55,375 nt of DNA from Desulfocapsa sp. (GTDB lineage: Bacteria; Desulfobacterota; Desulfobulbia; Desulfobulbales; Desulfocapsaceae), in the NCBI GenBank assembly GCA_022712895.1, contig JAFLJS010000056.1, forward strand, positions 1 to 55,375. The letters run 5' to 3'. The notes under the pieces were generated by a model. It was not told the origin of the DNA, did no database searches, and saw only the letters and a program-made list of their open reading frames with translations. Made by a program: the position numbers and the translations under genes. Positions 1 through 55,375 of this stretch are shown one piece after another (within the stretch, counting starts at the first letter, position 1; every line of letters begins with the position of its first letter).

Positions 1-24
1 GAGATGAACAAGAGGAAAGGACAG

Positions 25-44
25 TTTTTTTTTTGGGGGGGGGG
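25..44. repeat. T10-G10 homopolymer tract
   Basis: Ten T residues are followed directly by ten G residues, then a C. The first 233 bases hold no convincing gene; apart from this tract I see only one REP unit (176-200). The tract could be a slippage-prone site or an assembly-edge artefact, and the sequence alone cannot decide. Confidence 0.8.
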
Positions 45-175
45 CGGTGGGACATGAGGGCCTGATTAGCACCGAATCTCAGGTAACTTTACTATGGAAT
101 TGTAAGAGTCGACCCTATGGACGATTATATTGGGTTAAACTCGAAAAATCGCACGTTCGCGGGGGAAGGGTACAA

Positions 176-200
176 GCGCTCGCAGGGGCGAGCTCCTACA
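176..200. repeat. REP unit (single, downstream of galE)
   Basis: A 25-base palindromic unit of the same family as the REPs near 12.9-13.7 kb, with core GGGGCGAGCTCCTACA. It lies 34 bases beyond the galE stop codon. I see no inverted partner, so it is a solitary REP rather than a REPIN. It was probably mobilised by a RAYT such as the one at 13163-13589 (inference from known REP/RAYT biology). Confidence 0.75.
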
Positions 201-233
201 ACAATACGTGATTAAAGCGAATTTGGGGAGTAT

Positions 234-1247
234 TCAAGAAAATCCATTTGGATTTTCAGACTGCCAGCGCCAGGTATCTTCACACATCTCGTCAAGTCCT
301 CGAGTTGCTTTCCAGCCGAGTTCCTTAGCTGCAAGGGCGGGATCTGCGTAACACTGGGCAATGTCTCCCAGTCTGCGTTCAACGATTCTATAGGCCACTT
401 TTTTCCCGGAAGCAGTTTCAAAAGCCTTCACCATATCTAAAACACTATAGCCATTGCCCGTCCCTAGATTATAAATAACTACACCTGGCTTTAAAGAAAG
501 CTTTTCAAGAGCCTTTATATGTCCAAGAGCCAAATCAACAACATGAATGTAATCTCGGACTCCTGTTCCGTCGGGCGTCGGGTAATCATTGCCAAATACC
601 GAAAGTCCCTGTAACGCTCCGACTGCTACTTGAGAGATATATGGCATCAGGTTGTTGGGGATTCCGTTGGGATCTTCACCGATCCTGCCGCTTTTATGGG
701 CTCCAACTGGATTAAAATAACGAAGAAGTGCGACATTCCACTCAGGATCTGCAACATTCAAATCGCTGAGAATATCTTCAACCATCAACTTGGTACGACC
801 GTATGGATTCGTACACGACAAAGGGAAATCTTCTGTGATAGGGACGGTGGCAGGATCGCCATATACAGTGGCTGAAGAGCTGAATACAATATTTTTCACA
901 TCATGCTCTGCCATGGCACGAGTAAGATTGAGTGTCCCGATGATATTATTTTCATAATATCGTTGGGGTTGTTCGACAGATTCTCCAACAGCCTTTAACC
1001 CAGCAAAATGGATTACAGCATCTATGTCAGGACAAGATCCGAAAACATTGCGTACCGCATCTAAATCAAGCAGATCCACTTCATGAAAGTCAGTTTTTTT
1101 TCCTGTTAGCTTTTCAACCCTTTTTAAGCCTTCAAGACTGGCATTGGATAAATTATCCACAACAACAACTGTGTGACCGACCTCTAGAAGTTCCAGACAG
1201 GTATGGGTACCGATGTATCCTGCCCCACCAGTTACAAGTATGTTCAT
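234..1247 (-). CDS. galE: UDP-glucose 4-epimerase GalE
   Basis: Interconverts UDP-glucose and UDP-galactose in the cytoplasm, supplying galactose precursors for exopolysaccharide or LPS. The 337 residues are the usual length for this short-chain dehydrogenase family. The N-terminal NAD-binding glycine motif GGAGYIGTH is at residues 7-15. The catalytic Ser region SSSATVYG is at 123-130, and the YxxxK pair is Tyr149/Lys153. The C-terminal [12 protein letters not shown] segment is typical of GalE. It sits beside export and PEP-CTERM genes, which fits a surface-polysaccharide role. Only a weak A/G-rich sequence precedes the ATG. Identification is strong; the downstream sugar use is inferred. Confidence 0.96.
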
Positions 1248-1780
1248 AATGTTTTCTTTATTTAGCTAAAACTGAATTTCATAACAACCTTACGATCCTA
1301 TTATTTAAGAAAGAGAATCTATTGTATACACTAGGGAAGGGCAATCCTTTTTTGAAAGTGTACTCAAAACTAGTATTTCTACCTATTCAGCTAATTATTA
1401 GCCCACTTTCCTCAGCAAACCGCTTTCCTCTAAGGATAACCGACAAAACTTCACTTCCAAAACAGCAACCCACAATTATATTTTTGTTTTTTTTGATATC
1501 ACTTCCCAACAGAGCTTTGACGTGAACGGCTTGAAATAACAACACCATCGCCTCTACCCTAACAGGGAATACATACCCATCACCCTACATTACCGATACT
1601 TTTTGCCAAGAATAGGTACTTCTACTGATTTATTTATTTGAAAAGAAGTTTATAGTGTTATGAGTTACTAATAATTTGTCAGCAAGGATTACAATTACAT
1701 TTATGTGTCCTACGTTCTCAAATTAAAAACCTAGAAGTTTTTCAGCGGTAAATGCTGAAAAAAAATGGAGGCACGGAAAG
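1248..1780. other. Intergenic region between galE and the PEP-CTERM gene
   Basis: A 533-base AT-rich gap between divergent genes with no convincing ORF. It carries the motif at 1611-1630 shared with the second PEP-CTERM gene, an AT-rich possible -10 (TACTAATAAT at 1666-1675), and a small hairpin at 1738-1762 (TTTTTCAGC, 7-base loop, GCTGAAAAA) just before the ribosome binding site GGAGG at 1767-1771. Unlike the second PEP-CTERM gene, I see no GEMM riboswitch here. Confidence 0.6.
1611..1630 (+). promoter_or_regulatory. Motif shared with the other PEP-CTERM promoter
   Basis: The sequence AATAGGTACTTCTACTGATT matches AATAGGTATTTCTACCGATG at 50833-50852, upstream of the only other PEP-CTERM gene here (17 of 20 identical). 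The core in the second copy is a GGTA-N4-TACC inverted repeat. The position upstream of an AT-rich -10-like element suggests an activator site, perhaps for a LuxR/NarL-type regulator. That identity is inference. Confidence 0.5.
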
Positions 1781-2551
1781 ATGACAAAAACAATTTTGAA
1801 AAGTGCATTACTAGCAGTTGTGGGTGTTGGACTGATGGCTAGTGGTTCTTTGGCAACGCCTTTGGATAGCACTTTGCAGAGTGCGTTAGACATAAGAACT
1901 GAGGGTGGAACCTCATCCGTTAACGTAACGACAGACATGTTAACTGACGATTCAGATAGCGCCTGGGGCATCACCGCATCTTCACAGAGTGCGGCAACTT
2001 TACTCTTTGAGTTCGCTGGATACAAAGCAACCAATAGCTTTGGTATATATGACTTAAATGACAGCAGCAATACGCTCACATTATTTGAGGGAAGCGACTC
2101 TGTTGGTGTTTTAAGCGGTGGAACAACAAGCTTGGGAGTCTCTGAGATTGTAGGCGTAACATATTTCGCATTAAACAATGATTGGGATAATGCGGTTTCT
2201 TTCTCTTCATCAACATTTGGTTATTTCCTTGATGTTCAGGCTGAAAGTAGTACCTGGTACAGCAACACATCTCTCAATACTGATGGCGCGGACCACATGT
2301 TCGCCTATCAAGGTGTTGCTGATCAATTTTCAGTCTTTAATGACGGAAATTATGCCACATGGAATGATAATGAATATATTTTAGCATGGGACGATCAAAA
2401 TGCTGTCTTGGCAGATAATGATTTCACTGATTTCGTAGTTATGGTTGAATCAGTACAACCTGTTCCAGAACCTGCAACCATGCTGCTTTTCGGTACAGGA
2501 CTTGCCGGCTTAATTGGTTTAAGACGAAAAAAAGGTCAGAAAAAAGCGTAA
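1781..2551 (+). CDS. PEP-CTERM sorting-domain protein, function unknown
   Basis: A 256-residue secreted protein. Residues 1-26 form a signal peptide with a Lys-containing start, a hydrophobic core and an Ala-rich end. The C-terminus, from about residue 228, has the PEP-CTERM anchor: the motif VPEPATMLLF, a hydrophobic helix and a basic tail (RRKKGQKKA). Such tails are recognised by exosortases and the proteins go to the envelope or extracellular matrix. The middle is Ser/Thr/Asp/Asn-rich with few Lys or Cys, as in other PEP-CTERM matrix proteins, and I recognise no catalytic domain. A good GGAGG precedes the ATG by 9 bases. A strong terminator follows at 2583-2617, so it is monocistronic. No exosortase gene lies in this window. 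Confidence 0.9.
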   Translation: MTKTILKSALLAVVGVGLMASGSLATPLDSTLQSALDIRTEGGTSSVNVTTDMLTDDSDSAWGITASSQSAATLLFEFAGYKATNSFGIYDLNDSSNTLTLFEGSDSVGVLSGGTTSLGVSEIVGVTYFALNNDWDNAVSFSSSTFGYFLDVQAESSTWYSNTSLNTDGADHMFAYQGVADQFSVFNDGNYATWNDNEYILAWDDQNAVLADNDFTDFVVMVESVQPVPEPATMLLFGTGLAGLIGLRRKKGQKKA

Positions 2552-2582
2552 ACAGACCCCACTTAAACTGCTATTCGTTATG

Positions 2583-2617
2583 AACCCGCCGTAACTTTTG
2601 TTACGGCGGGTTTTTTT
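2583..2617 (+). terminator. Rho-independent terminator after PEP-CTERM gene
   Basis: A perfect 13-bp stem (AACCCGCCGTAAC / GTTACGGCGGGTT) with a TTTT loop runs into a T-tract. It ends transcription of the PEP-CTERM gene 31 bases after its stop codon. Confidence 0.93.
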
Positions 2618-2769
2618 ATCCACCCCATAACACATTGCCATAAGAGAAAGTTAAACCACATGTTTTTTTCAAAAAGACACAAACAGATATATACCATGGC
2701 AAAACCACCTCAAAAATGGTAAATTTAGCTACACTTTTCAAATAACTCAGATATTCTCAGGTGACTCTT

Positions 2770-4008
2770 ATGGAGAAAGTATCTTACACAACCAAACCTT
2801 GTTGTTTGTTTTTTCTCACTCTCTACATCCTTTTTTTTTCATTGTTACTAACTCCAGTACATGCAATACCTAACGCTCAGAGTGATGGGATCACCATCGA
2901 CAATGGTGATCTACTATACGTAATTATCCCCAAAGAAATCACCAGCGAATTCAGCCCCACCGAAAAAAATTATTTCAAAGAAAAAGTAGAAGTTGATCGT
3001 CACGGTTACATATTTCTACCAAGCCAAGGAAACATTAAAATATCAGGTCACACCACTAATCAAATTAGTGAAATGCTCACGAATAATCTCCCCAAGTATC
3101 TCTCTAAAAGTGACAAAGCCTCTGTTAATCTCATAGAAAAAAGACATTATATTCAAATACTGGGCCATGTCACATCACCAGGGTGGTATAACATACCTGA
3201 ATCTGCAAATATTCAGACTATTTTGGGGCAGGCCGGAGGCGTTCTGGAGGGAGCGGATCTTTCAAAAGTCACCATTAGGAGAATGAAAAACGGCAAATCT
3301 AAAAAGATAGCGGCTGATATTCAACAGTATCTAATAAAAGGTAACCCCAGCATACTGCCACCACTTCATGAAAACGATATCGTTTTTGTACCACTGATGA
3401 TGATTGTCAATGATACTGGTGGCAACAATCCATCTGAAGCAAATATCTCTAAAATTCGAATTTTCGGTGCTGTTAACAGTCCCGGTTTATACATGGTTCC
3501 AAAAGGAAAGGAAATGAACCTGCTTGATCTTCTCATTAAAGCCCATGGAGAAACTGCTAATGCCAACCTCGAAAACATCAACATCATGCGTGCGGATGGC
3601 AAACGAGAAACATTTGATATGCAAGCCCTTATCCAGGCTGATGGATCAGAAAACGGTATCATCTTTCCTATGCTTCAGGGAGGAGATATTGTTCATATCC
3701 CACGACGTCGGATTATGGCAACTGACGCCACTGGTAATGTAATATCTGAGCCACAAACAATCACTATATCAGGCCCTGGGAGTAATAGCCGGGGACTGCG
3801 CTCTTTCCGACCTTCGATGACTCCTTTTGAGGCTATTGCACAGGCTGGCGGTGTGTCTGATTTTGCTGATACAAATGATATTATCATCATTCGTAGATCT
3901 GATGGAAAGCAGGAGAATCTTCCGTATAATTACGACAAGGCTTTACTGGGCGAAGAGCCTGATGTGAATTTTGAGCTTCAGGCCGGGGATATTATTTTTA
4001 TTCCGTAG
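2770..4008 (+). CDS. SLBB-domain polysaccharide export protein (Wza-like)
   Basis: Probable periplasmic or outer-membrane component for exopolysaccharide export. After an N-terminal signal peptide (hydrophobic core, cleavage near PVHA-IP) comes a Poly_export-type domain at about residues 40-125 (IDNGDLLYVIIP..., VDRHGYIFLP). Three SLBB-type repeats follow at roughly 125-210, 225-310 and 330-412, each with the pattern G.V..PG.y / QAGGV / GDIIFIP. There is no lipobox Cys, so it may be soluble or anchored otherwise, unlike classical Wza. An in-frame GTG lies at 2761, but I chose the ATG at 2770 because AGGTGA sits at ribosome-binding distance before it. With galE and the PEP-CTERM gene it suggests a surface polysaccharide locus; no polymerase or flippase is visible here. 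Confidence 0.85.
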   Translation: MEKVSYTTKPCCLFFLTLYILFFSLLLTPVHAIPNAQSDGITIDNGDLLYVIIPKEITSEFSPTEKNYFKEKVEVDRHGYIFLPSQGNIKISGHTTNQISEMLTNNLPKYLSKSDKASVNLIEKRHYIQILGHVTSPGWYNIPESANIQTILGQAGGVLEGADLSKVTIRRMKNGKSKKIAADIQQYLIKGNPSILPPLHENDIVFVPLMMIVNDTGGNNPSEANISKIRIFGAVNSPGLYMVPKGKEMNLLDLLIKAHGETANANLENINIMRADGKRETFDMQALIQADGSENGIIFPMLQGGDIVHIPRRRIMATDATGNVISEPQTITISGPGSNSRGLRSFRPSMTPFEAIAQAGGVSDFADTNDIIIIRRSDGKQENLPYNYDKALLGEEPDVNFELQAGDIIFIP

Positions 4009-4032
4009 TTGCTATTGTATGCTGGCACTGCA

Positions 4033-4111
4033 TGTAGTAGAAGGCCCGCCCCACGGGTGATTTAATCCTGTGTTCGGGATATAATTTATCGCCCGCAGGG
4101 GTGGCTCCTAC
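4033..4111. repeat. Divergent REPIN-like inverted pair
   Basis: Two inverted units (4033-4060 and 4089-4111) surround 28 bases. Read outward-in, both have the form GTAG...CC-GCGGGCGAT, related to but distinct from the TCGC..AGCTCCTACA REPs elsewhere in the window. It lies between the convergent SLBB and TPR genes, the usual place for REPINs. Confidence 0.55.
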
Positions 4112-4210
4112 GATTATCACTAAAGTTCTTGCAAGTGTGAAAGGCATCGCTGATTACAAGATTCCGGATCAGGTAAGCGAAAACTCCATGTCCAGAATGA
4201 CGGGTTTGCC

Positions 4211-7057
4211 TTAGAGTATTGTTTGTTGCATCAAAGTCTCAAACAACTTCTTGTCAGCAGCAGACAAACTCAATGAGCCTGCCTTTTCCAATGCATTCTT
4301 GGCAGCCACAACATCCTCTTTCTTCAGATAAACAGCACCCAGGTGTAACTGCGCAGCTCCATATGATTCATCATTACCCAAGGCTTCTTCAATATATTTT
4401 TTAGCCATAAGGAGGGAGCCTTGGTGGTAATATACCCAGCCCAAAGCGTCTGCCCGCAGTGCATCCGTTGGGCTTGCATCGTATGCTTTTTGAGCAAGTA
4501 CCAATGCCTTACTGATATCTTTGTTTTGTTCTGCGTACAGCACCGCGAGATTAGCTGCAGCAACACCATTAAACTCTTCACGTTCCAGGATTCCCTCAAA
4601 CAGACTAATGGCCCTTGCACTGTCCCCATTATCCTTCGCATCAACAGCTGCAAGGAGTTGCTTGTTAAGTTCATTAATTTCGACAAGAATTTCCTGTGCT
4701 TTCACAAGCTCAGTTCCGATAAGTCCTTTGGCAACAGCACCGTTTAGTAACAGTGCAGCTTCCTGATGATTTTTCTGATAATAACGGAGCACTCCCATAT
4801 GATAGACAATGACAGGAGTATCCGGCTTTGCTTCAACTGCGACCTGCAAATGAGGCTCTGCCTGGGAATAGGCCTTTTTCATCACATAAATCCAGCCAAG
4901 GGTATCTGCCACATCAGGATTATCAGGCAGCTTTTGTAAAACATTGCTGGCAAGTTCCAATGCACGCTCAAGATTATTCCCACTCTCACCATAGAGATAG
5001 GCAAGATTATTCATGGCGGGCAAAAAGTCACCCTTTCGTTCTAAAATCATTTCGTAGTACTTTATCGCCTCAGGATTATCTCCTTCAGTTAAATGAATAT
5101 CTGCGATTTTCATTATAATCCCGATATTATCCGGAGCAAGTATCAGAGCTTTCTGATAATACTGAATGGCCTCTGCGACATCCTTTTTGGCTTTATACAG
5201 TTCGGCCAACATAGTGATGATGGCCACGTTCTCCCCTTTATCTGCCATCGGCAAAAGAACATTTTCTGCAAGGTCGACATATCCCTGGGCAAGATAGACT
5301 TTTGCCTTTATGGTTATAGCCTTCGCATTCTCTGGATATTTCACCAAAAAGGAATCAACCACATCCATGGCTTTATTCTGATCCTTTTTCAGCATATAAA
5401 TGCCCACAATTCTGTTTAGAATCTGAGCACTTTCCGGTTTTTCTTCCTCCAGTTGCTTGTACAACGGCAAGGCCTGATCAAATTCTTTGGTAAAGAAATA
5501 GATCTCTGCCAGACGAAATACATGCCAAGAAACTTTCGGCTCTTTTTCCACTAAAAGTTTGGCATCAGCAAGTGCAAGATCAGGCTTCTTCATCTTGAGA
5601 AGAGTAGAAATTCGAAGAGCCCTCACTTTTGTATCAGCGGGTCGTTTTTCTATTATTTTATCGAGTTCATCAAGGCTTGCCTGAAAGTCACCTTTTTGAG
5701 CCAGCAACTTGGCAAGCGCCATCCTAGCCTTCAAAAGTTTAGGGTTTTTCTTTAACGCTTCACTTATCTCAGTGATAGAAATATCCTGAGATTCGTCCAT
5801 AAAAGTTAAACCATATAAAAACTGATTCTCGGCAACATCAGGAGCCAGCTCCTTGGCCTTGGAGAATTGTTCACGTGCTCCAACAAGCTCCTTATCCTTC
5901 ATCATCATCAAACCTTTCAGGTAGTGTCCACGGGCATCACCAGCATTTTCTTTTAACAATGCGTCCACCGAGGCTCTGGCCTGCTCAAACTCGCCTTGTG
6001 CCAGAAAAAGTTCCACGACTTTCGATTTCAAAGCTTTTTTCGATTCATCTGCTGCAATTATGGTCTCGAGGATCTCCTGGGCTTCTTTATAATTTTTCAG
6101 GTAAGAGTGGTAGTCCACAAGGATCATCTGATTGAGCTGCAACTGTGCTTCAGGAGCGGCTTCAACAGCCTTGACAAAATACTTAAGTGCAGTTTCAGAA
6201 TCCGCCTGACGGTGGGCAATCATTGCATACATTCTAAAGAGACCGGAATCATTAATTCCCGCATTTTCAGCCTCAAACAAGATTATTTTTGCCTGCTCTG
6301 GCTGATTTTTTTTCAAGGATAACTGAGCAAGGGACAGATATGGTAAAGGACTTTCAGGAAAACGATTTTTCACCTGCTCAAGGGTCATGACAGTGAGATC
6401 AAATCGTTCAATCTTCTGATAAACCTGAGCCAATGCCATTTGCAAATTAATATTTTCTGGATCTGCCTCTGCCACTTTTTCAAGTAAAGCACGTCCCTCA
6501 GTAACTTTTGCTCCTGCAACCATCATTTTTGCAAGATTTATTTTAATCGAAGTAGAATCAGGATATTTATCAACGGCTTCAGTCATCACCACAATGGCTT
6601 CATCCAGTTTTTTGGTATACGCCAATGCATTTCCAAGAATCAAATAAATATCTTCATCATCACCGTTCACTTCAAGAAATTTTCTACACACCTCTGCAGC
6701 TTGCTCAAGAGCACGGTTTTCAACAAGAAGAAATGCCATCTCTTTTCTGGCATCTTTAAGTGTTGGATCCTGCTGCACAGCACGACTCAATTGACCATAA
6801 GCCTGCCTCGAATCCCCCTTCTGACGATACACCTGTCCAAGCTTAAAGTGCGCCGTAGCCATCTCAGGATTTTCCTGCAATGCTTTTTTAAACCAGATAA
6901 CTGCCTCATCGAGATTATCTGCTTCCATGGCACTGATGCCCTGTTGAAAGAGTTTTTCGGGATTATCACTGGAGCAACCGTATCCTCCGACAAGAACAAG
7001 AAGTAAAGCAGCTAAAAATAACAAACGACCCATAATCTGTTTTTTTGTACAAATCAT
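4211..7057 (-). CDS. prsT: PEP-CTERM system TPR-repeat lipoprotein (PrsT-like)
   Basis: A 948-residue protein of about 20 tandem tetratricopeptide repeats (recurrent A...G....A...Y..A and P.....A..NLA patterns) behind a lipoprotein signal. The hydrophobic segment LLFLAALLLVLVGG is followed by YGC, giving a lipidated Cys near residue 28. Length and architecture match the PrsT family of TPR lipoproteins that accompany exosortase/PEP-CTERM exopolysaccharide loci. It probably acts as a periplasm-facing scaffold for polysaccharide assembly or export. A second start, MGRLLF at residue 9, is possible. The gene is bracketed by 12-bp inverted repeats at 4198-4209 and 7059-7070. The TPR lipoprotein call is firm; the PrsT assignment is likely, given the nearby PEP-CTERM and SLBB genes. 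Confidence 0.85.
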   Translation of the reverse strand: MICTKKQIMGRLLFLAALLLVLVGGYGCSSDNPEKLFQQGISAMEADNLDEAVIWFKKALQENPEMATAHFKLGQVYRQKGDSRQAYGQLSRAVQQDPTLKDARKEMAFLLVENRALEQAAEVCRKFLEVNGDDEDIYLILGNALAYTKKLDEAIVVMTEAVDKYPDSTSIKINLAKMMVAGAKVTEGRALLEKVAEADPENINLQMALAQVYQKIERFDLTVMTLEQVKNRFPESPLPYLSLAQLSLKKNQPEQAKIILFEAENAGINDSGLFRMYAMIAHRQADSETALKYFVKAVEAAPEAQLQLNQMILVDYHSYLKNYKEAQEILETIIAADESKKALKSKVVELFLAQGEFEQARASVDALLKENAGDARGHYLKGLMMMKDKELVGAREQFSKAKELAPDVAENQFLYGLTFMDESQDISITEISEALKKNPKLLKARMALAKLLAQKGDFQASLDELDKIIEKRPADTKVRALRISTLLKMKKPDLALADAKLLVEKEPKVSWHVFRLAEIYFFTKEFDQALPLYKQLEEEKPESAQILNRIVGIYMLKKDQNKAMDVVDSFLVKYPENAKAITIKAKVYLAQGYVDLAENVLLPMADKGENVAIITMLAELYKAKKDVAEAIQYYQKALILAPDNIGIIMKIADIHLTEGDNPEAIKYYEMILERKGDFLPAMNNLAYLYGESGNNLERALELASNVLQKLPDNPDVADTLGWIYVMKKAYSQAEPHLQVAVEAKPDTPVIVYHMGVLRYYQKNHQEAALLLNGAVAKGLIGTELVKAQEILVEINELNKQLLAAVDAKDNGDSARAISLFEGILEREEFNGVAAANLAVLYAEQNKDISKALVLAQKAYDASPTDALRADALGWVYYHQGSLLMAKKYIEEALGNDESYGAAQLHLGAVYLKKEDVVAAKNALEKAGSLSLSAADKKLFETLMQQTIL

Positions 7058-7155
7058 CGCAAACCCGTCATATTAATAAGAGTTGAGAATACATCCCTAC
7101 GAATTAAGACATCATTTCAATCAATTTTACCAATTTTATCAGCGATTGTACAGGA

Positions 7156-7371
7156 TTAAGCGTTTTCTTTTTCAATCGCCAAGGTCTTCTCAATCCAACC
7201 AAGACGGATATGATATTGCTGACCGGCATCAACCCATTGCTCGCAGCTATCTTCTATCCCCTTTTTAGGATATTGTTTTACCGTTTTATCCACTCGACAA
7301 ATACCTGATTTTGTATCTTCCACTCTAAATGTCTTGCAGTTCAAACAAGTTCTCTTCTGTAAATATATCAT
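7156..7371 (-). CDS. Small four-cysteine protein at the end of the bio operon
   Basis: A 71-residue ORF of unknown function. It starts 9 bases after the bioD stop codon, so it is probably co-transcribed with the biotin genes. It has four cysteines, Cys9 and Cys12 (CLNC), Cys25 (SGIC) and Cys43 (DSCEQW), which could bind zinc or an iron-sulfur cluster. The N-terminal CxxC plus spaced C..C resembles small metal-binding domains. No signal peptide or membrane segment is visible. I do not recognise the family and infer no role in biotin synthesis beyond position. Confidence 0.65.
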   Translation of the reverse strand: MIYLQKRTCLNCKTFRVEDTKSGICRVDKTVKQYPKKGIEDSCEQWVDAGQQYHIRLGWIEKTLAIEKENA

Positions 7372-7380
7372 AGTGTACCT

Positions 7381-8070
7381 CTACTTTTCAGCCAGCTGCC
7401 GCCATGAAATATGATCTATAGCCTCAGGCAATTCATTCATGGATTCCAGATCGACAATCCTTGATGGAAATTCGTGTTTTGATAATGCATCTAAAAAAAC
7501 TTTACGGGAATCTTCTGCAATGATACTATCGCTAGCATTGTAGCAATTATAGACAATACCATTCACGTGGATATCTCGGTTTTTTACCAGCTCCAACGCA
7601 GCCAGCGTATGGTTAATGGAACCAAGCCGTGGACTTGTGACAAGTATCAGCGGATATCCCTGCTGTTCCAAATAATCGAGAAATGTGTCATCACGGTTTA
7701 GAGGAACCAGCAAGCCACCTGCACCCTCCAAAATAACATGATCAAAATTTGCAGCTAATTTTTCAGTAGCTTTAGTTATATTGAGGGTATCAATGGATTG
7801 GCCTTCCAGCTCTGCAGCAAGATGTGGCGAACAAGCTTTTCGAAAAACATAGGGACAGGTTAGTCCGTTTCTGTCCTCAGGCAACAGAGCGATCCCCATT
7901 AATTTTCGATGGGTAATGATATCTTCTGCAATGCCACTACATCCTGTTTGTACTATTTTCTGAGTAATTACAGAATGGCCATTCTGGCCAAGCAATTTCG
8001 CCAACAATCCGGTGACGATAGTTTTACCGATATCAGTATCAATACCACTTACACAAGTTACTTTTCCCAT
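7381..8070 (-). CDS. bioD: Dethiobiotin synthetase BioD
   Basis: ATP-dependent closure of the ureido ring of dethiobiotin from 7,8-diaminopelargonate and CO2, the penultimate step of biotin synthesis. The 229 residues are normal for the family. The P-loop variant GIDTDIGKT is at residues 9-17, and the later motif ILEGAGGLLVPL is the conserved Mg/ATP-contacting segment. Its start codon overlaps the bioC stop (TAATG), indicating translational coupling. Cytoplasmic. Confidence 0.96.
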   Translation of the reverse strand: MGKVTCVSGIDTDIGKTIVTGLLAKLLGQNGHSVITQKIVQTGCSGIAEDIITHRKLMGIALLPEDRNGLTCPYVFRKACSPHLAAELEGQSIDTLNITKATEKLAANFDHVILEGAGGLLVPLNRDDTFLDYLEQQGYPLILVTSPRLGSINHTLAALELVKNRDIHVNGIVYNCYNASDSIIAEDSRKVFLDALSKHEFPSRIVDLESMNELPEAIDHISWRQLAEK

Positions 8071-8840
8071 TATCGCCTCTTGAGCAGATAACAGGAGGAT
8101 GAATAGCTCACGGGTATTCCTTTTTGCGTGGCAAATTGCTCTGTGTACTGATTTTCAAAGCTTTTCAATGATTTTTTGTTCCACTTATATTCACTCACAC
8201 CGCCAACTCCTGTGTCACGAATGTGGCTGAGTATTTCTCTTACTGTGGGGAAAAACAGGGTATCACAAAAAGAGTGATACTGCATAAGTTCGAAATCAGG
8301 TTTGAGCAATGTTTTCAACTCATCTTCTGCCACATAATCCAGTTCAACATTTGTAACAGTTGAAAATTCCATGAGAGTTCCAGGGGTGAAAAGGGAAAAT
8401 GCGAGCCAGGAACCAGTGTCCAGCTCTGTACCAAGTCGTTTTATAAATGCGGGAAGATCACTGAGCCATTGGAAAGTTGCACCGGATATAACAAGGCTGA
8501 GACCAGAAGGCAGTGCAATCTTCTCAATATCTCCAAACCAGGGAATGAATTGCGCCGTTTTTTCGGAGGAAAGTCGTGTTTGCAATAACGCCTCAAACTC
8601 TGGTACCAGATCATTACAGTAGATTTTCCGCACTCTCTTTGCAGCACACAACTTTGCGGTAAGCGTTCCTGTGCAACAACCTATTTCAAGGACTGAGTCA
8701 AAGGCTGCGTTCGGCGCCTGATCCAATGCCTGCAACAATCTGTCGCCTAACCAGTTCTGTACTGTAGCAGCCCCATCATAGGTATGCATACTACGCCGGA
8801 AACATCTGGCTATTCTGTTTTTATTTAGATTCAAAACCAT
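8070..8840 (-). CDS. bioC: Malonyl-ACP O-methyltransferase BioC
   Basis: SAM-dependent methylation of malonyl-ACP (or malonyl-CoA), which disguises it as a primer for pimeloyl chain synthesis by the fatty-acid machinery. It has 256 residues. The N-terminal helix RCFRRSMHTYDGAATVQ is typical of BioC, and SAM motif I is VLEIGCCTGTLT at about residues 50-61. The motif carries a second Cys where most BioC have Gly (EIGCGTG), a small oddity. It lies between bioG and bioD, which close the same pathway branch. Confidence 0.93.
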   Translation of the reverse strand: MVLNLNKNRIARCFRRSMHTYDGAATVQNWLGDRLLQALDQAPNAAFDSVLEIGCCTGTLTAKLCAAKRVRKIYCNDLVPEFEALLQTRLSSEKTAQFIPWFGDIEKIALPSGLSLVISGATFQWLSDLPAFIKRLGTELDTGSWLAFSLFTPGTLMEFSTVTNVELDYVAEDELKTLLKPDFELMQYHSFCDTLFFPTVREILSHIRDTGVGGVSEYKWNKKSLKSFENQYTEQFATQKGIPVSYSSSCYLLKRR

Positions 8841-8863
8841 GAAAGATACTCACCATCAACTCT

Positions 8864-9535
8864 TTATGCTCCTGTCATTTCAAGCAATGCATCCCAACTT
8901 GTATAAGCATAAAACAGAAAATGACTTCCGTCGACTCGCTTCACGATTTTTTCCGGCCAGAATTGTAACTGGTTTTGGGTGGGGATAACAAAATCATGTT
9001 CTGCCACAATGGCTCTGCTGTACACAGCTTTTTGCTGAGTATTACAAGTTGCAGTTTTCAACAAATTGCTTAGTTCTTGTTTTTGATCTGCAACGGAGCG
9101 TTTTGGCTGATTTTTAATAAACTTTTTATACAACTCCCGGTCACGGCACATGCGGAAGTAAAACTTCAGACGCTGTTTTTCATCGAAGTTTTCAAGGGTC
9201 GCCCGAACAGTCTTCACAGGGATTCCATACCGATCATCAATGGGACAGAGCGTACCGTTGATGGCAATGCGGTGTGTTAAGAGGTTCTGACATCCTGCAA
9301 AAATCTGCTGCCCTGCCCACACCCCCATGGACCAGGAGACCAAAGATGTGTTTTCATAACCTCTCATGATTTTGGTGATATCTATTGCAGATTCTAAATG
9401 GGAATAATCATACAACATCAACACATCGTAATTATCACTTACAAGATGCTTTAGCGGTCGAGCATCCATGCCCCAGCCGTTGCAGAAGATGAGAAGATTG
9501 GACTTTTGCTGTGTATGCAACCATTGGTATTTCAA
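8864..9535 (-). CDS. bioG: Pimeloyl-ACP methyl ester esterase BioG
   Basis: Hydrolyses the methyl ester of pimeloyl-ACP after BioC-dependent chain elongation, replacing the BioH of E. coli. It is a 223-residue alpha/beta hydrolase of the DUF452/BioG type. The nucleophile elbow SWSMG has Ser69, the late HDFVIP Asp is a candidate acid, and His205 lies in DGSHFLFY. Its start codon overlaps the bioF stop by 4 bases, and a 23-base gap separates it from bioC. Placement next to bioC is typical for BioG. Confidence 0.93.
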   Translation of the reverse strand: MKYQWLHTQQKSNLLIFCNGWGMDARPLKHLVSDNYDVLMLYDYSHLESAIDITKIMRGYENTSLVSWSMGVWAGQQIFAGCQNLLTHRIAINGTLCPIDDRYGIPVKTVRATLENFDEKQRLKFYFRMCRDRELYKKFIKNQPKRSVADQKQELSNLLKTATCNTQQKAVYSRAIVAEHDFVIPTQNQLQFWPEKIVKRVDGSHFLFYAYTSWDALLEMTGA

Positions 9536-10683
9536 TTGCTTTCACTATTTTGTTTCAGGAGCTGCCTTGCCAGTTCTTCTAAGTCCTGCCACTGCATATC
9601 AGCACAAAGTGATAAGCGAAACCTGGCAGTTCCCTCAGGTACCGCAGGCGGCCGGATTGGCAGAATAAGGTATCCACACTTTTGCATTTCAGTTGCCTGG
9701 AGCAATGCCTTTTGATCGTCCCCTTTGGGGATGGGAATGATATTACTGCTGTTTACAGGTGCAACGCCAAGGCTACCCAATGCAGAGCGCAATTTTCCGG
9801 AAAGCAGTTGCAGATGTTGCCGTTCCGCATTCATCCTTAAGCTCTTCTCAAAAACAAAACGATTCCAGTTTAAGGTAATAGGCGGCAAGCCGGTGGTAAA
9901 TATCAGTGAGCGGCTGTGATTAATCAAATAATTCCGTATTACCCCGCTGCAACAGACAAAAGCACCAACAGAAGCCCAGGCCTTGCCAAAGGTTCCAACC
10001 AGCAAATCCACATCTTCCAGTTGCGCCGTTGCTTCAACTTTACCCAGGCCAGTTTCACCATACAATCCGGCACCATGCGCCTCATCGATATAGAGCAGAG
10101 TATCAAATTCTTTTTTAATATCCACTAACCGGGCAATATCTGCAACATCACCATCCATGCTGAACACAGATTCCGAAACGATCACCACCTGCTCATATTG
10201 CTTTCGATATTTTATAAGCAACGTGCGTAACTGGTCATAATCCACATGATTATAGCGTTTACACTGGGCACGGCTCAGACGAAAGCCGTCATGGATACTG
10301 GCGTGATTTAACTTATCTGACAGGATAAGATCCCTCTTGCCAAACAGCGCCGGCAATATCCCTATATTTGCATGATAACCGGAATTATAGAGAAGAGCCG
10401 CTTCACTCCGATAGGCAACAGCCAGTTTGTTTTCAAGATCGTGGGCAAGATGGGTATCCCCCGTGAGCAACCGTGAGGAGGATGCGGCAAGCTCAAAATC
10501 AGCTAAAGCCGAATGGCTGCGACTTTCATAAAATTCCTGTTGCAGCTCCTGGTTTCCACCAATCCCCAGATAATCGTTGGAGCTGAGATTCAGATGATAC
10601 TTTTCACTCTCCAGCGGACGTAAATCTCTCAGCCGCCCCTTATCCTGTAGCTGCTTGAGTTTTTGCTCATATTTACTATTCAT
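9532..10683 (-). CDS. bioF: 8-amino-7-oxononanoate synthase BioF
   Basis: PLP-dependent decarboxylative condensation of pimeloyl-ACP with L-alanine. The 383 residues match the family. Visible motifs are LSSNDYLG near the N-terminus, the DEAHGAGLYG segment holding the pyridine-nitrogen Asp, and the PLP lysine in GTFGKAWASVGAF. It overlaps bioA by 4 bases and bioG by 4 bases, a tight operon. Confidence 0.96.
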   Translation of the reverse strand: MNSKYEQKLKQLQDKGRLRDLRPLESEKYHLNLSSNDYLGIGGNQELQQEFYESRSHSALADFELAASSSRLLTGDTHLAHDLENKLAVAYRSEAALLYNSGYHANIGILPALFGKRDLILSDKLNHASIHDGFRLSRAQCKRYNHVDYDQLRTLLIKYRKQYEQVVIVSESVFSMDGDVADIARLVDIKKEFDTLLYIDEAHGAGLYGETGLGKVEATAQLEDVDLLVGTFGKAWASVGAFVCCSGVIRNYLINHSRSLIFTTGLPPITLNWNRFVFEKSLRMNAERQHLQLLSGKLRSALGSLGVAPVNSSNIIPIPKGDDQKALLQATEMQKCGYLILPIRPPAVPEGTARFRLSLCADMQWQDLEELARQLLKQNSESN

Positions 10684-11969
10684 CCGGCTGCTTCCTCTTC
10701 AATAACAGCACAAATAGCCGAGCAGAGATATTGCAGATCACCATTCTCCATACAGTATGATGGCATTACATAAATAAGTCGTCCAAAGGGGCGTACCCAT
10801 ACTCCTTTCTCAACAAAAGCCGGCTGGATATGAGCCATATTTACAGGCTCTTTTAATTCCACAACACCTATGGCTCCCAGCACCCGAACATCTGCGACAC
10901 TGTCCAAATCTCTACAGGGAGCAAGCCCCTGTTCCAATTGTTTTTCAATGTTTTGGATCTGTGTTAAATAATCAGAATCAAGAAGCAGTTGTATTGATGC
11001 TTGTGCCACTGCGCAAGCAAGGGGATTGCCCATAAAAGTGGGGCCATGCATAAAGACACCGGGGTCCGTTGAGGCAATCATCTCTTCAACTTTCCTGCTG
11101 GCAATGGTGGCAGCAAGTGTCATGGTGCCCCCTGTCAAGGCTTTGCCAAGACACATAATATCCGGCACTACATCGGCGTGATTACAGGCAAAGAGTTTTC
11201 CACTTCTGCCAAATCCTGTGGCAATTTCATCTGCAATAAGAAGAACATCAAAGGCGTTACACAGTTCTCGAACTTTTCTCAAATATTGAGGATGGTAAAA
11301 GCGCATTCCGCCAGCGCCCTGAACAATAGGTTCTAAGATAACAGCACATAACTCATTATGATGCTGTTCAATAAGCATCTGTAGTGAGCAAATATCGTTA
11401 GCATCCCACTCATCTGAGAACTTACATTCAGGCTTATCAGCAAAATAATATTCAGGAAGAACTCCGGAAAACAACTGATGCATACCGTTTTCAGGATCGC
11501 AAACAGACATACAGTGAAACACATCACCATGATATCCGGAGCGAATGGTCAGGAAACGATGTTTTTGTCTTTTTCCTGCGGCATAATAATACTGAATAGC
11601 CATTTTCATGGCCACTTCAACAGAGACAGAACCGGAATCGGACAGAAATACTAGATCAAGCCCCGCAGGTGTTATATCAACCAGCGTTTTCGCCAGTTGC
11701 ACTGCAGGTTCGTGAGTAAGCCCGCCAAACATAACATGGGGCAGACGTGCAGCCTGTTCCTGTATGGCATTTATTAGTACGGGATGATTGTAGCCATGAA
11801 TCACAGACCACCAGGAAGCCATACCATCGATAAGCTCACGACCATCCGTTAAACGCAACCGTACACCAGTGGCGGATTTCACACCGTAAACCGGCAAAGG
11901 ATTACTTACAGAGCTGTATGGGTGCCAGAGGTGTTCTCTGTCATAGTCAAGTAACTCGTCGTGAGTCAT
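10680..11969 (-). CDS. bioA: Adenosylmethionine-8-amino-7-oxononanoate aminotransferase BioA
   Basis: PLP-dependent transamination of 8-amino-7-oxononanoate to 7,8-diaminopelargonate with SAM as amino donor. It has 429 residues. The N-terminal HLWHPYSS and MASWWSVIHGYNHP signatures are specific to BioA. The cofactor site has LIADEIATGFGRSG, and the Schiff-base lysine lies in CLGKALTGG. It overlaps bioB by 4 bases and bioF by 4 bases. Confidence 0.97.
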   Translation of the reverse strand: MTHDELLDYDREHLWHPYSSVSNPLPVYGVKSATGVRLRLTDGRELIDGMASWWSVIHGYNHPVLINAIQEQAARLPHVMFGGLTHEPAVQLAKTLVDITPAGLDLVFLSDSGSVSVEVAMKMAIQYYYAAGKRQKHRFLTIRSGYHGDVFHCMSVCDPENGMHQLFSGVLPEYYFADKPECKFSDEWDANDICSLQMLIEQHHNELCAVILEPIVQGAGGMRFYHPQYLRKVRELCNAFDVLLIADEIATGFGRSGKLFACNHADVVPDIMCLGKALTGGTMTLAATIASRKVEEMIASTDPGVFMHGPTFMGNPLACAVAQASIQLLLDSDYLTQIQNIEKQLEQGLAPCRDLDSVADVRVLGAIGVVELKEPVNMAHIQPAFVEKGVWVRPFGRLIYVMPSYCMENGDLQYLCSAICAVIEEEAAG

Positions 11970-12934
11970 GAGAATTGGAAGCCAAGTTGTGCAAAGGCAT
12001 GCAGATCTTCTTTGACACCAGCTCCCATGGTTGTGAGATAATCGCCAACGATGGCGCCATTTGCTCCAGCTCTAAACAGCTTGTATTGTTCATCGCCAAA
12101 ACGCCCCCGGCCCCCTGCGATGCGTATCACGGCCTGAGGGTTTATCAATCGAAACATAGCCACGCAACGCAGAACATCATCAAGTTCAATGGGAACAACA
12201 TCTTCCAAAGGCGTCGAGGCAATGGGAGACAAAATATTAATAGGGATGGAAAGCACTTCAAGATCACGCAACTCAAAGGCCAGTTGCAAACGCTGCTCTA
12301 CACTCTCGCCCATGCCGATAATTCCCCCGGAACAGAGATCCATACCGACAGCCCGGGCTATTTTTAAGGTGTCCACCTTATCCTGCCAGGTGTGAGTGGT
12401 ACATATCGAGGGAAAGAATTCACGGCAAGCTTCAAGATTGCAGTGATATCTGCGTACGCCATAGGAATAAAGGAGCGTTGCTTTTTCATGGGTCAGAAAA
12501 CCCATGGAGGCACAGAGTTTAAGCTCTGTTTTTGCTGCCATGGTCTCATACATCTCTCCCATGCTAGCGAGTTGGTCTCTATTTAAAGAGTGTCCAGCTG
12601 TTACCAACGACAGACGTTTTATGCCGTAGCTATCATTTTCACGAGCCTGCGCAAGTGCCAGCTCTGCATCTATCTGCTCGTAGCATGTTATATCCGTATT
12701 ATATTTTGAGGATTGTGCACAATACTTACAATCCTCAGAACATTTTCCTGAACGTGCATTAATGATGGAACAGAGGTCAAATTGCCGGCCATGGATCTTG
12801 CGACAAAGTGTGTCTGCCGCATGGCACAGCTCGTCAAGATCTGTTTTCTCAGCAAGAGCTAATGCCTCATCGAAATCTATCTTTCCTCCCTGCGCTATAT
12901 GGTCTATGCAATTATCAATAATCATAAATTTCAC
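11966..12934 (-). CDS. bioB: Biotin synthase BioB
   Basis: Radical SAM enzyme that inserts sulfur into dethiobiotin. The 4Fe-4S motif CX3CX2C is Cys65, Cys69 and Cys72 in GKCSEDCKYCAQSS. The 322 residues are typical, and the C-terminal AGGRGRFGDEQ segment supports the second cluster site. This is the first gene of bioB-A-F-G-C-D. The frame can open at GTG 12934 or ATG 12925 (MIIDNCIDH); I see no good Shine-Dalgarno for either, because a REPIN lies directly upstream (12942-13005). The first 12 or so codons and this upstream region are duplicated at 13596-13703. No BirA-type operator was recognised. Confidence 0.95.
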   Translation of the reverse strand: MKFMIIDNCIDHIAQGGKIDFDEALALAEKTDLDELCHAADTLCRKIHGRQFDLCSIINARSGKCSEDCKYCAQSSKYNTDITCYEQIDAELALAQARENDSYGIKRLSLVTAGHSLNRDQLASMGEMYETMAAKTELKLCASMGFLTHEKATLLYSYGVRRYHCNLEACREFFPSICTTHTWQDKVDTLKIARAVGMDLCSGGIIGMGESVEQRLQLAFELRDLEVLSIPINILSPIASTPLEDVVPIELDDVLRCVAMFRLINPQAVIRIAGGRGRFGDEQYKLFRAGANGAIVGDYLTTMGAGVKEDLHAFAQLGFQFS

Positions 12935-13005
12935 AATGATATCGCTCGCGGGGGCGAGCTCCTACATCCAAGCCGCACCCCTGTAGGAGCTTGCCCCTGC
13001 GAGCG
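12898..13005. repeat. 108-bp direct repeat, copy 1 (bioB head plus REPIN)
   Basis: This block covers the first codons of bioB and the adjacent REPIN. It aligns without gaps to 13596-13703 with 11 mismatches in 108 positions (about 90% identity), in the same orientation, 698 bases apart. Between the two copies lie an intergenic repeat, a single REP and the RAYT gene. Confidence 0.93.
12942..13005. repeat. REPIN (inverted REP pair) upstream of bioB
   Basis: Left REP at 12942-12966 and right REP at 12982-13005, inverted, with a 15-base spacer. Each REP is itself palindromic (GGGCGAGCTC core and TCGC..GCGA ends). This is the classical REPIN arrangement mobilised by RAYT transposases. It reaches to within 8 bases of the GTG of bioB, so it lies in the 5' leader and may affect translation. 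Confidence 0.88.
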
Positions 13006-13014
13006 CTTGTACTC

Positions 13015-13091
13015 TTTTTTCGGGTTGTTAGTACGCCGAAATCATAGAAATATTTCGCGCCTCGCATATGAAGTTTTTTACAACCCCATCC
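13015..13091. repeat. Intergenic repeat family, partial copy A
   Basis: Contains the conserved core GTACGCCGAAAT, then TTTCGCGCCT, TATGAAGTTTTTTACAA and CCCATC, as in copies B (18103-18214) and C (27645-27755). The left arm found in B and C is missing here, leaving only the shared CTTTTTTCGGGT lead-in seen also before copy C. Confidence 0.8.
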
Positions 13092-13143
13092 TGTTTCTGG
13101 GGTTTTTACGAGTTTATCAAGGTTCGTTGACAAATAAAAAGAT

Positions 13144-13167
13144 TCGCTTGCGGGGCGAGCTCCTACA
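13144..13167. repeat. REP unit at the 3' end of the RAYT gene
   Basis: A single 24-base REP with core GGGGCGAGCTCCTACA. It overlaps the end of the RAYT reading frame: the RAYT stop codon TAG is formed inside the REP. A REP at a RAYT terminus is usual for these systems. Confidence 0.85.
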
Positions 13168-13589
13168 TCCACACTGCGTCCCAATGAGGATAATCGTTAA
13201 TGTTACTGACCAGACCTGCTCGGAGAGGATTTGCAACAATGTAACGTGCCAGATTTTTTATATCTTCTTCCCGACGAACCGCATGATCATAAAATCCTGT
13301 TTGGAATACAGTTTTTCCAAGTTTTCGGCTAATAATTGATTTCATTGCCTGCACAGTACCGCTAAGCTCATGAACCGTTCCAAGCTGCATCATCCAATGT
13401 AAATGATCTGGCATTACGACGAAACAGAGTGTATTGGCAAATTCTAACTCTTCATGTTTTTGTAACACATTGATTAGTGCTCTCGCGGCCGAGAATTCGA
13501 GAAAAATGGGCTTGCGTTCGACAGTTACCGTTGTGATCACGTAGATTCGGTTTGTTTCAGAGTATCTCCCTTTTCGGAGATTTTTCCAT
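13163..13589 (-). pseudogene. REP-associated tyrosine transposase (RAYT), 5' frameshift
   Basis: Y1/HUH-type single-strand transposase that processes REP elements. The uninterrupted frame (13163-13540, GTG start) encodes 125 residues with the HUH motif in VVMPDHLHWMMQL and the family C-terminus ARYIVANPLRAGL...DYPHWDAVWM. A candidate catalytic Tyr lies in QTGFYDHAVRR. Upstream the same frame stays open and encodes NLRKGRYSETNRIY, the conserved RAYT N-terminus, but without a start codon. An ATG at 13587-13589 is one base out of frame. Removing one A from the A5 run (13581-13585 on the plus strand as T5) would give a complete 141-residue RAYT. So it is either recently inactivated, read by slippage, or affected by a homopolymer sequencing error. 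Confidence 0.88.
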
Positions 13590-13595
13590 GTGATT

Positions 13596-13703
13596 TATGA
13601 TCTATACAATTGTCAATCATCATACATTTCACAACGATATCGCTCGCAGGAGCGAGCTCCTACATTCAAGCCGCACCCCTGTAGGAGCTCGCCTCTGCGA
13701 GCG
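13596..13703. repeat. 108-bp direct repeat, copy 2 (bioB-head copy plus REPIN)
   Basis: Second copy of 12898-13005. It carries a copy of the bioB start (GTG at 13632, reading on into MMIDNCIDH) that then leaves bioB homology and stays open for a 31-codon frame ending in TGA at 13537-13539, through the RAYT 5' region in another frame. The REPIN (13640-13703) is part of the duplication. Confidence 0.92.
13640..13703. repeat. REPIN downstream of fabD
   Basis: Inverted REP pair: 13640-13664 and 13680-13703 with a 15-base spacer identical but for one base to that of the 12942 REPIN. It lies between the fabD stop and the RAYT 5' end. Confidence 0.88.
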
Positions 13704-13747
13704 ATTTGTTTTCAGTCAACCTTGAACAGAGGTGTGTTGTTATCCTA

Positions 13748-14692
13748 TTATTGCAATTTATCCATGCATTTGGCAAGCCCTTCCGGAGTATCAAACTGCA
13801 AGGCTGTATACTTATAGCCTTTGGGGGCAATTTTACGCATCATACCCTTGAGTACTGTTTTGGGACCAACTTCGATAAAGGTGTCCACACCTTCCTCAAT
13901 CATAGTGCTGATAATTTCAAACCAGCGTACACGGGATGCAATCTGGCTAGCCATCATTTCTTTGATTTTAGTGGTATCCTCTTCTGTTTTAGAAGACACA
14001 TTAAAATAGATAGGAGTCGCTGGCACAATAAAGTCTACGCCATCCATAAATGCTGAAAAGTCAGGGACAGCATCGGCAACCAGCGGGCTGTGATTGGCAA
14101 CACTGACAGCCAGTGGAATCACACGAGCGCCATCTGCAGCAGCCTTTGCTTCAACGGCGTCAAGCCCTGCAATACTCCCGGAAATAACAATCTGCATTTC
14201 GGTATTATGATTTGCTGCGGTCACGACTCCAGCATCAGCACATTCTGCTATAATTGCTTCAACTTCTTCAATGGTTTTTCCAAGGACTGCACGCATACCG
14301 CCAGGATTGATCTGGCCTTCGCGTTCCATTAAAGCGCCACGTTTAATGACCAGGCGGATGGTATCCTCAACACTAAGTACTCCTGCCGCACAAAGAGCTG
14401 AGTATTCGCCAAGGCTATGTCCTGCGAAACAGGCAGCAGACAGTGATTCACCAAAGGCCTTTTTCAGGCCCTGGTAACAGATAAGATTGGTGACAGTTAT
14501 GGCAGGCTGTAGATACACGGCCCGGGTCAACTCTTCCATGGGGCCAACTTCAATCAATTGCTCCAGAGGAAAATCACAGACGGAAGCTGCATTCTTCATG
14601 ATGGCTGCACATTCACTGTCAGAATCTATAAATGCTCGTCCCATTCCCAAGAATTGAGAGCCCTGGCCTGGAAACAAAATTGCTATTTTCAT
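13748..14692 (-). CDS. fabD: Malonyl-CoA:ACP transacylase FabD
   Basis: Transfers malonyl from CoA to acyl carrier protein, the entry step of fatty-acid elongation. It has 314 residues. The family start FPGQGSQFLGMG is at residues 7-18, the nucleophile Ser93 lies in GHSLGEYSAL, and the catalytic His lies in SVANHSPLV. It is the last gene of the minus-strand ileS-lspA-fabD run, 46 bases after lspA. Malonyl-ACP is also the BioC substrate, though no operon link to bio is evident because the REPIN/RAYT locus intervenes. Confidence 0.96.
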   Translation of the reverse strand: MKIAILFPGQGSQFLGMGRAFIDSDSECAAIMKNAASVCDFPLEQLIEVGPMEELTRAVYLQPAITVTNLICYQGLKKAFGESLSAACFAGHSLGEYSALCAAGVLSVEDTIRLVIKRGALMEREGQINPGGMRAVLGKTIEEVEAIIAECADAGVVTAANHNTEMQIVISGSIAGLDAVEAKAAADGARVIPLAVSVANHSPLVADAVPDFSAFMDGVDFIVPATPIYFNVSSKTEEDTTKIKEMMASQIASRVRWFEIISTMIEEGVDTFIEVGPKTVLKGMMRKIAPKGYKYTALQFDTPEGLAKCMDKLQ

Positions 14693-14738
14693 TAATATTT
14701 TACCTATATAAATTTCTCAACACGTTCAGGTATCGAGT

Positions 14739-15233
14739 TTACGAAGCTTCGTGTTCACTGCTGATTGTTTTCTGCCGTTCTTCCAGATAATTTGTCAGTA
14801 AAAAAAGAACTACTCCCACCGTAATGGCAGAATCTGCCACATTAAATGCGGGCCAGTGATAGCCAGCCACATAAAAATCCAAAAAATCCACCACCGCACC
14901 CAAACGGACACGGTCAATTACATTACCTATCGCGCCACCGGCAATAAGAGCCAGAGCCGGCCCGTAAAAACGGTGTTCTTTTCGTAGGCGAAACCACGCG
15001 ACCAGCAGTAACACAAGAGCAATAGAGACTAGAATCAGAAAGAAATAATGTCGCCAGGCCGCCTCCACGCCAGCAAGAAAACCAAAAGCTGCTCCCTTGT
15101 TGGTCAGATAGGTAAGGTTGAAGAACCCAGGAATAATTTCAAGGGAGTCATAGAGGGCAAAATTATTCACTGTCAGCATTTTGGTCAGCTGATCAAGCCC
15201 AACAACAAGCAGCAGAAGAATTAGAGAAAGCAC
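14739..15233 (-). CDS. lspA: Lipoprotein signal peptidase LspA
   Basis: Inner-membrane aspartyl protease that removes signal peptides from prolipoproteins. The 164 residues have four hydrophobic segments. The catalytic Asp pair is in GNVIDRVRLGAVVDFLDF (Asp116) and FNVADSAI (Asp134). It sits 6 bases after ileS, the common ileS-lspA arrangement. It would process lipoproteins such as the PrsT-like protein at 4211-7057. Confidence 0.96.
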   Translation of the reverse strand: MLSLILLLLVVGLDQLTKMLTVNNFALYDSLEIIPGFFNLTYLTNKGAAFGFLAGVEAAWRHYFFLILVSIALVLLLVAWFRLRKEHRFYGPALALIAGGAIGNVIDRVRLGAVVDFLDFYVAGYHWPAFNVADSAITVGVVLFLLTNYLEERQKTISSEHEAS

Positions 15234-15239
15234 CTTTTT

Positions 15240-18065
15240 CTACTGTGCCTCAATATTCATTGCATTTACCACACAGAGGCAACGCTCACACAATTGTGGG
15301 TGTTCCGCATTGGTACCGACAAATGTAGAGCGGGTCCAGCAACGTTCACATTTATCACCCTTTGCAGCATGCACAGCCACGGCAAGCTCAGGAATATCCT
15401 CACCAGTCTGAAAAGTAAGTTCAGGAGAATCTGTTTCAGATTTACAAACAGTGAGAACTGAAATAATACACACGGCTTTTACCTGTTCAACACTTGAACT
15501 AATAAAATCTGCCCAGTCGCCACTAACAACCAATGCAACTTCAGCTTCCAGAGGATGGCCGATAATCTTTTCACGGCGTGCCGCTTCCAGAGCCTTGGTG
15601 ATCTCAGAACGCACAATCATCAGTTTTCCCCAATACTCTTCTTGAGCCGCATCACGTCTTTCCGGTTTGGCAACAGGGAACTCTGTGAAAAAGATGCTCT
15701 CCTGAAGAGGTGCCGAGGCATCAAGGTGCATGAGATGCTCCCAAGCTTCAGCAGTGGTGAAGGTGAGTACAGGACTCATCAACTGCAACAGTCCACCAAG
15801 GATTTCATGGAGAACCGTTTGTGCAGAACGTCTGAGCCGTGAGTCGGTTCCTGAACAGTAGAGTCTATCCTTTAAAATATCGAGATAAAAGGCACTCATG
15901 GTGGTACCGCAAAAATAGTTCAGTGCCTGATGAATGGGGTGAAATTCATACCGCTCGTAGGCGTTTGTGATCTTTTCACGCAACTCTTCAAACTTCCCTA
16001 GAGCCCAGCGGTCAATCTCTTCCATATCGGCAAAGTCAACTGCATGTATTGCCGGATCAAAATCGGGGAGATTGCCAAGCATGTAGCGAATGGTATTACG
16101 AATCTTTCGATAACTGTCTGCGACCTGTTTCAGGATCTCATCTGAGACCTTCACATCATCCCGGTAATCTTCACTTGAAACCCAGAGACGGAGGATTTCT
16201 GCACCAAACTTTTCAATAACCTCACTGGGTGCAACAACATTGCCAATGGACTTAGACATCTTTTTTCCTTTCCCATCAACAACATACCCATGAGTCAACA
16301 CGCCTTTATAGGGTGCGCGTCCACGGGTTCCAACAGATGTGAGCAAAGAAGACTGAAACCAGCCACGATGCTGATCACTGCCTTCAAGGTATAAATCGGC
16401 TGGCACACGCAGTTCCTCGCGTGCTTCACATACAGCAGCATGGGAACTTCCTGAATCAAACCAGACGTCCAGAATGTCTTCTTCTTTCGCAAAATCTGCC
16501 TCGCCGCATTTCACACATTTATGGCCTTCCGGCAAGAATTCCGAAAGCTCATGGCTAAACCAGGCATCAGCTCCTTCCTTACGGAACAGTTCATCCACCT
16601 TTGCCACAAGTGCGTCACTCTTTACAACTTCACCGCAAGCAGTACAGCTGATAACAGTGATGGGCACACCCCATGTTCGTTGTCTGGAAAGACACCAGTC
16701 GGGACGATTTTCAACCATGGATGCAATACGCTGTTTGCCCCAGGCTGGCGTCCATTCAACGTTATCGATCTCACGCAGTGCCTTCTTCTGAAGATCGTTC
16801 TCCTCCATGGAAATAAACCACTGAGGAGTTGCCCGATACATAACCGGTTTTTTACAACGCCAGCAATGGGGATAACTATGTTCGATAGTGTCTTCGTGGA
16901 GTAATGCTCCACTTTCAGCCATATCAGCATTGATGATCTTGTTCACTGCCGGTACCTGCTGGCCCGCGTATTGACCAGCCTCTTCTGTGTAACGTCCTTC
17001 ACTGTCAACAGGAGAGAGAATTTCAAGATCATAACGAAGCCCGGTCAGGTAATCGTCTGCACCGTGCCCTGGAGCAGTGTGCACACAACCGGTTCCTGCT
17101 TCAAGGGTTACGTAATTGGCAAGCACCAATAAAGAGTCACGATCCAGGAAAGGATGACGACATTTGCGTTTTTCAAGACCCTTTGCTGAAAAAATACCTG
17201 CGATGGAATACTCTTTGATCTCCATTTCTTCCATGACCGATTCGACCATTTCTTTAGCCAGAATCAGAGTTTCGTCTCCAACCTTAACAGCTGCATACTC
17301 AAAGTCAGGATGAAAGGCTACGGCAAGGTTTGCAGGCAAAGTCCAGGGAGTGGTGGTCCAGATAACAACAGAGACTTTCTCTCCTGCAAGGGAGTGATCG
17401 ACATCAGAAAAGTCTCCAACCAGGGGAAACTTCACATAAATGGATGGAGAACGGTGATCATAATATTCTACTTCTGCCTCAGCCAGTGCGGTGGTACAAG
17501 TAGAGCACCAGTACACAGGTTTTTTGTTTCGAGTAACAGAACCGGAAAGCAGAAACTTGTTAAATTCAGCAGCAATGGTTGCCTGATAATCATAGTTCAT
17601 GGTCAGGTAGGGATTATCCCAATCCCCAAGAACACCAAGACGTTTAAACTCGCCTTTCTGAGTCTTTATCCACTTCTGTGCATATTTGCGACAGGCACCG
17701 CGTTTCGCGACCTTAGGAATGGTATTTTTTTTCTCACCAAGATCCTGATCCACATTATGTTCAATGGGGAGACCATGGCAATCCCAACCCGGGATATATG
17801 GTGCCTTAAAACCTGCCATACGGCGGGATTTAAGGATAATATCTTTTAAAATCTTATTGAAAGCGGTACCTAAATGAATATGCCCATTGGCATAAGGAGG
17901 GCCATCATGCAGAACGTAGAGTGGTTTGTTTTCCGCATGGTTTTGCAGCATTCCATACAGATCCTCTTTTTCCCAGCGTTTAAGGTAGGTGGGCTCTTTC
18001 TGATTCAGATTGGCCTTCATCTTAAATTTGGTCTTCGGCAGATTCAGGGTGTCCCTGTAATCCAT
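15240..18065 (-). CDS. ileS: Isoleucyl-tRNA synthetase IleS
   Basis: Charges tRNA-Ile in the cytoplasm. The 941 residues match bacterial IleS. The class I HIGH motif is GHIHLG in PPYANGHIHLGTAFN near residue 60, and the KMSKS loop is GKKMSKSIGN near residue 605. The CP1 editing domain lies between them (TTTPWTLPANLAVAF). The C-terminal zinc finger is CERCW...CERC. First gene of the ileS-lspA-fabD unit. Confidence 0.98.
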   Translation of the reverse strand: MDYRDTLNLPKTKFKMKANLNQKEPTYLKRWEKEDLYGMLQNHAENKPLYVLHDGPPYANGHIHLGTAFNKILKDIILKSRRMAGFKAPYIPGWDCHGLPIEHNVDQDLGEKKNTIPKVAKRGACRKYAQKWIKTQKGEFKRLGVLGDWDNPYLTMNYDYQATIAAEFNKFLLSGSVTRNKKPVYWCSTCTTALAEAEVEYYDHRSPSIYVKFPLVGDFSDVDHSLAGEKVSVVIWTTTPWTLPANLAVAFHPDFEYAAVKVGDETLILAKEMVESVMEEMEIKEYSIAGIFSAKGLEKRKCRHPFLDRDSLLVLANYVTLEAGTGCVHTAPGHGADDYLTGLRYDLEILSPVDSEGRYTEEAGQYAGQQVPAVNKIINADMAESGALLHEDTIEHSYPHCWRCKKPVMYRATPQWFISMEENDLQKKALREIDNVEWTPAWGKQRIASMVENRPDWCLSRQRTWGVPITVISCTACGEVVKSDALVAKVDELFRKEGADAWFSHELSEFLPEGHKCVKCGEADFAKEEDILDVWFDSGSSHAAVCEAREELRVPADLYLEGSDQHRGWFQSSLLTSVGTRGRAPYKGVLTHGYVVDGKGKKMSKSIGNVVAPSEVIEKFGAEILRLWVSSEDYRDDVKVSDEILKQVADSYRKIRNTIRYMLGNLPDFDPAIHAVDFADMEEIDRWALGKFEELREKITNAYERYEFHPIHQALNYFCGTTMSAFYLDILKDRLYCSGTDSRLRRSAQTVLHEILGGLLQLMSPVLTFTTAEAWEHLMHLDASAPLQESIFFTEFPVAKPERRDAAQEEYWGKLMIVRSEITKALEAARREKIIGHPLEAEVALVVSGDWADFISSSVEQVKAVCIISVLTVCKSETDSPELTFQTGEDIPELAVAVHAAKGDKCERCWTRSTFVGTNAEHPQLCERCLCVVNAMNIEAQ

Positions 18066-18422
18066 AATGCTCTCCTTGGTAGTATCTGATGGATTTATAA
18101 AAACTCATCATCTTCTTCATTGCTACAGAAGGAAAATCATGACGACGTACCAGAGTACGCCGAAATAATTTTACTTTTGCGCGCCTCGAGTATGCAGTTT
18201 TTTACAAATCCATCGTAAGATATGACAATACATGAATATCGAAATAGAAATAATAACCGTCAAAAACCTCTAAAAATAACAACTGGGCGTGAAGTTGCAA
18301 GAGGAATCTGGCAAAAGCAATTGAATTTCCCTTTAAATTTGACAATGGGCAATGCCTTAATTAGTATAGATACCCTGTACCATAAGAAAAAACTCATCAT
18401 TTACTTTATATAGAGATAAAGC
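18066..18422. other. Intergenic region between ileS and the CooC-like gene
   Basis: A 357-base gap between divergent genes. It holds intergenic-repeat copy B (18103-18214). The rest is AT-rich and presumably carries both promoters. A 63-codon open frame at 18222-18413 has no coding features I trust. Confidence 0.6.
18103..18214. repeat. Intergenic repeat family, copy B
   Basis: Full-length copy: CATCATCTTCTTC lead, then arm AAGGAAAATCAT, centre CGACGTAC/GTACGCCG, partner arm ATAATTTTACTT, then GCGCGCCTCGAG, TATGCAGTTTTTTACAA and CATC. The two arms are complementary at 10 of 12 positions. See the finding on compensatory arm changes. Confidence 0.85.
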
Positions 18423-19181
18423 ATGCCCAAAATTATCGCCATGGCAGGCAAAGGTGGAACTGGCAAGACAACCACCACCGCCCTGCTCACCAAATATTTA
18501 CTGGCAAAAAAAGAGACACCCTTCCTGCTTGTTGATGCTGACGCCAACGCCAACCTCAACGAATTACTCAATCTTGATGTGGGTCTAACCCTTGGCCAGA
18601 TACGAAAAGAGCTAAAAGGGGAGTTACCAGCCCATATCACTCGAGATCAGTTTATGGAAATGAAAATCCATCAAGCGCTAATTGAGGAGACCGGCTACGA
18701 TTTACTCGTTATGGGACAACCTGACGGACCCGGTTGCTACTGTGCAGCCAACCAGCATCTGGCAATGACCATGGATAAACTTGCAGATAACTACAAGTAT
18801 ATCATCGTTGACAATGAAGCGGGCATGGAGCATTTAAGCCGCATGAACTTGCGCAGCATCGACTACCTGCTGGTAACCTCCGACCCATCTGCCCGTGGCA
18901 TTCTCACCGCAAAACGCATTTCTGAGATCACCGAACCTCTAGGGTTGCAGATAAAAGAACAGTATCTGATTGTAAACCGTGCGCCACAGCCAATACCTCC
19001 TGCACTTCAGGAAAAGATAGACGAGGCCGTAACAGATACAGGCATGAAACTAGGTGGAATCATTCCCTCCAGTGACACCCTTATCAATCAGGAACTGAGT
19101 GGTGAATCCTACGTATCCCTGGACGATTCAGCGAAAGTCATACAGACTGTTAACGCAATATTTGACAAGATTTTTGCCTGA
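18423..19181 (+). CDS. CooC-type MinD-family ATPase (nickel insertion, CODH maturation)
   Basis: A 252-residue P-loop ATPase of the SIMIBI/MinD class. The deviant Walker A GKGGTGKTT is at residues 9-17, VDADANANLNE follows at 37-47, and the CxC motif Cys105/Cys107 lies in GPGCYCAAN. That CxC is the CooC dimer-interface motif that binds nickel for carbon monoxide dehydrogenase. The switch segment IIVDNEAGMEHLSR is also typical. No CODH/ACS gene is in the window, so the client enzyme is not shown. It lies 16 bases before ftsE in the same direction, an unusual neighbour. Confidence 0.87.
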   Translation: MPKIIAMAGKGGTGKTTTTALLTKYLLAKKETPFLLVDADANANLNELLNLDVGLTLGQIRKELKGELPAHITRDQFMEMKIHQALIEETGYDLLVMGQPDGPGCYCAANQHLAMTMDKLADNYKYIIVDNEAGMEHLSRMNLRSIDYLLVTSDPSARGILTAKRISEITEPLGLQIKEQYLIVNRAPQPIPPALQEKIDEAVTDTGMKLGGIIPSSDTLINQELSGESYVSLDDSAKVIQTVNAIFDKIFA

Positions 19182-19197
19182 CCCACAGGCAAAACAT

Positions 19198-19926
19198 ATG
19201 GAAATGGAAGCACAGGAAAACACAGTTCAGCAGAAACTCTCCGGCAACAATATGATCGAGATGATCAAGGTCAGCCGCAGTTATCCGCCTGATATTCAAG
19301 CACTCAAGGACATTTCCTTTTCTGTTGAAACGGGCGAAATGTTTTTTCTGATTGGTAGAAGTGGGGCAGGCAAGACAACACTGCTCAAACTTATCTGCAA
19401 TATGGAGATGCCCACCAATGGCCTTATCGAAGTTGCCGGATACAACATCAACAGCCTGAAAGGTAAAGACCTCGCCCTGTTACGACAACGGATAGGGGTC
19501 GCTTATCAGGATTTCAAACTGCTCAATGATCGTACCGTTGCCGAAAATATCGCCATTGCCATGGAAGTTTCCTATAAAAAACAACGAGCCATTAAACAAC
19601 GGGTACGTGACCTCCTCGACCAATTACAACTAACCAGCAAACACGATCTACTCACCGGCGAACTTTCCCGGGGAGAACAGCAACGGGTGACACTGGCAAG
19701 ATCAGTTGCCAACTCTCCGCGGCTGATATTGGTAGATGAGCCAACAGGTAATCTGGACAGCACCACAACCGAAAAAGTTATGGATCTCCTCACCAGAAGC
19801 AATAAGGCAGGGGCAACCATCGTAATTGCCACCCACGATGCATCCATTTACGAGAATAGCAATAAGCGTATTATGGAACTACGGGATGGCATGATCCATT
19901 CCCTCGTACGCGGGAACACAATATGA
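19198..19926 (+). CDS. ftsE: Cell-division ABC transporter ATPase FtsE
   Basis: ATPase partner of FtsX; together they couple divisome state to peptidoglycan hydrolase activation through EnvC. Walker A is GRSGAGKTT, the Q-loop is YQDFKLL, the signature is LSRGEQQRV, and Walker B with D-loop is LILVDEPTGNLDS. A longer frame extends upstream but overlaps cooC. I chose ATG 19198, the first start after cooC. ATG 19252 (MIEMIKVSRSYP) would give 224 residues, closer to the usual FtsE length, and neither has a clear ribosome site. The stop overlaps the ftsX start (ATGA). Confidence 0.93.
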   Translation: MEMEAQENTVQQKLSGNNMIEMIKVSRSYPPDIQALKDISFSVETGEMFFLIGRSGAGKTTLLKLICNMEMPTNGLIEVAGYNINSLKGKDLALLRQRIGVAYQDFKLLNDRTVAENIAIAMEVSYKKQRAIKQRVRDLLDQLQLTSKHDLLTGELSRGEQQRVTLARSVANSPRLILVDEPTGNLDSTTTEKVMDLLTRSNKAGATIVIATHDASIYENSNKRIMELRDGMIHSLVRGNTI

Positions 19927-20810
19927 ATTTCTGGTTTGCAGTAATCAGACAAACGGGACGCAACCTTCGGCAGACCTGGTCTTCCCAGGTTATGACTTTT
20001 CTGACCGTTAGCCTCTCTGTCCTTATTTTTGCCTTCTTCTCCCTTATTTATACCAACATGATTGGTGCCGGTGATCGTTTGACAGACGACCTGAGTCTTA
20101 TTGTATATCTGGAAGATGAGCCGGGAGAAGCGATGAAGGAGCAACTTCGACGCAAAATTCTCAATTTTGATGAGGTTGAAGAACTGCGTTTTATCTCACG
20201 CGAAGAGGCATACGAACGTTTTGCAAAACAACTCGGTGAGAATTCCGATGTTCTCCTTGATATGCCAACTGATTTCCTGCCCGCCTCCATTGAAATCGTT
20301 CCCTTGAAGAGTCTAAGGGGATACAGCCAGATAAAGCTCTTCTCCGAATACCTTACCAGCCTCCCCGGCACAGAGAAAGTACAGTACGGCCAGGAGTGGA
20401 TTGAACGCTTTTACCACTTTGTTCGGTTGCTCACCATTGTAGTAATACTCAGCGGCACACTCCTCATCCTCACCGCTACATTTATGGTTGCCTACACCAT
20501 TCGCCTTACCATTCTAGGCCGCCAAGATGAACTGGAGCTCTTAAAACTTGTCGGTGCGACCAATAGTTATATCCAGACACCATTTTTGATAGAAGGTATT
20601 CTTCAGGGACTAATGGGATCTGTCATAGGACTCATCGCACTGTATGGATTATTCCAGTGGATCAGCACCCGTTTTACAGGCCCTGGTATTTTAAACCTTT
20701 TTCAGTTTGACTTTTTCTCCCCTCTTATCCTGATTGCTATAGTCCTGGCCTCAATATCTCTTTGTGCCTTTGGCAGTTATACTTCCATCCGTAAGTTCCT
20801 CCAGATTTGA
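19923..20810 (+). CDS. ftsX: Cell-division protein FtsX
   Basis: Inner-membrane permease-like partner of FtsE. The 295 residues have a first membrane helix near 22-42 (MTFLTVSLSVLIFAFFSLIY), a periplasmic domain of about 120 residues (the EnvC-contacting region in the family), and three C-terminal helices near 170-290. The IRLTILGRQDELELLKLVGA loop is characteristic. It overlaps ftsE upstream and envC downstream, so the three are translationally coupled. Confidence 0.94.
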   Translation: MNFWFAVIRQTGRNLRQTWSSQVMTFLTVSLSVLIFAFFSLIYTNMIGAGDRLTDDLSLIVYLEDEPGEAMKEQLRRKILNFDEVEELRFISREEAYERFAKQLGENSDVLLDMPTDFLPASIEIVPLKSLRGYSQIKLFSEYLTSLPGTEKVQYGQEWIERFYHFVRLLTIVVILSGTLLILTATFMVAYTIRLTILGRQDELELLKLVGATNSYIQTPFLIEGILQGLMGSVIGLIALYGLFQWISTRFTGPGILNLFQFDFFSPLILIAIVLASISLCAFGSYTSIRKFLQI

Positions 20811-22039
20811 TGTTTGGTCAGCCCCACACCACACATTGCTGTCATTATCGAGCTGCTTTATTCTCACTCTTTCTGCTTTGTAGTTTTTTTCTATTCCTTT
20901 GCGACGACTCTTTCGCCCAACTGAGCAGGAAAGCTGAAAAAGAACGCATCGAAAAAGGTATCCAGACCTTTCGCATTAATATCAGCAAGCTGCAAGATGG
21001 AATCGACATCCAGCAGGAGCGTGTCCTCTCCTCAAAGGAAGAAGAACGAAATCTTTTGGACGAACTGGCACAACTGGACGCAACTTTACAGGCCCAACTG
21101 AGCAAACTACAGGCATTTGAAGGGGAAATGCAGAAACAACAGGAATTAATTGACACAAAAGAAGCAGAAGAACAAATCGCCAAGAAAGAAAAAACACAGG
21201 TGCAACAGCACCTCCAAAAACGCATCAAAGCCTTTTATAAGATGGGAAGAATCGGAGTTGCCAATGTTGCTTTTTCCTCGGAAACATTGCCGCACATGCT
21301 TAACTTTCGGGACTCGTTCACCACTCTTATCAAATATGATACCGACATAATAAAACAGTACCGTGAATCCATTACCCTTTTGCAGCAAACCAAGGACACC
21401 TTAAACCTCGAAAAATCTATCCTTGATGACTTTATTCACGAAGCCAAAGGTAAACATAAGGCAATAAACAACACCGTCCAGGAAAAAGAGATTCTGCTGA
21501 CCCAGATTAAAACCCAGAAAGAACTGCACGAACAAGCTGTTGTGGAAATGGAAAAAGCTGCAAGTAGTCTTTCTCGCTCCCTTGACACTTTAAAAGAAAA
21601 AAACAAACTCTTTGATCAAGGTTTTCTACTGGACAAAGGAAAACATCCCGCTCCCGTGAAGGGCAAAGTGCTGGCCTTTTTTGGACAACAACGTGTAAAT
21701 CGCCTTGGGATAAAGGGACAAAGCAGCGGCATTACCATTGCCGCCCCAGGCATCAACAAGGTAAGTGCCATCTTTGAAGGAGAAATACGCTATGCCAGCT
21801 ATCTCCACGGCTATGGCAATACAATCATCACAGACCACGGATTTCAGTACTTTTCCATCCTCTCACGCCTTGAAAAGATCCTGGTAAAAAAAGGAGATAA
21901 AATCACTCAGGGAGATCTTATAGGCCTCACCGGTGATACTGCAACCCTTATGGATGATGGGATATACCTTGAAATCCGTCATGGCTCAAAGCCTCTTGAC
22001 CCTTTACTTTGGATTGACAGCAAGGGACTCACTCAATAG
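20810..22039 (+). CDS. envC: EnvC-like murein hydrolase activator (degenerate LytM)
   Basis: Periplasmic activator of N-acetylmuramoyl-L-alanine amidases, controlled by FtsEX. After a signal segment (about residues 1-37) comes a long coiled coil (about 40-250, rich in E/Q/K/L). A C-terminal LytM/M23 domain follows at about 280-408. The zinc ligands of active M23 peptidases are absent: the H-x(3)-D region reads GITIAAPG, and the HxH region reads DGIYLEIRHG. So it should be non-catalytic, as in EnvC. I chose ATG 20810, which overlaps the ftsX stop (TGATG), over an in-frame TTG one codon earlier. Confidence 0.92.
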   Translation: MFGQPHTTHCCHYRAALFSLFLLCSFFLFLCDDSFAQLSRKAEKERIEKGIQTFRINISKLQDGIDIQQERVLSSKEEERNLLDELAQLDATLQAQLSKLQAFEGEMQKQQELIDTKEAEEQIAKKEKTQVQQHLQKRIKAFYKMGRIGVANVAFSSETLPHMLNFRDSFTTLIKYDTDIIKQYRESITLLQQTKDTLNLEKSILDDFIHEAKGKHKAINNTVQEKEILLTQIKTQKELHEQAVVEMEKAASSLSRSLDTLKEKNKLFDQGFLLDKGKHPAPVKGKVLAFFGQQRVNRLGIKGQSSGITIAAPGINKVSAIFEGEIRYASYLHGYGNTIITDHGFQYFSILSRLEKILVKKGDKITQGDLIGLTGDTATLMDDGIYLEIRHGSKPLDPLLWIDSKGLTQ

Positions 22040-22119
22040 AATGTAAACAATCCGGTTCTGTTTAGAACTACATACAGAAGTACTTTTATAATGAGTCCAC
22101 CACAAATAAAGGACCAAAC

Positions 22120-23466
22120 GTGAAATTTTTAACTGCACTTTCTCTTCTTTTCCTGAGCCTCATCGTTATTATACCCCACACATCTTTTGCTGCCATCTCA
22201 CAGGAACAACGTGAGGCGACCTACCGCCAACTGGAGATTTTCTCTAACGTTTTAAGTATCTTACAGGAAAACTACCTGGAAGAGATTGATGCCGACAAGA
22301 CAATCGAAGGTGCCATCAGTGGCATGCTGCTTTCCCTTGACCCTCACTCATCTTACCTCACCGCCGAAGATTTTGATGAATTGCAGGAAGAGACCCGCGG
22401 GAATTTTTCCGGCATTGGTATTGAGCTTACCATTCGTGATCACATTCTCACCATAATCTCTCCAATTGCCGGAACCCCCGCCGATAAGGCAGGACTTATG
22501 GCAAAAGATCTGATTATCAAGATTAACGGGGAAGCCACAAAAAATATGCCCTCCATGGAGGCAGTAAAACTCCTGCGAGGCCCCAAGGGAAGTGACGTCA
22601 CAATATCCATTTACCGTGATGGCTGGGAAGAGTTACGGGAATTCACCATTGTTCGCGATATCATTCCATTGCACAGTGTGCATGGCCTTATTCTTGAGCC
22701 AGGGTTCGCCTATATTCGGATCACCACCTTCCAGGAACAGACAACCAAAGATCTAAAAGCAATCTTGATGAAATTAGACGCAGAATCTACAATCAAGGGG
22801 CTCGTTCTTGATTTGCGTAATAATCCAGGTGGCCTGCTTGACCAAGCCATATCTGTTTCTGACACTTTTCTTGAGGAAGGGCTGGTTGTGTACACCAGAG
22901 GCAGGATTCCCGAACAGAACATGACTTTCCAGGCCCATGCCAATAATGGTAAAAACAACTACCCCCTTGTCATCTTGGTCAATGAGGGTTCAGCCAGTGC
23001 TTCTGAAATTGTGGCAGGTGCTATTCAGGATCACAAAAGAGGAGTTATCGTTGGGACTACTACGTTTGGTAAAGGGTCTGTACAGACTATTCTACCAATG
23101 CCAGGTGGTGCCGGACTGAGACTTACCACAGCACGCTATTACACCCCTGACGGCAGATCCATCCAGGCGACAGGAATCGTGCCAGATGTTGAAGTCCCTT
23201 TTATTCCGTTCGTCAAACAGAAAAAGGACAAACAACTCCCACTTGCACTGGTACGAGAAGCGGATCTCAAGAACCACATCCTCAATAACGTCAGTGACAA
23301 TACAAAAGCATCTGCTAACGACAGAAAAAGAGAAGAAAAAGGCGAACACAAAGGTGCGCAGGATAAACTCAGAAAAGATAACCAACTACGAACAGCTCTG
23401 AACATCCTGAAAAGTCTGAACCTCTATTCAAAGAAAGAAGCTGTACCTACTCAAACAGACGTTTAA
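22120..23466 (+). CDS. ctpA: Carboxy-terminal processing protease CtpA (S41)
   Basis: Periplasmic Ser/Lys protease that trims C-termini of envelope proteins and often regulates peptidoglycan hydrolases. Signal peptide at residues 1-25. The PDZ domain is at about 95-180 (GIGIELTIRDHILTIISPI...). The peptidase core has LDLRNNPGGLL, the nucleophile region NEGSASASEIVAGA and the catalytic Lys in TTFGKGSVQT. A charged Lys/Glu-rich tail follows. It starts at GTG with AAGGA upstream. It follows envC by 80 bases, matching the common ftsEX-envC-ctpA grouping. Its 3' end overlaps the convergent TPR gene by 20 bases. Confidence 0.95.
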   Translation: MKFLTALSLLFLSLIVIIPHTSFAAISQEQREATYRQLEIFSNVLSILQENYLEEIDADKTIEGAISGMLLSLDPHSSYLTAEDFDELQEETRGNFSGIGIELTIRDHILTIISPIAGTPADKAGLMAKDLIIKINGEATKNMPSMEAVKLLRGPKGSDVTISIYRDGWEELREFTIVRDIIPLHSVHGLILEPGFAYIRITTFQEQTTKDLKAILMKLDAESTIKGLVLDLRNNPGGLLDQAISVSDTFLEEGLVVYTRGRIPEQNMTFQAHANNGKNNYPLVILVNEGSASASEIVAGAIQDHKRGVIVGTTTFGKGSVQTILPMPGGAGLRLTTARYYTPDGRSIQATGIVPDVEVPFIPFVKQKKDKQLPLALVREADLKNHILNNVSDNTKASANDRKREEKGEHKGAQDKLRKDNQLRTALNILKSLNLYSKKEAVPTQTDV

Positions 23467-24313
23467 ACTCCACTCGATTGTTCAACGATCGGGAGCCGGT
23501 AAAACTTCCGACTTCAAGTGGCTGATTATCACCATACCAGGCGACTTTAATACGATCCGGGGCAATTAAAAAATTAGTAACCAACTGATCTTTTATCATA
23601 TTTACACGTTTTTTGGATTCTTCCAATGCCACCAGGGGAGAGGAGTATGACGAGTCCACATAAGTCGATATTTCAAACTGAACAAACTTCAGCGCATCGT
23701 CCTGCATCGCCTGCCCAATGGCCGCCAGTTGTCTGATCCCGGTAGGCCGTAATTGCACAGTATTCTGCACAAAAGCCACCTTATACTGCAATGCAGGACC
23801 TGTGAGAAGTAACGGCATGCTGGAAGAGATCTTACCCCGATGATCCATGACTTTAATAAATTCGCCAACGCTCACAATCCCGCCATCAAGAGCTTTTCTC
23901 TTGATTTCAAGACGAGCAAGCCGACTGGCAGCACGATCATTTTGGGGCATAAGCTTTTTGGCATCCCTGTAAGACTCTATTGACTCATCCAGCAAGCCAA
24001 GATAAAGGTAAACGTCCCCCTTACCAGCAAATGCTTTCCCCATTTGAGGATTCAGGAGAACCGCTTTTTGGTAATACCCAAGGGCTTTATCGTACTTCCT
24101 GAATCGTTCAAGGCTCAACGCATATTTATAATTAACAACGGGATCTTCTGGACATTGAATAATCAAATTACCCAGCATCTTGCGCTTTTTCTTTAAATTC
24201 CGTTCGGCTTTCAAAACCATCTTCAAACTTTTGCAATCAGCTGCCACAGAAGGAGCTGCAACACAGGCGCTAATCACCAGCGCTAACAATATATGCCAGA
24301 TATTTTTTCTCAT
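23447..24313 (-). CDS. TPR protein with a degenerate OmpA-like C-terminal domain
   Basis: A 288-residue exported protein. The signal peptide at residues 1-25 ends SVAA-DC. Three TPR units follow at about 55-155 (NYKYALSLERFRKYDKALGYY, AFAGKGDVYLYLGLLDESIESY and a third). The C-terminal part (about 185-288) resembles an OmpA peptidoglycan-binding domain: LRPTGIRQLAAIGQAM, IST-YVDSSYSS, SKKRVNMIKDQLV and RSLNNRVEF. The usual GHTD is changed to TYVDSS, so peptidoglycan binding is uncertain. It probably acts in the periplasm or outer membrane. Convergent with ctpA. Confidence 0.8.
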   Translation of the reverse strand: MRKNIWHILLALVISACVAAPSVAADCKSLKMVLKAERNLKKKRKMLGNLIIQCPEDPVVNYKYALSLERFRKYDKALGYYQKAVLLNPQMGKAFAGKGDVYLYLGLLDESIESYRDAKKLMPQNDRAASRLARLEIKRKALDGGIVSVGEFIKVMDHRGKISSSMPLLLTGPALQYKVAFVQNTVQLRPTGIRQLAAIGQAMQDDALKFVQFEISTYVDSSYSSPLVALEESKKRVNMIKDQLVTNFLIAPDRIKVAWYGDNQPLEVGSFTGSRSLNNRVEFKRLFE

Positions 24314-24486
24314 TGTGATGTGGCGTATAAAACGCGTGTCCCTTACTCTACAGTTTGATACTTCTAACGCATGAAATTGTCAAAAAACTAACTGCTTAGA
24401 CTTCATTACTACCATAAAGTCACTTTATTTTTCAACAGTTAAATACATAACTATCGCCGCCGCCCTCCACCACCTACTTTAATGCA

Positions 24487-24506
24487 GGTGATGAACAGTA
24501 AGCCGG
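24487..24506 (+). repeat. 20-bp element also found inverted at 32517-32536
   Basis: GGTGATGAACAGTAAGCCGG is identical to the reverse complement of 32517-32536, and similarity continues to ACT.AG...AGTCCC (about 35 of 41). It lies between the TPR/OmpA gene and era. The rest of this 224-base gap shows nothing else I can name. Confidence 0.8.
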
Positions 24507-24537
24507 AACTGAGGCAAGTCCCGCATGGTTGCAAGTA

Positions 24538-25461
24538 CTAAAAACCCAGTTCTTTTAAGAACCGTTCATCTTTTGACCAGTTTTTTCTCACTTTAACCCA
24601 CAACTTTAGAAGGACCTTCTGGCCCAGCAATTTTTCGATATCTTTACGTGCTGCCGTGCCAATGGATTTAAGTTTTTTGCCACCTTTTCCTATAACAATT
24701 CCTTTTTGTGAGCTTCGTTCAAGAATGATGGTGGCATGAATAGTGGTCATCTGTTTTTTCTCATCTTCCTTAAACGATTCGATGGTTACTGCAGACGAAT
24801 AGGGAATCTCCTGCCCGGTAAGAATAAACAATTTCTCCCGCACAATTTCTGCCACCAGAAAACGTTCACTGGCATCTGTTGGGATATCTTCCGGAAAATA
24901 CCTGGGTCCTTTTGGTAAAAGGGCAAGCAACTCTTCAATTACGGCATCTGTACCTTCACCCGTCAATGCAGACAGGGGTAGAATAGAGTGAAAAGGATAG
25001 AGGTTGGTATATGTTTCTATCATGGGAAGTAACATTTCTTTTTCCTGCAAATCAACCTTGTTCAAAACCAGGATGACTGGTGAAGCTACCCCTTCCATCT
25101 GCTCAAGCAGCTCCCGCTGCTTTCCCTTTTCCACCTCTTTCGGAAGAGGAAGTGAGACATCAATCAAATACAAAACGGCATCAACATCTTTCAAACTAGC
25201 CATGGCAATTCGTACCATTTCACGGTTCAGTGGCTGATTGGGCTTATGAAGACCGGGAGTATCAAGAAAAACAATCTGGTAACCTGCACCATTGACCACT
25301 CCCAAGATCCGATTTCTCGTGGTCTGGGGCTTATGACTCACAATGGATATTTTCTGCCCTAGCAAATAGTTCATCAACGTTGATTTTCCGGCATTGGGCG
25401 GTCCAACGATGGCCACCATACCCGAGCGAATATCATCCTGAAGGAAATTCATATCAATCAA
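24538..25461 (-). CDS. era: GTPase Era
   Basis: Essential GTPase that binds 16S rRNA and aids 30S subunit assembly. It has 307 residues. G1 is GPPNAGKST (residues 20-28), the switch region has KPQTTRNRILG, G3 is DTPGLH, and G4 is NKVD. The C-terminal KH domain has GIVIGKGGKKLKSIG and the closing LWVKVRKNW. A family-standard layout. Confidence 0.97.
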   Translation of the reverse strand: MIDMNFLQDDIRSGMVAIVGPPNAGKSTLMNYLLGQKISIVSHKPQTTRNRILGVVNGAGYQIVFLDTPGLHKPNQPLNREMVRIAMASLKDVDAVLYLIDVSLPLPKEVEKGKQRELLEQMEGVASPVILVLNKVDLQEKEMLLPMIETYTNLYPFHSILPLSALTGEGTDAVIEELLALLPKGPRYFPEDIPTDASERFLVAEIVREKLFILTGQEIPYSSAVTIESFKEDEKKQMTTIHATIILERSSQKGIVIGKGGKKLKSIGTAARKDIEKLLGQKVLLKLWVKVRKNWSKDERFLKELGF

Positions 25462-25607
25462 TTTTCAGTACCTCAAAAAATTACAGTGCTCTTATTGCAA
25501 AAGCACATTATAGTAAGCGCGTTTTGTTTTATGATAAATCAGTATAAAAGGGTTCTATACCAGATAACAGTTTTTATTTCACCGATAGATCGGAAAGGCC
25601 ACTACTC

Positions 25608-27608
25608 GTGTCAAGCACAGGAAAGCTCATAGAATATCTGGATGGAGGAAAATTCCTCTGTGCCTATGTGATCGATAGCCAGGCAAAACGCTTGCGCCTG
25701 ATCAATCAAAATGGTCGGGAGATGAATCTTCCCCTCTCCCGAGTGGTTCACACCTCTGTCACAAATCACACTGTTGACTTGGCCCGTGAAGAACTGACCC
25801 GCCAACTGCAACAAACAGCTAATACCAGAACCCAGCTTATGGAGAACATAAATCTTCAGGAGATTTGGGAACTCACATCGGATGAAACAAGCGATACCTT
25901 TCAACCAGCATTCCTTGCCGAACTCAGCTTTGGTAAAGATGCTGACGACAATATTGTAGCCGCTTTCCTACGTAGCGTATTCACCGACCGTCTCTATTTC
26001 AAATACAAAGAAAATCGTGTTGTTGCCCATTCTGCCGAGCAAATTGAACAGCTACAGAAACAGCGTAACAAAGAAGCTGAAACCCTAACTCTTATTGAGC
26101 AGGGGGCAGATCTCTTACGAGAGATTGCTGCCGGTGACACAGAAAACATTCTGGAAAGTGATGAGGCCAAAGCATGCATCAAAATCATACGTGATTTTTA
26201 TATTTATGAAGGAGAGGCCAAAGAGGCCGACATTGCCAGAAAGATCCTGAAAGTAGCTGGTATGAAAAGGCCCCACGACCCGTTTCATCTCCTTGTGAAA
26301 GCAGGAGTCTGGGACAAAAATGAGAACATCCCTCTCCTGCGCAAAGAATTACCAGTTAACTTTCCGCTGCTGGCTATTCAACAAGCGGAAATGCTTTTAC
26401 AACAGGGCACTGATAAATTATTTCAAGATCCCGCAAGAAAAGATTTTACCCACCTGAAACCCATGACCATTGACGGTGCCAGCACCCTCGATTTTGATGA
26501 CGCCCTCTCTGTAGAAAAGCAGGATGAGAATTTTCTTGTAGGTGTTCACATCTCAGATGTTGCGCATTATGTGCGTCCGGAAGACCCTCTTTTTATGGAG
26601 GCCCTTCAGCGAGGTACCTCCATCTACTTCCCTGAAGGGCAGATTCCCATGTTACCCCGCCATCTTTCGCAGGGGATTTGCAGCCTTATTCAAGGAGAAG
26701 TACGAGCGGCATTAAGTTTTATGATTCTGCTGTCCGCGGACGGTGAAGTGCTACGTATGCGAATATATCCATCCATTATCAAGGTTGCCAGACGCCTCAC
26801 CTACGATGAGGCGGACACCATGATCGAGACGGATCCAGAACTTCTTATCCTCAACGAACTTCGCATGAAACTGCGTAACAAACGGCTGGATAACGGTGCA
26901 CTACTTCTGCCCTTCCCCGATGTAAATATCCACATCCATGATGGCAGCAAAATACATGTCAGTCTCGCTGATACTGATACACCATCCAGAACACTGGTTT
27001 CAGAGATGATGATCCTGGCCAACACAGAGGCTGCACGCTATGTCTCGGACAGAATGACACCAGGTCTGTTCCGATCCCAGAAGCCGCCACATAAGCGTGT
27101 GGTGCACGGAATGGATACCGACCTGTATCTCAACTCGAAACAGCGAAAGATGCTGTCACGGGGCGAACTCCTGATTACAGCAAAACCCCATAGTGGCCTG
27201 GGTGTTAATCAATATACAACAATTACGTCACCTATCCGGCGTTTGCTTGACCTGGTTATGCAGCATCAGATTCATTCCATCGTACGTCGGGAAGAGTTCA
27301 GGTTCACAGAAGAGATGTGCAAAGACTTTACGTCCGTTATTGGACGAACGCTGGCCAACGCCAATAGTGTTCGACAGCAACGTCATCGCTACTGGTTGCT
27401 GAAATATCTTGAGGTCAGGCAGAATATCCCACTCAAGGCACTTGTTTTGGATTCTGGTTCGAAGAAAACATTTTTACTGCTTACTGATATCTTGTTGAAT
27501 ATTGATATGCCAACACCTGGACAGAATGTTCCGGTGCCTGGGAGTACAGTGACAGTTAAGGTTATCCGGGTTGATGCCCTTGACAACACCCTACGCTTCG
27601 AATGGTGA
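25608..27608 (+). CDS. RNase II/RNase R family exoribonuclease
   Basis: A 666-residue RNB-domain 3'-5' exoribonuclease. The active-site signature IDGASTLDFDDAL carries the conserved Asp cluster, followed by VGVHISDVAHYV and LPRHLSQGICSL. The C-terminal catalytic segment TSPIRRLLDLVMQHQ is also present. Length and N-terminus (SH3-like start, no clear cold-shock domains) resemble the shorter RNase II-type group more than E. coli RNase R, and the C-terminal S1 region is short. Starts at GTG with GGAAAGG 9 bases upstream. Probable role in mRNA turnover. Confidence 0.9.
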   Translation: MSSTGKLIEYLDGGKFLCAYVIDSQAKRLRLINQNGREMNLPLSRVVHTSVTNHTVDLAREELTRQLQQTANTRTQLMENINLQEIWELTSDETSDTFQPAFLAELSFGKDADDNIVAAFLRSVFTDRLYFKYKENRVVAHSAEQIEQLQKQRNKEAETLTLIEQGADLLREIAAGDTENILESDEAKACIKIIRDFYIYEGEAKEADIARKILKVAGMKRPHDPFHLLVKAGVWDKNENIPLLRKELPVNFPLLAIQQAEMLLQQGTDKLFQDPARKDFTHLKPMTIDGASTLDFDDALSVEKQDENFLVGVHISDVAHYVRPEDPLFMEALQRGTSIYFPEGQIPMLPRHLSQGICSLIQGEVRAALSFMILLSADGEVLRMRIYPSIIKVARRLTYDEADTMIETDPELLILNELRMKLRNKRLDNGALLLPFPDVNIHIHDGSKIHVSLADTDTPSRTLVSEMMILANTEAARYVSDRMTPGLFRSQKPPHKRVVHGMDTDLYLNSKQRKMLSRGELLITAKPHSGLGVNQYTTITSPIRRLLDLVMQHQIHSIVRREEFRFTEEMCKDFTSVIGRTLANANSVRQQRHRYWLLKYLEVRQNIPLKALVLDSGSKKTFLLLTDILLNIDMPTPGQNVPVPGSTVTVKVIRVDALDNTLRFEW

Positions 27609-27644
27609 TGGGTCTGTTTTATACCCTTTTTTCGGGTGAAAAAA

Positions 27645-27755
27645 TCGTCATCTTCTTCGTTGCTGCCCAATTTATATAATTACGACGTACCTTCTGTACG
27701 CCGAAATGATTTAAATTCGGCGCGCCTTGAATATGAAGTTTTTTTCAAACCCATC
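27645..27755. repeat. Intergenic repeat family, copy C
   Basis: Full-length copy: CGTCATCTTCTTCGTTGCTG, arm CCCAATTTATATAATT, centre CGACGTAC/GTACGCCG, partner arm AATGATTTAAATTCGG, then CGCGCCTTGAATATGAAG, a T-run, CAAACCCATC. The arms differ from copy B yet stay complementary. It lies between the RNase gene and a small ORF. Confidence 0.85.
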
Positions 27756-27788
27756 TTGCGACACTTATTTTTTGTTAAAATTACTACT

Positions 27789-27983
27789 ATGAATACAAAT
27801 GAACTCTGGGAAGCGATGGGAGATCTTGAAGAAGAGGATGTTCCACACGTACTGACAAAACTCTTCACCATCTATGAAGAGCGTTTAAGCCAAAAACCAA
27901 ACGATGAAGCGACTGCTTTATTTTTCAAACACCTTGGACAGGCATTAGATCAGGTTGGAGACTGCAACCTGAACAGAAGATAA
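27789..27983 (+). CDS. Small acidic protein, unknown function
   Basis: A 64-residue ORF beginning MNTNELWEAMGDLEEEDV, with probable helices (VLTKLFTIYEERLSQ and ATALFFKHLGQALDQV) and a single Cys. No signal peptide, membrane segment or known motif. An upstream extension of the frame would read through the intergenic repeat, so I take the internal ATG; no clear Shine-Dalgarno. The sequence is protein-like but unrecognised. Confidence 0.55.
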   Translation: MNTNELWEAMGDLEEEDVPHVLTKLFTIYEERLSQKPNDEATALFFKHLGQALDQVGDCNLNRR

Positions 27984-28037
27984 CCACTCGAGCTCAGACA
28001 CGCAATACAAACAATTCTCTACATTAGCTGGTAGCAA

Positions 28038-28115
28038 GGGTTATAGTAAATTACCGACAAACAATGCCGCAGCGACGTAGTCGCGTGGACGTTTGGCGGT
28101 AATTTACTGTAACCC
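28038..28115. repeat. 78-bp cruciform: 25-bp imperfect inverted repeat
   Basis: Left arm 28038-28062 and right arm 28091-28115 are complementary at about 23 of 25 positions (left arm core TAAATTACCG, right arm core CGGTAATTTA). The 28-base loop holds a second perfect hairpin, GCGAC-GTA-GTCGC. It lies between convergent genes (small ORF and rfbC). There is no T-run, so it is not a typical intrinsic terminator; it may be a MITE-like or bidirectional stop element. Confidence 0.8.
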
Positions 28116-28240
28116 TGCGGTTTCCAAACAATTACTACTATGCTCACCTGAGGTTGGGTGTAATCAGTTTTTCATCTAATTCGTATCAGCCTTTACAAGA
28201 GACTCGCATGATAGAATTCAGATAAGAAAGTCCCTACGTT

Positions 28241-28786
28241 TTACAAATAATACTCTGCCTCAGCAAATAAGCTCCCCCTTACATCTTTCTCAGAAAGCTG
28301 AGGTTCCCCATCACCAGGCCAGACAATATTCAAACCAGGATCATTCCAGACAATACAACGCTCATGCTCCGGCGCATAAAAGTCTGTTGTTCTATACAAA
28401 AACTCAGCCGTTTCCGAAAGTACCAGAAAACCGTGACCAAAACCTTCCGGCACCCAGAGCATACTCTTATTTTCAGCACTTAAATATTCCGCAACCCACT
28501 TGCCAAACGTGGGCGAACTCTTGCGCAGATCAACCGCCACATCATACACTTCTCCGGCAACTACTCGCACCAGTTTCCCCTGAGAATGTTCAATCTGATA
28601 ATGAATGCCGCGCAAAACACCTTGTGAAGATTTTGAATGGTTATCCTGTACAAAGCGGGTATCAAGTCCGGTCAATTCCTTCCACTTGCGCTCATTGTAA
28701 CTCTCATAAAAAAAACCACGTTCGTCGCCAAACACAGTGGGTTCAACAATCAGTACTTCAGGAATTGCAGTTTTAGTCACCTTCAT
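28241..28786 (-). CDS. rfbC: dTDP-4-dehydrorhamnose 3,5-epimerase RfbC
   Basis: Epimerises dTDP-4-keto-6-deoxyglucose at C3 and C5 toward dTDP-L-rhamnose. It has 181 residues with cupin motifs: RGIHYQ (His active-site region), LVRVVAGEVYDVAVDLRKSS, and WVPEGFGHGFLVLS. Overlaps rfbB by 4 bases. rfbA and rfbD are not in the window, so only half the dTDP-rhamnose pathway is visible here. Confidence 0.96.
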   Translation of the reverse strand: MKVTKTAIPEVLIVEPTVFGDERGFFYESYNERKWKELTGLDTRFVQDNHSKSSQGVLRGIHYQIEHSQGKLVRVVAGEVYDVAVDLRKSSPTFGKWVAEYLSAENKSMLWVPEGFGHGFLVLSETAEFLYRTTDFYAPEHERCIVWNDPGLNIVWPGDGEPQLSEKDVRGSLFAEAEYYL

Positions 28787-29847
28787 TTCGTGCTCCCTCT
28801 GTAGCTTCCATCAATAATTGCATCCACCCAGGCCTGATTGGCAAGATACCAGTCAACTGTCTTTTCTATCCCAACTTCAAAGGTTATTTTCGGCTCCCAG
28901 CCAATTTGCTCTTTTATAAAACTGGCATCAATTGCATAGCGCCTATCGTGCCCCAGGCGATCCTTGACAGACACCATGAGATTTTTTCTGGGTTCTCCCG
29001 ATTGAGGCAACCCAACTTTTTTATCCAATGTATCACAGATAAGGGTTACGACTTCCAGATTTTGTTTTTCGTTGTTCCCACCAATATTATAAGATTGTCC
29101 AGCTTTCCCCTTATTCAACACTTCAACAATTGCCTCGCAATGGTCTTTCACATAGAGCCAGTCGCGCACATACTTTCCATCCCCATAAATAGGTAACGCT
29201 TTATTATTCATGGAATTATGAAAAACGAGCGGGATCAATTTTTCAGGGAACTGATAGGGTCCGTAGTTATTGGAACAGTTGGTAATCAGAATGGGCATAT
29301 CATAGGTATGAAAGTAGGCATTGACCAGATGATCTGATGACGCCTTGGACGCAGAATAGGGAGATCTTGGATCAAATGGTGTGGTTTCAGTAAACATACC
29401 AGTATCCCCCAGAGATCCATACACCTCATCGGTTGACACATGAAGAAAGCAGGGATCACTCCCCTTCCAGGAACCATCAAACCACGTTTTTCTGGCAGCT
29501 TCAAGGAGTGAGAACGTGCCCACAATATTTGTCTGAATAAAGGCAGCAGGTCCGGTAATGGAGCGATCCACATGGGACTCAGCAGCAAAATGGACAACAG
29601 AATCTATCTGCTCTTCCTCAAACAGTTTTTCCATGGACTGGACATCACAAATATCAGCTTTCACAAAACGATACTGCTCACTCTCTTCTAGACCTTCAAG
29701 ATTTTGCAGGTTTCCAGCATATGTCAATTTATCGAGGTTAATCACTCGCCACGACGGATGCTTCTCCAGCAATAATCTGACAAAATTTGCGCCAATAAAA
29801 CCACAACCACCTGTGACAAGAATCTTTCGTGCTCTCTCTGTTTCCAT
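28783..29847 (-). CDS. rfbB: dTDP-glucose 4,6-dehydratase RfbB
   Basis: NAD-dependent dehydration of dTDP-glucose to dTDP-4-keto-6-deoxyglucose. The 354 residues have the Rossmann motif TGGCGFIGANF at about 13-23, the HVSTDEVYGSLG catalytic segment with Thr-Asp-Glu, and the Tyr-Lys pair in SPYSASKASSDHLV. The substrate motif NCSNNYGPYQFPEKLIP is specific for RfbB. First gene of the rfbB-rfbC pair. Confidence 0.97.
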   Translation of the reverse strand: METERARKILVTGGCGFIGANFVRLLLEKHPSWRVINLDKLTYAGNLQNLEGLEESEQYRFVKADICDVQSMEKLFEEEQIDSVVHFAAESHVDRSITGPAAFIQTNIVGTFSLLEAARKTWFDGSWKGSDPCFLHVSTDEVYGSLGDTGMFTETTPFDPRSPYSASKASSDHLVNAYFHTYDMPILITNCSNNYGPYQFPEKLIPLVFHNSMNNKALPIYGDGKYVRDWLYVKDHCEAIVEVLNKGKAGQSYNIGGNNEKQNLEVVTLICDTLDKKVGLPQSGEPRKNLMVSVKDRLGHDRRYAIDASFIKEQIGWEPKITFEVGIEKTVDWYLANQAWVDAIIDGSYRGSTK

Positions 29848-29966
29848 TTTTCACGTGTTTTTTAGTTTTCTTTCTGGGCAATACGATTACCCTATGGGGA
29901 TGAGCCTGTAAAACAGGAACTTTATACTACAAATAGACCCAAATCTAAACCTATTCTTTAAATATC

Positions 29967-31556
29967 ATGTCCAAAAAGCTTGAACAGGAAATTGCCAAAA
30001 GGCGCACATTCGGCATCATCTCCCATCCAGATGCAGGAAAGACAACGCTCACCGAAAAACTCCTCCTCTATGGTGGAGCTATCAATATGGCCGGTGCGGT
30101 TAAATCAAGAAAAGCAAATCGCCATGCCACCAGTGACTGGATGGCAATTGAACAAGAACGTGGTATCTCCGTCACCACTTCTGTGATGAAGTTCACCTAT
30201 GGCGAGTATGAAGTAAACCTTCTGGACACACCAGGCCATCAGGATTTCTCTGAAGACACCTACCGGGTACTTACCGCCGTCGATTCTGCCATCATGGTGA
30301 TTGATTCTGCTAAGGGTGTTGAAGCACAGACTGAAAAGCTGATGGAGGTGTGTCGGATGCGCAACACGCCGCTAATCACCTTCATCAACAAGCTCGACCG
30401 TGAAGGAATGGACCCTCTTGATATTCTGGAAGATATTGAAGATAAGCTGCAAATAGAATGTACTCCCATGTCTTGGCCAATCGGAATGGGAAAAACCTTT
30501 AAAGGTGTTTACAACCTTCATAAAAAGCAGATCCACCTCTTCACCGCTGGTACAGGAACAAAAGATCAGGGAGGGATCACCATTGAGTCCCTTGACGATC
30601 CACGTCTTGATGAAATCATTGGTGAACACGATGCCAATGTCTTACGTGAAGATATCGAGCTCCTTGAAGGTGCTGCCAATCCATTCGAATATGACCATTA
30701 CCTACAGGCCAGTCAGACTCCCGTTTTTTTTGGCTCTGCCGTAAATAACTTTGGGGTCCGTGAACTTCTTAATGCCTTTGTCGAAATGGCTCCACCACCA
30801 CAACCACGTGCCGCTACAACCCGTGAAGTCTTACCTACTGAAGAAAACTTTTCCGGCTTTGTCTTTAAAATTCAGGCCAATATGGATCCGGCACACCGGG
30901 ATCGCATAGCCTTTTTCAGGATCTGCTCAGGACAATTCACCCGAGGAATGAAAGTCAGACACCACCGCCTTGGCAAAGACATTACACTCTCCAACGCCAC
31001 CATCTTCATGGCACAGGACAGAGCAAATGTAGAAGAGGCCTGGCCAGGAGATATCATAGGTCTGCATAACCATGGAACAATTAAAATTGGTGACACCTTC
31101 ACCCCAAAAGAAGAACTGAAATTCACAGGAATCCCAAACTTTGCGCCGGAACATTTCCGCCGAGTCATCCTCAAAGACCCATTACGCATGAAACAGTTAC
31201 ACAAAGGCTTGCAACAATTAGCTGAAGAAGGTGCCATTCAGGTTTTTAAACCTATCATCGGCTCAGCTCATATCATGGGAGCGGTTGGTGTATTACAGTT
31301 TGAAGTGACCGTTGCCAGATTGAAAAACGAATATAACGTGGAAGCGATTTACGAACCTGTAGACTTTCAGGCTGCACGTTGGGTGGAATGTGAAGACAAG
31401 AAAAAACTGGCCGAATTTGAGCAGAAAAACCAGATGTCGCTAGCCTACGATGCTGAAGGATTTCTCACCCACCTAGCACAAAATGAATGGATGCTGAATT
31501 TCTTTATGGAAAAATGGCCGGAGATAACATTCCATAAGACGAGAGAAAATATTTAA
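29967..31556 (+). CDS. prfC: Peptide chain release factor 3
   Basis: Translational GTPase that recycles RF1/RF2 from the ribosome. It has 529 residues. G1 is [16 protein letters not shown]2 is RGISVTTS, G3 is [14 protein letters not shown], and G4 is [12 protein letters not shown]; the last two are diagnostic of RF3. Domain II and III motifs extend to the C-terminus. Divergent from rfbB across 119 bases. Confidence 0.97.
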
Positions 31557-31575
31557 TTTAAAAAAGCCATTTCTC

Positions 31576-31857
31576 TCAATCATCCACAAAAATCAGCGCC
31601 CGCCCCTCAGAAATGGCTTCTGCAGTTTTTCTTCTGGCAATAGTGATGATGCGTTGAATAGTCCCTCTGGAAACGCCCATTTTCTGGCCAGCTTCCTCCT
31701 GAGTCATTCCTTCACGATCACAGAGCCGTAAGGCTTCCATCTCGTCCCGAAAAAGCTCGATCTTGATCAACTTGGAAAGTGGGGTTCCTGTAGGTTTAAA
31801 AGCTCGCCCACAAAAATTCCCTTCACATTTTCTTTCTTTCTTTGGTCTAGGAGACAT
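31576..31857 (-). CDS. DUF134 family HTH protein
   Basis: A 93-residue probable DNA-binding protein. The N-terminus is MSPRPKKERKCEG with Cys11 and Cys16. A helix-turn-helix follows: EEAGQKMGVSRGTIQRIITIARRK, sigma-factor region 4 like. The layout matches DUF134. Such genes often neighbour NifX/NifB-like proteins, as here (32001-32390). It may regulate the adjacent cluster; the target is not shown. Confidence 0.85.
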   Translation of the reverse strand: MSPRPKKERKCEGNFCGRAFKPTGTPLSKLIKIELFRDEMEALRLCDREGMTQEEAGQKMGVSRGTIQRIITIARRKTAEAISEGRALIFVDD

Positions 31858-31890
31858 GGCTCACGTCGGTAAAAAAAAAGGATTAAAAAA

Positions 31891-31919
31891 AAGACGGCAG
31901 GTTTGTATCCTGCCGTCTT
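31891..31919 (-). terminator. Rho-independent terminator after the NifX-like gene
   Basis: Perfect 11-bp stem (AAGACGGCAGG / CCTGCCGTCTT) with a 7-base loop. Read on the minus strand it runs into a T8 tract. It ends the NifX-like transcript before the DUF134 gene, so DUF134 probably has its own promoter or relies on readthrough. Confidence 0.9.
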
Positions 31920-32000
31920 AACAAGGGGTATATGTCTATAATACCCGCATAATTTCAAAAATCAAAGCAATTCTTGCATCTACAACCTTACTAAAGGCGA

Positions 32001-32390
32001 TTAATTATGGCAATTGGTTCCGCCAGAGCAAGCTTGGTCAACATTCATTTTGGGTAATTGACCTGCTGAAAATTTTTCCATAACATCTCCAGCGCTGGGG
32101 ATGCTGTCTTTATCAGCCCAGTACACATCGATTCCCACTTCAGCAAATCCCTGCATAGGGCGTGCACCTATTCCACCAACAACGATAGCATCAACTCCAG
32201 CATCACTTAAGGTCGTTACAGGCACCATACAACCACCGGCATCATGATCCGGAACTGGCAACATCTCCACCGAAGCAATTTTTTTATCCGCATCAACTTC
32301 AACGACCGTAAAAACGTCACAATGGCCGAAATGATCTGACCGGGAAGCTTCCATACCACCAGGATTGTTAGTTGGTATTGCAATTTTCAT
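32001..32390 (-). CDS. NifX/NifB-like iron-molybdenum cofactor family protein
   Basis: A 129-residue protein of the dinitrogenase FeMo-cofactor superfamily: MKIAIPTNNPGG at the start, HFGHCDVFTVVEV, and GVDAIVVGGIGARPMQGFAEVGIDVYW. These stand-alone small members are common in anaerobes without nitrogen fixation and may bind Fe-S or Mo clusters. Extra Cys residues lie near residue 54 (GGCMVP) and in the C-terminus (ACSGGTNCHN). A shared dyad element lies upstream at 32445-32490. Exact role unknown. Confidence 0.87.
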   Translation of the reverse strand: MKIAIPTNNPGGMEASRSDHFGHCDVFTVVEVDADKKIASVEMLPVPDHDAGGCMVPVTTLSDAGVDAIVVGGIGARPMQGFAEVGIDVYWADKDSIPSAGDVMEKFSAGQLPKMNVDQACSGGTNCHN

Positions 32391-32444
32391 TCTTTAGTTC
32401 TCCTTCTTTCAGCACATCAGGCTGTTTTTTTTTAGAACCTTATA

Positions 32445-32490
32445 AATTCTTTTCGTGTTTTTTTAAAAGAATTTGGTGAAGGTACTTACC
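32445..32490 (-). repeat. Shared dyad element, copy 1 (upstream of NifX-like gene)
   Basis: Contains AATTCTTTT and AAAAGAATT as 9-10-bp inverted arms around an 11-base loop, then a GGTACTTACC-like tail. It aligns to 34129-34174 over 46 bases with about 6 mismatches. It lies 55 bases before the NifX-like start codon. It could be an operator, a leader hairpin, or part of an interspersed repeat. Confidence 0.7.
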
Positions 32491-32516
32491 CCCTAAAGGG
32501 GGGACTATACTAAGTG

Positions 32517-32536
32517 CCGGCTTACTGTTCATCACC
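32517..32536 (-). repeat. 20-bp element, inverted copy of 24487-24506
   Basis: Exact reverse complement of 24487-24506, located between the transporter stop and the dyad element. Its presence beside the dyad suggests that parts of this gap belong to an interspersed repeat family. Confidence 0.8.
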
Positions 32537-32557
32537 GGTGTTGTTTACAACAAACAA

Positions 32558-33547
32558 TTACGCTACTTCTTTCTCCGGTGCTCCAAACACCCTGTCTGTT
32601 ATCTTCACATACCAAGCTGCTGACTGGACCTGCACTATGTAAGATACTGCAATAACCAGTGCAGCATCAGCGCCCTGCTCACCAAAAGCATTAATAGCAA
32701 TGGCAAGTGCGATGGACAGATTCCGCATTACCGTACCATAAACCAGAGCAATGGCATCCCCTCGATTAAACATCATTTTACCAACAATGGTACCGAGAGC
32801 ATAGTTCACAAAATAAATAATCAGCAAAGGCTTTAAAATCATCCACAAAACCATGGGATCCTGGGAAAGCTTATCAGCCTTTAAAGCTATTGCTACAAAA
32901 ACAATTCCAAGCACGCCAATGGTGGAGAGTGCAGGGAATCGTGGTGCCAGTCTTTGTTTGAACTCTTTCAAGTCCATTCTCTTCAGGAAATAAGAACGTG
33001 TCAGATACCCTAACAACATGGGGATAAAAACAATATACATGATCTGTTTCATCACCAACACAACGTTCATATCCACCTTTGCGCCAAGAAGCAGCATCAC
33101 ATACAGAGGCGTGGCAAGAGAGCCTAAAGTCAAACCAATAACTGTCATATTGACTGCCGCAGCCATATTTCCTTTGGCAAAACCTGTCCATGAGATGGTC
33201 ATGCCGCTGGTGGGTAACAATGCTGCAAGGAGCAGTCCCAGTGCCATATAACTGTTATCAGGAAAGAACCAAAGTCCAAGACCATATGCCAGAAAAGGCA
33301 CAACACAAAAGTTGATCAACTGGGTTGTCAGCTGTAGTTTGACATTTTTTATGCCAGCCTTTAACGATTTGATATTCAAAGTGACCATCATGGGATAAAC
33401 CATGAGAAATGTCATAGGAAGTATCAGACTTTTTAACTGCTTAACATTCTCTCCACCAACACTTTTCCCAAAAATAAAGCCAAGGACGATCATCACCGGT
33501 ATGGCATAAACCAGCTTTTTGTTGATTGAAATGAGAAATTTCCACAT
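32558..33547 (-). CDS. SBF/BASS-type membrane transporter
   Basis: A 329-residue integral membrane protein with about ten hydrophobic helices. The helix-break segment LLPTSGMTISWTGFAKGNMAAAVN and the later MRNLSIALAIA resemble the bile acid:sodium symporter / ACR3 superfamily (crossed-helix regions). I do not see the ACR3 Cys-Pro hallmark, so arsenite export is not supported. Substrate unknown. It starts 2 bases after the DUF302 gene and is certainly co-transcribed with it. Confidence 0.82.
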   Translation of the reverse strand: MWKFLISINKKLVYAIPVMIVLGFIFGKSVGGENVKQLKSLILPMTFLMVYPMMVTLNIKSLKAGIKNVKLQLTTQLINFCVVPFLAYGLGLWFFPDNSYMALGLLLAALLPTSGMTISWTGFAKGNMAAAVNMTVIGLTLGSLATPLYVMLLLGAKVDMNVVLVMKQIMYIVFIPMLLGYLTRSYFLKRMDLKEFKQRLAPRFPALSTIGVLGIVFVAIALKADKLSQDPMVLWMILKPLLIIYFVNYALGTIVGKMMFNRGDAIALVYGTVMRNLSIALAIAINAFGEQGADAALVIAVSYIVQVQSAAWYVKITDRVFGAPEKEVA

Positions 33548-33549
33548 GA

Positions 33550-33966
33550 CTATTTTGCCTCATCTATCATGGATCTGATCTTTGCAAAGGTCTGGGCAAG
33601 GGATTCAGGGAATTTAGCATCATCCTGAACGAGTTCGGCGATAAGCGCAGCACTGTAGCTTAAATAACGAATCTGCGTCTTTCCGTCTTTAGAAAACACC
33701 ATGACAAACTTGGGCATGAGGATGGAACGTTCAGGGTTCATGGTCAGACTTTTATCGGCCTTGGTTGGTTTACATAACTGCATCATATGCAAATCAAACT
33801 CTTCTGAAACCTCTCCGCCATGAGCTCTAAATGTTTTCTTCATATCCATGGAATCCAGATTGTTCACGACAAAGGCATACTGCTCGACAACCGTCGTGAA
33901 ATCAGCAACAAACTGGGTCACACTTTTACTACTTTCAGTGCAATAAAGGTCATCATTACGGTTCAT
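33550..33966 (-). CDS. DUF302-like protein
   Basis: A 138-residue soluble protein. The segment FDLHMMQLCKPTKADKSL, then ILMPKFVMVFSKDGKTQIRYL, fits the DUF302 pattern (core ..CNP..A....P....LLPC.v.Vy...g). The second family Cys is replaced (LMPKFVMV), leaving Cys85 as the main Cys besides Cys9. Translated just before the transporter, so it may be a periplasmic-type or cytosolic accessory; no signal peptide is seen. The family assignment is by eye. Confidence 0.65.
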   Translation of the reverse strand: MNRNDDLYCTESSKSVTQFVADFTTVVEQYAFVVNNLDSMDMKKTFRAHGGEVSEEFDLHMMQLCKPTKADKSLTMNPERSILMPKFVMVFSKDGKTQIRYLSYSAALIAELVQDDAKFPESLAQTFAKIRSMIDEAK

Positions 33967-34299
33967 ACTATCCTCCTAATAAATGGTTAAAAACTATATA
34001 TTTTTCTGCTATCCAAAATGGATAACGGTTTTTTCTTTAAGGAAAATATTAATAACATATGCACAAAGTAATGTCCTCTTCTGGTCCTGTCAAGGGAAAC
34101 TCCCTCTCTCGGGATTATAATAGCTCAGAATTCTTTTCGAGTTTTTTAAAAAGAATTTGGGTAAGGTATTTACACTTGAGTATTATTCATTCTCGGTGGT
34201 AGTTACAAAAGCGTTGTATTCGAGTATATTTATAAGAAGTTTTTTACCTCCATAACTGCTCGAGCTCAACTAATAACCCTGTTTGTTTTTTCATATTAT
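33967..34299. other. Intergenic region between the DUF302 operon and DUF4390 gene
   Basis: A 333-base gap between divergent genes. It holds dyad copy 2 (34129-34174). On the minus strand a perfect -10 hexamer TATAAT (plus-strand 34114-34119) lies just downstream of the dyad, with no good -35, suggesting an activator-dependent promoter for the DUF302-transporter operon. No small ORF is convincing. Confidence 0.55.
34129..34174 (-). repeat. Shared dyad element, copy 2 (upstream of DUF302 operon)
   Basis: Same element as 32445-32490: AATTCTTTT, 11-base loop, AAAAGAATT, then TTGGGTAAGGTATTTAC. On the minus strand it sits about 10 bases upstream of a TATAAT, 163 bases from the DUF302 start. Confidence 0.7.
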
Positions 34300-34872
34300 A
34301 TGCGATTTCCAATTCACCTAATATTCCTTACTTTTCTCTTGTTCTTTGCCGTGAACAGCAATGTGCTGGCAGAAACAAAAAACAGTGTTCAGTTTAAAGA
34401 TGTTACCCTCACAACCTCCAACAGCCACCTTCTGCTCTTTGCATTGCTGGACAACAATGGTCAACACGAACTTGAAGAAGCATTGCACAGTGGTATCCCT
34501 ATGCAATTCACCTTCCTCGTGGAACTTATCCATATCCGTAAAAACTGGTCGAATGAAGAACTAAGCTACCTGGAATTTGTTCACACCCTGAAGTATGATA
34601 CAGTAAAAGAACAATATCAGTTGCAGTTGGACGAACAGCGAAACAGAACCATGACTTTCACAGAACTGACAGAAGCCATGAAAATCATGAATGAAATAAA
34701 CGGGCTTAAAGTTATAGAACTTGCAAAACTCACACCTGACAGTTCTTACAAACTTCGTATGAAAGCCGCACTCTACGAAAAAACACTGCCTATGAATCTC
34801 CATTACGTTATCCCCTTTATCTCCCTTGGCAACGTGGAAACGGATTGGTATAGCATAGAGTTTACCTATTAA
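34300..34872 (+). CDS. DUF4390 domain protein
   Basis: A 190-residue exported protein: signal peptide at 1-24 (LIFLTFLLFFAVNSNVLA-E), then a beta-rich domain with VQFKDVTLTTSNSHLLLFALL and a C-terminal YVIPFISLGNVETDWYSIEF. This matches DUF4390, which I know as a frequent neighbour of NtrY-type kinases. It starts the DUF4390-ntrY-ntrX run, 15 bases before ntrY. Probably a periplasmic accessory; function unknown. Confidence 0.8.
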   Translation: MRFPIHLIFLTFLLFFAVNSNVLAETKNSVQFKDVTLTTSNSHLLLFALLDNNGQHELEEALHSGIPMQFTFLVELIHIRKNWSNEELSYLEFVHTLKYDTVKEQYQLQLDEQRNRTMTFTELTEAMKIMNEINGLKVIELAKLTPDSSYKLRMKAALYEKTLPMNLHYVIPFISLGNVETDWYSIEFTY

Positions 34873-34887
34873 GCTTGTATCTCCGCC

Positions 34888-37185
34888 ATGGATGAAGATG
34901 CCCCCAACAGCATAAGTCAACTGCCACAGGAACTGAGTAGAGCAAGGCTCAGTCCACAGCAACGACAAAAGAAAAGACGTATGATCCGCTGGATCATTCT
35001 GTTGTGCCTCTGTCTCATCCCTTTTGTTGTATGGCTTGAGAAATCCCTTTTAAAGGTCGATATTTCCCTGCCAATATCCAGTGATATCCTGATCTTTGGA
35101 CTGATCAATCTCAATGTTATTCTAGTGTTGCTCATGCTCTTCCTGATTCTTCGGAATCTGGCTGAGCTGTTTTTTGAATCGAGACAAAATATCCTGGGTT
35201 CCAAACTCAAAACCAAACTGGTTATTTCTTTTATTTCACTGTCTCTTATTCCCACCATCCTCCTCTTTTTTATCTCCCTGCAATTTGTGTCCACCTCCAT
35301 GGATTATTGGTTTAACTCAAACATTGAAATCTCACTGGAGAATTCACTGGAACTGGCAAAAGCACATCTTCAAGACACAAAAGATGAGGTTGCAGTCCTT
35401 GGGGATACCGTCGAAAAGCGGCTCATCCTTCAGAGCAAAAACAATTCAACTGTTGAAGCTTTTGAACAAAGCATGGAGGTTATACTCAAAGCCTACGACA
35501 CTAGAAACGGTTTAAGCTTCACTCTTATCAGTGAGCAGCGAAACAAATTATTCACCGTCGCCTCTCCCCTGCTTGCCAGCCAGAAAAAGATTCCCATCCC
35601 CCAGTCAACTCTGGACAAAATTACACAGACCGGAAAATCTGTAATAGTGATTCAGGAATCAGGAATTGGTGATCTGGTTCGACAAATAAGTGCTATCGCG
35701 CTTCCCTGGCAACCTGAGCGAGAAGCCTTTCTGATAACGACTCTGCTCATAAAAAAAGAACAACTTGATCGCCTCAACCTTATTTCCAAAGGACTTGAAG
35801 ATTACAGCCAGCTTAAATACCTGAAAAAACCCTTCAAATTCTGGATACTCATTATTCTACTGATCGTTACCCTGCTCATTATCTTTTCAGCTATCTGGTT
35901 TGGCCTCTATATTGCCAGAAGTATCACAGAGCCTCTTGATAAAATGGCTGTGGCGACCAGACGTGTGGCCGAAGGGGATCTCAGTTTCGTGCTGGAAAAA
36001 GAATCCAACGATGAGATGGGGCAGCTAGTTGATTCATTTAATACCATGACTGCCAACGTCAGCTCCAGTAACGCTAAACTGGCTGACGCCCTCCATGCCC
36101 TACAGAAAAGCTCCCGTGATGCGGAAGATAGGCGCAGATATACTGAAATCATCCTCCAAAATGTTGAAGCTGGTGTTATTTCTCTCACCGATAACGGCAC
36201 AATCACTACCATCAACAGATTTGCTGAAAAACTGCTTAATATTGGCAAAGACTTTTTTCTCAACCGAAAATACACCGAGATATTACCGCCACAACATGCA
36301 CATATTATTGAAGACTTTATCACTGAATTGCAAATTACCGGCAAAACCTCTGTACGCCAGCACTTAAAGCTGTCAATCCTTAAAGAGAACTTTTCCCTGC
36401 TGATAACGTTCACCAGACTAACCAGTGAAGATAACAAACCTTTGGGCTACGTACTGGTTTTTGCCAACCTCACTGAACTCGAAAAAATGCAGCGTATGGC
36501 TGCCTGGCGAGAAGTTGCAAGGCGTATTGCACATGAGATAAAAAACCCACTCACCCCTATTCAGCTCTCTGCCCAGCGTCTGCGTAGGCGATATCCTGAA
36601 ATATTGGCAGAAGAAAATACAATTTTTGACCAGTGTACCAATACCATTATCAAACAGGTCGACGAACTGAAACAGCTTGTCAGCGAGTTCTCCCAATTTG
36701 CAAGAATGCCTAAAATAAACTGCGCGCCTGCCGACATAACAAAAATGATAGCTGAGACACTTGTTCTCTACAAACAGGCACATACCAATATCACTTTTCT
36801 GGTTGACTCACTCGACACAATCCCTGTTTTCAGCTTTGACATTGAGCAGATTAAACGTTGCCTTATCAACCTCCTTGACAATGCAGTTGCAGTTTTACCC
36901 GAGGGCGGTACAATAGATATTGTCCTGGCACTTGATGAAGAGGAAGAAAATCTCTACCTGCAAGTCTGTGATTCAGGGCCAGGCATTACAGAAGACGAAA
37001 AGGCGCGGCTTTTCGAACCGTATTTTTCCACTAAAAAGAGTGGCACAGGTTTGGGGCTCGCCATTGTTTCCACCATCGTTTCCGACCATAACGGATATAT
37101 TCGAGTACATGACAACAGCCCCCAAGGGTCGATTTTCACCATTGAACTACCTCTTGGCAACAAAAGTGCGACCCTAAACCGATAA
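34888..37185 (+). CDS. ntrY: NtrY-like sensor histidine kinase
   Basis: A 765-residue membrane sensor. N-terminal helices lie at about 35-50, 65-95 and 110-130, then a periplasmic region, another helix at about 315-345, and HAMP (ARSITEPLDKMAVATRRVAEGDL). A PAS domain is at about 425-530. The H-box is ARRIAHEIKNPLTPIQLSAQ, followed by an HATPase with N-box NLLDNAVAVLP, DSGPGITED and STKKSGTGLGLAIV. The layout is that of NtrY. It probably phosphorylates the regulator encoded 9 bases downstream. The signal is not shown; a role in polysaccharide control is possible but unproven. Confidence 0.93.
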   Translation: MDEDAPNSISQLPQELSRARLSPQQRQKKRRMIRWIILLCLCLIPFVVWLEKSLLKVDISLPISSDILIFGLINLNVILVLLMLFLILRNLAELFFESRQNILGSKLKTKLVISFISLSLIPTILLFFISLQFVSTSMDYWFNSNIEISLENSLELAKAHLQDTKDEVAVLGDTVEKRLILQSKNNSTVEAFEQSMEVILKAYDTRNGLSFTLISEQRNKLFTVASPLLASQKKIPIPQSTLDKITQTGKSVIVIQESGIGDLVRQISAIALPWQPEREAFLITTLLIKKEQLDRLNLISKGLEDYSQLKYLKKPFKFWILIILLIVTLLIIFSAIWFGLYIARSITEPLDKMAVATRRVAEGDLSFVLEKESNDEMGQLVDSFNTMTANVSSSNAKLADALHALQKSSRDAEDRRRYTEIILQNVEAGVISLTDNGTITTINRFAEKLLNIGKDFFLNRKYTEILPPQHAHIIEDFITELQITGKTSVRQHLKLSILKENFSLLITFTRLTSEDNKPLGYVLVFANLTELEKMQRMAAWREVARRIAHEIKNPLTPIQLSAQRLRRRYPEILAEENTIFDQCTNTIIKQVDELKQLVSEFSQFARMPKINCAPADITKMIAETLVLYKQAHTNITFLVDSLDTIPVFSFDIEQIKRCLINLLDNAVAVLPEGGTIDIVLALDEEEENLYLQVCDSGPGITEDEKARLFEPYFSTKKSGTGLGLAIVSTIVSDHNGYIRVHDNSPQGSIFTIELPLGNKSATLNR

Positions 37186-37194
37186 TCACTTGTT

Positions 37195-38568
37195 ATGACA
37201 AAACAGATCCTGATAATAGACGATGAGATCTCCATCCAGGAATCCCTTTCCGGCATCCTCGAAGATGAAGGTTTCACCCCTGTTTGTGCCTCAAGTGCAG
37301 AGTCCGGACTTGTTATTTTAGAAGAAAAAAGTATCGACCTGATCCTTCTGGATATCTGGCTGGGCGACAATATGGACGGGCTCACCGCCCTTGAAAAGAT
37401 AAAAAAGAGCTACTCCTTACCGGTTATTATGATTTCCGGCCATGGAACAATTGAGACAGCTGTCCAGGCCACGCGTAAAGGTGCCTTTGATTTTGTGGAA
37501 AAACCTCTCTCCTACGACAAGATCATTCTGGCCATCACCAATGGTCTTCGCTTTTCTCAACTGGAAACAGAAAATAAAATCCTGCGGGAAAAAACAGATA
37601 CCAGAGTTCAAATCACAGGGAAGTCACCGGTAATCTTAGATTTGAAAGCCCAGATTGAACGAGTGGCACCAACCGACGCCTGGGTGCTTATTCGTGGTGA
37701 TCACGGGACAGGAAAGGAACTAGTGGCACAGGCTATTCACCGTGCGTCCCTTGCCAAAGACCAGCCCATGGTAGAAGTAAACTGTGCCGCGATTCCTGAA
37801 GAACTCATAGAATCTGAGCTTTTTGGCCATGAGAAGGGATCTTTTACCGGAGCACATAGTTCTAAACGAGGTAAATTTGACCAGGCCGATGGTGGGATTC
37901 TCTTTCTTGATGAGATCGGGGATATGAGCATGAAAACCCAGGCCAAGATCCTGCGTATCCTCCAGGAACAAACCTTCGAACGGGTGGGTGGGCACAAGAC
38001 CATCTCCGTCAATGTCCGGGTTCTTGCTGCCACCAATAAGAATCTTGAAAAAGAGATCGAAGCTGGAAACTTCCGGGCGGATCTTTTCTGGCGCCTTAAT
38101 GTGGTTCCCATTCGAGTGCCGGATCTTGCTGAACGATTAGAAGATATTCCACTGCTGACTGAAGACCTCATGGCGACACTGAACAATAAAGGCATGTCCA
38201 GGAAAGAATTCACCAAAGATGCTCTAACTCTAATGGCTAAACATTCCTGGCCGGGAAACGTACGGGAGTTAAAAAACTTTGTTGAACGAGTAGTCATTAT
38301 GTGTGGCTCTGACTGTATTGACAAAGAAGACATCACACTTTTTCTAAATCCGACATCCCTGAGCCTTCCCATGGCAGAACTTGGCAATGAAACGTTACTG
38401 CCCTACAGGGAAACAAGTTTCAAGGAAGCAAAAAAACAATTCGAACAGGAATACCTCCGTTTAAAACTTAACGAAAATGAAGGCAACATATCCCAGACCG
38501 CAGAAAGCGTTGGTATGGAACGCAGTCATTTACATAAAAAACTAAAAAGTCTCAACATTACTACTTAG
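37195..38568 (+). CDS. ntrX: NtrX-like sigma-54-dependent response regulator
   Basis: A 457-residue activator. Receiver domain at 1-120 with phospho-acceptor Asp53 (LILLDIWLG) and Asp9/Asp10. AAA+ domain at about 140-380: Walker A is GDHGTGKELVAQ and Walker B is GGILFLDEIGDM. The sigma-54 contact loop reads GSFTGA instead of the usual GAFTGA. The C-terminal Fis-type HTH is NISQTAESVGMERSHLHKKL. Cotranscribed with ntrY. The Ala-to-Ser change in the loop is known in some NtrX-type proteins and raises doubt about sigma-54 activation. Confidence 0.93.
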   Translation: MTKQILIIDDEISIQESLSGILEDEGFTPVCASSAESGLVILEEKSIDLILLDIWLGDNMDGLTALEKIKKSYSLPVIMISGHGTIETAVQATRKGAFDFVEKPLSYDKIILAITNGLRFSQLETENKILREKTDTRVQITGKSPVILDLKAQIERVAPTDAWVLIRGDHGTGKELVAQAIHRASLAKDQPMVEVNCAAIPEELIESELFGHEKGSFTGAHSSKRGKFDQADGGILFLDEIGDMSMKTQAKILRILQEQTFERVGGHKTISVNVRVLAATNKNLEKEIEAGNFRADLFWRLNVVPIRVPDLAERLEDIPLLTEDLMATLNNKGMSRKEFTKDALTLMAKHSWPGNVRELKNFVERVVIMCGSDCIDKEDITLFLNPTSLSLPMAELGNETLLPYRETSFKEAKKQFEQEYLRLKLNENEGNISQTAESVGMERSHLHKKLKSLNITT

Positions 38569-38579
38569 GAGAAATCCCA

Positions 38580-39554
38580 ATGGTCTTTCCAGAATATCGC
38601 CCCCGCCGTCTACGTAAAAATGAAAACATGCGTGCCCTCATCCGTGAGACGCACCTTTCTCCAGATCAGTTTGTCTCTCCGGTTTTTATCGTGCCCGGGA
38701 AAAACAAACGGGAAGAGATTCCATCCATGCCCGGAGTTTTTCGAATGAGTGTGGATCAGTTGTCAAAAGAGGCAGAAGAATGTTTAAGCCTTGGAGTAAA
38801 ATCCATGCTGCTCTTTGGTCTGCCTGAGCAAAAAGATGCCATGGGCAGCGGTGCACATGCCAAAGACGGTATTATCCAACGCGGTATCCGTGAACTGAAA
38901 AACAAATCACCAGAACTTACCATCATCACCGATGTCTGCCTCTGCGAATACACCGATCATGGCCATTGCGGCTGCCTTATCGGCGAAACCGTTGATAACG
39001 ATGCTACCCTCGAAATCCTAGCAAAAACGGCCCTGTCCCACGCCCAGGCTGGTGCAGACATTGTTGCCCCTTCAGACATGATGGATGGCCGAGTTGCTGA
39101 GATTCGTGCAAGTCTTGATGAAGAAAATTTTGATATGATTCCCATCATGTCCTACGCCGTTAAATACGCTTCCGCCTTTTATGGCCCGTTTCGCGATGCT
39201 GCTAATTGTGCCCCACAGTTTGGAGACAGACGCAGTTATCAGATGGATCCTGCCAATGCCAAAGAAGCCCTGCGTGAAGCAACGCTTGATGTTGATGAAG
39301 GCGCTGATATCCTCATGGTTAAACCCGCTGTTGCCTATCTTGATATTATCAGTCGCCTCAATGACGAATTTGACCTTCCTATTGCCGCCTATCATGTGAG
39401 TGGTGAATATGCCATGATCAAGGCTGCCGCAGCAAACGGTTGGATTGATGGAGAAAAAGTATTAGCTGAAACCTTACTTTCCATTAAACGTGCAGGAGCA
39501 GACATAATTATCACCTATGGAGCCAAAGAAATGGCGAAACTGCTTCAAAGATAA
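38580..39554 (+). CDS. hemB: Delta-aminolevulinic acid dehydratase HemB
   Basis: Condenses two 5-aminolevulinate molecules into porphobilinogen for heme, siroheme and cobalamin. It has 324 residues. The zinc-site cysteines are present (DVCLCEYTDHGHCG), so it is the Zn-type enzyme. Active-site lysines lie in SYAVKYASAFYGPFR and ILMVKPAVAYLD. A TAGGAG ribosome site is upstream. Twelve bases after ntrX, so possibly cotranscribed. Relevant to the B12-dependent NrdJ nearby. Confidence 0.97.
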   Translation: MVFPEYRPRRLRKNENMRALIRETHLSPDQFVSPVFIVPGKNKREEIPSMPGVFRMSVDQLSKEAEECLSLGVKSMLLFGLPEQKDAMGSGAHAKDGIIQRGIRELKNKSPELTIITDVCLCEYTDHGHCGCLIGETVDNDATLEILAKTALSHAQAGADIVAPSDMMDGRVAEIRASLDEENFDMIPIMSYAVKYASAFYGPFRDAANCAPQFGDRRSYQMDPANAKEALREATLDVDEGADILMVKPAVAYLDIISRLNDEFDLPIAAYHVSGEYAMIKAAAANGWIDGEKVLAETLLSIKRAGADIIITYGAKEMAKLLQR

Positions 39555-39576
39555 TATTCACAAACATCACGATTTC

Positions 39577-39620
39577 GGCAGGAGGCGTCACAAAAAAGAA
39601 CAACCTGTGACGCTGCTGCC
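39577..39620. repeat. Strong hairpin between hemB and yqeY
   Basis: Arms 39577-39592 (ending GGCGTCACA) and 39606-39620 (starting TGTGACGC) pair over about 15 positions with one bulge and one mismatch. There is no T-run on either strand, so it is not a standard terminator. Possibly a processing or mRNA stability element. Confidence 0.65.
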
Positions 39621-39653
39621 AAAAACAAGCAAACTCTATCAAGAAAAAAGATT

Positions 39654-40067
39654 ATGGACATAAAAGAACTACGCAAGGAAATGATGCTTGCGAAAAAAAC
39701 AGACCAAAAGAAATCCACAATTCTTGCCATGCTTCTCGATGCTGCCCAAAAGCTAGCCAAAACTGATGGCAACAGGGAACCCAACGCACAAGATGTTCTG
39801 GCGGCTGCCAAACGAGAGCTAAAGATGGCCAATCAGTCCATCGAAGCGGGTATTGACGTTGGCAATACCGTGGAAATACTTGAGGTTTTTATCCCGAAGA
39901 CATTAAGCCCTGAAGAAACTCAAAGCATAGTGGATGCCGTTGTTGCCAAGCTTCCTGAAAAGAACCCGAAACTTATCGGCATGGTTATGGGGACGTTGAA
40001 AAAAGAGTATGGTGAAAAACTGAATATGGGCATTGCTTCACAGATGGTGAAAACAGCGTTGAGTTAG
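39654..40067 (+). CDS. GatB/YqeY domain protein
   Basis: A 137-residue YqeY-type protein, with the tRNA-binding domain similar to the tail of the GatB amidotransferase subunit. The C-terminal MGMVMGTLKKEYGEKLNMG segment and helical IKELRKEMMLAKKT start are typical; mid-region FIPKTLSPEETQSIVDAV also fits. Stand-alone function is not established. It follows hemB after 99 bases, with a hairpin between. Confidence 0.85.
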   Translation: MDIKELRKEMMLAKKTDQKKSTILAMLLDAAQKLAKTDGNREPNAQDVLAAAKRELKMANQSIEAGIDVGNTVEILEVFIPKTLSPEETQSIVDAVVAKLPEKNPKLIGMVMGTLKKEYGEKLNMGIASQMVKTALS

Positions 40068-40073
40068 TGTGTA

Positions 40074-40454
40074 TCACATTAGGGATACCTTTTGCCGTAT
40101 CCGTTCATTAAAGAACCAGAGAGCAGCGATCAATGCTGCTCCTGCTACATCAGCCACAATATCCAATCCGCTCACAGAACGATATGGAATAAATGACTGA
40201 TGAAACTCGTCTGACATTCCGTAGAGCAAACAGAAACATACCGTCAACAAAGCCGTAGACTTCAACTGCTCCGTGCCCCGTTTTCCCAAAAACCAGAAAA
40301 CAGTCACCGCAAGCGTCGCATAAGCCATCAAATGTGCTAATTTATCGGCCCCTGGAAATGTGGGAAGATGCAGGCTGTTGCCTGGCTGGTGTGAAAGTAA
40401 AAAAATAGTCCCCATAACGACTGTCACGGGGACTATTCGGATAACTCTACGCAT
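40074..40454 (-). CDS. VanZ-like membrane protein
   Basis: A 126-residue protein with about four hydrophobic segments. It has the family motifs GADKLAHLMAYATLA and GMSDEFHQSFIPYRSVSGLDIVADVAGA. VanZ-like proteins are of mostly unknown function. Convergent with yqeY, 6 bases between stops. Confidence 0.87.
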   Translation of the reverse strand: MRRVIRIVPVTVVMGTIFLLSHQPGNSLHLPTFPGADKLAHLMAYATLAVTVFWFLGKRGTEQLKSTALLTVCFCLLYGMSDEFHQSFIPYRSVSGLDIVADVAGAALIAALWFFNERIRQKVSLM

Positions 40455-40477
40455 GGATGCAGATGATGCCGCAAATA

Positions 40478-41002
40478 TCAGGGGGTCTGCTCCTGAGTAG
40501 CCGGATCCACATGAACACGGTCTAAAATTTCACTTGGAAAACGCTTTTTAATCCGTTTGATGGAGGCATTAATTTCCTGAGTCGGATAATCAGCCATCAC
40601 TGTCTTAGACTTATCACTGTAGGCAGTAAGCTCAAACTCTTTCTTCGAAAGGTCAAAGGTGTGACTCCAGTTAATCTCTATGGTGTCAGTCTGCTCATCA
40701 ATTGGAATGTCCAGAGCTTCACCGTCTTTAGCAAGCTGAACCGCATCAGAATCAGTAATCTCCAATAGCCAGGCATCACCATTTTTAGTGGCCAGCAGAA
40801 TAAAGACGCCAAGCTCTTTGACCTTCTGAGTCTTTTCAAGAGCAACGGCCACAATAGCATCAATCTCACTGAGCAAAGAGATCTTCAATGCTGCTTCAGG
40901 ATTAGTGCGCACCAAACCAGCCTGTTCTTTAGGCAAACAGCAGTGTTTAAATTTCTTTCCGCTGCCGCAGGGGCACTGTTCGTTTCTTCCTATCTTTCCC
41001 AT
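40478..41002 (-). CDS. SEC-C motif protein
   Basis: A 174-residue protein with an N-terminal SEC-C zinc motif: RNEQCPCGSGKKFKHCC at about residues 6-22 (CxC...HCC). In SecA this motif is C-terminal; here it leads. The rest (about 25-174) shows no known domain, though it ends in a charged KKRFPSEIL...ATQEQTP tail. Possibly a ribosome- or SecB-contacting accessory; role unknown. It lies 29 bases after nrdJ in the same direction. Confidence 0.82.
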   Translation of the reverse strand: MGKIGRNEQCPCGSGKKFKHCCLPKEQAGLVRTNPEAALKISLLSEIDAIVAVALEKTQKVKELGVFILLATKNGDAWLLEITDSDAVQLAKDGEALDIPIDEQTDTIEINWSHTFDLSKKEFELTAYSDKSKTVMADYPTQEINASIKRIKKRFPSEILDRVHVDPATQEQTP

Positions 41003-41031
41003 AAATTTATTCTCACTATACCTTCAATCGC

Positions 41032-43206
41032 TTAGGAGCACTTACTATACCCGCAATCATGGCAGGTCTCGCACCCTTCTTCAAAAACCACATTACCAGC
41101 ACATTCGGGGCAGGTTGCAGCAAATCCATGCTGCGTACTAGCCATAAATGACTTGAATAACTTACTCAACTGAGCAGGAAGGTCAAGCATATGTCCACTT
41201 GAACGATCAAGCTGTTTAATGATTTCAGAAGCTGGAATATTAAAACGCAGAGCCAAAGAGACCAGACGACAGGTAGTGGTCCACATGGTGGACTTATCTT
41301 TCAAGTCAACCCGGTTATCAAAGGGGAATTTAGCAAAAACCTCCATGGGCTGCTCATTCTCATCAAAGCAAACAATGATATACACTGATTTCTGATGCTG
41401 ATCTTTTACACGATAACGCTTGGCACTGAGCATATCAGGAAGGTTTCTCTTCACCCCGCCACCCGCTGATGAGACAACGGCAGTCTGCTCGGCGGCTTCA
41501 CTGGCTTTGGTATTCAGCACCTGTGAATCACGGGACCCGTCACGATACACGGTAAGCCCTTTGCAACCGATGTTGTAACCCATAAGGTATGACTCTTTTA
41601 CCTCTTCACGGGTTGCACTGTTTGGCAGGTTAATGGTTTTAGAGATAGAAGAATCGACACCATTCTTCTGTAGTATTCCCTGCATCTTAATATGAGATTC
41701 GGGGCTCACGTCCTGAGCGGTGCGAAACACCTCCTGCCATTTCTCAGGAATTTCATCGTGCCCGATAACAGTCCCGCTGTTCGCAACTTTGGTCATTAAC
41801 TCTTCAGAATAAAAACCCTCAGCTCTGGCAATCTGCTCAAAGTGTTTATTAACAAGGATCAACCGATCCCCGTCCATAACATTTTTGATCATAACAATTG
41901 AAAAATACGGTTCACAACCGCTGGCACAATCAGCAATCATGGAGACAGTACCCGTGGGCTGAATTGAGGTAAGAGCAGCATTCCTTCTGGGTGCATACTT
42001 CTGAAACTCTTCATCGTACGCAGGAAATGTACCCTTTTCTTCCGCAAGCTCACGGGAGCGCTCTTCCGCTTTTTCACGAACAAAAGCCATAACTTTAGCG
42101 GCCATCTCACGACCTTCTTCGCTGCCATAGGGTAGACCAAGCTGAATCAACATATCATGCAGACCCATGATTCCCATACCGATCTTTCTGGTCTGTAGAG
42201 TCATTTCTTTGATTTCCGGGATGGGAAAACGGTTGCAGTCAATGACGTTATCCAAAAATGCAGTGGCTACCCGAACAGTCCCTTCCATACGTTTGAAATC
42301 AACCTTACCATCCTTCACAAAATTACTCAGATTGAGAGATCCAAGATTACAGCTTTCGTAGGGCAGCAGCCACTGTTCGCCACAGGGGTTTGTTGCTTCA
42401 AAGTCACCAAGTTGAGGGGTCATATTGTCTCTGTTGGCTGCATCGATAAACAACACACCGGGCTCGCCGTTATGCCAGGCAAGATCAATGATTTTTTCAA
42501 AAACTTCGGAAGCATTCAGAGCCCCGACATCTTCACCGCTTGATGGTTCAATCAACGTGTATTCATCGCCATCTTCCACCGCTTTCATAAATGCATCGGT
42601 GATGGCAACACTGAAATTAAAGTTGGTAAAAACGCCCTGATCTTCCTTGGCACAGATAAAATCCATAATATCCGGATGATCCACACGTAACACGCCCATA
42701 TTAGCACCACGACGTTTTCCACCCTGCTTAATAGTTTCCGTTGCGGCATCAAAAACAGCAGCAAAGGAAAGCGGACCTGAAGCCACACCCTGGGTAGAAC
42801 GTACAGAAGCATTACGTGAACGAAGACGTGAGAAGGAGTAACCAGTACCACCACCTGTCTTATGGACGAGGGCACCATTACGAATGGCTGTAAAAATACC
42901 ATCCATAGAATCTTCAATGGGTAAAACAAAACAAGCAGACAACTGACCAAGATCAGTACCTGCATTCATTAGACAAGGAGAGTTTGGCAAGAAATCAAGA
43001 TGGTACATCATACGGAAGAAAGATTCGCGAAGCGCCTCATGCTGATCGCTGTCTTTATCAACCTCAGCAACAGCACTACTCACGCGTTTGCATAATGTTT
43101 CCCATGACTCGACAGGCTCACCGCTTTCATCCTTTAAATAGTAACGTCTACTAAGGACAATTTCGGCAGTTTTGGTGAGTTCCTGTTTTGTTAAATCTGG
43201 GGTCAT
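41032..43206 (-). CDS. nrdJ: Class II (B12-dependent) ribonucleotide reductase NrdJ
   Basis: Reduces ribonucleotides using adenosylcobalamin, oxygen-independent. It has 724 residues. It includes the substrate-site motif TNPCGEQWLLPYESCNLGSLNL, HKTGGGTGYSFSRLR, and the PTGTVSMIADCASGCEPYFS segment. The C-terminal metal-type finger is CPECAGNVVFEEGCETCHDC, with terminal Cys residues for thioredoxin-type reduction. No class I or III reductase is in the window. Its promoter carries a NrdR-like operator (43296-43348). Confidence 0.97.
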   Translation of the reverse strand: MTPDLTKQELTKTAEIVLSRRYYLKDESGEPVESWETLCKRVSSAVAEVDKDSDQHEALRESFFRMMYHLDFLPNSPCLMNAGTDLGQLSACFVLPIEDSMDGIFTAIRNGALVHKTGGGTGYSFSRLRSRNASVRSTQGVASGPLSFAAVFDAATETIKQGGKRRGANMGVLRVDHPDIMDFICAKEDQGVFTNFNFSVAITDAFMKAVEDGDEYTLIEPSSGEDVGALNASEVFEKIIDLAWHNGEPGVLFIDAANRDNMTPQLGDFEATNPCGEQWLLPYESCNLGSLNLSNFVKDGKVDFKRMEGTVRVATAFLDNVIDCNRFPIPEIKEMTLQTRKIGMGIMGLHDMLIQLGLPYGSEEGREMAAKVMAFVREKAEERSRELAEEKGTFPAYDEEFQKYAPRRNAALTSIQPTGTVSMIADCASGCEPYFSIVMIKNVMDGDRLILVNKHFEQIARAEGFYSEELMTKVANSGTVIGHDEIPEKWQEVFRTAQDVSPESHIKMQGILQKNGVDSSISKTINLPNSATREEVKESYLMGYNIGCKGLTVYRDGSRDSQVLNTKASEAAEQTAVVSSAGGGVKRNLPDMLSAKRYRVKDQHQKSVYIIVCFDENEQPMEVFAKFPFDNRVDLKDKSTMWTTTCRLVSLALRFNIPASEIIKQLDRSSGHMLDLPAQLSKLFKSFMASTQHGFAATCPECAGNVVFEEGCETCHDCGYSKCS

Positions 43207-43522
43207 AATTTCCTCTTGTTATATGATAATATAGGAAGGTTCAATAGCAAGTAAATGACCAAATCAGCATTTTTGCGGCCTTTCACTCGAACATGTTTAT
43301 ACACCACACGTGTGGTGCATGACAAGGTTTATCTACAATATATAGTACAAAAGCCCATTTCCTGCTAAAGACAAATCTTTAACTTTTTGAAAATTCGTCT
43401 GATACCGCATTGTCCAGCGGAATGTTGATAACCGTTCTTGACAGGAAGGCTTTTCGTTCACATTATATAGCCTATATCTTACATTTTTCATAACAAATAT
43501 AAGCCTGGAGTTTTACAAATAT
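43207..43522. other. Divergent control region nrdJ / AAA+ gene
   Basis: A 316-base gap. The nrdJ-proximal half carries the promoter and palindrome listed separately. The half toward the AAA+ gene is AT-rich with CTGGAG upstream of its ATG. I saw no cobalamin riboswitch features. Confidence 0.6.
43296..43348 (-). promoter_or_regulatory. nrdJ promoter with NrdR-like boxes
   Basis: On the minus strand: -35 TTGTCA (plus 43320-43325), 18-base spacer, -10 TATAAA (43296-43301). The spacer holds a perfect 16-bp palindrome CACCACACGTGTGGTG at 43302-43317. Thirty-one bases upstream (centre to centre) is ACAATATATAGT at 43335-43346, close to the NrdR consensus core. Paired boxes about three helical turns apart fit NrdR; the spacer box is less like the consensus. 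Confidence 0.65.
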
Positions 43523-44335
43523 ATGAAGCAACAAAATCAGCGATTGGAAGAGCATCTTATCATTGAAAAACCGTACTACCTGCCATCGGGTTCTGAAATC
43601 GAAATAGCCCTGGCTGCACACAAAAACGGTCTACCTCTTCTTTTGAAAGGGCCAACCGGTTGTGGCAAGACCAGATTTATGCAATTCCTGGCCTGGAAAC
43701 TCAAGCTCCCTTTAATCACCGTTTCCTGCCATGACGATCTTTCCACCAGTGACCTTGTGGGTCGTTATCTCATCCGTTCCGGCGAAGCTGTCTGGACCGA
43801 CGGCCCTTTAACTCTTGCCGTACGTTATGGTGCTATCTGCTATCTTGATGAGATTGTAGAGGCCAGAAAAGACACTACAGTAGTAATCCATCCTTTAGCC
43901 GATGACCGCCGTGAATTGCCCATTGAGAAACGGGGAGAACTTCTCAATGCACCACCGGATTTCATGATCAGCGTATCCTACAATCCGGGATATCAAAGTG
44001 TTTTGAAAGATTTAAAACCATCCACCAGACAACGCTTTGTCGCTCTCTCCTTTGACTATCCCAGCCCTGAAATGGAGGCCGAGATTGTATTGCGTGAAGG
44101 AAATGTAACACAAGATATTGCCCGATCTCTGGTAAAGCTGGCTGGAATGACACGAAGCTTGAAGGAGTCAGGCTTGGCCGAAGGAGCTTCCACCAGATTA
44201 CTGATCCAGACTGGCCAACTGCTAGGTAGTGGTATCGACATCCACACCGCCTGTCGGGCAGCACTTGTCGAACCACTCAGCGATGACCCTGAACTGCTTG
44301 GAGCCTTGCAGGAAATGGTAAGCTCCATTTTTTAA
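43523..44335 (+). CDS. CbbQ/NorQ-type AAA+ ATPase
   Basis: A 270-residue MoxR-class AAA+ protein of the CbbQ/NirQ/NorQ group. Walker A is GPTGCGKTRFMQ, Walker B is ICYLDEIVEARKD, and SYNPGYQS contains the sensor Asn, then LKPSTRQRFVAL holds the Arg finger. Such ATPases work with a VWA partner to activate metalloenzymes (Rubisco activase CbbQ/CbbO; NO reductase NorQ/NorD). Seven bases before the VWA gene. Neither Rubisco nor NO reductase lies here, so the client is unknown. Confidence 0.92.
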   Translation: MKQQNQRLEEHLIIEKPYYLPSGSEIEIALAAHKNGLPLLLKGPTGCGKTRFMQFLAWKLKLPLITVSCHDDLSTSDLVGRYLIRSGEAVWTDGPLTLAVRYGAICYLDEIVEARKDTTVVIHPLADDRRELPIEKRGELLNAPPDFMISVSYNPGYQSVLKDLKPSTRQRFVALSFDYPSPEMEAEIVLREGNVTQDIARSLVKLAGMTRSLKESGLAEGASTRLLIQTGQLLGSGIDIHTACRAALVEPLSDDPELLGALQEMVSSIF

Positions 44336-44342
44336 TATAATA

Positions 44343-46604
44343 ATGCGCCCCGCAACTCTCACAAAACGTTTTTACGATCTGGTCGCTCCCGACATTCCAA
44401 ATGAATGGGATGTGGAAGAAGTACTTGATCCTTTCGCCGATAAAAGCGATGCTATCTGTGAAGCTGCCTTAGGCCATGTGCCGGTGATCTGGCCTGTTTC
44501 TCACTCCCTCTGCTACGACTTTCTGCGACTTCTGCCGGAAGCACTGCACACATTATCCCTTGAGCAGATTCCGCGCTGGATTGGTACTACCCTCGATCTC
44601 TACGAAACAAAGGGACTCCGTGCTGCCCAGCGTTTTATGCAGGATGATCTCAAAGAATATCTTTCTAAACTGGAAGGCAGCGGGGGCTTGCCTCTTAGTG
44701 TGGCCAGCAAACAGCTCCTGCCGTACATCCGTGGTATCGCACGGGATGATCTACGAATTTCTGTATCTCGTCAATGTTACACTGACACGAGAACCATTTT
44801 TGTCCCGGAGGAAGTCAACTTTTCCACTAATTACGACACCAACTTTCTCCTCTACAAACTCATGCTCACTTTCCAGTGGGGATTTATTGCCTGTAACAGT
44901 TTTTTGAGCAGCCCTAATAAAACTCAGGATCTTCAAGACTTTTTCAACAGTTTCAAGTCCCCTCTTCTGGCGAGTGCCATTTATCAGAACCTTGAATCCA
45001 TTCGGGTGCGTGTCTTTCTTAATCAGGAGCTGCCAGGTCTTATGAAGGCTGCTGAGAAACATATTTTTGACAAACTACAAGACGAATCTCAACATCCTGT
45101 TCCACAATCGCCCCTGCAACTTGCCATCATTGCAAACAGAGAAGATATAAATTCACTGTTAGCAAAAACACTTTGTAATCCTGATTGTAAGGCCTATACG
45201 GAGGGACTTGCAGCCCCACACGACTCCATGCGTATCACTGAACTTCTATATAAGGATTCGGAACAGGGAGAAGACGAGTCACTCCTGAATACCTTTTCCT
45301 TCCAGGGGGTATTTAAGCTGGGTCAGGTAGTAACCGCAGGAAAAATAAAAGAACAGAAAATGGGTGAAGAGCTGAGTGATCTTATGGCCACGTACCTGCT
45401 CTCCCTCTCTAAAAAAGAACTTGCAGCACTCATGCAGGAAGATCAGGATAAAAAAAGTGGAAACAATCTTGCCGAGTCGGATGTGACCATGGTAATGGAC
45501 AGTGAATTCGCCGGTACCGCAAAACAGGATATCGACGCACCGCTTCTTGTCACCATTAATAATCAGGAAATCGATCTACCACAGGAACTAGAAGAATTCA
45601 GCAAAACCTTCTTCAAAGAATTTGGCCACCTGCCAGCAAAATTCATTTCAAGCGCTGCCGGGAAAGCTGGCCACCTTATGCTTGAGCAGGACATCGAAAG
45701 TTCCAGTAAAACAGATCCGACGCCAGAAGGAGCAACAAATATTTCCTACGATGAATGGGACTACAGGCGTCAGGGCTACCGTAAAAACTGGTGCACGCTC
45801 CATTGTAAATCACTGACACCTGTTCATTCATCATTTATTCGTAACACTCTGGACAAATACCATGGTTTAACCATCCGTCTGCGCCATCAGTTCGAGATGA
45901 TGCGTAGCCAGGAACATTTTGTAAAACGCCAGCGCGAAGGGGATGATATCGATTTTGATGCGCTTGTTGAGTCGATATCAGACACAAAAGCAGGATTGCC
46001 CGGATCAGATCGTTTATTTATTCGCCTACAACGAGACGAACGAGACATTGCCGTACTCTTCTTAGTCGATATGTCAAATTCCACCAGCGGATGGATTAAT
46101 ACAGCCCTCAAAGAATCCCTGGTACTTATGGCCGAAGCCATGGAAGTTCTTGGGGACAGATACGGAATTTACGGATTTTCAGGAATGCGTCGCTCTCGCT
46201 GTGAATTCTTCCATGTAAAACACCTCAATGAGAGTTATGGCGACAAAGTGAAAGAACGCTTAACATCCATCGCCCCAAGCGAGTACACACGTATGGGTCC
46301 AGCCATCCGCCATGCAACAAAAATCCTACAAGACGTGGATGCCAAAGCCCGTCTTATTATCACTCTCACTGACGGAAAACCTGAAGATTACGATGATTAC
46401 AAGGGGCAATACGCCATCGAAGATACAAGACACGCCCTGCTCGAGGCCAAAACGGCTGACATTCACCCCTTCTGCATCACCATCGACCAGGAGGCAAAAG
46501 AGTACATGAAACACATGTATGGCCCTGCCAACTATATTTTTATTGACGATGTACGTAAACTTCCGGTGCGTATGCCAGAAATCTACAGAGCACTCACCAG
46601 CTAA
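44343..46604 (+). CDS. CbbO/NorD-type VWA-domain protein
   Basis: A 753-residue partner of the AAA+ ATPase. The N-terminal half (about 1-430) is helical. The central YDEWDYRRQGYRKNWCTLHC is the conserved pre-VWA segment of CbbO/NorD. The C-terminal VWA domain (about 560-750) has the MIDAS motif DMSNSTSG, TRMGPAIRHA and ITLTDGKPEDYDDYKG. These hold a divalent metal and bind the client. Operon with the AAA+ gene. Confidence 0.92.
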   Translation: MRPATLTKRFYDLVAPDIPNEWDVEEVLDPFADKSDAICEAALGHVPVIWPVSHSLCYDFLRLLPEALHTLSLEQIPRWIGTTLDLYETKGLRAAQRFMQDDLKEYLSKLEGSGGLPLSVASKQLLPYIRGIARDDLRISVSRQCYTDTRTIFVPEEVNFSTNYDTNFLLYKLMLTFQWGFIACNSFLSSPNKTQDLQDFFNSFKSPLLASAIYQNLESIRVRVFLNQELPGLMKAAEKHIFDKLQDESQHPVPQSPLQLAIIANREDINSLLAKTLCNPDCKAYTEGLAAPHDSMRITELLYKDSEQGEDESLLNTFSFQGVFKLGQVVTAGKIKEQKMGEELSDLMATYLLSLSKKELAALMQEDQDKKSGNNLAESDVTMVMDSEFAGTAKQDIDAPLLVTINNQEIDLPQELEEFSKTFFKEFGHLPAKFISSAAGKAGHLMLEQDIESSSKTDPTPEGATNISYDEWDYRRQGYRKNWCTLHCKSLTPVHSSFIRNTLDKYHGLTIRLRHQFEMMRSQEHFVKRQREGDDIDFDALVESISDTKAGLPGSDRLFIRLQRDERDIAVLFLVDMSNSTSGWINTALKESLVLMAEAMEVLGDRYGIYGFSGMRRSRCEFFHVKHLNESYGDKVKERLTSIAPSEYTRMGPAIRHATKILQDVDAKARLIITLTDGKPEDYDDYKGQYAIEDTRHALLEAKTADIHPFCITIDQEAKEYMKHMYGPANYIFIDDVRKLPVRMPEIYRALTS

Positions 46605-46700
46605 CCTTCTCCTCAAAATCTCTCCTGTCATTTTAGTCACATATATGAGAAAATAAGATAGTGGTGTACTATTACTGTAGAAAAAAACAAGAGAGAAGCC

Positions 46701-48278
46701 ATGACAAATTCAACGTCCGGATCTGTTGTTCCAAACAGAAACAAACGTTTTCAGGTTCTCATTGGTGCGATTCTGGTACAGCTCATCCTGGGCACGGTCT
46801 ATGGCTACTCAATATTCTGGGAGCCGCTAACGGCAAATATCTTCCCCCCCATCGTAACTGAAGCACAATACCTCTCTCTTGGTGCAGAAAGCGTTGTTAC
46901 AGGGACTATCATCGTAGAAAACGAAGTCGCACGCAGTGTCGAGCTTGCCAAACAACAGGGCATCCTCAAATATGCCTTTTCCATCTGTATCCTGAGCTTT
47001 GCCTCTGTAATGGTTATTGCCGGACGTGTGCAGGACGTTAAAGGCCCAACCATACCAGCGATTATTGGCGGTCTGCTTATGGGGTCCGGTTTTATTTATG
47101 CCGGACTCATGACCAATGCCATTGTCTTTTATCTCGCACACGCTTTGTTTGCTGGTGTTGTCACCCTGCTTGTACTAATGCTTTTCGATACATTTCTCGG
47201 ACATCTGGACAAAGAGTCAGTCATTGTGCGTTATGCACCCATGGGAATCATGACGACCTGCATTGTGGCAAGTATCATGCTTGGCAATCAGTATGTTGGA
47301 AAAATTGCGGAAATGGATCATCTGCTCCTCTTATGGGGAACCATTGGTTTTATGGCAGGAGCCGGCATTGGTTTTGCTTATGTATGCCCCATTGCAGCAC
47401 TGGTAAAATGGTTTCCCGAGCAGAAAGGACTGGTTAGTGGTATTGCCGTTGCTGGCTTTGGACTTGGCGCCTACCTCTTCAGCCAAAAATGGGGTGCTCT
47501 TGGCTATATCGGCCAACAGGGTATCTTTCCATTTTTTATTATGCATGGCATTATCTGCATTGTCGGAATCACCATAGGTGCTCTTCTGCTTTGCAATCCC
47601 CCACCCCTCGACACTGTGCAGCAGACAAAAATCCTCCCCGAATCAACATGGCAGCAGACCCTCAAAACTCCTGCTTTTTATCTGCTCTGGTTGATGTTTT
47701 TCAGTGGTGCCATGGCGGGACTGATGGTTATTGGAATTATCAAAGTGTTTGCCGGAGAGCAGCTGGTTATGGCGGCCAATGAAGCAGGAAAAATCTTAAG
47801 TGTCACCGAAAAAAGTGACCTGATGTTAAAAGGTGCTGCTGCCGTAGGGTTGCTGGCAATCTTTAATGCCATCGGCAGAATAGTCTGGGGATTTCTCTCC
47901 GATAAAATTGGCCGTACTGCTACTTTTGTCGCCATGTTTACCCTACAGGCCGGAGTAATGTTTTTCCTGGCTGGCATGAAAACGGAAGCGACCCTCAGCA
48001 TAGGTGCCGCACTCGTTGGTTTTAATTTTGGTGGAAATTTTGCCCTCTTTCCCTCTGTCACTGCAGACTTTTTTGGAGCAAAACATCTTGGGGCAAACTA
48101 CGGTTGGGTTTTTACAGCTTATGGAATTGCCGGGGTGGTGGGTATTGCCGCCGGTAATTTTGCAAAAGTGCTTACCGGAAGCTACGCAGCCGCATTTACA
48201 CTGGCCGCTGGCCTCTGCTTATTATCTGCTGGACTGGCCATTGTATTACAACGAATGCACAAGCCCAGCAAAGAATAA
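46701..48278 (+). CDS. OFA-family MFS transporter
   Basis: A 525-residue major facilitator with about 12 membrane helices. The N-terminus VLIGAILVQLILGTVYGYSIF and the VKWFPEQKGLVSGIAVAGFGLGA motif are typical of the oxalate/formate antiporter (OFA) group. The second-half repeat has GRIVWGFLSDKIGR. A long insert at about 50-85 follows helix 1. Likely a carboxylate carrier, substrate unknown. 96 bases after the VWA gene, so possibly linked with it. Confidence 0.87.
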   Translation: MTNSTSGSVVPNRNKRFQVLIGAILVQLILGTVYGYSIFWEPLTANIFPPIVTEAQYLSLGAESVVTGTIIVENEVARSVELAKQQGILKYAFSICILSFASVMVIAGRVQDVKGPTIPAIIGGLLMGSGFIYAGLMTNAIVFYLAHALFAGVVTLLVLMLFDTFLGHLDKESVIVRYAPMGIMTTCIVASIMLGNQYVGKIAEMDHLLLLWGTIGFMAGAGIGFAYVCPIAALVKWFPEQKGLVSGIAVAGFGLGAYLFSQKWGALGYIGQQGIFPFFIMHGIICIVGITIGALLLCNPPPLDTVQQTKILPESTWQQTLKTPAFYLLWLMFFSGAMAGLMVIGIIKVFAGEQLVMAANEAGKILSVTEKSDLMLKGAAAVGLLAIFNAIGRIVWGFLSDKIGRTATFVAMFTLQAGVMFFLAGMKTEATLSIGAALVGFNFGGNFALFPSVTADFFGAKHLGANYGWVFTAYGIAGVVGIAAGNFAKVLTGSYAAAFTLAAGLCLLSAGLAIVLQRMHKPSKE

Positions 48279-48331
48279 GGCTTCAGATGCAGTTAATTCC
48301 CAGGAATACACTTATGGCTTGGCAATAATAG

Positions 48332-48511
48332 ATAAATATTCCCAATGTACAAACTACTTCTCCTGACATCATTGGGTATGACTGGCTGGTAAAATTCTAT
48401 GCCAAAACGGACAGCAATGATGAGGGAAGGGAATTAGATATTACTGCTGATTTACCTCATGCCGGGATTGATCCCCTCGCTATTCACGGCGACCTGGAAC
48501 AATATCAATGA
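48332..48511 (+). pseudogene. Possible C-terminal gene remnant
   Basis: A frame open between stops with protein-like content (GYDWLVKFYAKTDSNDEGRE, then ADLPHAGIDPLAIHGDLEQ) but no start codon or ribosome site. I do not recognise it. It sits between the MFS gene and the convergent accessory-domain gene. Confidence 0.25.
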
Positions 48512-48551
48512 ACCGATGTTCTTGTCGATTTGGAAAGTAAATTCTTATCAC

Positions 48552-49415
48552 TTAAAGGCCGCAGAGCATGTAGCCTAGAATTGGCTGGCATTTGTTTTTA
48601 CAGCCGGGATAGAATTCTTTATGGAACCTTGTGGAAGCTTTGTTTTCCTTTCCAAAGTAGAATTCGGTCAGTCCGAGAGGCGTCAGCCCGTTTTGGGCGG
48701 CGGTGTGGAGGAGTTTTGGGGCGCAGCAATCGCCGGATCCGGTGGGGATTCCCCGGTCTTCATAAAAGGCCTTCAGGATGGAACGCTGATTACCTTTGAA
48801 GTTTTGGAGTTGATACAGATCCTGAACGACAAACATCATGGATTGGGAATATGTTCTCCGGTTTTTCTTTGAAAGATCGAGCGCTTTAAATGCCTCCTTC
48901 ATCTGCCTGCGGCAATCTTTCTGTGCCGCACGACCACCAGAACGCATGGCTTCTTCGAACTTCAGTTTACACTGGTCTGCTTTTTGTTTGCAGGACTCAA
49001 TCTCTTTAGTCATTTGATGAACCGACGACTCACTTTTTGTCAGAATCCGGTGGTATCCATCCAGATCAAAAGTCGGTGGAACCCAGCCCTCTGCTTGCCA
49101 TCGTGTATTGAACTGTCCGGAAAATGCACGAAGCACTACGGTATTCCCATCGGCATCGACACATTCCAACACACCAAACATCTGTCCGCCTCTTTTTCCC
49201 CAAAGGCAGTCTGTGGAGAATATTGGCTCCAGATCTGGGGTGTGAAAGTCAATCCGTTTGTTTAGCTCGAGTTCTGCCATCAGCTCCAGAGCATATTTGC
49301 GGCTGTCCCCCTCAGTCAGATAATGAACCTCATCACAATCTGTACAGTACCCGTAGCAGGTCGCGTCTTTTGGAAGTGCAGCAATCAAATGGTCTATATC
49401 GGCAATGTTTTTCAT
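48552..49415 (-). CDS. Stand-alone RluA-associated accessory domain protein
   Basis: A 287-residue cytosolic protein. It has Cys motifs in YGYCTDCDEVH near the N-terminus, a WGKRGGQMFGVLEC block, a coiled, Lys/Gln-rich middle (about 130-195), and a C-terminal TGSGDCCAPKLLHTAAQNGL block ending FYPGCKNKCQPILGYML. I recall this region as the N-terminal extension fused to RluA-family synthases in other bacteria (for example Vibrio-type proteins of about 550 residues). Here it is a separate gene, 11 bases after the synthase and downstream of it. Function unknown. Confidence 0.75.
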   Translation of the reverse strand: MKNIADIDHLIAALPKDATCYGYCTDCDEVHYLTEGDSRKYALELMAELELNKRIDFHTPDLEPIFSTDCLWGKRGGQMFGVLECVDADGNTVVLRAFSGQFNTRWQAEGWVPPTFDLDGYHRILTKSESSVHQMTKEIESCKQKADQCKLKFEEAMRSGGRAAQKDCRRQMKEAFKALDLSKKNRRTYSQSMMFVVQDLYQLQNFKGNQRSILKAFYEDRGIPTGSGDCCAPKLLHTAAQNGLTPLGLTEFYFGKENKASTRFHKEFYPGCKNKCQPILGYMLCGL

Positions 49416-49426
49416 GACAAAAATAT

Positions 49427-50062
49427 TTAGAACAGAGGTTCCGAGTTAAATTCGAGACTCTCGGCAGTCCTTGGGTGAGCAAAGGAAAGATAACAGGCAT
49501 GTAGTTTCAGCAATCCCGGGCCAGTTCCAGTTCCGTAGAGTGGATCGCCGACAATAGGAATTCCGAGACCGTGTTCGGAAGCGGAGTGAACCCTAAGCTG
49601 ATGGGTTCTACCGGTGATAGGTTTAAACTCGATTCGTGTTTTGCCATCTTTTACCAAGAGTTTTTTCCAGTGGGTAATTCCCACCTTTCCGTGAACCGGA
49701 TCATAAATTTGATGAGGTCTATTGTCAATGTCGAGGCGGAAAGGAAGTTCGACGACACCTTCCTCGCCATCTAATTCGCCATCGAGAATGGCGATATAAC
49801 GTTTACTTACCTCGCGCTCCTGAAACTGAATAGAGATGTTGCGATGCACCTCTTTGGTTCGAGCGACCACCAACAGCCCCGAGGTATCCATATCAAGGCG
49901 GTGAACTGAGGGTTGTTCGATGCAGCCCGGATACAGTATTTTCACTCGCTCGCTGACACAATCCAGGTTTTCCGGACCACGCCCGGGAACCGAGAGCAGC
50001 CCACTGGACTTCACGACCACGACAAATTCGGGTTCTTCGTAAATTATGTGCATTTCTTTCAT
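49427..50062 (-). CDS. RluA-family pseudouridine synthase
   Basis: A 211-residue pseudouridine synthase. The active-site motif HRLDMDTSGLLVVART contains the catalytic Asp. RYIAIL, FKPITGRTHQLRVHSA and IVGDPLYGTG follow. It lacks an N-terminal S4 domain, as in RluA of 23S/tRNA type. Target uridine not assignable. It is followed by the accessory domain gene. Confidence 0.93.
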   Translation of the reverse strand: MKEMHIIYEEPEFVVVVKSSGLLSVPGRGPENLDCVSERVKILYPGCIEQPSVHRLDMDTSGLLVVARTKEVHRNISIQFQEREVSKRYIAILDGELDGEEGVVELPFRLDIDNRPHQIYDPVHGKVGITHWKKLLVKDGKTRIEFKPITGRTHQLRVHSASEHGLGIPIVGDPLYGTGTGPGLLKLHACYLSFAHPRTAESLEFNSEPLF

Positions 50063-50167
50063 AGAAAATTTACCTTGGTATACTCAAAAAATGAAGACTC
50101 ATCCTGGGGAATTTAACTAACATATATATGTAATAAACATCTGCTGTTTTGTGTTACTATAGAAGTC

Positions 50168-50545
50168 ATGATACCTTCTGATATGAAAAAAGAGCGTAGA
50201 AAACACCTTCGACTTTCCCTGAATTTTAAAGTGAAACTAGAGCTACCTCGTCGTGAATTGGTGCTGGGAGGTCATACCCTGAATCTAAGTTTTGCTGGTG
50301 CTTTTATCAAGCTTGATCATATACCGCCAGTGTTTCCTAATGAATATATGAGCCTTACCCTCATGAGGCAGGTTGAATTTACCTGCCGGGTCATTCATTC
50401 TAATGCTGACGGGATTGGCTGCCAATTTGATTTTATTCAAATCAGGTACTACGAATTATTCAAAAAAATGATGCTGAGTAACGCTCCTGACCCTGAGAGG
50501 TTAGTAAAAGAGATTGGACGCTGGGCGGAAACAAAGGGATCGTGA
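50168..50545 (+). CDS. PilZ-domain c-di-GMP receptor protein
   Basis: A 125-residue single-domain protein. The RxxxR motif is in ERRKHLRLSL at about residues 9-18, and the NxSxxG motif is LNLSFAGAFI. GIGCQFDF closes the barrel. Both motifs are intact, so c-di-GMP binding is expected. Close to a c-di-GMP riboswitch, a PEP-CTERM gene and a cellulose-synthase-like gene, suggesting a local c-di-GMP-controlled surface programme. Confidence 0.9.
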   Translation: MIPSDMKKERRKHLRLSLNFKVKLELPRRELVLGGHTLNLSFAGAFIKLDHIPPVFPNEYMSLTLMRQVEFTCRVIHSNADGIGCQFDFIQIRYYELFKKMMLSNAPDPERLVKEIGRWAETKGS

Positions 50546-50894
50546 TTGAATGAGAAAGAAGGGGGCGAGGGTAGCAGATTTGGCAAACAAATGGCTCTTG
50601 GCAACCCCGCTAACTTCTACGTTAATATTGCCACATCCAAGATCTGATCAAAATCAAACTGATTTTAGGTTTATCTTATATTTTACACCGGTAAAATGAA
50701 AGTCAATATCTCTCCCCTCAACCGGAACTATTAATCCTGCCTTATCAGGAATAGTCTAAACCGCACATATTCCATTTATTGTTAACCTTTCCATAGAGTC
50801 AGTTCTGAACCTTTTTTGTAAAAAACCACAAAAATAGGTATTTCTACCGATGTGAGCCCCCTTCTCATATGTTATGTAGATAATATTCATTAAT
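50546..50894. other. Leader region upstream of the riboswitch
   Basis: A gene-free stretch between the PilZ gene and the aptamer. It contains the shared motif (50833-50852) and a -10-like TAGATAATAT at 50877-50886, but no good -35, consistent with activator dependence. I see no ORF here. Confidence 0.55.
50833..50852 (+). promoter_or_regulatory. Motif shared with the first PEP-CTERM promoter
   Basis: AATAGGTATTTCTACCGATG with internal GGTA-N4-TACC dyad. It sits 29 bases before the AT-rich -10-like element and the riboswitch. The first copy is about 11 bases farther from its -10-like element, about one helical turn. Confidence 0.55.
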
Positions 50895-50963
50895 AGAAAA
50901 TGCCAAACCTGCTGAGAAGCAGGGACGGAAAGCTACGGGTCTTTAGAGATAGCCGAGTTACCT
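50895..50963 (+). ncRNA. Cyclic di-GMP-I (GEMM-I) riboswitch aptamer
   Basis: Conserved elements in order: GCCAAACC, a GAGA-type tetraloop hairpin (CCTGCTGAGAAGCAGG), GGACGGAAAGCTACGGG, and the 3' closing segment ATAGCCGAGTTACC. This is the GEMM-I pattern that binds c-di-GMP (the usual core is GGGACGCAAAGCC-CGGG). It overlaps the 5' arm of the next terminator and is 58 bases upstream of the VWA PEP-CTERM gene. Confidence 0.92.
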
Positions 50964-50990
50964 AATTGATAAGGTAGCTCGGCTATTTTT
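50949..50990 (+). terminator. Riboswitch-controlled terminator (predicted ON switch)
   Basis: ATAGCCGAGTTACC (50949-50962) pairs with GGTAGCTCGGCTAT (50973-50986) across a 10-base loop, with one G-U pair, then TTTTTATTTG. The 5' arm is also needed by the aptamer. Ligand binding should hold it and prevent terminator formation, so c-di-GMP should turn the gene on. This regulatory sign is inferred from the overlap. Confidence 0.85.
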
Positions 50991-51020
50991 ATTTGTTTAA
51001 CTCTAATTAAGGAGGAAGAA

Positions 51021-51779
51021 ATGAAGAAACAACTTTCAATTTTGTCAATGAGTTTTCTTTTGGCTGGTTCGCTTGCTGGAGCAGCCAGTGCAGGAACGGT
51101 AGTAGATCTTGAGCTTGCTCTTCTCGTTGATGTTTCAGGAAGTGTAAGTGCTTCAGAATTTAGCTTGCAACAAGGCGGTTATGTTGATGCCTTTAATGAT
51201 ATCAACATCTGGAATGCAATTGACGGAGGTGCTAACAGTAGTATTGCTGTAAATTTTATTTACTGGTCAAGTGAAAGCCAACAGCAAACGGCCGTTGGCT
51301 GGACGCTAATTGATAGTTACTTAGCATCACAAAATTTTGCTACTGCTATTGCGGCGACAGCTCGACCATTTGATAATTGGACTGGTATTGGAGCTGCCTT
51401 GACGTATGGTGCTGATTCATTTGTTAATGATTATGATGGTACGCGGTTAGTAATTGACATCTCAGGTGATGGTACAAATAATGAGGCCACCTCATCATCA
51501 GCGGGCAGGGATTATGCACTGACAAATGGTGTCAACACTATTAATGGTATAGTAATTGGTGGATCTCAGACAGTTTATAATCATTATTTAAATGAAGTAA
51601 TAGGTGGAACAAATCCATTTGTCACATCCGTAAGTACTTTTGAAGGATTTGGACAGGCAATTGATGACAAACTAATCAGGGAAATCACAGACCCAGTTCC
51701 TGAGCCAGCAACAATGCTTCTCTTTGGAACAGGTTTAGTTGGCCTTATTGGGTTAAGAATTAGAAAGAAGAAGAAATAA
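51021..51779 (+). CDS. VWA-domain PEP-CTERM protein (DUF1194-like), c-di-GMP riboswitch-controlled
   Basis: A 252-residue exported protein: signal peptide at 1-24, a von Willebrand A-type domain at about 28-220, and a PEP-CTERM tail (VPEPATMLLFGTGLVGLIGL plus basic RIRKKKK). The MIDAS start is LLVDVSGSVSASEF, and later LVIDISGDGTNNEAT gives a second metal-site segment. Metal-dependent adhesion or binding is expected for VWA domains. GGAGG is 6 bases before the ATG. Terminated at 51805-51838. Expected to be exosortase-sorted to the surface. Confidence 0.9.
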   Translation: MKKQLSILSMSFLLAGSLAGAASAGTVVDLELALLVDVSGSVSASEFSLQQGGYVDAFNDINIWNAIDGGANSSIAVNFIYWSSESQQQTAVGWTLIDSYLASQNFATAIAATARPFDNWTGIGAALTYGADSFVNDYDGTRLVIDISGDGTNNEATSSSAGRDYALTNGVNTINGIVIGGSQTVYNHYLNEVIGGTNPFVTSVSTFEGFGQAIDDKLIREITDPVPEPATMLLFGTGLVGLIGLRIRKKKK

Positions 51780-51804
51780 TTCACTCCTGAAAAGTTTTTC
51801 TCCG

Positions 51805-51838
51805 AGGGCAGAGTCATTTAGTTGATTCTGCCCTTTTC
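51805..51838 (+). terminator. Terminator after the VWA PEP-CTERM gene
   Basis: Stem AGGGCAGA / TCTGCCCT with a 14-base loop, followed by TTTCTGTTTC. It ends the riboswitch-controlled transcript. The T-tract is short, so it is weaker than the 2583 terminator. Confidence 0.75.
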
Positions 51839-52031
51839 TGTTTCTATCCTCTTTTGTGAATAGCCAGTGATAAGGTATTCAGTTTAAAATAATCCACGTA
51901 AGAATGAATCAAACGAAGAGGAACTCCTTTTTTTCATTAAATATTTTTCAGTTTCTGTCGATAAATTATTATCTAACAGAAACAAGACCACTTCAGCACA
52001 GTGGATAACGAAGAAATATACGGAGCTCCGA

Positions 52032-52349
52032 ATGACACTATCAGCCATCTCAAACACCGTATTGGCAAAAAGCGATACCTCCCATCAGAAAACTGGAACC
52101 GATATAAAGCAATCTGAAAACGGCAGGTTAAACCCCTCTTCAACGAACAATCTTTCTGGAAATAAATTTGATGAGAACATAACACTTAGCCAACCAGAAA
52201 AGACAAATGTCTCTTCAAAAGTGATTGACGAAAAAGCAGCAGAGAAGCTTCTGCATCAAAGCATGAAATCAATCCTTGGCAATAGTAAAACGTCTGTATC
52301 TGCCCAGGCCCGCACCATCCCCGAAGCAGCACACGAATTTCTTACTTAG
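52032..52349 (+). CDS. Small Ser/Asn-rich protein, unknown
   Basis: A 105-residue ORF beginning MTLSAISNTVLAKSD, disordered-looking (Ser/Thr/Asn/Lys-rich), then a probable C-terminal helix KAAEKLLHQSMKSILG and a SAQARTIPEAAHEFLT end. GGAG precedes the ATG by 6 bases. I recall short proteins starting ISAIS... and ending ..PEAAL.LL near Desulfobacterota surface genes but cannot name the family. Function not assigned. Confidence 0.55.
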   Translation: MTLSAISNTVLAKSDTSHQKTGTDIKQSENGRLNPSSTNNLSGNKFDENITLSQPEKTNVSSKVIDEKAAEKLLHQSMKSILGNSKTSVSAQARTIPEAAHEFLT

Positions 52350-52959
52350 AATTAATGAAGCCCCCTCCTTCTGTTCCGTAATAGGCAAGATATCCATCAA
52401 GAAGTGTCGCCTATCATACTACCTGCTCTCATCTTGCCGATACACACTATATTTATCTATGCTCATTTCGCATCGAATTCTTCTGTTGGATGGCTTACAA
52501 CGCAATAGGCAACACACCTCAACCAGCTGATTCTTACTCAAGATCTTAACTACCTACTGAATCTCTGATTATCCAAGATCAACAGACCGCCCCTCAACAG
52601 AAACTGCTAATTTACTCTTATCCGGAAAAAAGAGAAGCTTGCGGCTTGCCTTAGTTTAACCTTTCCAGAACAGATGCTCCTGAAAGTCTTCCGGACAACC
52701 TTAGTTCCAATGGGGCAAGCTCACCGCCACGCCATATCCGACATTTTCCGCTTGCTTTAACAAAATATCCCAAGAAGGATGATACGGTTGTATATTGTCT
52801 ATCCAAATGATACGCTGAAACCAGTGGAATAAATAAAACCTTTACTTTGAATAAGAATTACCTACATGGAATCTATTGAGTTGTTGCGGCTGCTTTTAGA
52901 ATGATCTACAAGTAATTTGCGCGTTAAGAAACAATTCATAATGAAGCCCCTTTGTTACC
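52350..52959. other. Intergenic region before the STAS gene
   Basis: A 610-base gap. A minus-strand open frame at 52701-52841 looks like a gene remnant (listed separately). The rest has no convincing ORF, repeat or hairpin I can name. Confidence 0.5.
52701..52841 (-). pseudogene. Possible C-terminal gene remnant
   Basis: Minus-strand frame of about 46 codons with strongly protein-like content (FQRIIWIDNIQPYHPSWD, then ENVGYGVAVSLPHWN) before a stop, but bounded upstream by a stop with no start codon. Family not recognised. Suggests decay of a former gene. Confidence 0.3.
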
Positions 52960-53316
52960 ATGAAAATACAAACCAGAAAAAGTGATTCTACCCTTGTCGT
53001 AACCATACTTGAAGAACGTTTTGATGCTACATGTGCACCAGATTTTATAGTTGTGATAAAAGAATGTCTTGCCGATAACAATGTGCAGATAATCCTCGAC
53101 TTCAGTCACGTTGACTTTATTGACAGTACAGCCCTTGGTGTGATTATTAAAAGTTTTAAATGGCTGCGACAAGCCGATGATGGAAACGGTGAGCTGGCCC
53201 TCTGCAGTGTCAACAACAAGATAATGAGCCTCTTGCAATTGACCAGAATGAACAGAGTCTTTCCAATTTTCTCCGACAGTCAGGAAGCAATAAAAGTATT
53301 AACTGAATCCAAATGA
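52960..53316 (+). CDS. STAS-domain anti-sigma factor antagonist
   Basis: A 118-residue STAS protein. The conserved segment is ILDFSHVDFIDSTALGVIIK, with the Asp-Ser pair whose Ser is the usual phosphorylation site. Probably binds the anti-sigma-type kinase encoded next in a partner-switching module. Overlaps the next gene by 4 bases. Confidence 0.88.
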   Translation: MKIQTRKSDSTLVVTILEERFDATCAPDFIVVIKECLADNNVQIILDFSHVDFIDSTALGVIIKSFKWLRQADDGNGELALCSVNNKIMSLLQLTRMNRVFPIFSDSQEAIKVLTESK

Positions 53317-53753
53317 GTTCTCAGGAAAACTACTATTTACATTTAATCATCCCAAGCGACAAAGAAGATTCTCGTCTTATTGGCAGAGCTGTGTATTCAT
53401 TTTGTCTTCATTTGGGCTTTGATGATGTTCAGAGTTATCAAATCGAATTGGCGACCGTTGAGGTTACGCATAATATCGTTGGCCATGCATACAATAATTG
53501 TCCAGATTGTATGGTTGAACTCCATGCACAGGGACTGGATGATAGAATTATTTTCACCATAATAGATAAAGGAAAACCTGCAGATCTCACATTTCCTCCC
53601 TGTTGTCCCATTGACCCCAATGATGAAATTGATGCCCTGCCAGAGTCTTCCATGGGACTCTATATTATAACTTCTGTGATGGACACTGTGGAGTATGAGG
53701 TGTACGAAAACTCCAATATACTAACCATGATAAAATACCTTCCCAAATCATGA
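53313..53753 (+). CDS. RsbW-like HATPase anti-sigma/serine kinase
   Basis: A 146-residue GHKL ATPase. The N-box is ELATVEVTHNIVGHAY, the G1 box is IIDKGKPADL, and the later ESSMGLYIITSVMDTVEYE has the G2 region. It would phosphorylate the STAS protein and hold a downstream partner. No sigma factor lies in the window. It overlaps the STAS gene by 4 bases and the cellulose-synthase-like gene by 4 bases (ATGA). Confidence 0.88.
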   Translation: MSSQENYYLHLIIPSDKEDSRLIGRAVYSFCLHLGFDDVQSYQIELATVEVTHNIVGHAYNNCPDCMVELHAQGLDDRIIFTIIDKGKPADLTFPPCCPIDPNDEIDALPESSMGLYIITSVMDTVEYEVYENSNILTMIKYLPKS

Positions 53754-55375
53754 ACGTAAAAAAGGTACTTTCTCAAAAGAACTGGCTGGCTCTCTTTGTA
53801 ATTGGATCTTTGCTATTGATCAGCCCTCTGTTTCTCTCAGGAATTATCACTCGTCTGACCACTAAAGAGCAGCTCTTCTTCGCCTGGGGGCTGATCGCCC
53901 TGGTTCTTGTCTTGAGAAAGGTAGCCCATCGTTTTTCTGTATTTTTTGGCATCCTGATTTCCTTCTGCACCCTGTTTCTTTTGGGCCGTTATGTTTTTTT
54001 TCGCTTGAGTTCAACCTTACTCTACACGTCCCCACTGGAATTTTTCTTTATCCTTGTTCTTTTTGCGGCAGAACTCTACGGGATGCTTATTCAGGTGATG
54101 GGGATGATCGTCAACGTGATGCCCTTGTACCGGCCGACAGTGCAATCAATTGACCTGGCAGATCCCGATCTCCCTGTTGTTGATGTCCTGATTCCCACCT
54201 ACAATGAACCGGAACAGATGGTTGCCATTACCGCCAGTGCCTGTACGCTTTTTGATTATCCCCGGGAAAAACTGAATATTTATATTCTTGATGATGGAGG
54301 GACGGTCCAAAAACGTAATGCCGCTGATGAAGAGAGTGCTGCGGCCGCCCTCATTCGGCACGAAACCCTCAAAACATTGGCCGAATATCTTGAAGTTAAT
54401 TATCTGACCAGAGAAGAGAATACAGCAGCAAAGGCTGGAAATATTAATGCTGCCTTATATAAAACCGATGATGGACAGCAGCATCCCACTGGTGATCTGG
54501 TTCTGGTACTGGATTGTGATCATGTACCCACCAGAGATTTTCTCCAGAATACGGTTGGCTATTTTTTGAAAGATCCGAAGTTATTTCTGGTACAGACCCC
54601 ACATTTCTTTATTAATCCCGACCCGGTAGAAAAGAATCTCGATACTTTTAACAAGATACCGGGTGATAATGTAATGTTTTACGGCAAGGTTCTTCCCGGA
54701 CTTGATTTATGGAATGCAGCATTTTTCTGCGGTTCTGCTGCTGTGCTGCGCAGAAGTTGTCTTGATGACGTTGGGGGTATCGTCGGAGAAACCATTACTG
54801 AAGATGCAGAAACTGCGTTGACCATGCATGGTCGTGGGTACAACTCTGTGTATGTCGGTAAACCGATGGTCTGTGGCCTCTGTCCAGAAACCTTTGAGGA
54901 TTTTATAATCCAGCGTAACAGGTGGGCTCAGGGTATGGCCCAGATTTTGATACTAAAAAACCCTCTCTTTATTCGCGGCTTAACTCTGATTCAACGACTC
55001 TGTTATCTCAACTCTGCCGGGTTCTGGTTTTTCAGCTTTTCCAGGCTGATGTTTATGCTGGCTCCATTTTTCTATCTATACGGAGATCTGCAGATTTACC
55101 ACGCAACCCTGTTACAGTGTCTGGCCTATCCAATCCCGTATATGATTTTGTCCATAATTGTGACAAATTTCATGTATGGCGCAGTACGACATCCGTTCTT
55201 TTCCGAACTGTATGAAACTGCTATGAGTTTTTATAACGTCCCTGCGATTTTAAGTGTATTGCGCAACCCTCGTTCTCCACAGTTCAAGGTAACACCTAAA
55301 GACACCAATCTGGCCGAGGACTCGGTGAGCCCGCTGGTAACACCATTTTATATAATGCTTGGCCTTTTTTCCGTA
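53750..55375 (+). CDS. bcsA: BcsA-like cellulose synthase catalytic subunit, 3' truncated by window
   Basis: An inner-membrane processive family-2 glycosyltransferase. At least 542 codons are open to the window end. N-terminal helices at about 12-110 precede the glycosyltransferase core: VLIPTYNEPEQM, ILDDGG (first Asp), LVLDCDHVP (DxD), FFCGSAAVLRR, ITEDAETAL (TED), and QRNRWAQGMAQ (Q..RW). More membrane helices follow from about 430. These motifs define BcsA-type synthases; the product could be cellulose or another beta-glucan. Any C-terminal PilZ domain would lie beyond the window. ATG overlaps the previous stop. Confidence 0.9.
   Translation, partial: MNVKKVLSQKNWLALFVIGSLLLISPLFLSGIITRLTTKEQLFFAWGLIALVLVLRKVAHRFSVFFGILISFCTLFLLGRYVFFRLSSTLLYTSPLEFFFILVLFAAELYGMLIQVMGMIVNVMPLYRPTVQSIDLADPDLPVVDVLIPTYNEPEQMVAITASACTLFDYPREKLNIYILDDGGTVQKRNAADEESAAAALIRHETLKTLAEYLEVNYLTREENTAAKAGNINAALYKTDDGQQHPTGDLVLVLDCDHVPTRDFLQNTVGYFLKDPKLFLVQTPHFFINPDPVEKNLDTFNKIPGDNVMFYGKVLPGLDLWNAAFFCGSAAVLRRSCLDDVGGIVGETITEDAETALTMHGRGYNSVYVGKPMVCGLCPETFEDFIIQRNRWAQGMAQILILKNPLFIRGLTLIQRLCYLNSAGFWFFSFSRLMFMLAPFFYLYGDLQIYHATLLQCLAYPIPYMILSIIVTNFMYGAVRHPFFSELYETAMSFYNVPAILSVLRNPRSPQFKVTPKDTNLAEDSVSPLVTPFYIMLGLFSV

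Follow-up and report, generated by a model that had tools for sequence, protein, structure and literature searches.

Short hairpin repeats in a Desulfocapsa genome represent a MITE with a likely IS1182-like parent and a pairing constraint that seems to act in one strand

The DNA analyzed in this study, in the following referred to as the window, is a stretch of 55,375 nucleotides from Desulfocapsa sp., representing one of the 75 contigs of a draft genome of 3.68 Mb (the host genome). A previous sequence-only reading had described a family of intergenic repeats in it, with two copies (B and C) and a partial one (A). All three were recovered where they had been placed, with true bounds being wider, and all of them proved to belong to one element, with B and C being copies and A being truncated; the repeat family is thus real. 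The corresponding features are as follows:

13028 to 13118, plus strand: copy A, a left-truncated element with the right extension, ending GGGGTTTTTACGAGTTTATC (sequence, printed right flank)
18088 to 18214, plus strand: copy B, a full 127-bp core with the ends GATGGATTTATAAAAAC and GTTTTTTACAAATCCATC (nhmmer, model positions 1 to 127, 118.9 bits)
18143 to 18162, plus strand: hairpin center of copy B, CGACGTAC-CAGA-GTACGCCG (sequence, pair table)
27606 to 27608, plus strand: T|GA junction at copy C, the TGA stop of an RNB-domain ribonuclease gene at 25608 to 27608 (ORF, RNB domain, translation)
27607 to 27755, plus strand: copy C, a full element with a hairpin insert inside the left terminal repeat (sequence, nhmmer)
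27618 to 27638, plus strand: insert of copy C, 21 bp, TTTATACCC-TTTTTT-CGGGTG, located in the left end after GT and before AAAAA (sequence)

The core of copy A corresponds to model columns 65 to 127 (13028–13090; nhmmer, 53.6 bits); since its left arm is missing, this copy provides no test of arm pairing. Neither the right extension nor a target duplication was recognizable in the inspected flanks of copy B, which is an old copy, and the same applies to the inspected flanks of copy C. The hairpin center of copy B contains one A.C mismatch on the plus strand, corresponding to G.U on the other strand. An insert of the same kind and at the same place as in copy C was found again in other copies; differing hairpin-like inserts of approximately 20 bp recurred at one site of the end-motif unit, following GTA and preceding AAAAA, on the left as well as on the right side of the element (loci L010, L011, L087, L100, L136, and L141, as well as 27618–27638 in the window). 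A blastn search of copy C against the host genome yielded at least 42 matches, counting itself and one match on the opposite strand; this figure is a lower bound, as 40 of the 147 first-look candidates were scored, copy B not being among them.

At 12887–13706, REP-like repeats (GGGGCGAGCTCCTACA) are located around an ORF for a small Y1 (IS200-like) transposase (13163–13540, minus strand) adjacent to copy A, likely representing a RAYT/REP set. Rfam 15, applied to the window at the gathering threshold, revealed no family match to the element, the only hit being a c-di-GMP riboswitch at 50893–50966 (c-di-GMP-I-GGC), located just 5' of a DUF1194/VWA gene (51021–51779) that contains a PEP-CTERM motif. 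Rfam scans by E-value, covering window positions 12900–28000 and 16 distant loci, returned only matches below the gathering scores. A match to the Rickettsia sRNA47 family (22813–23125, minus strand; 43.4 bits, E 2e-8, under the gathering score of 60) lies inside the frame 22120–23466. Furthermore, the window contains a 45-bp direct repeat with 89% identity (32445–32489 and 34129–34173).

A profile search over 145 sources recovered 157 non-overlapping copies of at least 30 bits, 146 of which remained after removal of duplicates. The full-length set comprised 84 copies once three contig-end artefacts had been dropped, 77 of them being distinct (25 from the host genome and 52 from others). The dropped copies (L065, L107, and L134:70-197) are located at contig starts, with two flanks that are inverted copies of each other, and are probably artefacts of assembly, the palindrome having led to foldback. 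They were left out of the 77-copy set and of the parsimony, orientation, strict duplication, stop-codon, and extension counts. One chimera-like copy with mismatched arms (L066:103-229) was kept among the 77 copies and excluded from alignment A1. Together with the window, 40 stretches chosen to surround known copies contained 80 copies, whole or partial, of at least 40 bits, which is a lower bound for the host genome.

The element has a core of 127 bp, to which an extension on the right is usually added (total length about 154 bp), and is bounded by the ends GATGGNNTCGTAAAAA. Copies start with GATGG..TCGTAAAAAC, and the core closes with the approximate inverse of this start. With one mismatch allowed, the end motif GATRRNNTCGTAAAAANNC was found 175 times (85 + 90) in the host genome, compared with 0 + 1 matches for a reversed control pattern. 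The right extension (up to four mismatches) was present at 95 out of 107 right ends, measured 26–28 bp in 89 of them, and contains the end motif once more at its terminus. Of 132 copies, a set still holding the three contig-end artefacts, 49 had exact flanking repeats of at least six bases where a duplication would be expected, versus approximately 2.8 for re-paired flanks. A strict filter was passed by 37 copies; their duplications are 6 bp long, with T as the last base in 36 and A as the first base in 30 cases, and GA comes next in 17 cases, whereas TC stands in front in 8. The target duplication follows the pattern ANNNNT and directly abuts the GAT...ATC ends.

Judged by these sequence features, namely a short length without a transposase gene, terminal inverted repeats, target site duplication, and the occurrence, among relatives and other members of the phylum, of an insertion sequence (IS) that carries the same ends (see below), the repeats are a MITE. 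The family had not been recognized in the sequence-only reading, and the hairpin described there is the inside of a transposable element, the terminal repeats and target duplications of which had gone unnoticed. On average, 23 copies of the host genome differ by 2.2 bases from one subfamily consensus, so that movement was probably recent. Other small elements of 63 to approximately 163 bp, featuring the same ends and other or shortened insides, were also observed (L113:4808-4894, L123:1434-1596, L044:1449-1549, and L037:1517-1579; G032 and G051); hence, a single parent may serve more than one MITE family.

A covariance model detected the element in 64 out of 247 genomes across the phylum, corresponding to 41 out of 171 genera; both values are lower bounds, as filtering was strict and no more than 14 candidates were scored per genome. 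The end motif occurred in 36 of the 56 genomes included in a search among relatives (host genome included), with 0 to 273 exact matches per genome. In genomes of named species, at least 90 stretches featured the exact core pattern, 69 of the 90 holding a profile match of at least 30 bits. According to their titles, these 69 originate from Desulfocapsa, Desulforhopalus, Desulfopila, Desulfobulbaceae, other Desulfobacterales or Deltaproteobacteria, some MAGs assigned to Pseudomonadota only, and one Sulfurovum MAG; the 21 stretches with no profile match include Streptomyces, Clostridia, and Planctomycetes. A 3.6-kb contig bearing the title Sulfurovum (MAG) harbors a full copy (L140:3-129), which may be due to a binning error or to transfer. 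The 30 distant copies analyzed are 121–129 nt long, and the extension motif was found upstream in 24 of them (up to four mismatches).

A 1.9-kb IS carrying the MITE end motif at both termini was identified at L283 (identical to L297). In total, nine IS copies were found in which both ends, 1.4–1.9 kb apart, carry the end motif or a form close to it (L297, L299, L301, L303, and L305, and by a looser motif L309, L310, L315, and L316; L301, L303, and L305 originate from one genome). An exact 6-bp duplication was present in two of these nine (ATAATT at L303 and AATCTT at L310), five of six duplication bases agreed at L315 and L316, and the other five had none. The MITE adjoins the IS in 2 out of 19 IS loci (L299 and L309); at L309, it is flanked on both sides by AAATCTT and directly abuts the IS.

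The transposase of this IS features DUF772 and DDE domains, as in the IS1182 family, the NCBIfam model of which (NF033551) matched best. Two intact frames at L301 and L310, comprising 614 and 613 amino acids counted from the first TTG, matched NF033551 over the whole length with 135.5 and 163.1 bits; as with the partial or broken frames (91.1, 115.6, and 104.9 bits), the model cut-off of 270 was not reached. In addition to these scores, the 6-bp duplication sets the IS apart from the IS1182-like IS at L155, which has CTAG on both sides. The latter (L155:1161-3186) had a parent-like appearance and was rejected, being inserted in the hairpin tip of a MITE. Among 100 of the 175 end motifs of the host genome, single motifs belonged to truncated or tiny copies and revealed no parent. 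Likewise, 30 PF01609 loci contained no parent (20 further places from the same search yielded L283), and 30 PF00872/IS256 loci were rejected, as were 30 NF033594/ISNCY_2 loci, for which ISDol1 had been the lead.

Searches with three transposase proteins detected the IS transposase in 6 of the 56 relatives' genomes (host genome included in the search) at E 1e-20 and in 9 of the 247 phylum genomes at 1e-40, the host genome being negative in both. IS-bearing genomes are thus far fewer than MITE-bearing ones, and other IS may share the ends of the MITE. Beyond the terminal repeat, IS and MITE have little in common. The IS1182-like IS with the same ends is the likely parent of the MITE, which would be mobilized by its transposase.

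The positions of the copies relative to genes revealed a further regularity. GAT is preceded by T in 95 out of 101 left ends, and 21 of the 24 open frames of at least 100 codons reaching a left end stop at T|GA, whereas random frames would give a third. Copy C represents one more T|GA stop (T27606 plus the GA of the element), not included in the 24 frames because of its insert. Insertion duplicates ANNNNT, often just 5' of GA, and the element's own GA then rebuilds TGA, so that a good share of the copies are located on TGA stops of genes with the stop being preserved. These junctions may result from target choice, as the GA following many duplications suggests, from survival of harmless insertions, or from both, and they would illustrate how a high-copy element can occupy gene ends yet leave stops intact.

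As deduced from the aligned copies, the inside of the element is one long hairpin, the pairing of which is kept as the arms drift. The sequence-only reading had stated that the arms of B and C differ in sequence and remain complementary within each copy. This was found for 8 of 9 positions in both B and C, compared with 2 of 9 and 1 of 9 in the crossed combinations, so that complementarity holds and pairing is imperfect. For arm columns 40–49/82–91 of the 77 copies, on average 9.18 out of 10 Watson–Crick pairs were formed within a copy versus 6.25 across copies; complementarity hence extends to further copies, with the mismatched L066:103-229 deviating. Among the 457 copy pairs with left arms sharing at most 4 of 10 bases, these values were 8.70 and 3.70, respectively.

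Covariation was analyzed on an alignment of 44 sequences in minus orientation, chosen at less than 93% identity and with copy C of the window added. RNAalifold predicted 46 pairs on the 44 copies, 25 of them changed on both sides, and 95.6% of the cells were paired. In 190 cells, both sides had changed and the pair was retained, compared with 53.7 in shuffled alignments (none of 500 reaching 190) and 26–51 in slid structures; relatedness inflates such counts, and the slid controls retain it. Covariation above background, a mark of structured RNA, was therefore obtained against both controls and persisted with more copies, supporting the earlier proposal of selection on, or generation of, a hairpin. 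In addition to the hairpin, large parts of the sequence are conserved, including the ends, the center GACGTAC..GTACGCC, and the flanking motifs. By covariation itself, selection and DNA-level correction of the arms are indistinguishable, and the strand in which mismatches are tolerated becomes informative.

An A.C mismatch on the plus strand, i.e., the strand written in the sequence-only reading, equals G.U on the minus strand. Parsimony on the tree assigned 84 one-sided changes from Watson–Crick pairs to minus-strand G.U (G>A 38 and T>C 46) versus 30 to plus-strand G.U (A>G 14 and C>T 16), with 19 versus 5 columns. Since the pair list mostly originates from the minus fold, the count was repeated on other pair sets: the union of folds gave 88 versus 37 and the register-only set 75 versus 31 (p 2.3e-5), whereas the asymmetry was gone for plus-fold pairs alone (30 versus 29). 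The hypervariable arm columns 40–49 were close to even (13 versus 9), the signal being located beside the core and in the outer pairs. Among the 23 young copies of the host genome, the counts were 15 versus 8 (10 other changes), which is not significant.

Folding energies pointed in the same direction: the minus-strand RNA was more stable in 76 of 77 copies, with means of −55.1 kcal/mol (minus) and −43.3 kcal/mol (plus), and 76 of 77 was also obtained irrespective of whether minority insert columns were included. The model strand was more stable in all 30 distinct distant copies, which feature 44 G.U versus 21 A.C, two columns carrying 16 of those 21. Within these limits, the pattern of tolerated mismatches indicates that pairing matters in one single strand, opposite to the one written previously; the constraint seems to act on RNA or single-stranded DNA (ssDNA).

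An excess of G.U could also arise from strand-biased mutation instead of selection, and at unpaired columns T>C indeed exceeds A>G per site (2.5 versus 1.6). However, G>A is rarer than C>T at these columns (1.8 versus 3.9), yet G>A clearly outnumbers C>T among the paired one-sided changes. Simple strand-biased deamination is therefore no explanation, and a mutational origin of the asymmetry is considered quite unlikely.

DNA-level correction, in which template switching or foldback repair would use one arm as the template for the other and selection would not act on a single strand, has to be weighed more carefully. It would fit the frequent both-sided changes on single branches (46; 42–48 depending on the pair set), the entire arm blocks differing between copies, the small strand asymmetry in the hypervariable arms, and the lack of significant unevenness in young copies. 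On the other hand, such a process would treat both strands alike, and kept mismatches should disappear, yet column pair 58/73 is A.C (plus) in 73 out of 77 copies; moreover, the register-only asymmetry is beyond chance, and distant copies deviate in the same direction. DNA-level correction thus appears possible but rather unlikely as the source of arm complementarity. The strand asymmetry argues for selection, but mostly outside the hypervariable arms.

Regarding neighboring genes (minus frame, simple gene call), 28 copies were co-directional, 33 opposite, 17 divergent, 12 convergent, and 8 inside an ORF. The plus strand was sense in 52 of 80 copies (p 0.0097, one of several tests), representing a weak tendency, and orientation relative to GC skew gave no significant bias (46 of 80, or 45 of 75 at a skew above 0.03). 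The reading as a host transcript is not supported, as no orientation bias was found and the plus-sense tendency goes against it; by the GC-skew values, the reading as lagging-strand ssDNA is not supported either. Neither host transcript nor replication strand therefore explains which strand matters, leaving selection in the element's own life cycle as the remaining simple reading.

Single-strand constraint would also be compatible with an IS200/IS605- or REP/RAYT-like element moved as an ssDNA hairpin, and a Y1 transposase gene is present beside copy A. This gene, however, sits among another repeat family, no significant replication-strand bias was detected, and the 6-bp target duplications are not expected from Y1 transposition, so that this type of movement is regarded as highly improbable.

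Probably related sequences have been described before in another context. In its passages on the subject, the genome paper on Geobacter metallireducens from 2009 reports 24 'predicted short RNA elements' with the central palindrome GRCGTAGCGCTGCTACGCC, also occurring in Desulfotalea (PMC2700814). The palindrome has no exact match in the host genome and was found in 12 out of 395 phylum genomes. At L243, it is located at the center of a full-length model match (4e-8), whereas the other 11 of the 12 loci fetched had no model match at E 1, several of them featuring different ends. The Geobacter elements resemble the family studied here in their intergenic position and multiple copies, with their central palindrome being shared by L243; in the same passages, they are described as RNA and not as mobile (PMC2700814).

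Accordingly, the element might be a structured RNA of the host, i.e., a small RNA or regulatory element with mobility being secondary, as L243 joins the Geobacter palindrome to a full model match and the single-strand constraint fits such a role. Terminal repeats and target duplications, patchy copy numbers per genome, the even orientation to genes, and the presence of sub-threshold matches only in Rfam argue against this role, which is very unlikely on balance. Among the matches listed for the open-licence PMC literature, no account of the element family as a MITE was found.

Taken together, the results are best explained by a MITE of approximately 154 bp that would be moved in trans by an IS1182-like transposase and the hairpin of which would be kept by selection in one strand, a reading to which we assign a probability of roughly three in four. 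The element would be a non-autonomous DNA transposon composed of the 127-bp hairpin core and the mostly 26–28-bp right extension, and trans-mobilization would be achieved by the transposase of the IS sharing its ends (GATGNNNTCGTAAAAA). Selection most likely maintains the hairpin by acting on the minus-strand RNA, and less likely on an ssDNA form, in copies that go on transposing. A more specific proposal is that the structured minus-strand RNA aids the element's own mobilization or persistence, e.g., as a partner or decoy of the IS1182-like transposase. This is speculative and has a low probability; if true, it would explain, together with the stop-sparing junctions, one-strand pairing throughout the phylum in the presence of an even orientation. 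Should the main reading be right, a previously unnamed repeat family in 64 of 247 sampled phylum genomes would be established as a MITE for which a parent IS is likely known, and the Geobacter short-RNA set could be reread as a branch of mobile DNA.

Among known repeat systems, REP/REPIN sequences with RAYT are described as palindromes of 20–40 bp. They are not known to cause target duplications, and the element studied here differs from them by its length of 127–154 bp and its 6-bp duplications. ERIC sequences, variants of which with inserts exist, are another counterpart. According to the cited passages on enterobacteria, they are also palindromic and intergenic, with a length of 127 bp, but their termini are TA (PMC2229807), as opposed to the 6-bp ANNNNT abutting GAT...ATC here; this distinction is drawn by description. 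The bacterial MITEs Correia/NEMIS, RUP, and Chunjie are, in the passages describing them, likewise short, non-coding, and mostly intergenic, with terminal repeats, target duplications, and a stable stem-loop, and RUP also has ends in common with an IS (PMC10969869, PMC2229807). By their descriptions, they represent other families and sizes. Special to the element described here are the core of 121–129 nt occurring phylum-wide, the one-strand pairing constraint, and the TGA-rebuilding junctions. In our judgement, it is unusual that a MITE combines a one-strand pairing constraint with the lack of a clear bias in orientation, and this raises the question of whether an RNA or ssDNA hairpin takes part in MITE movement.
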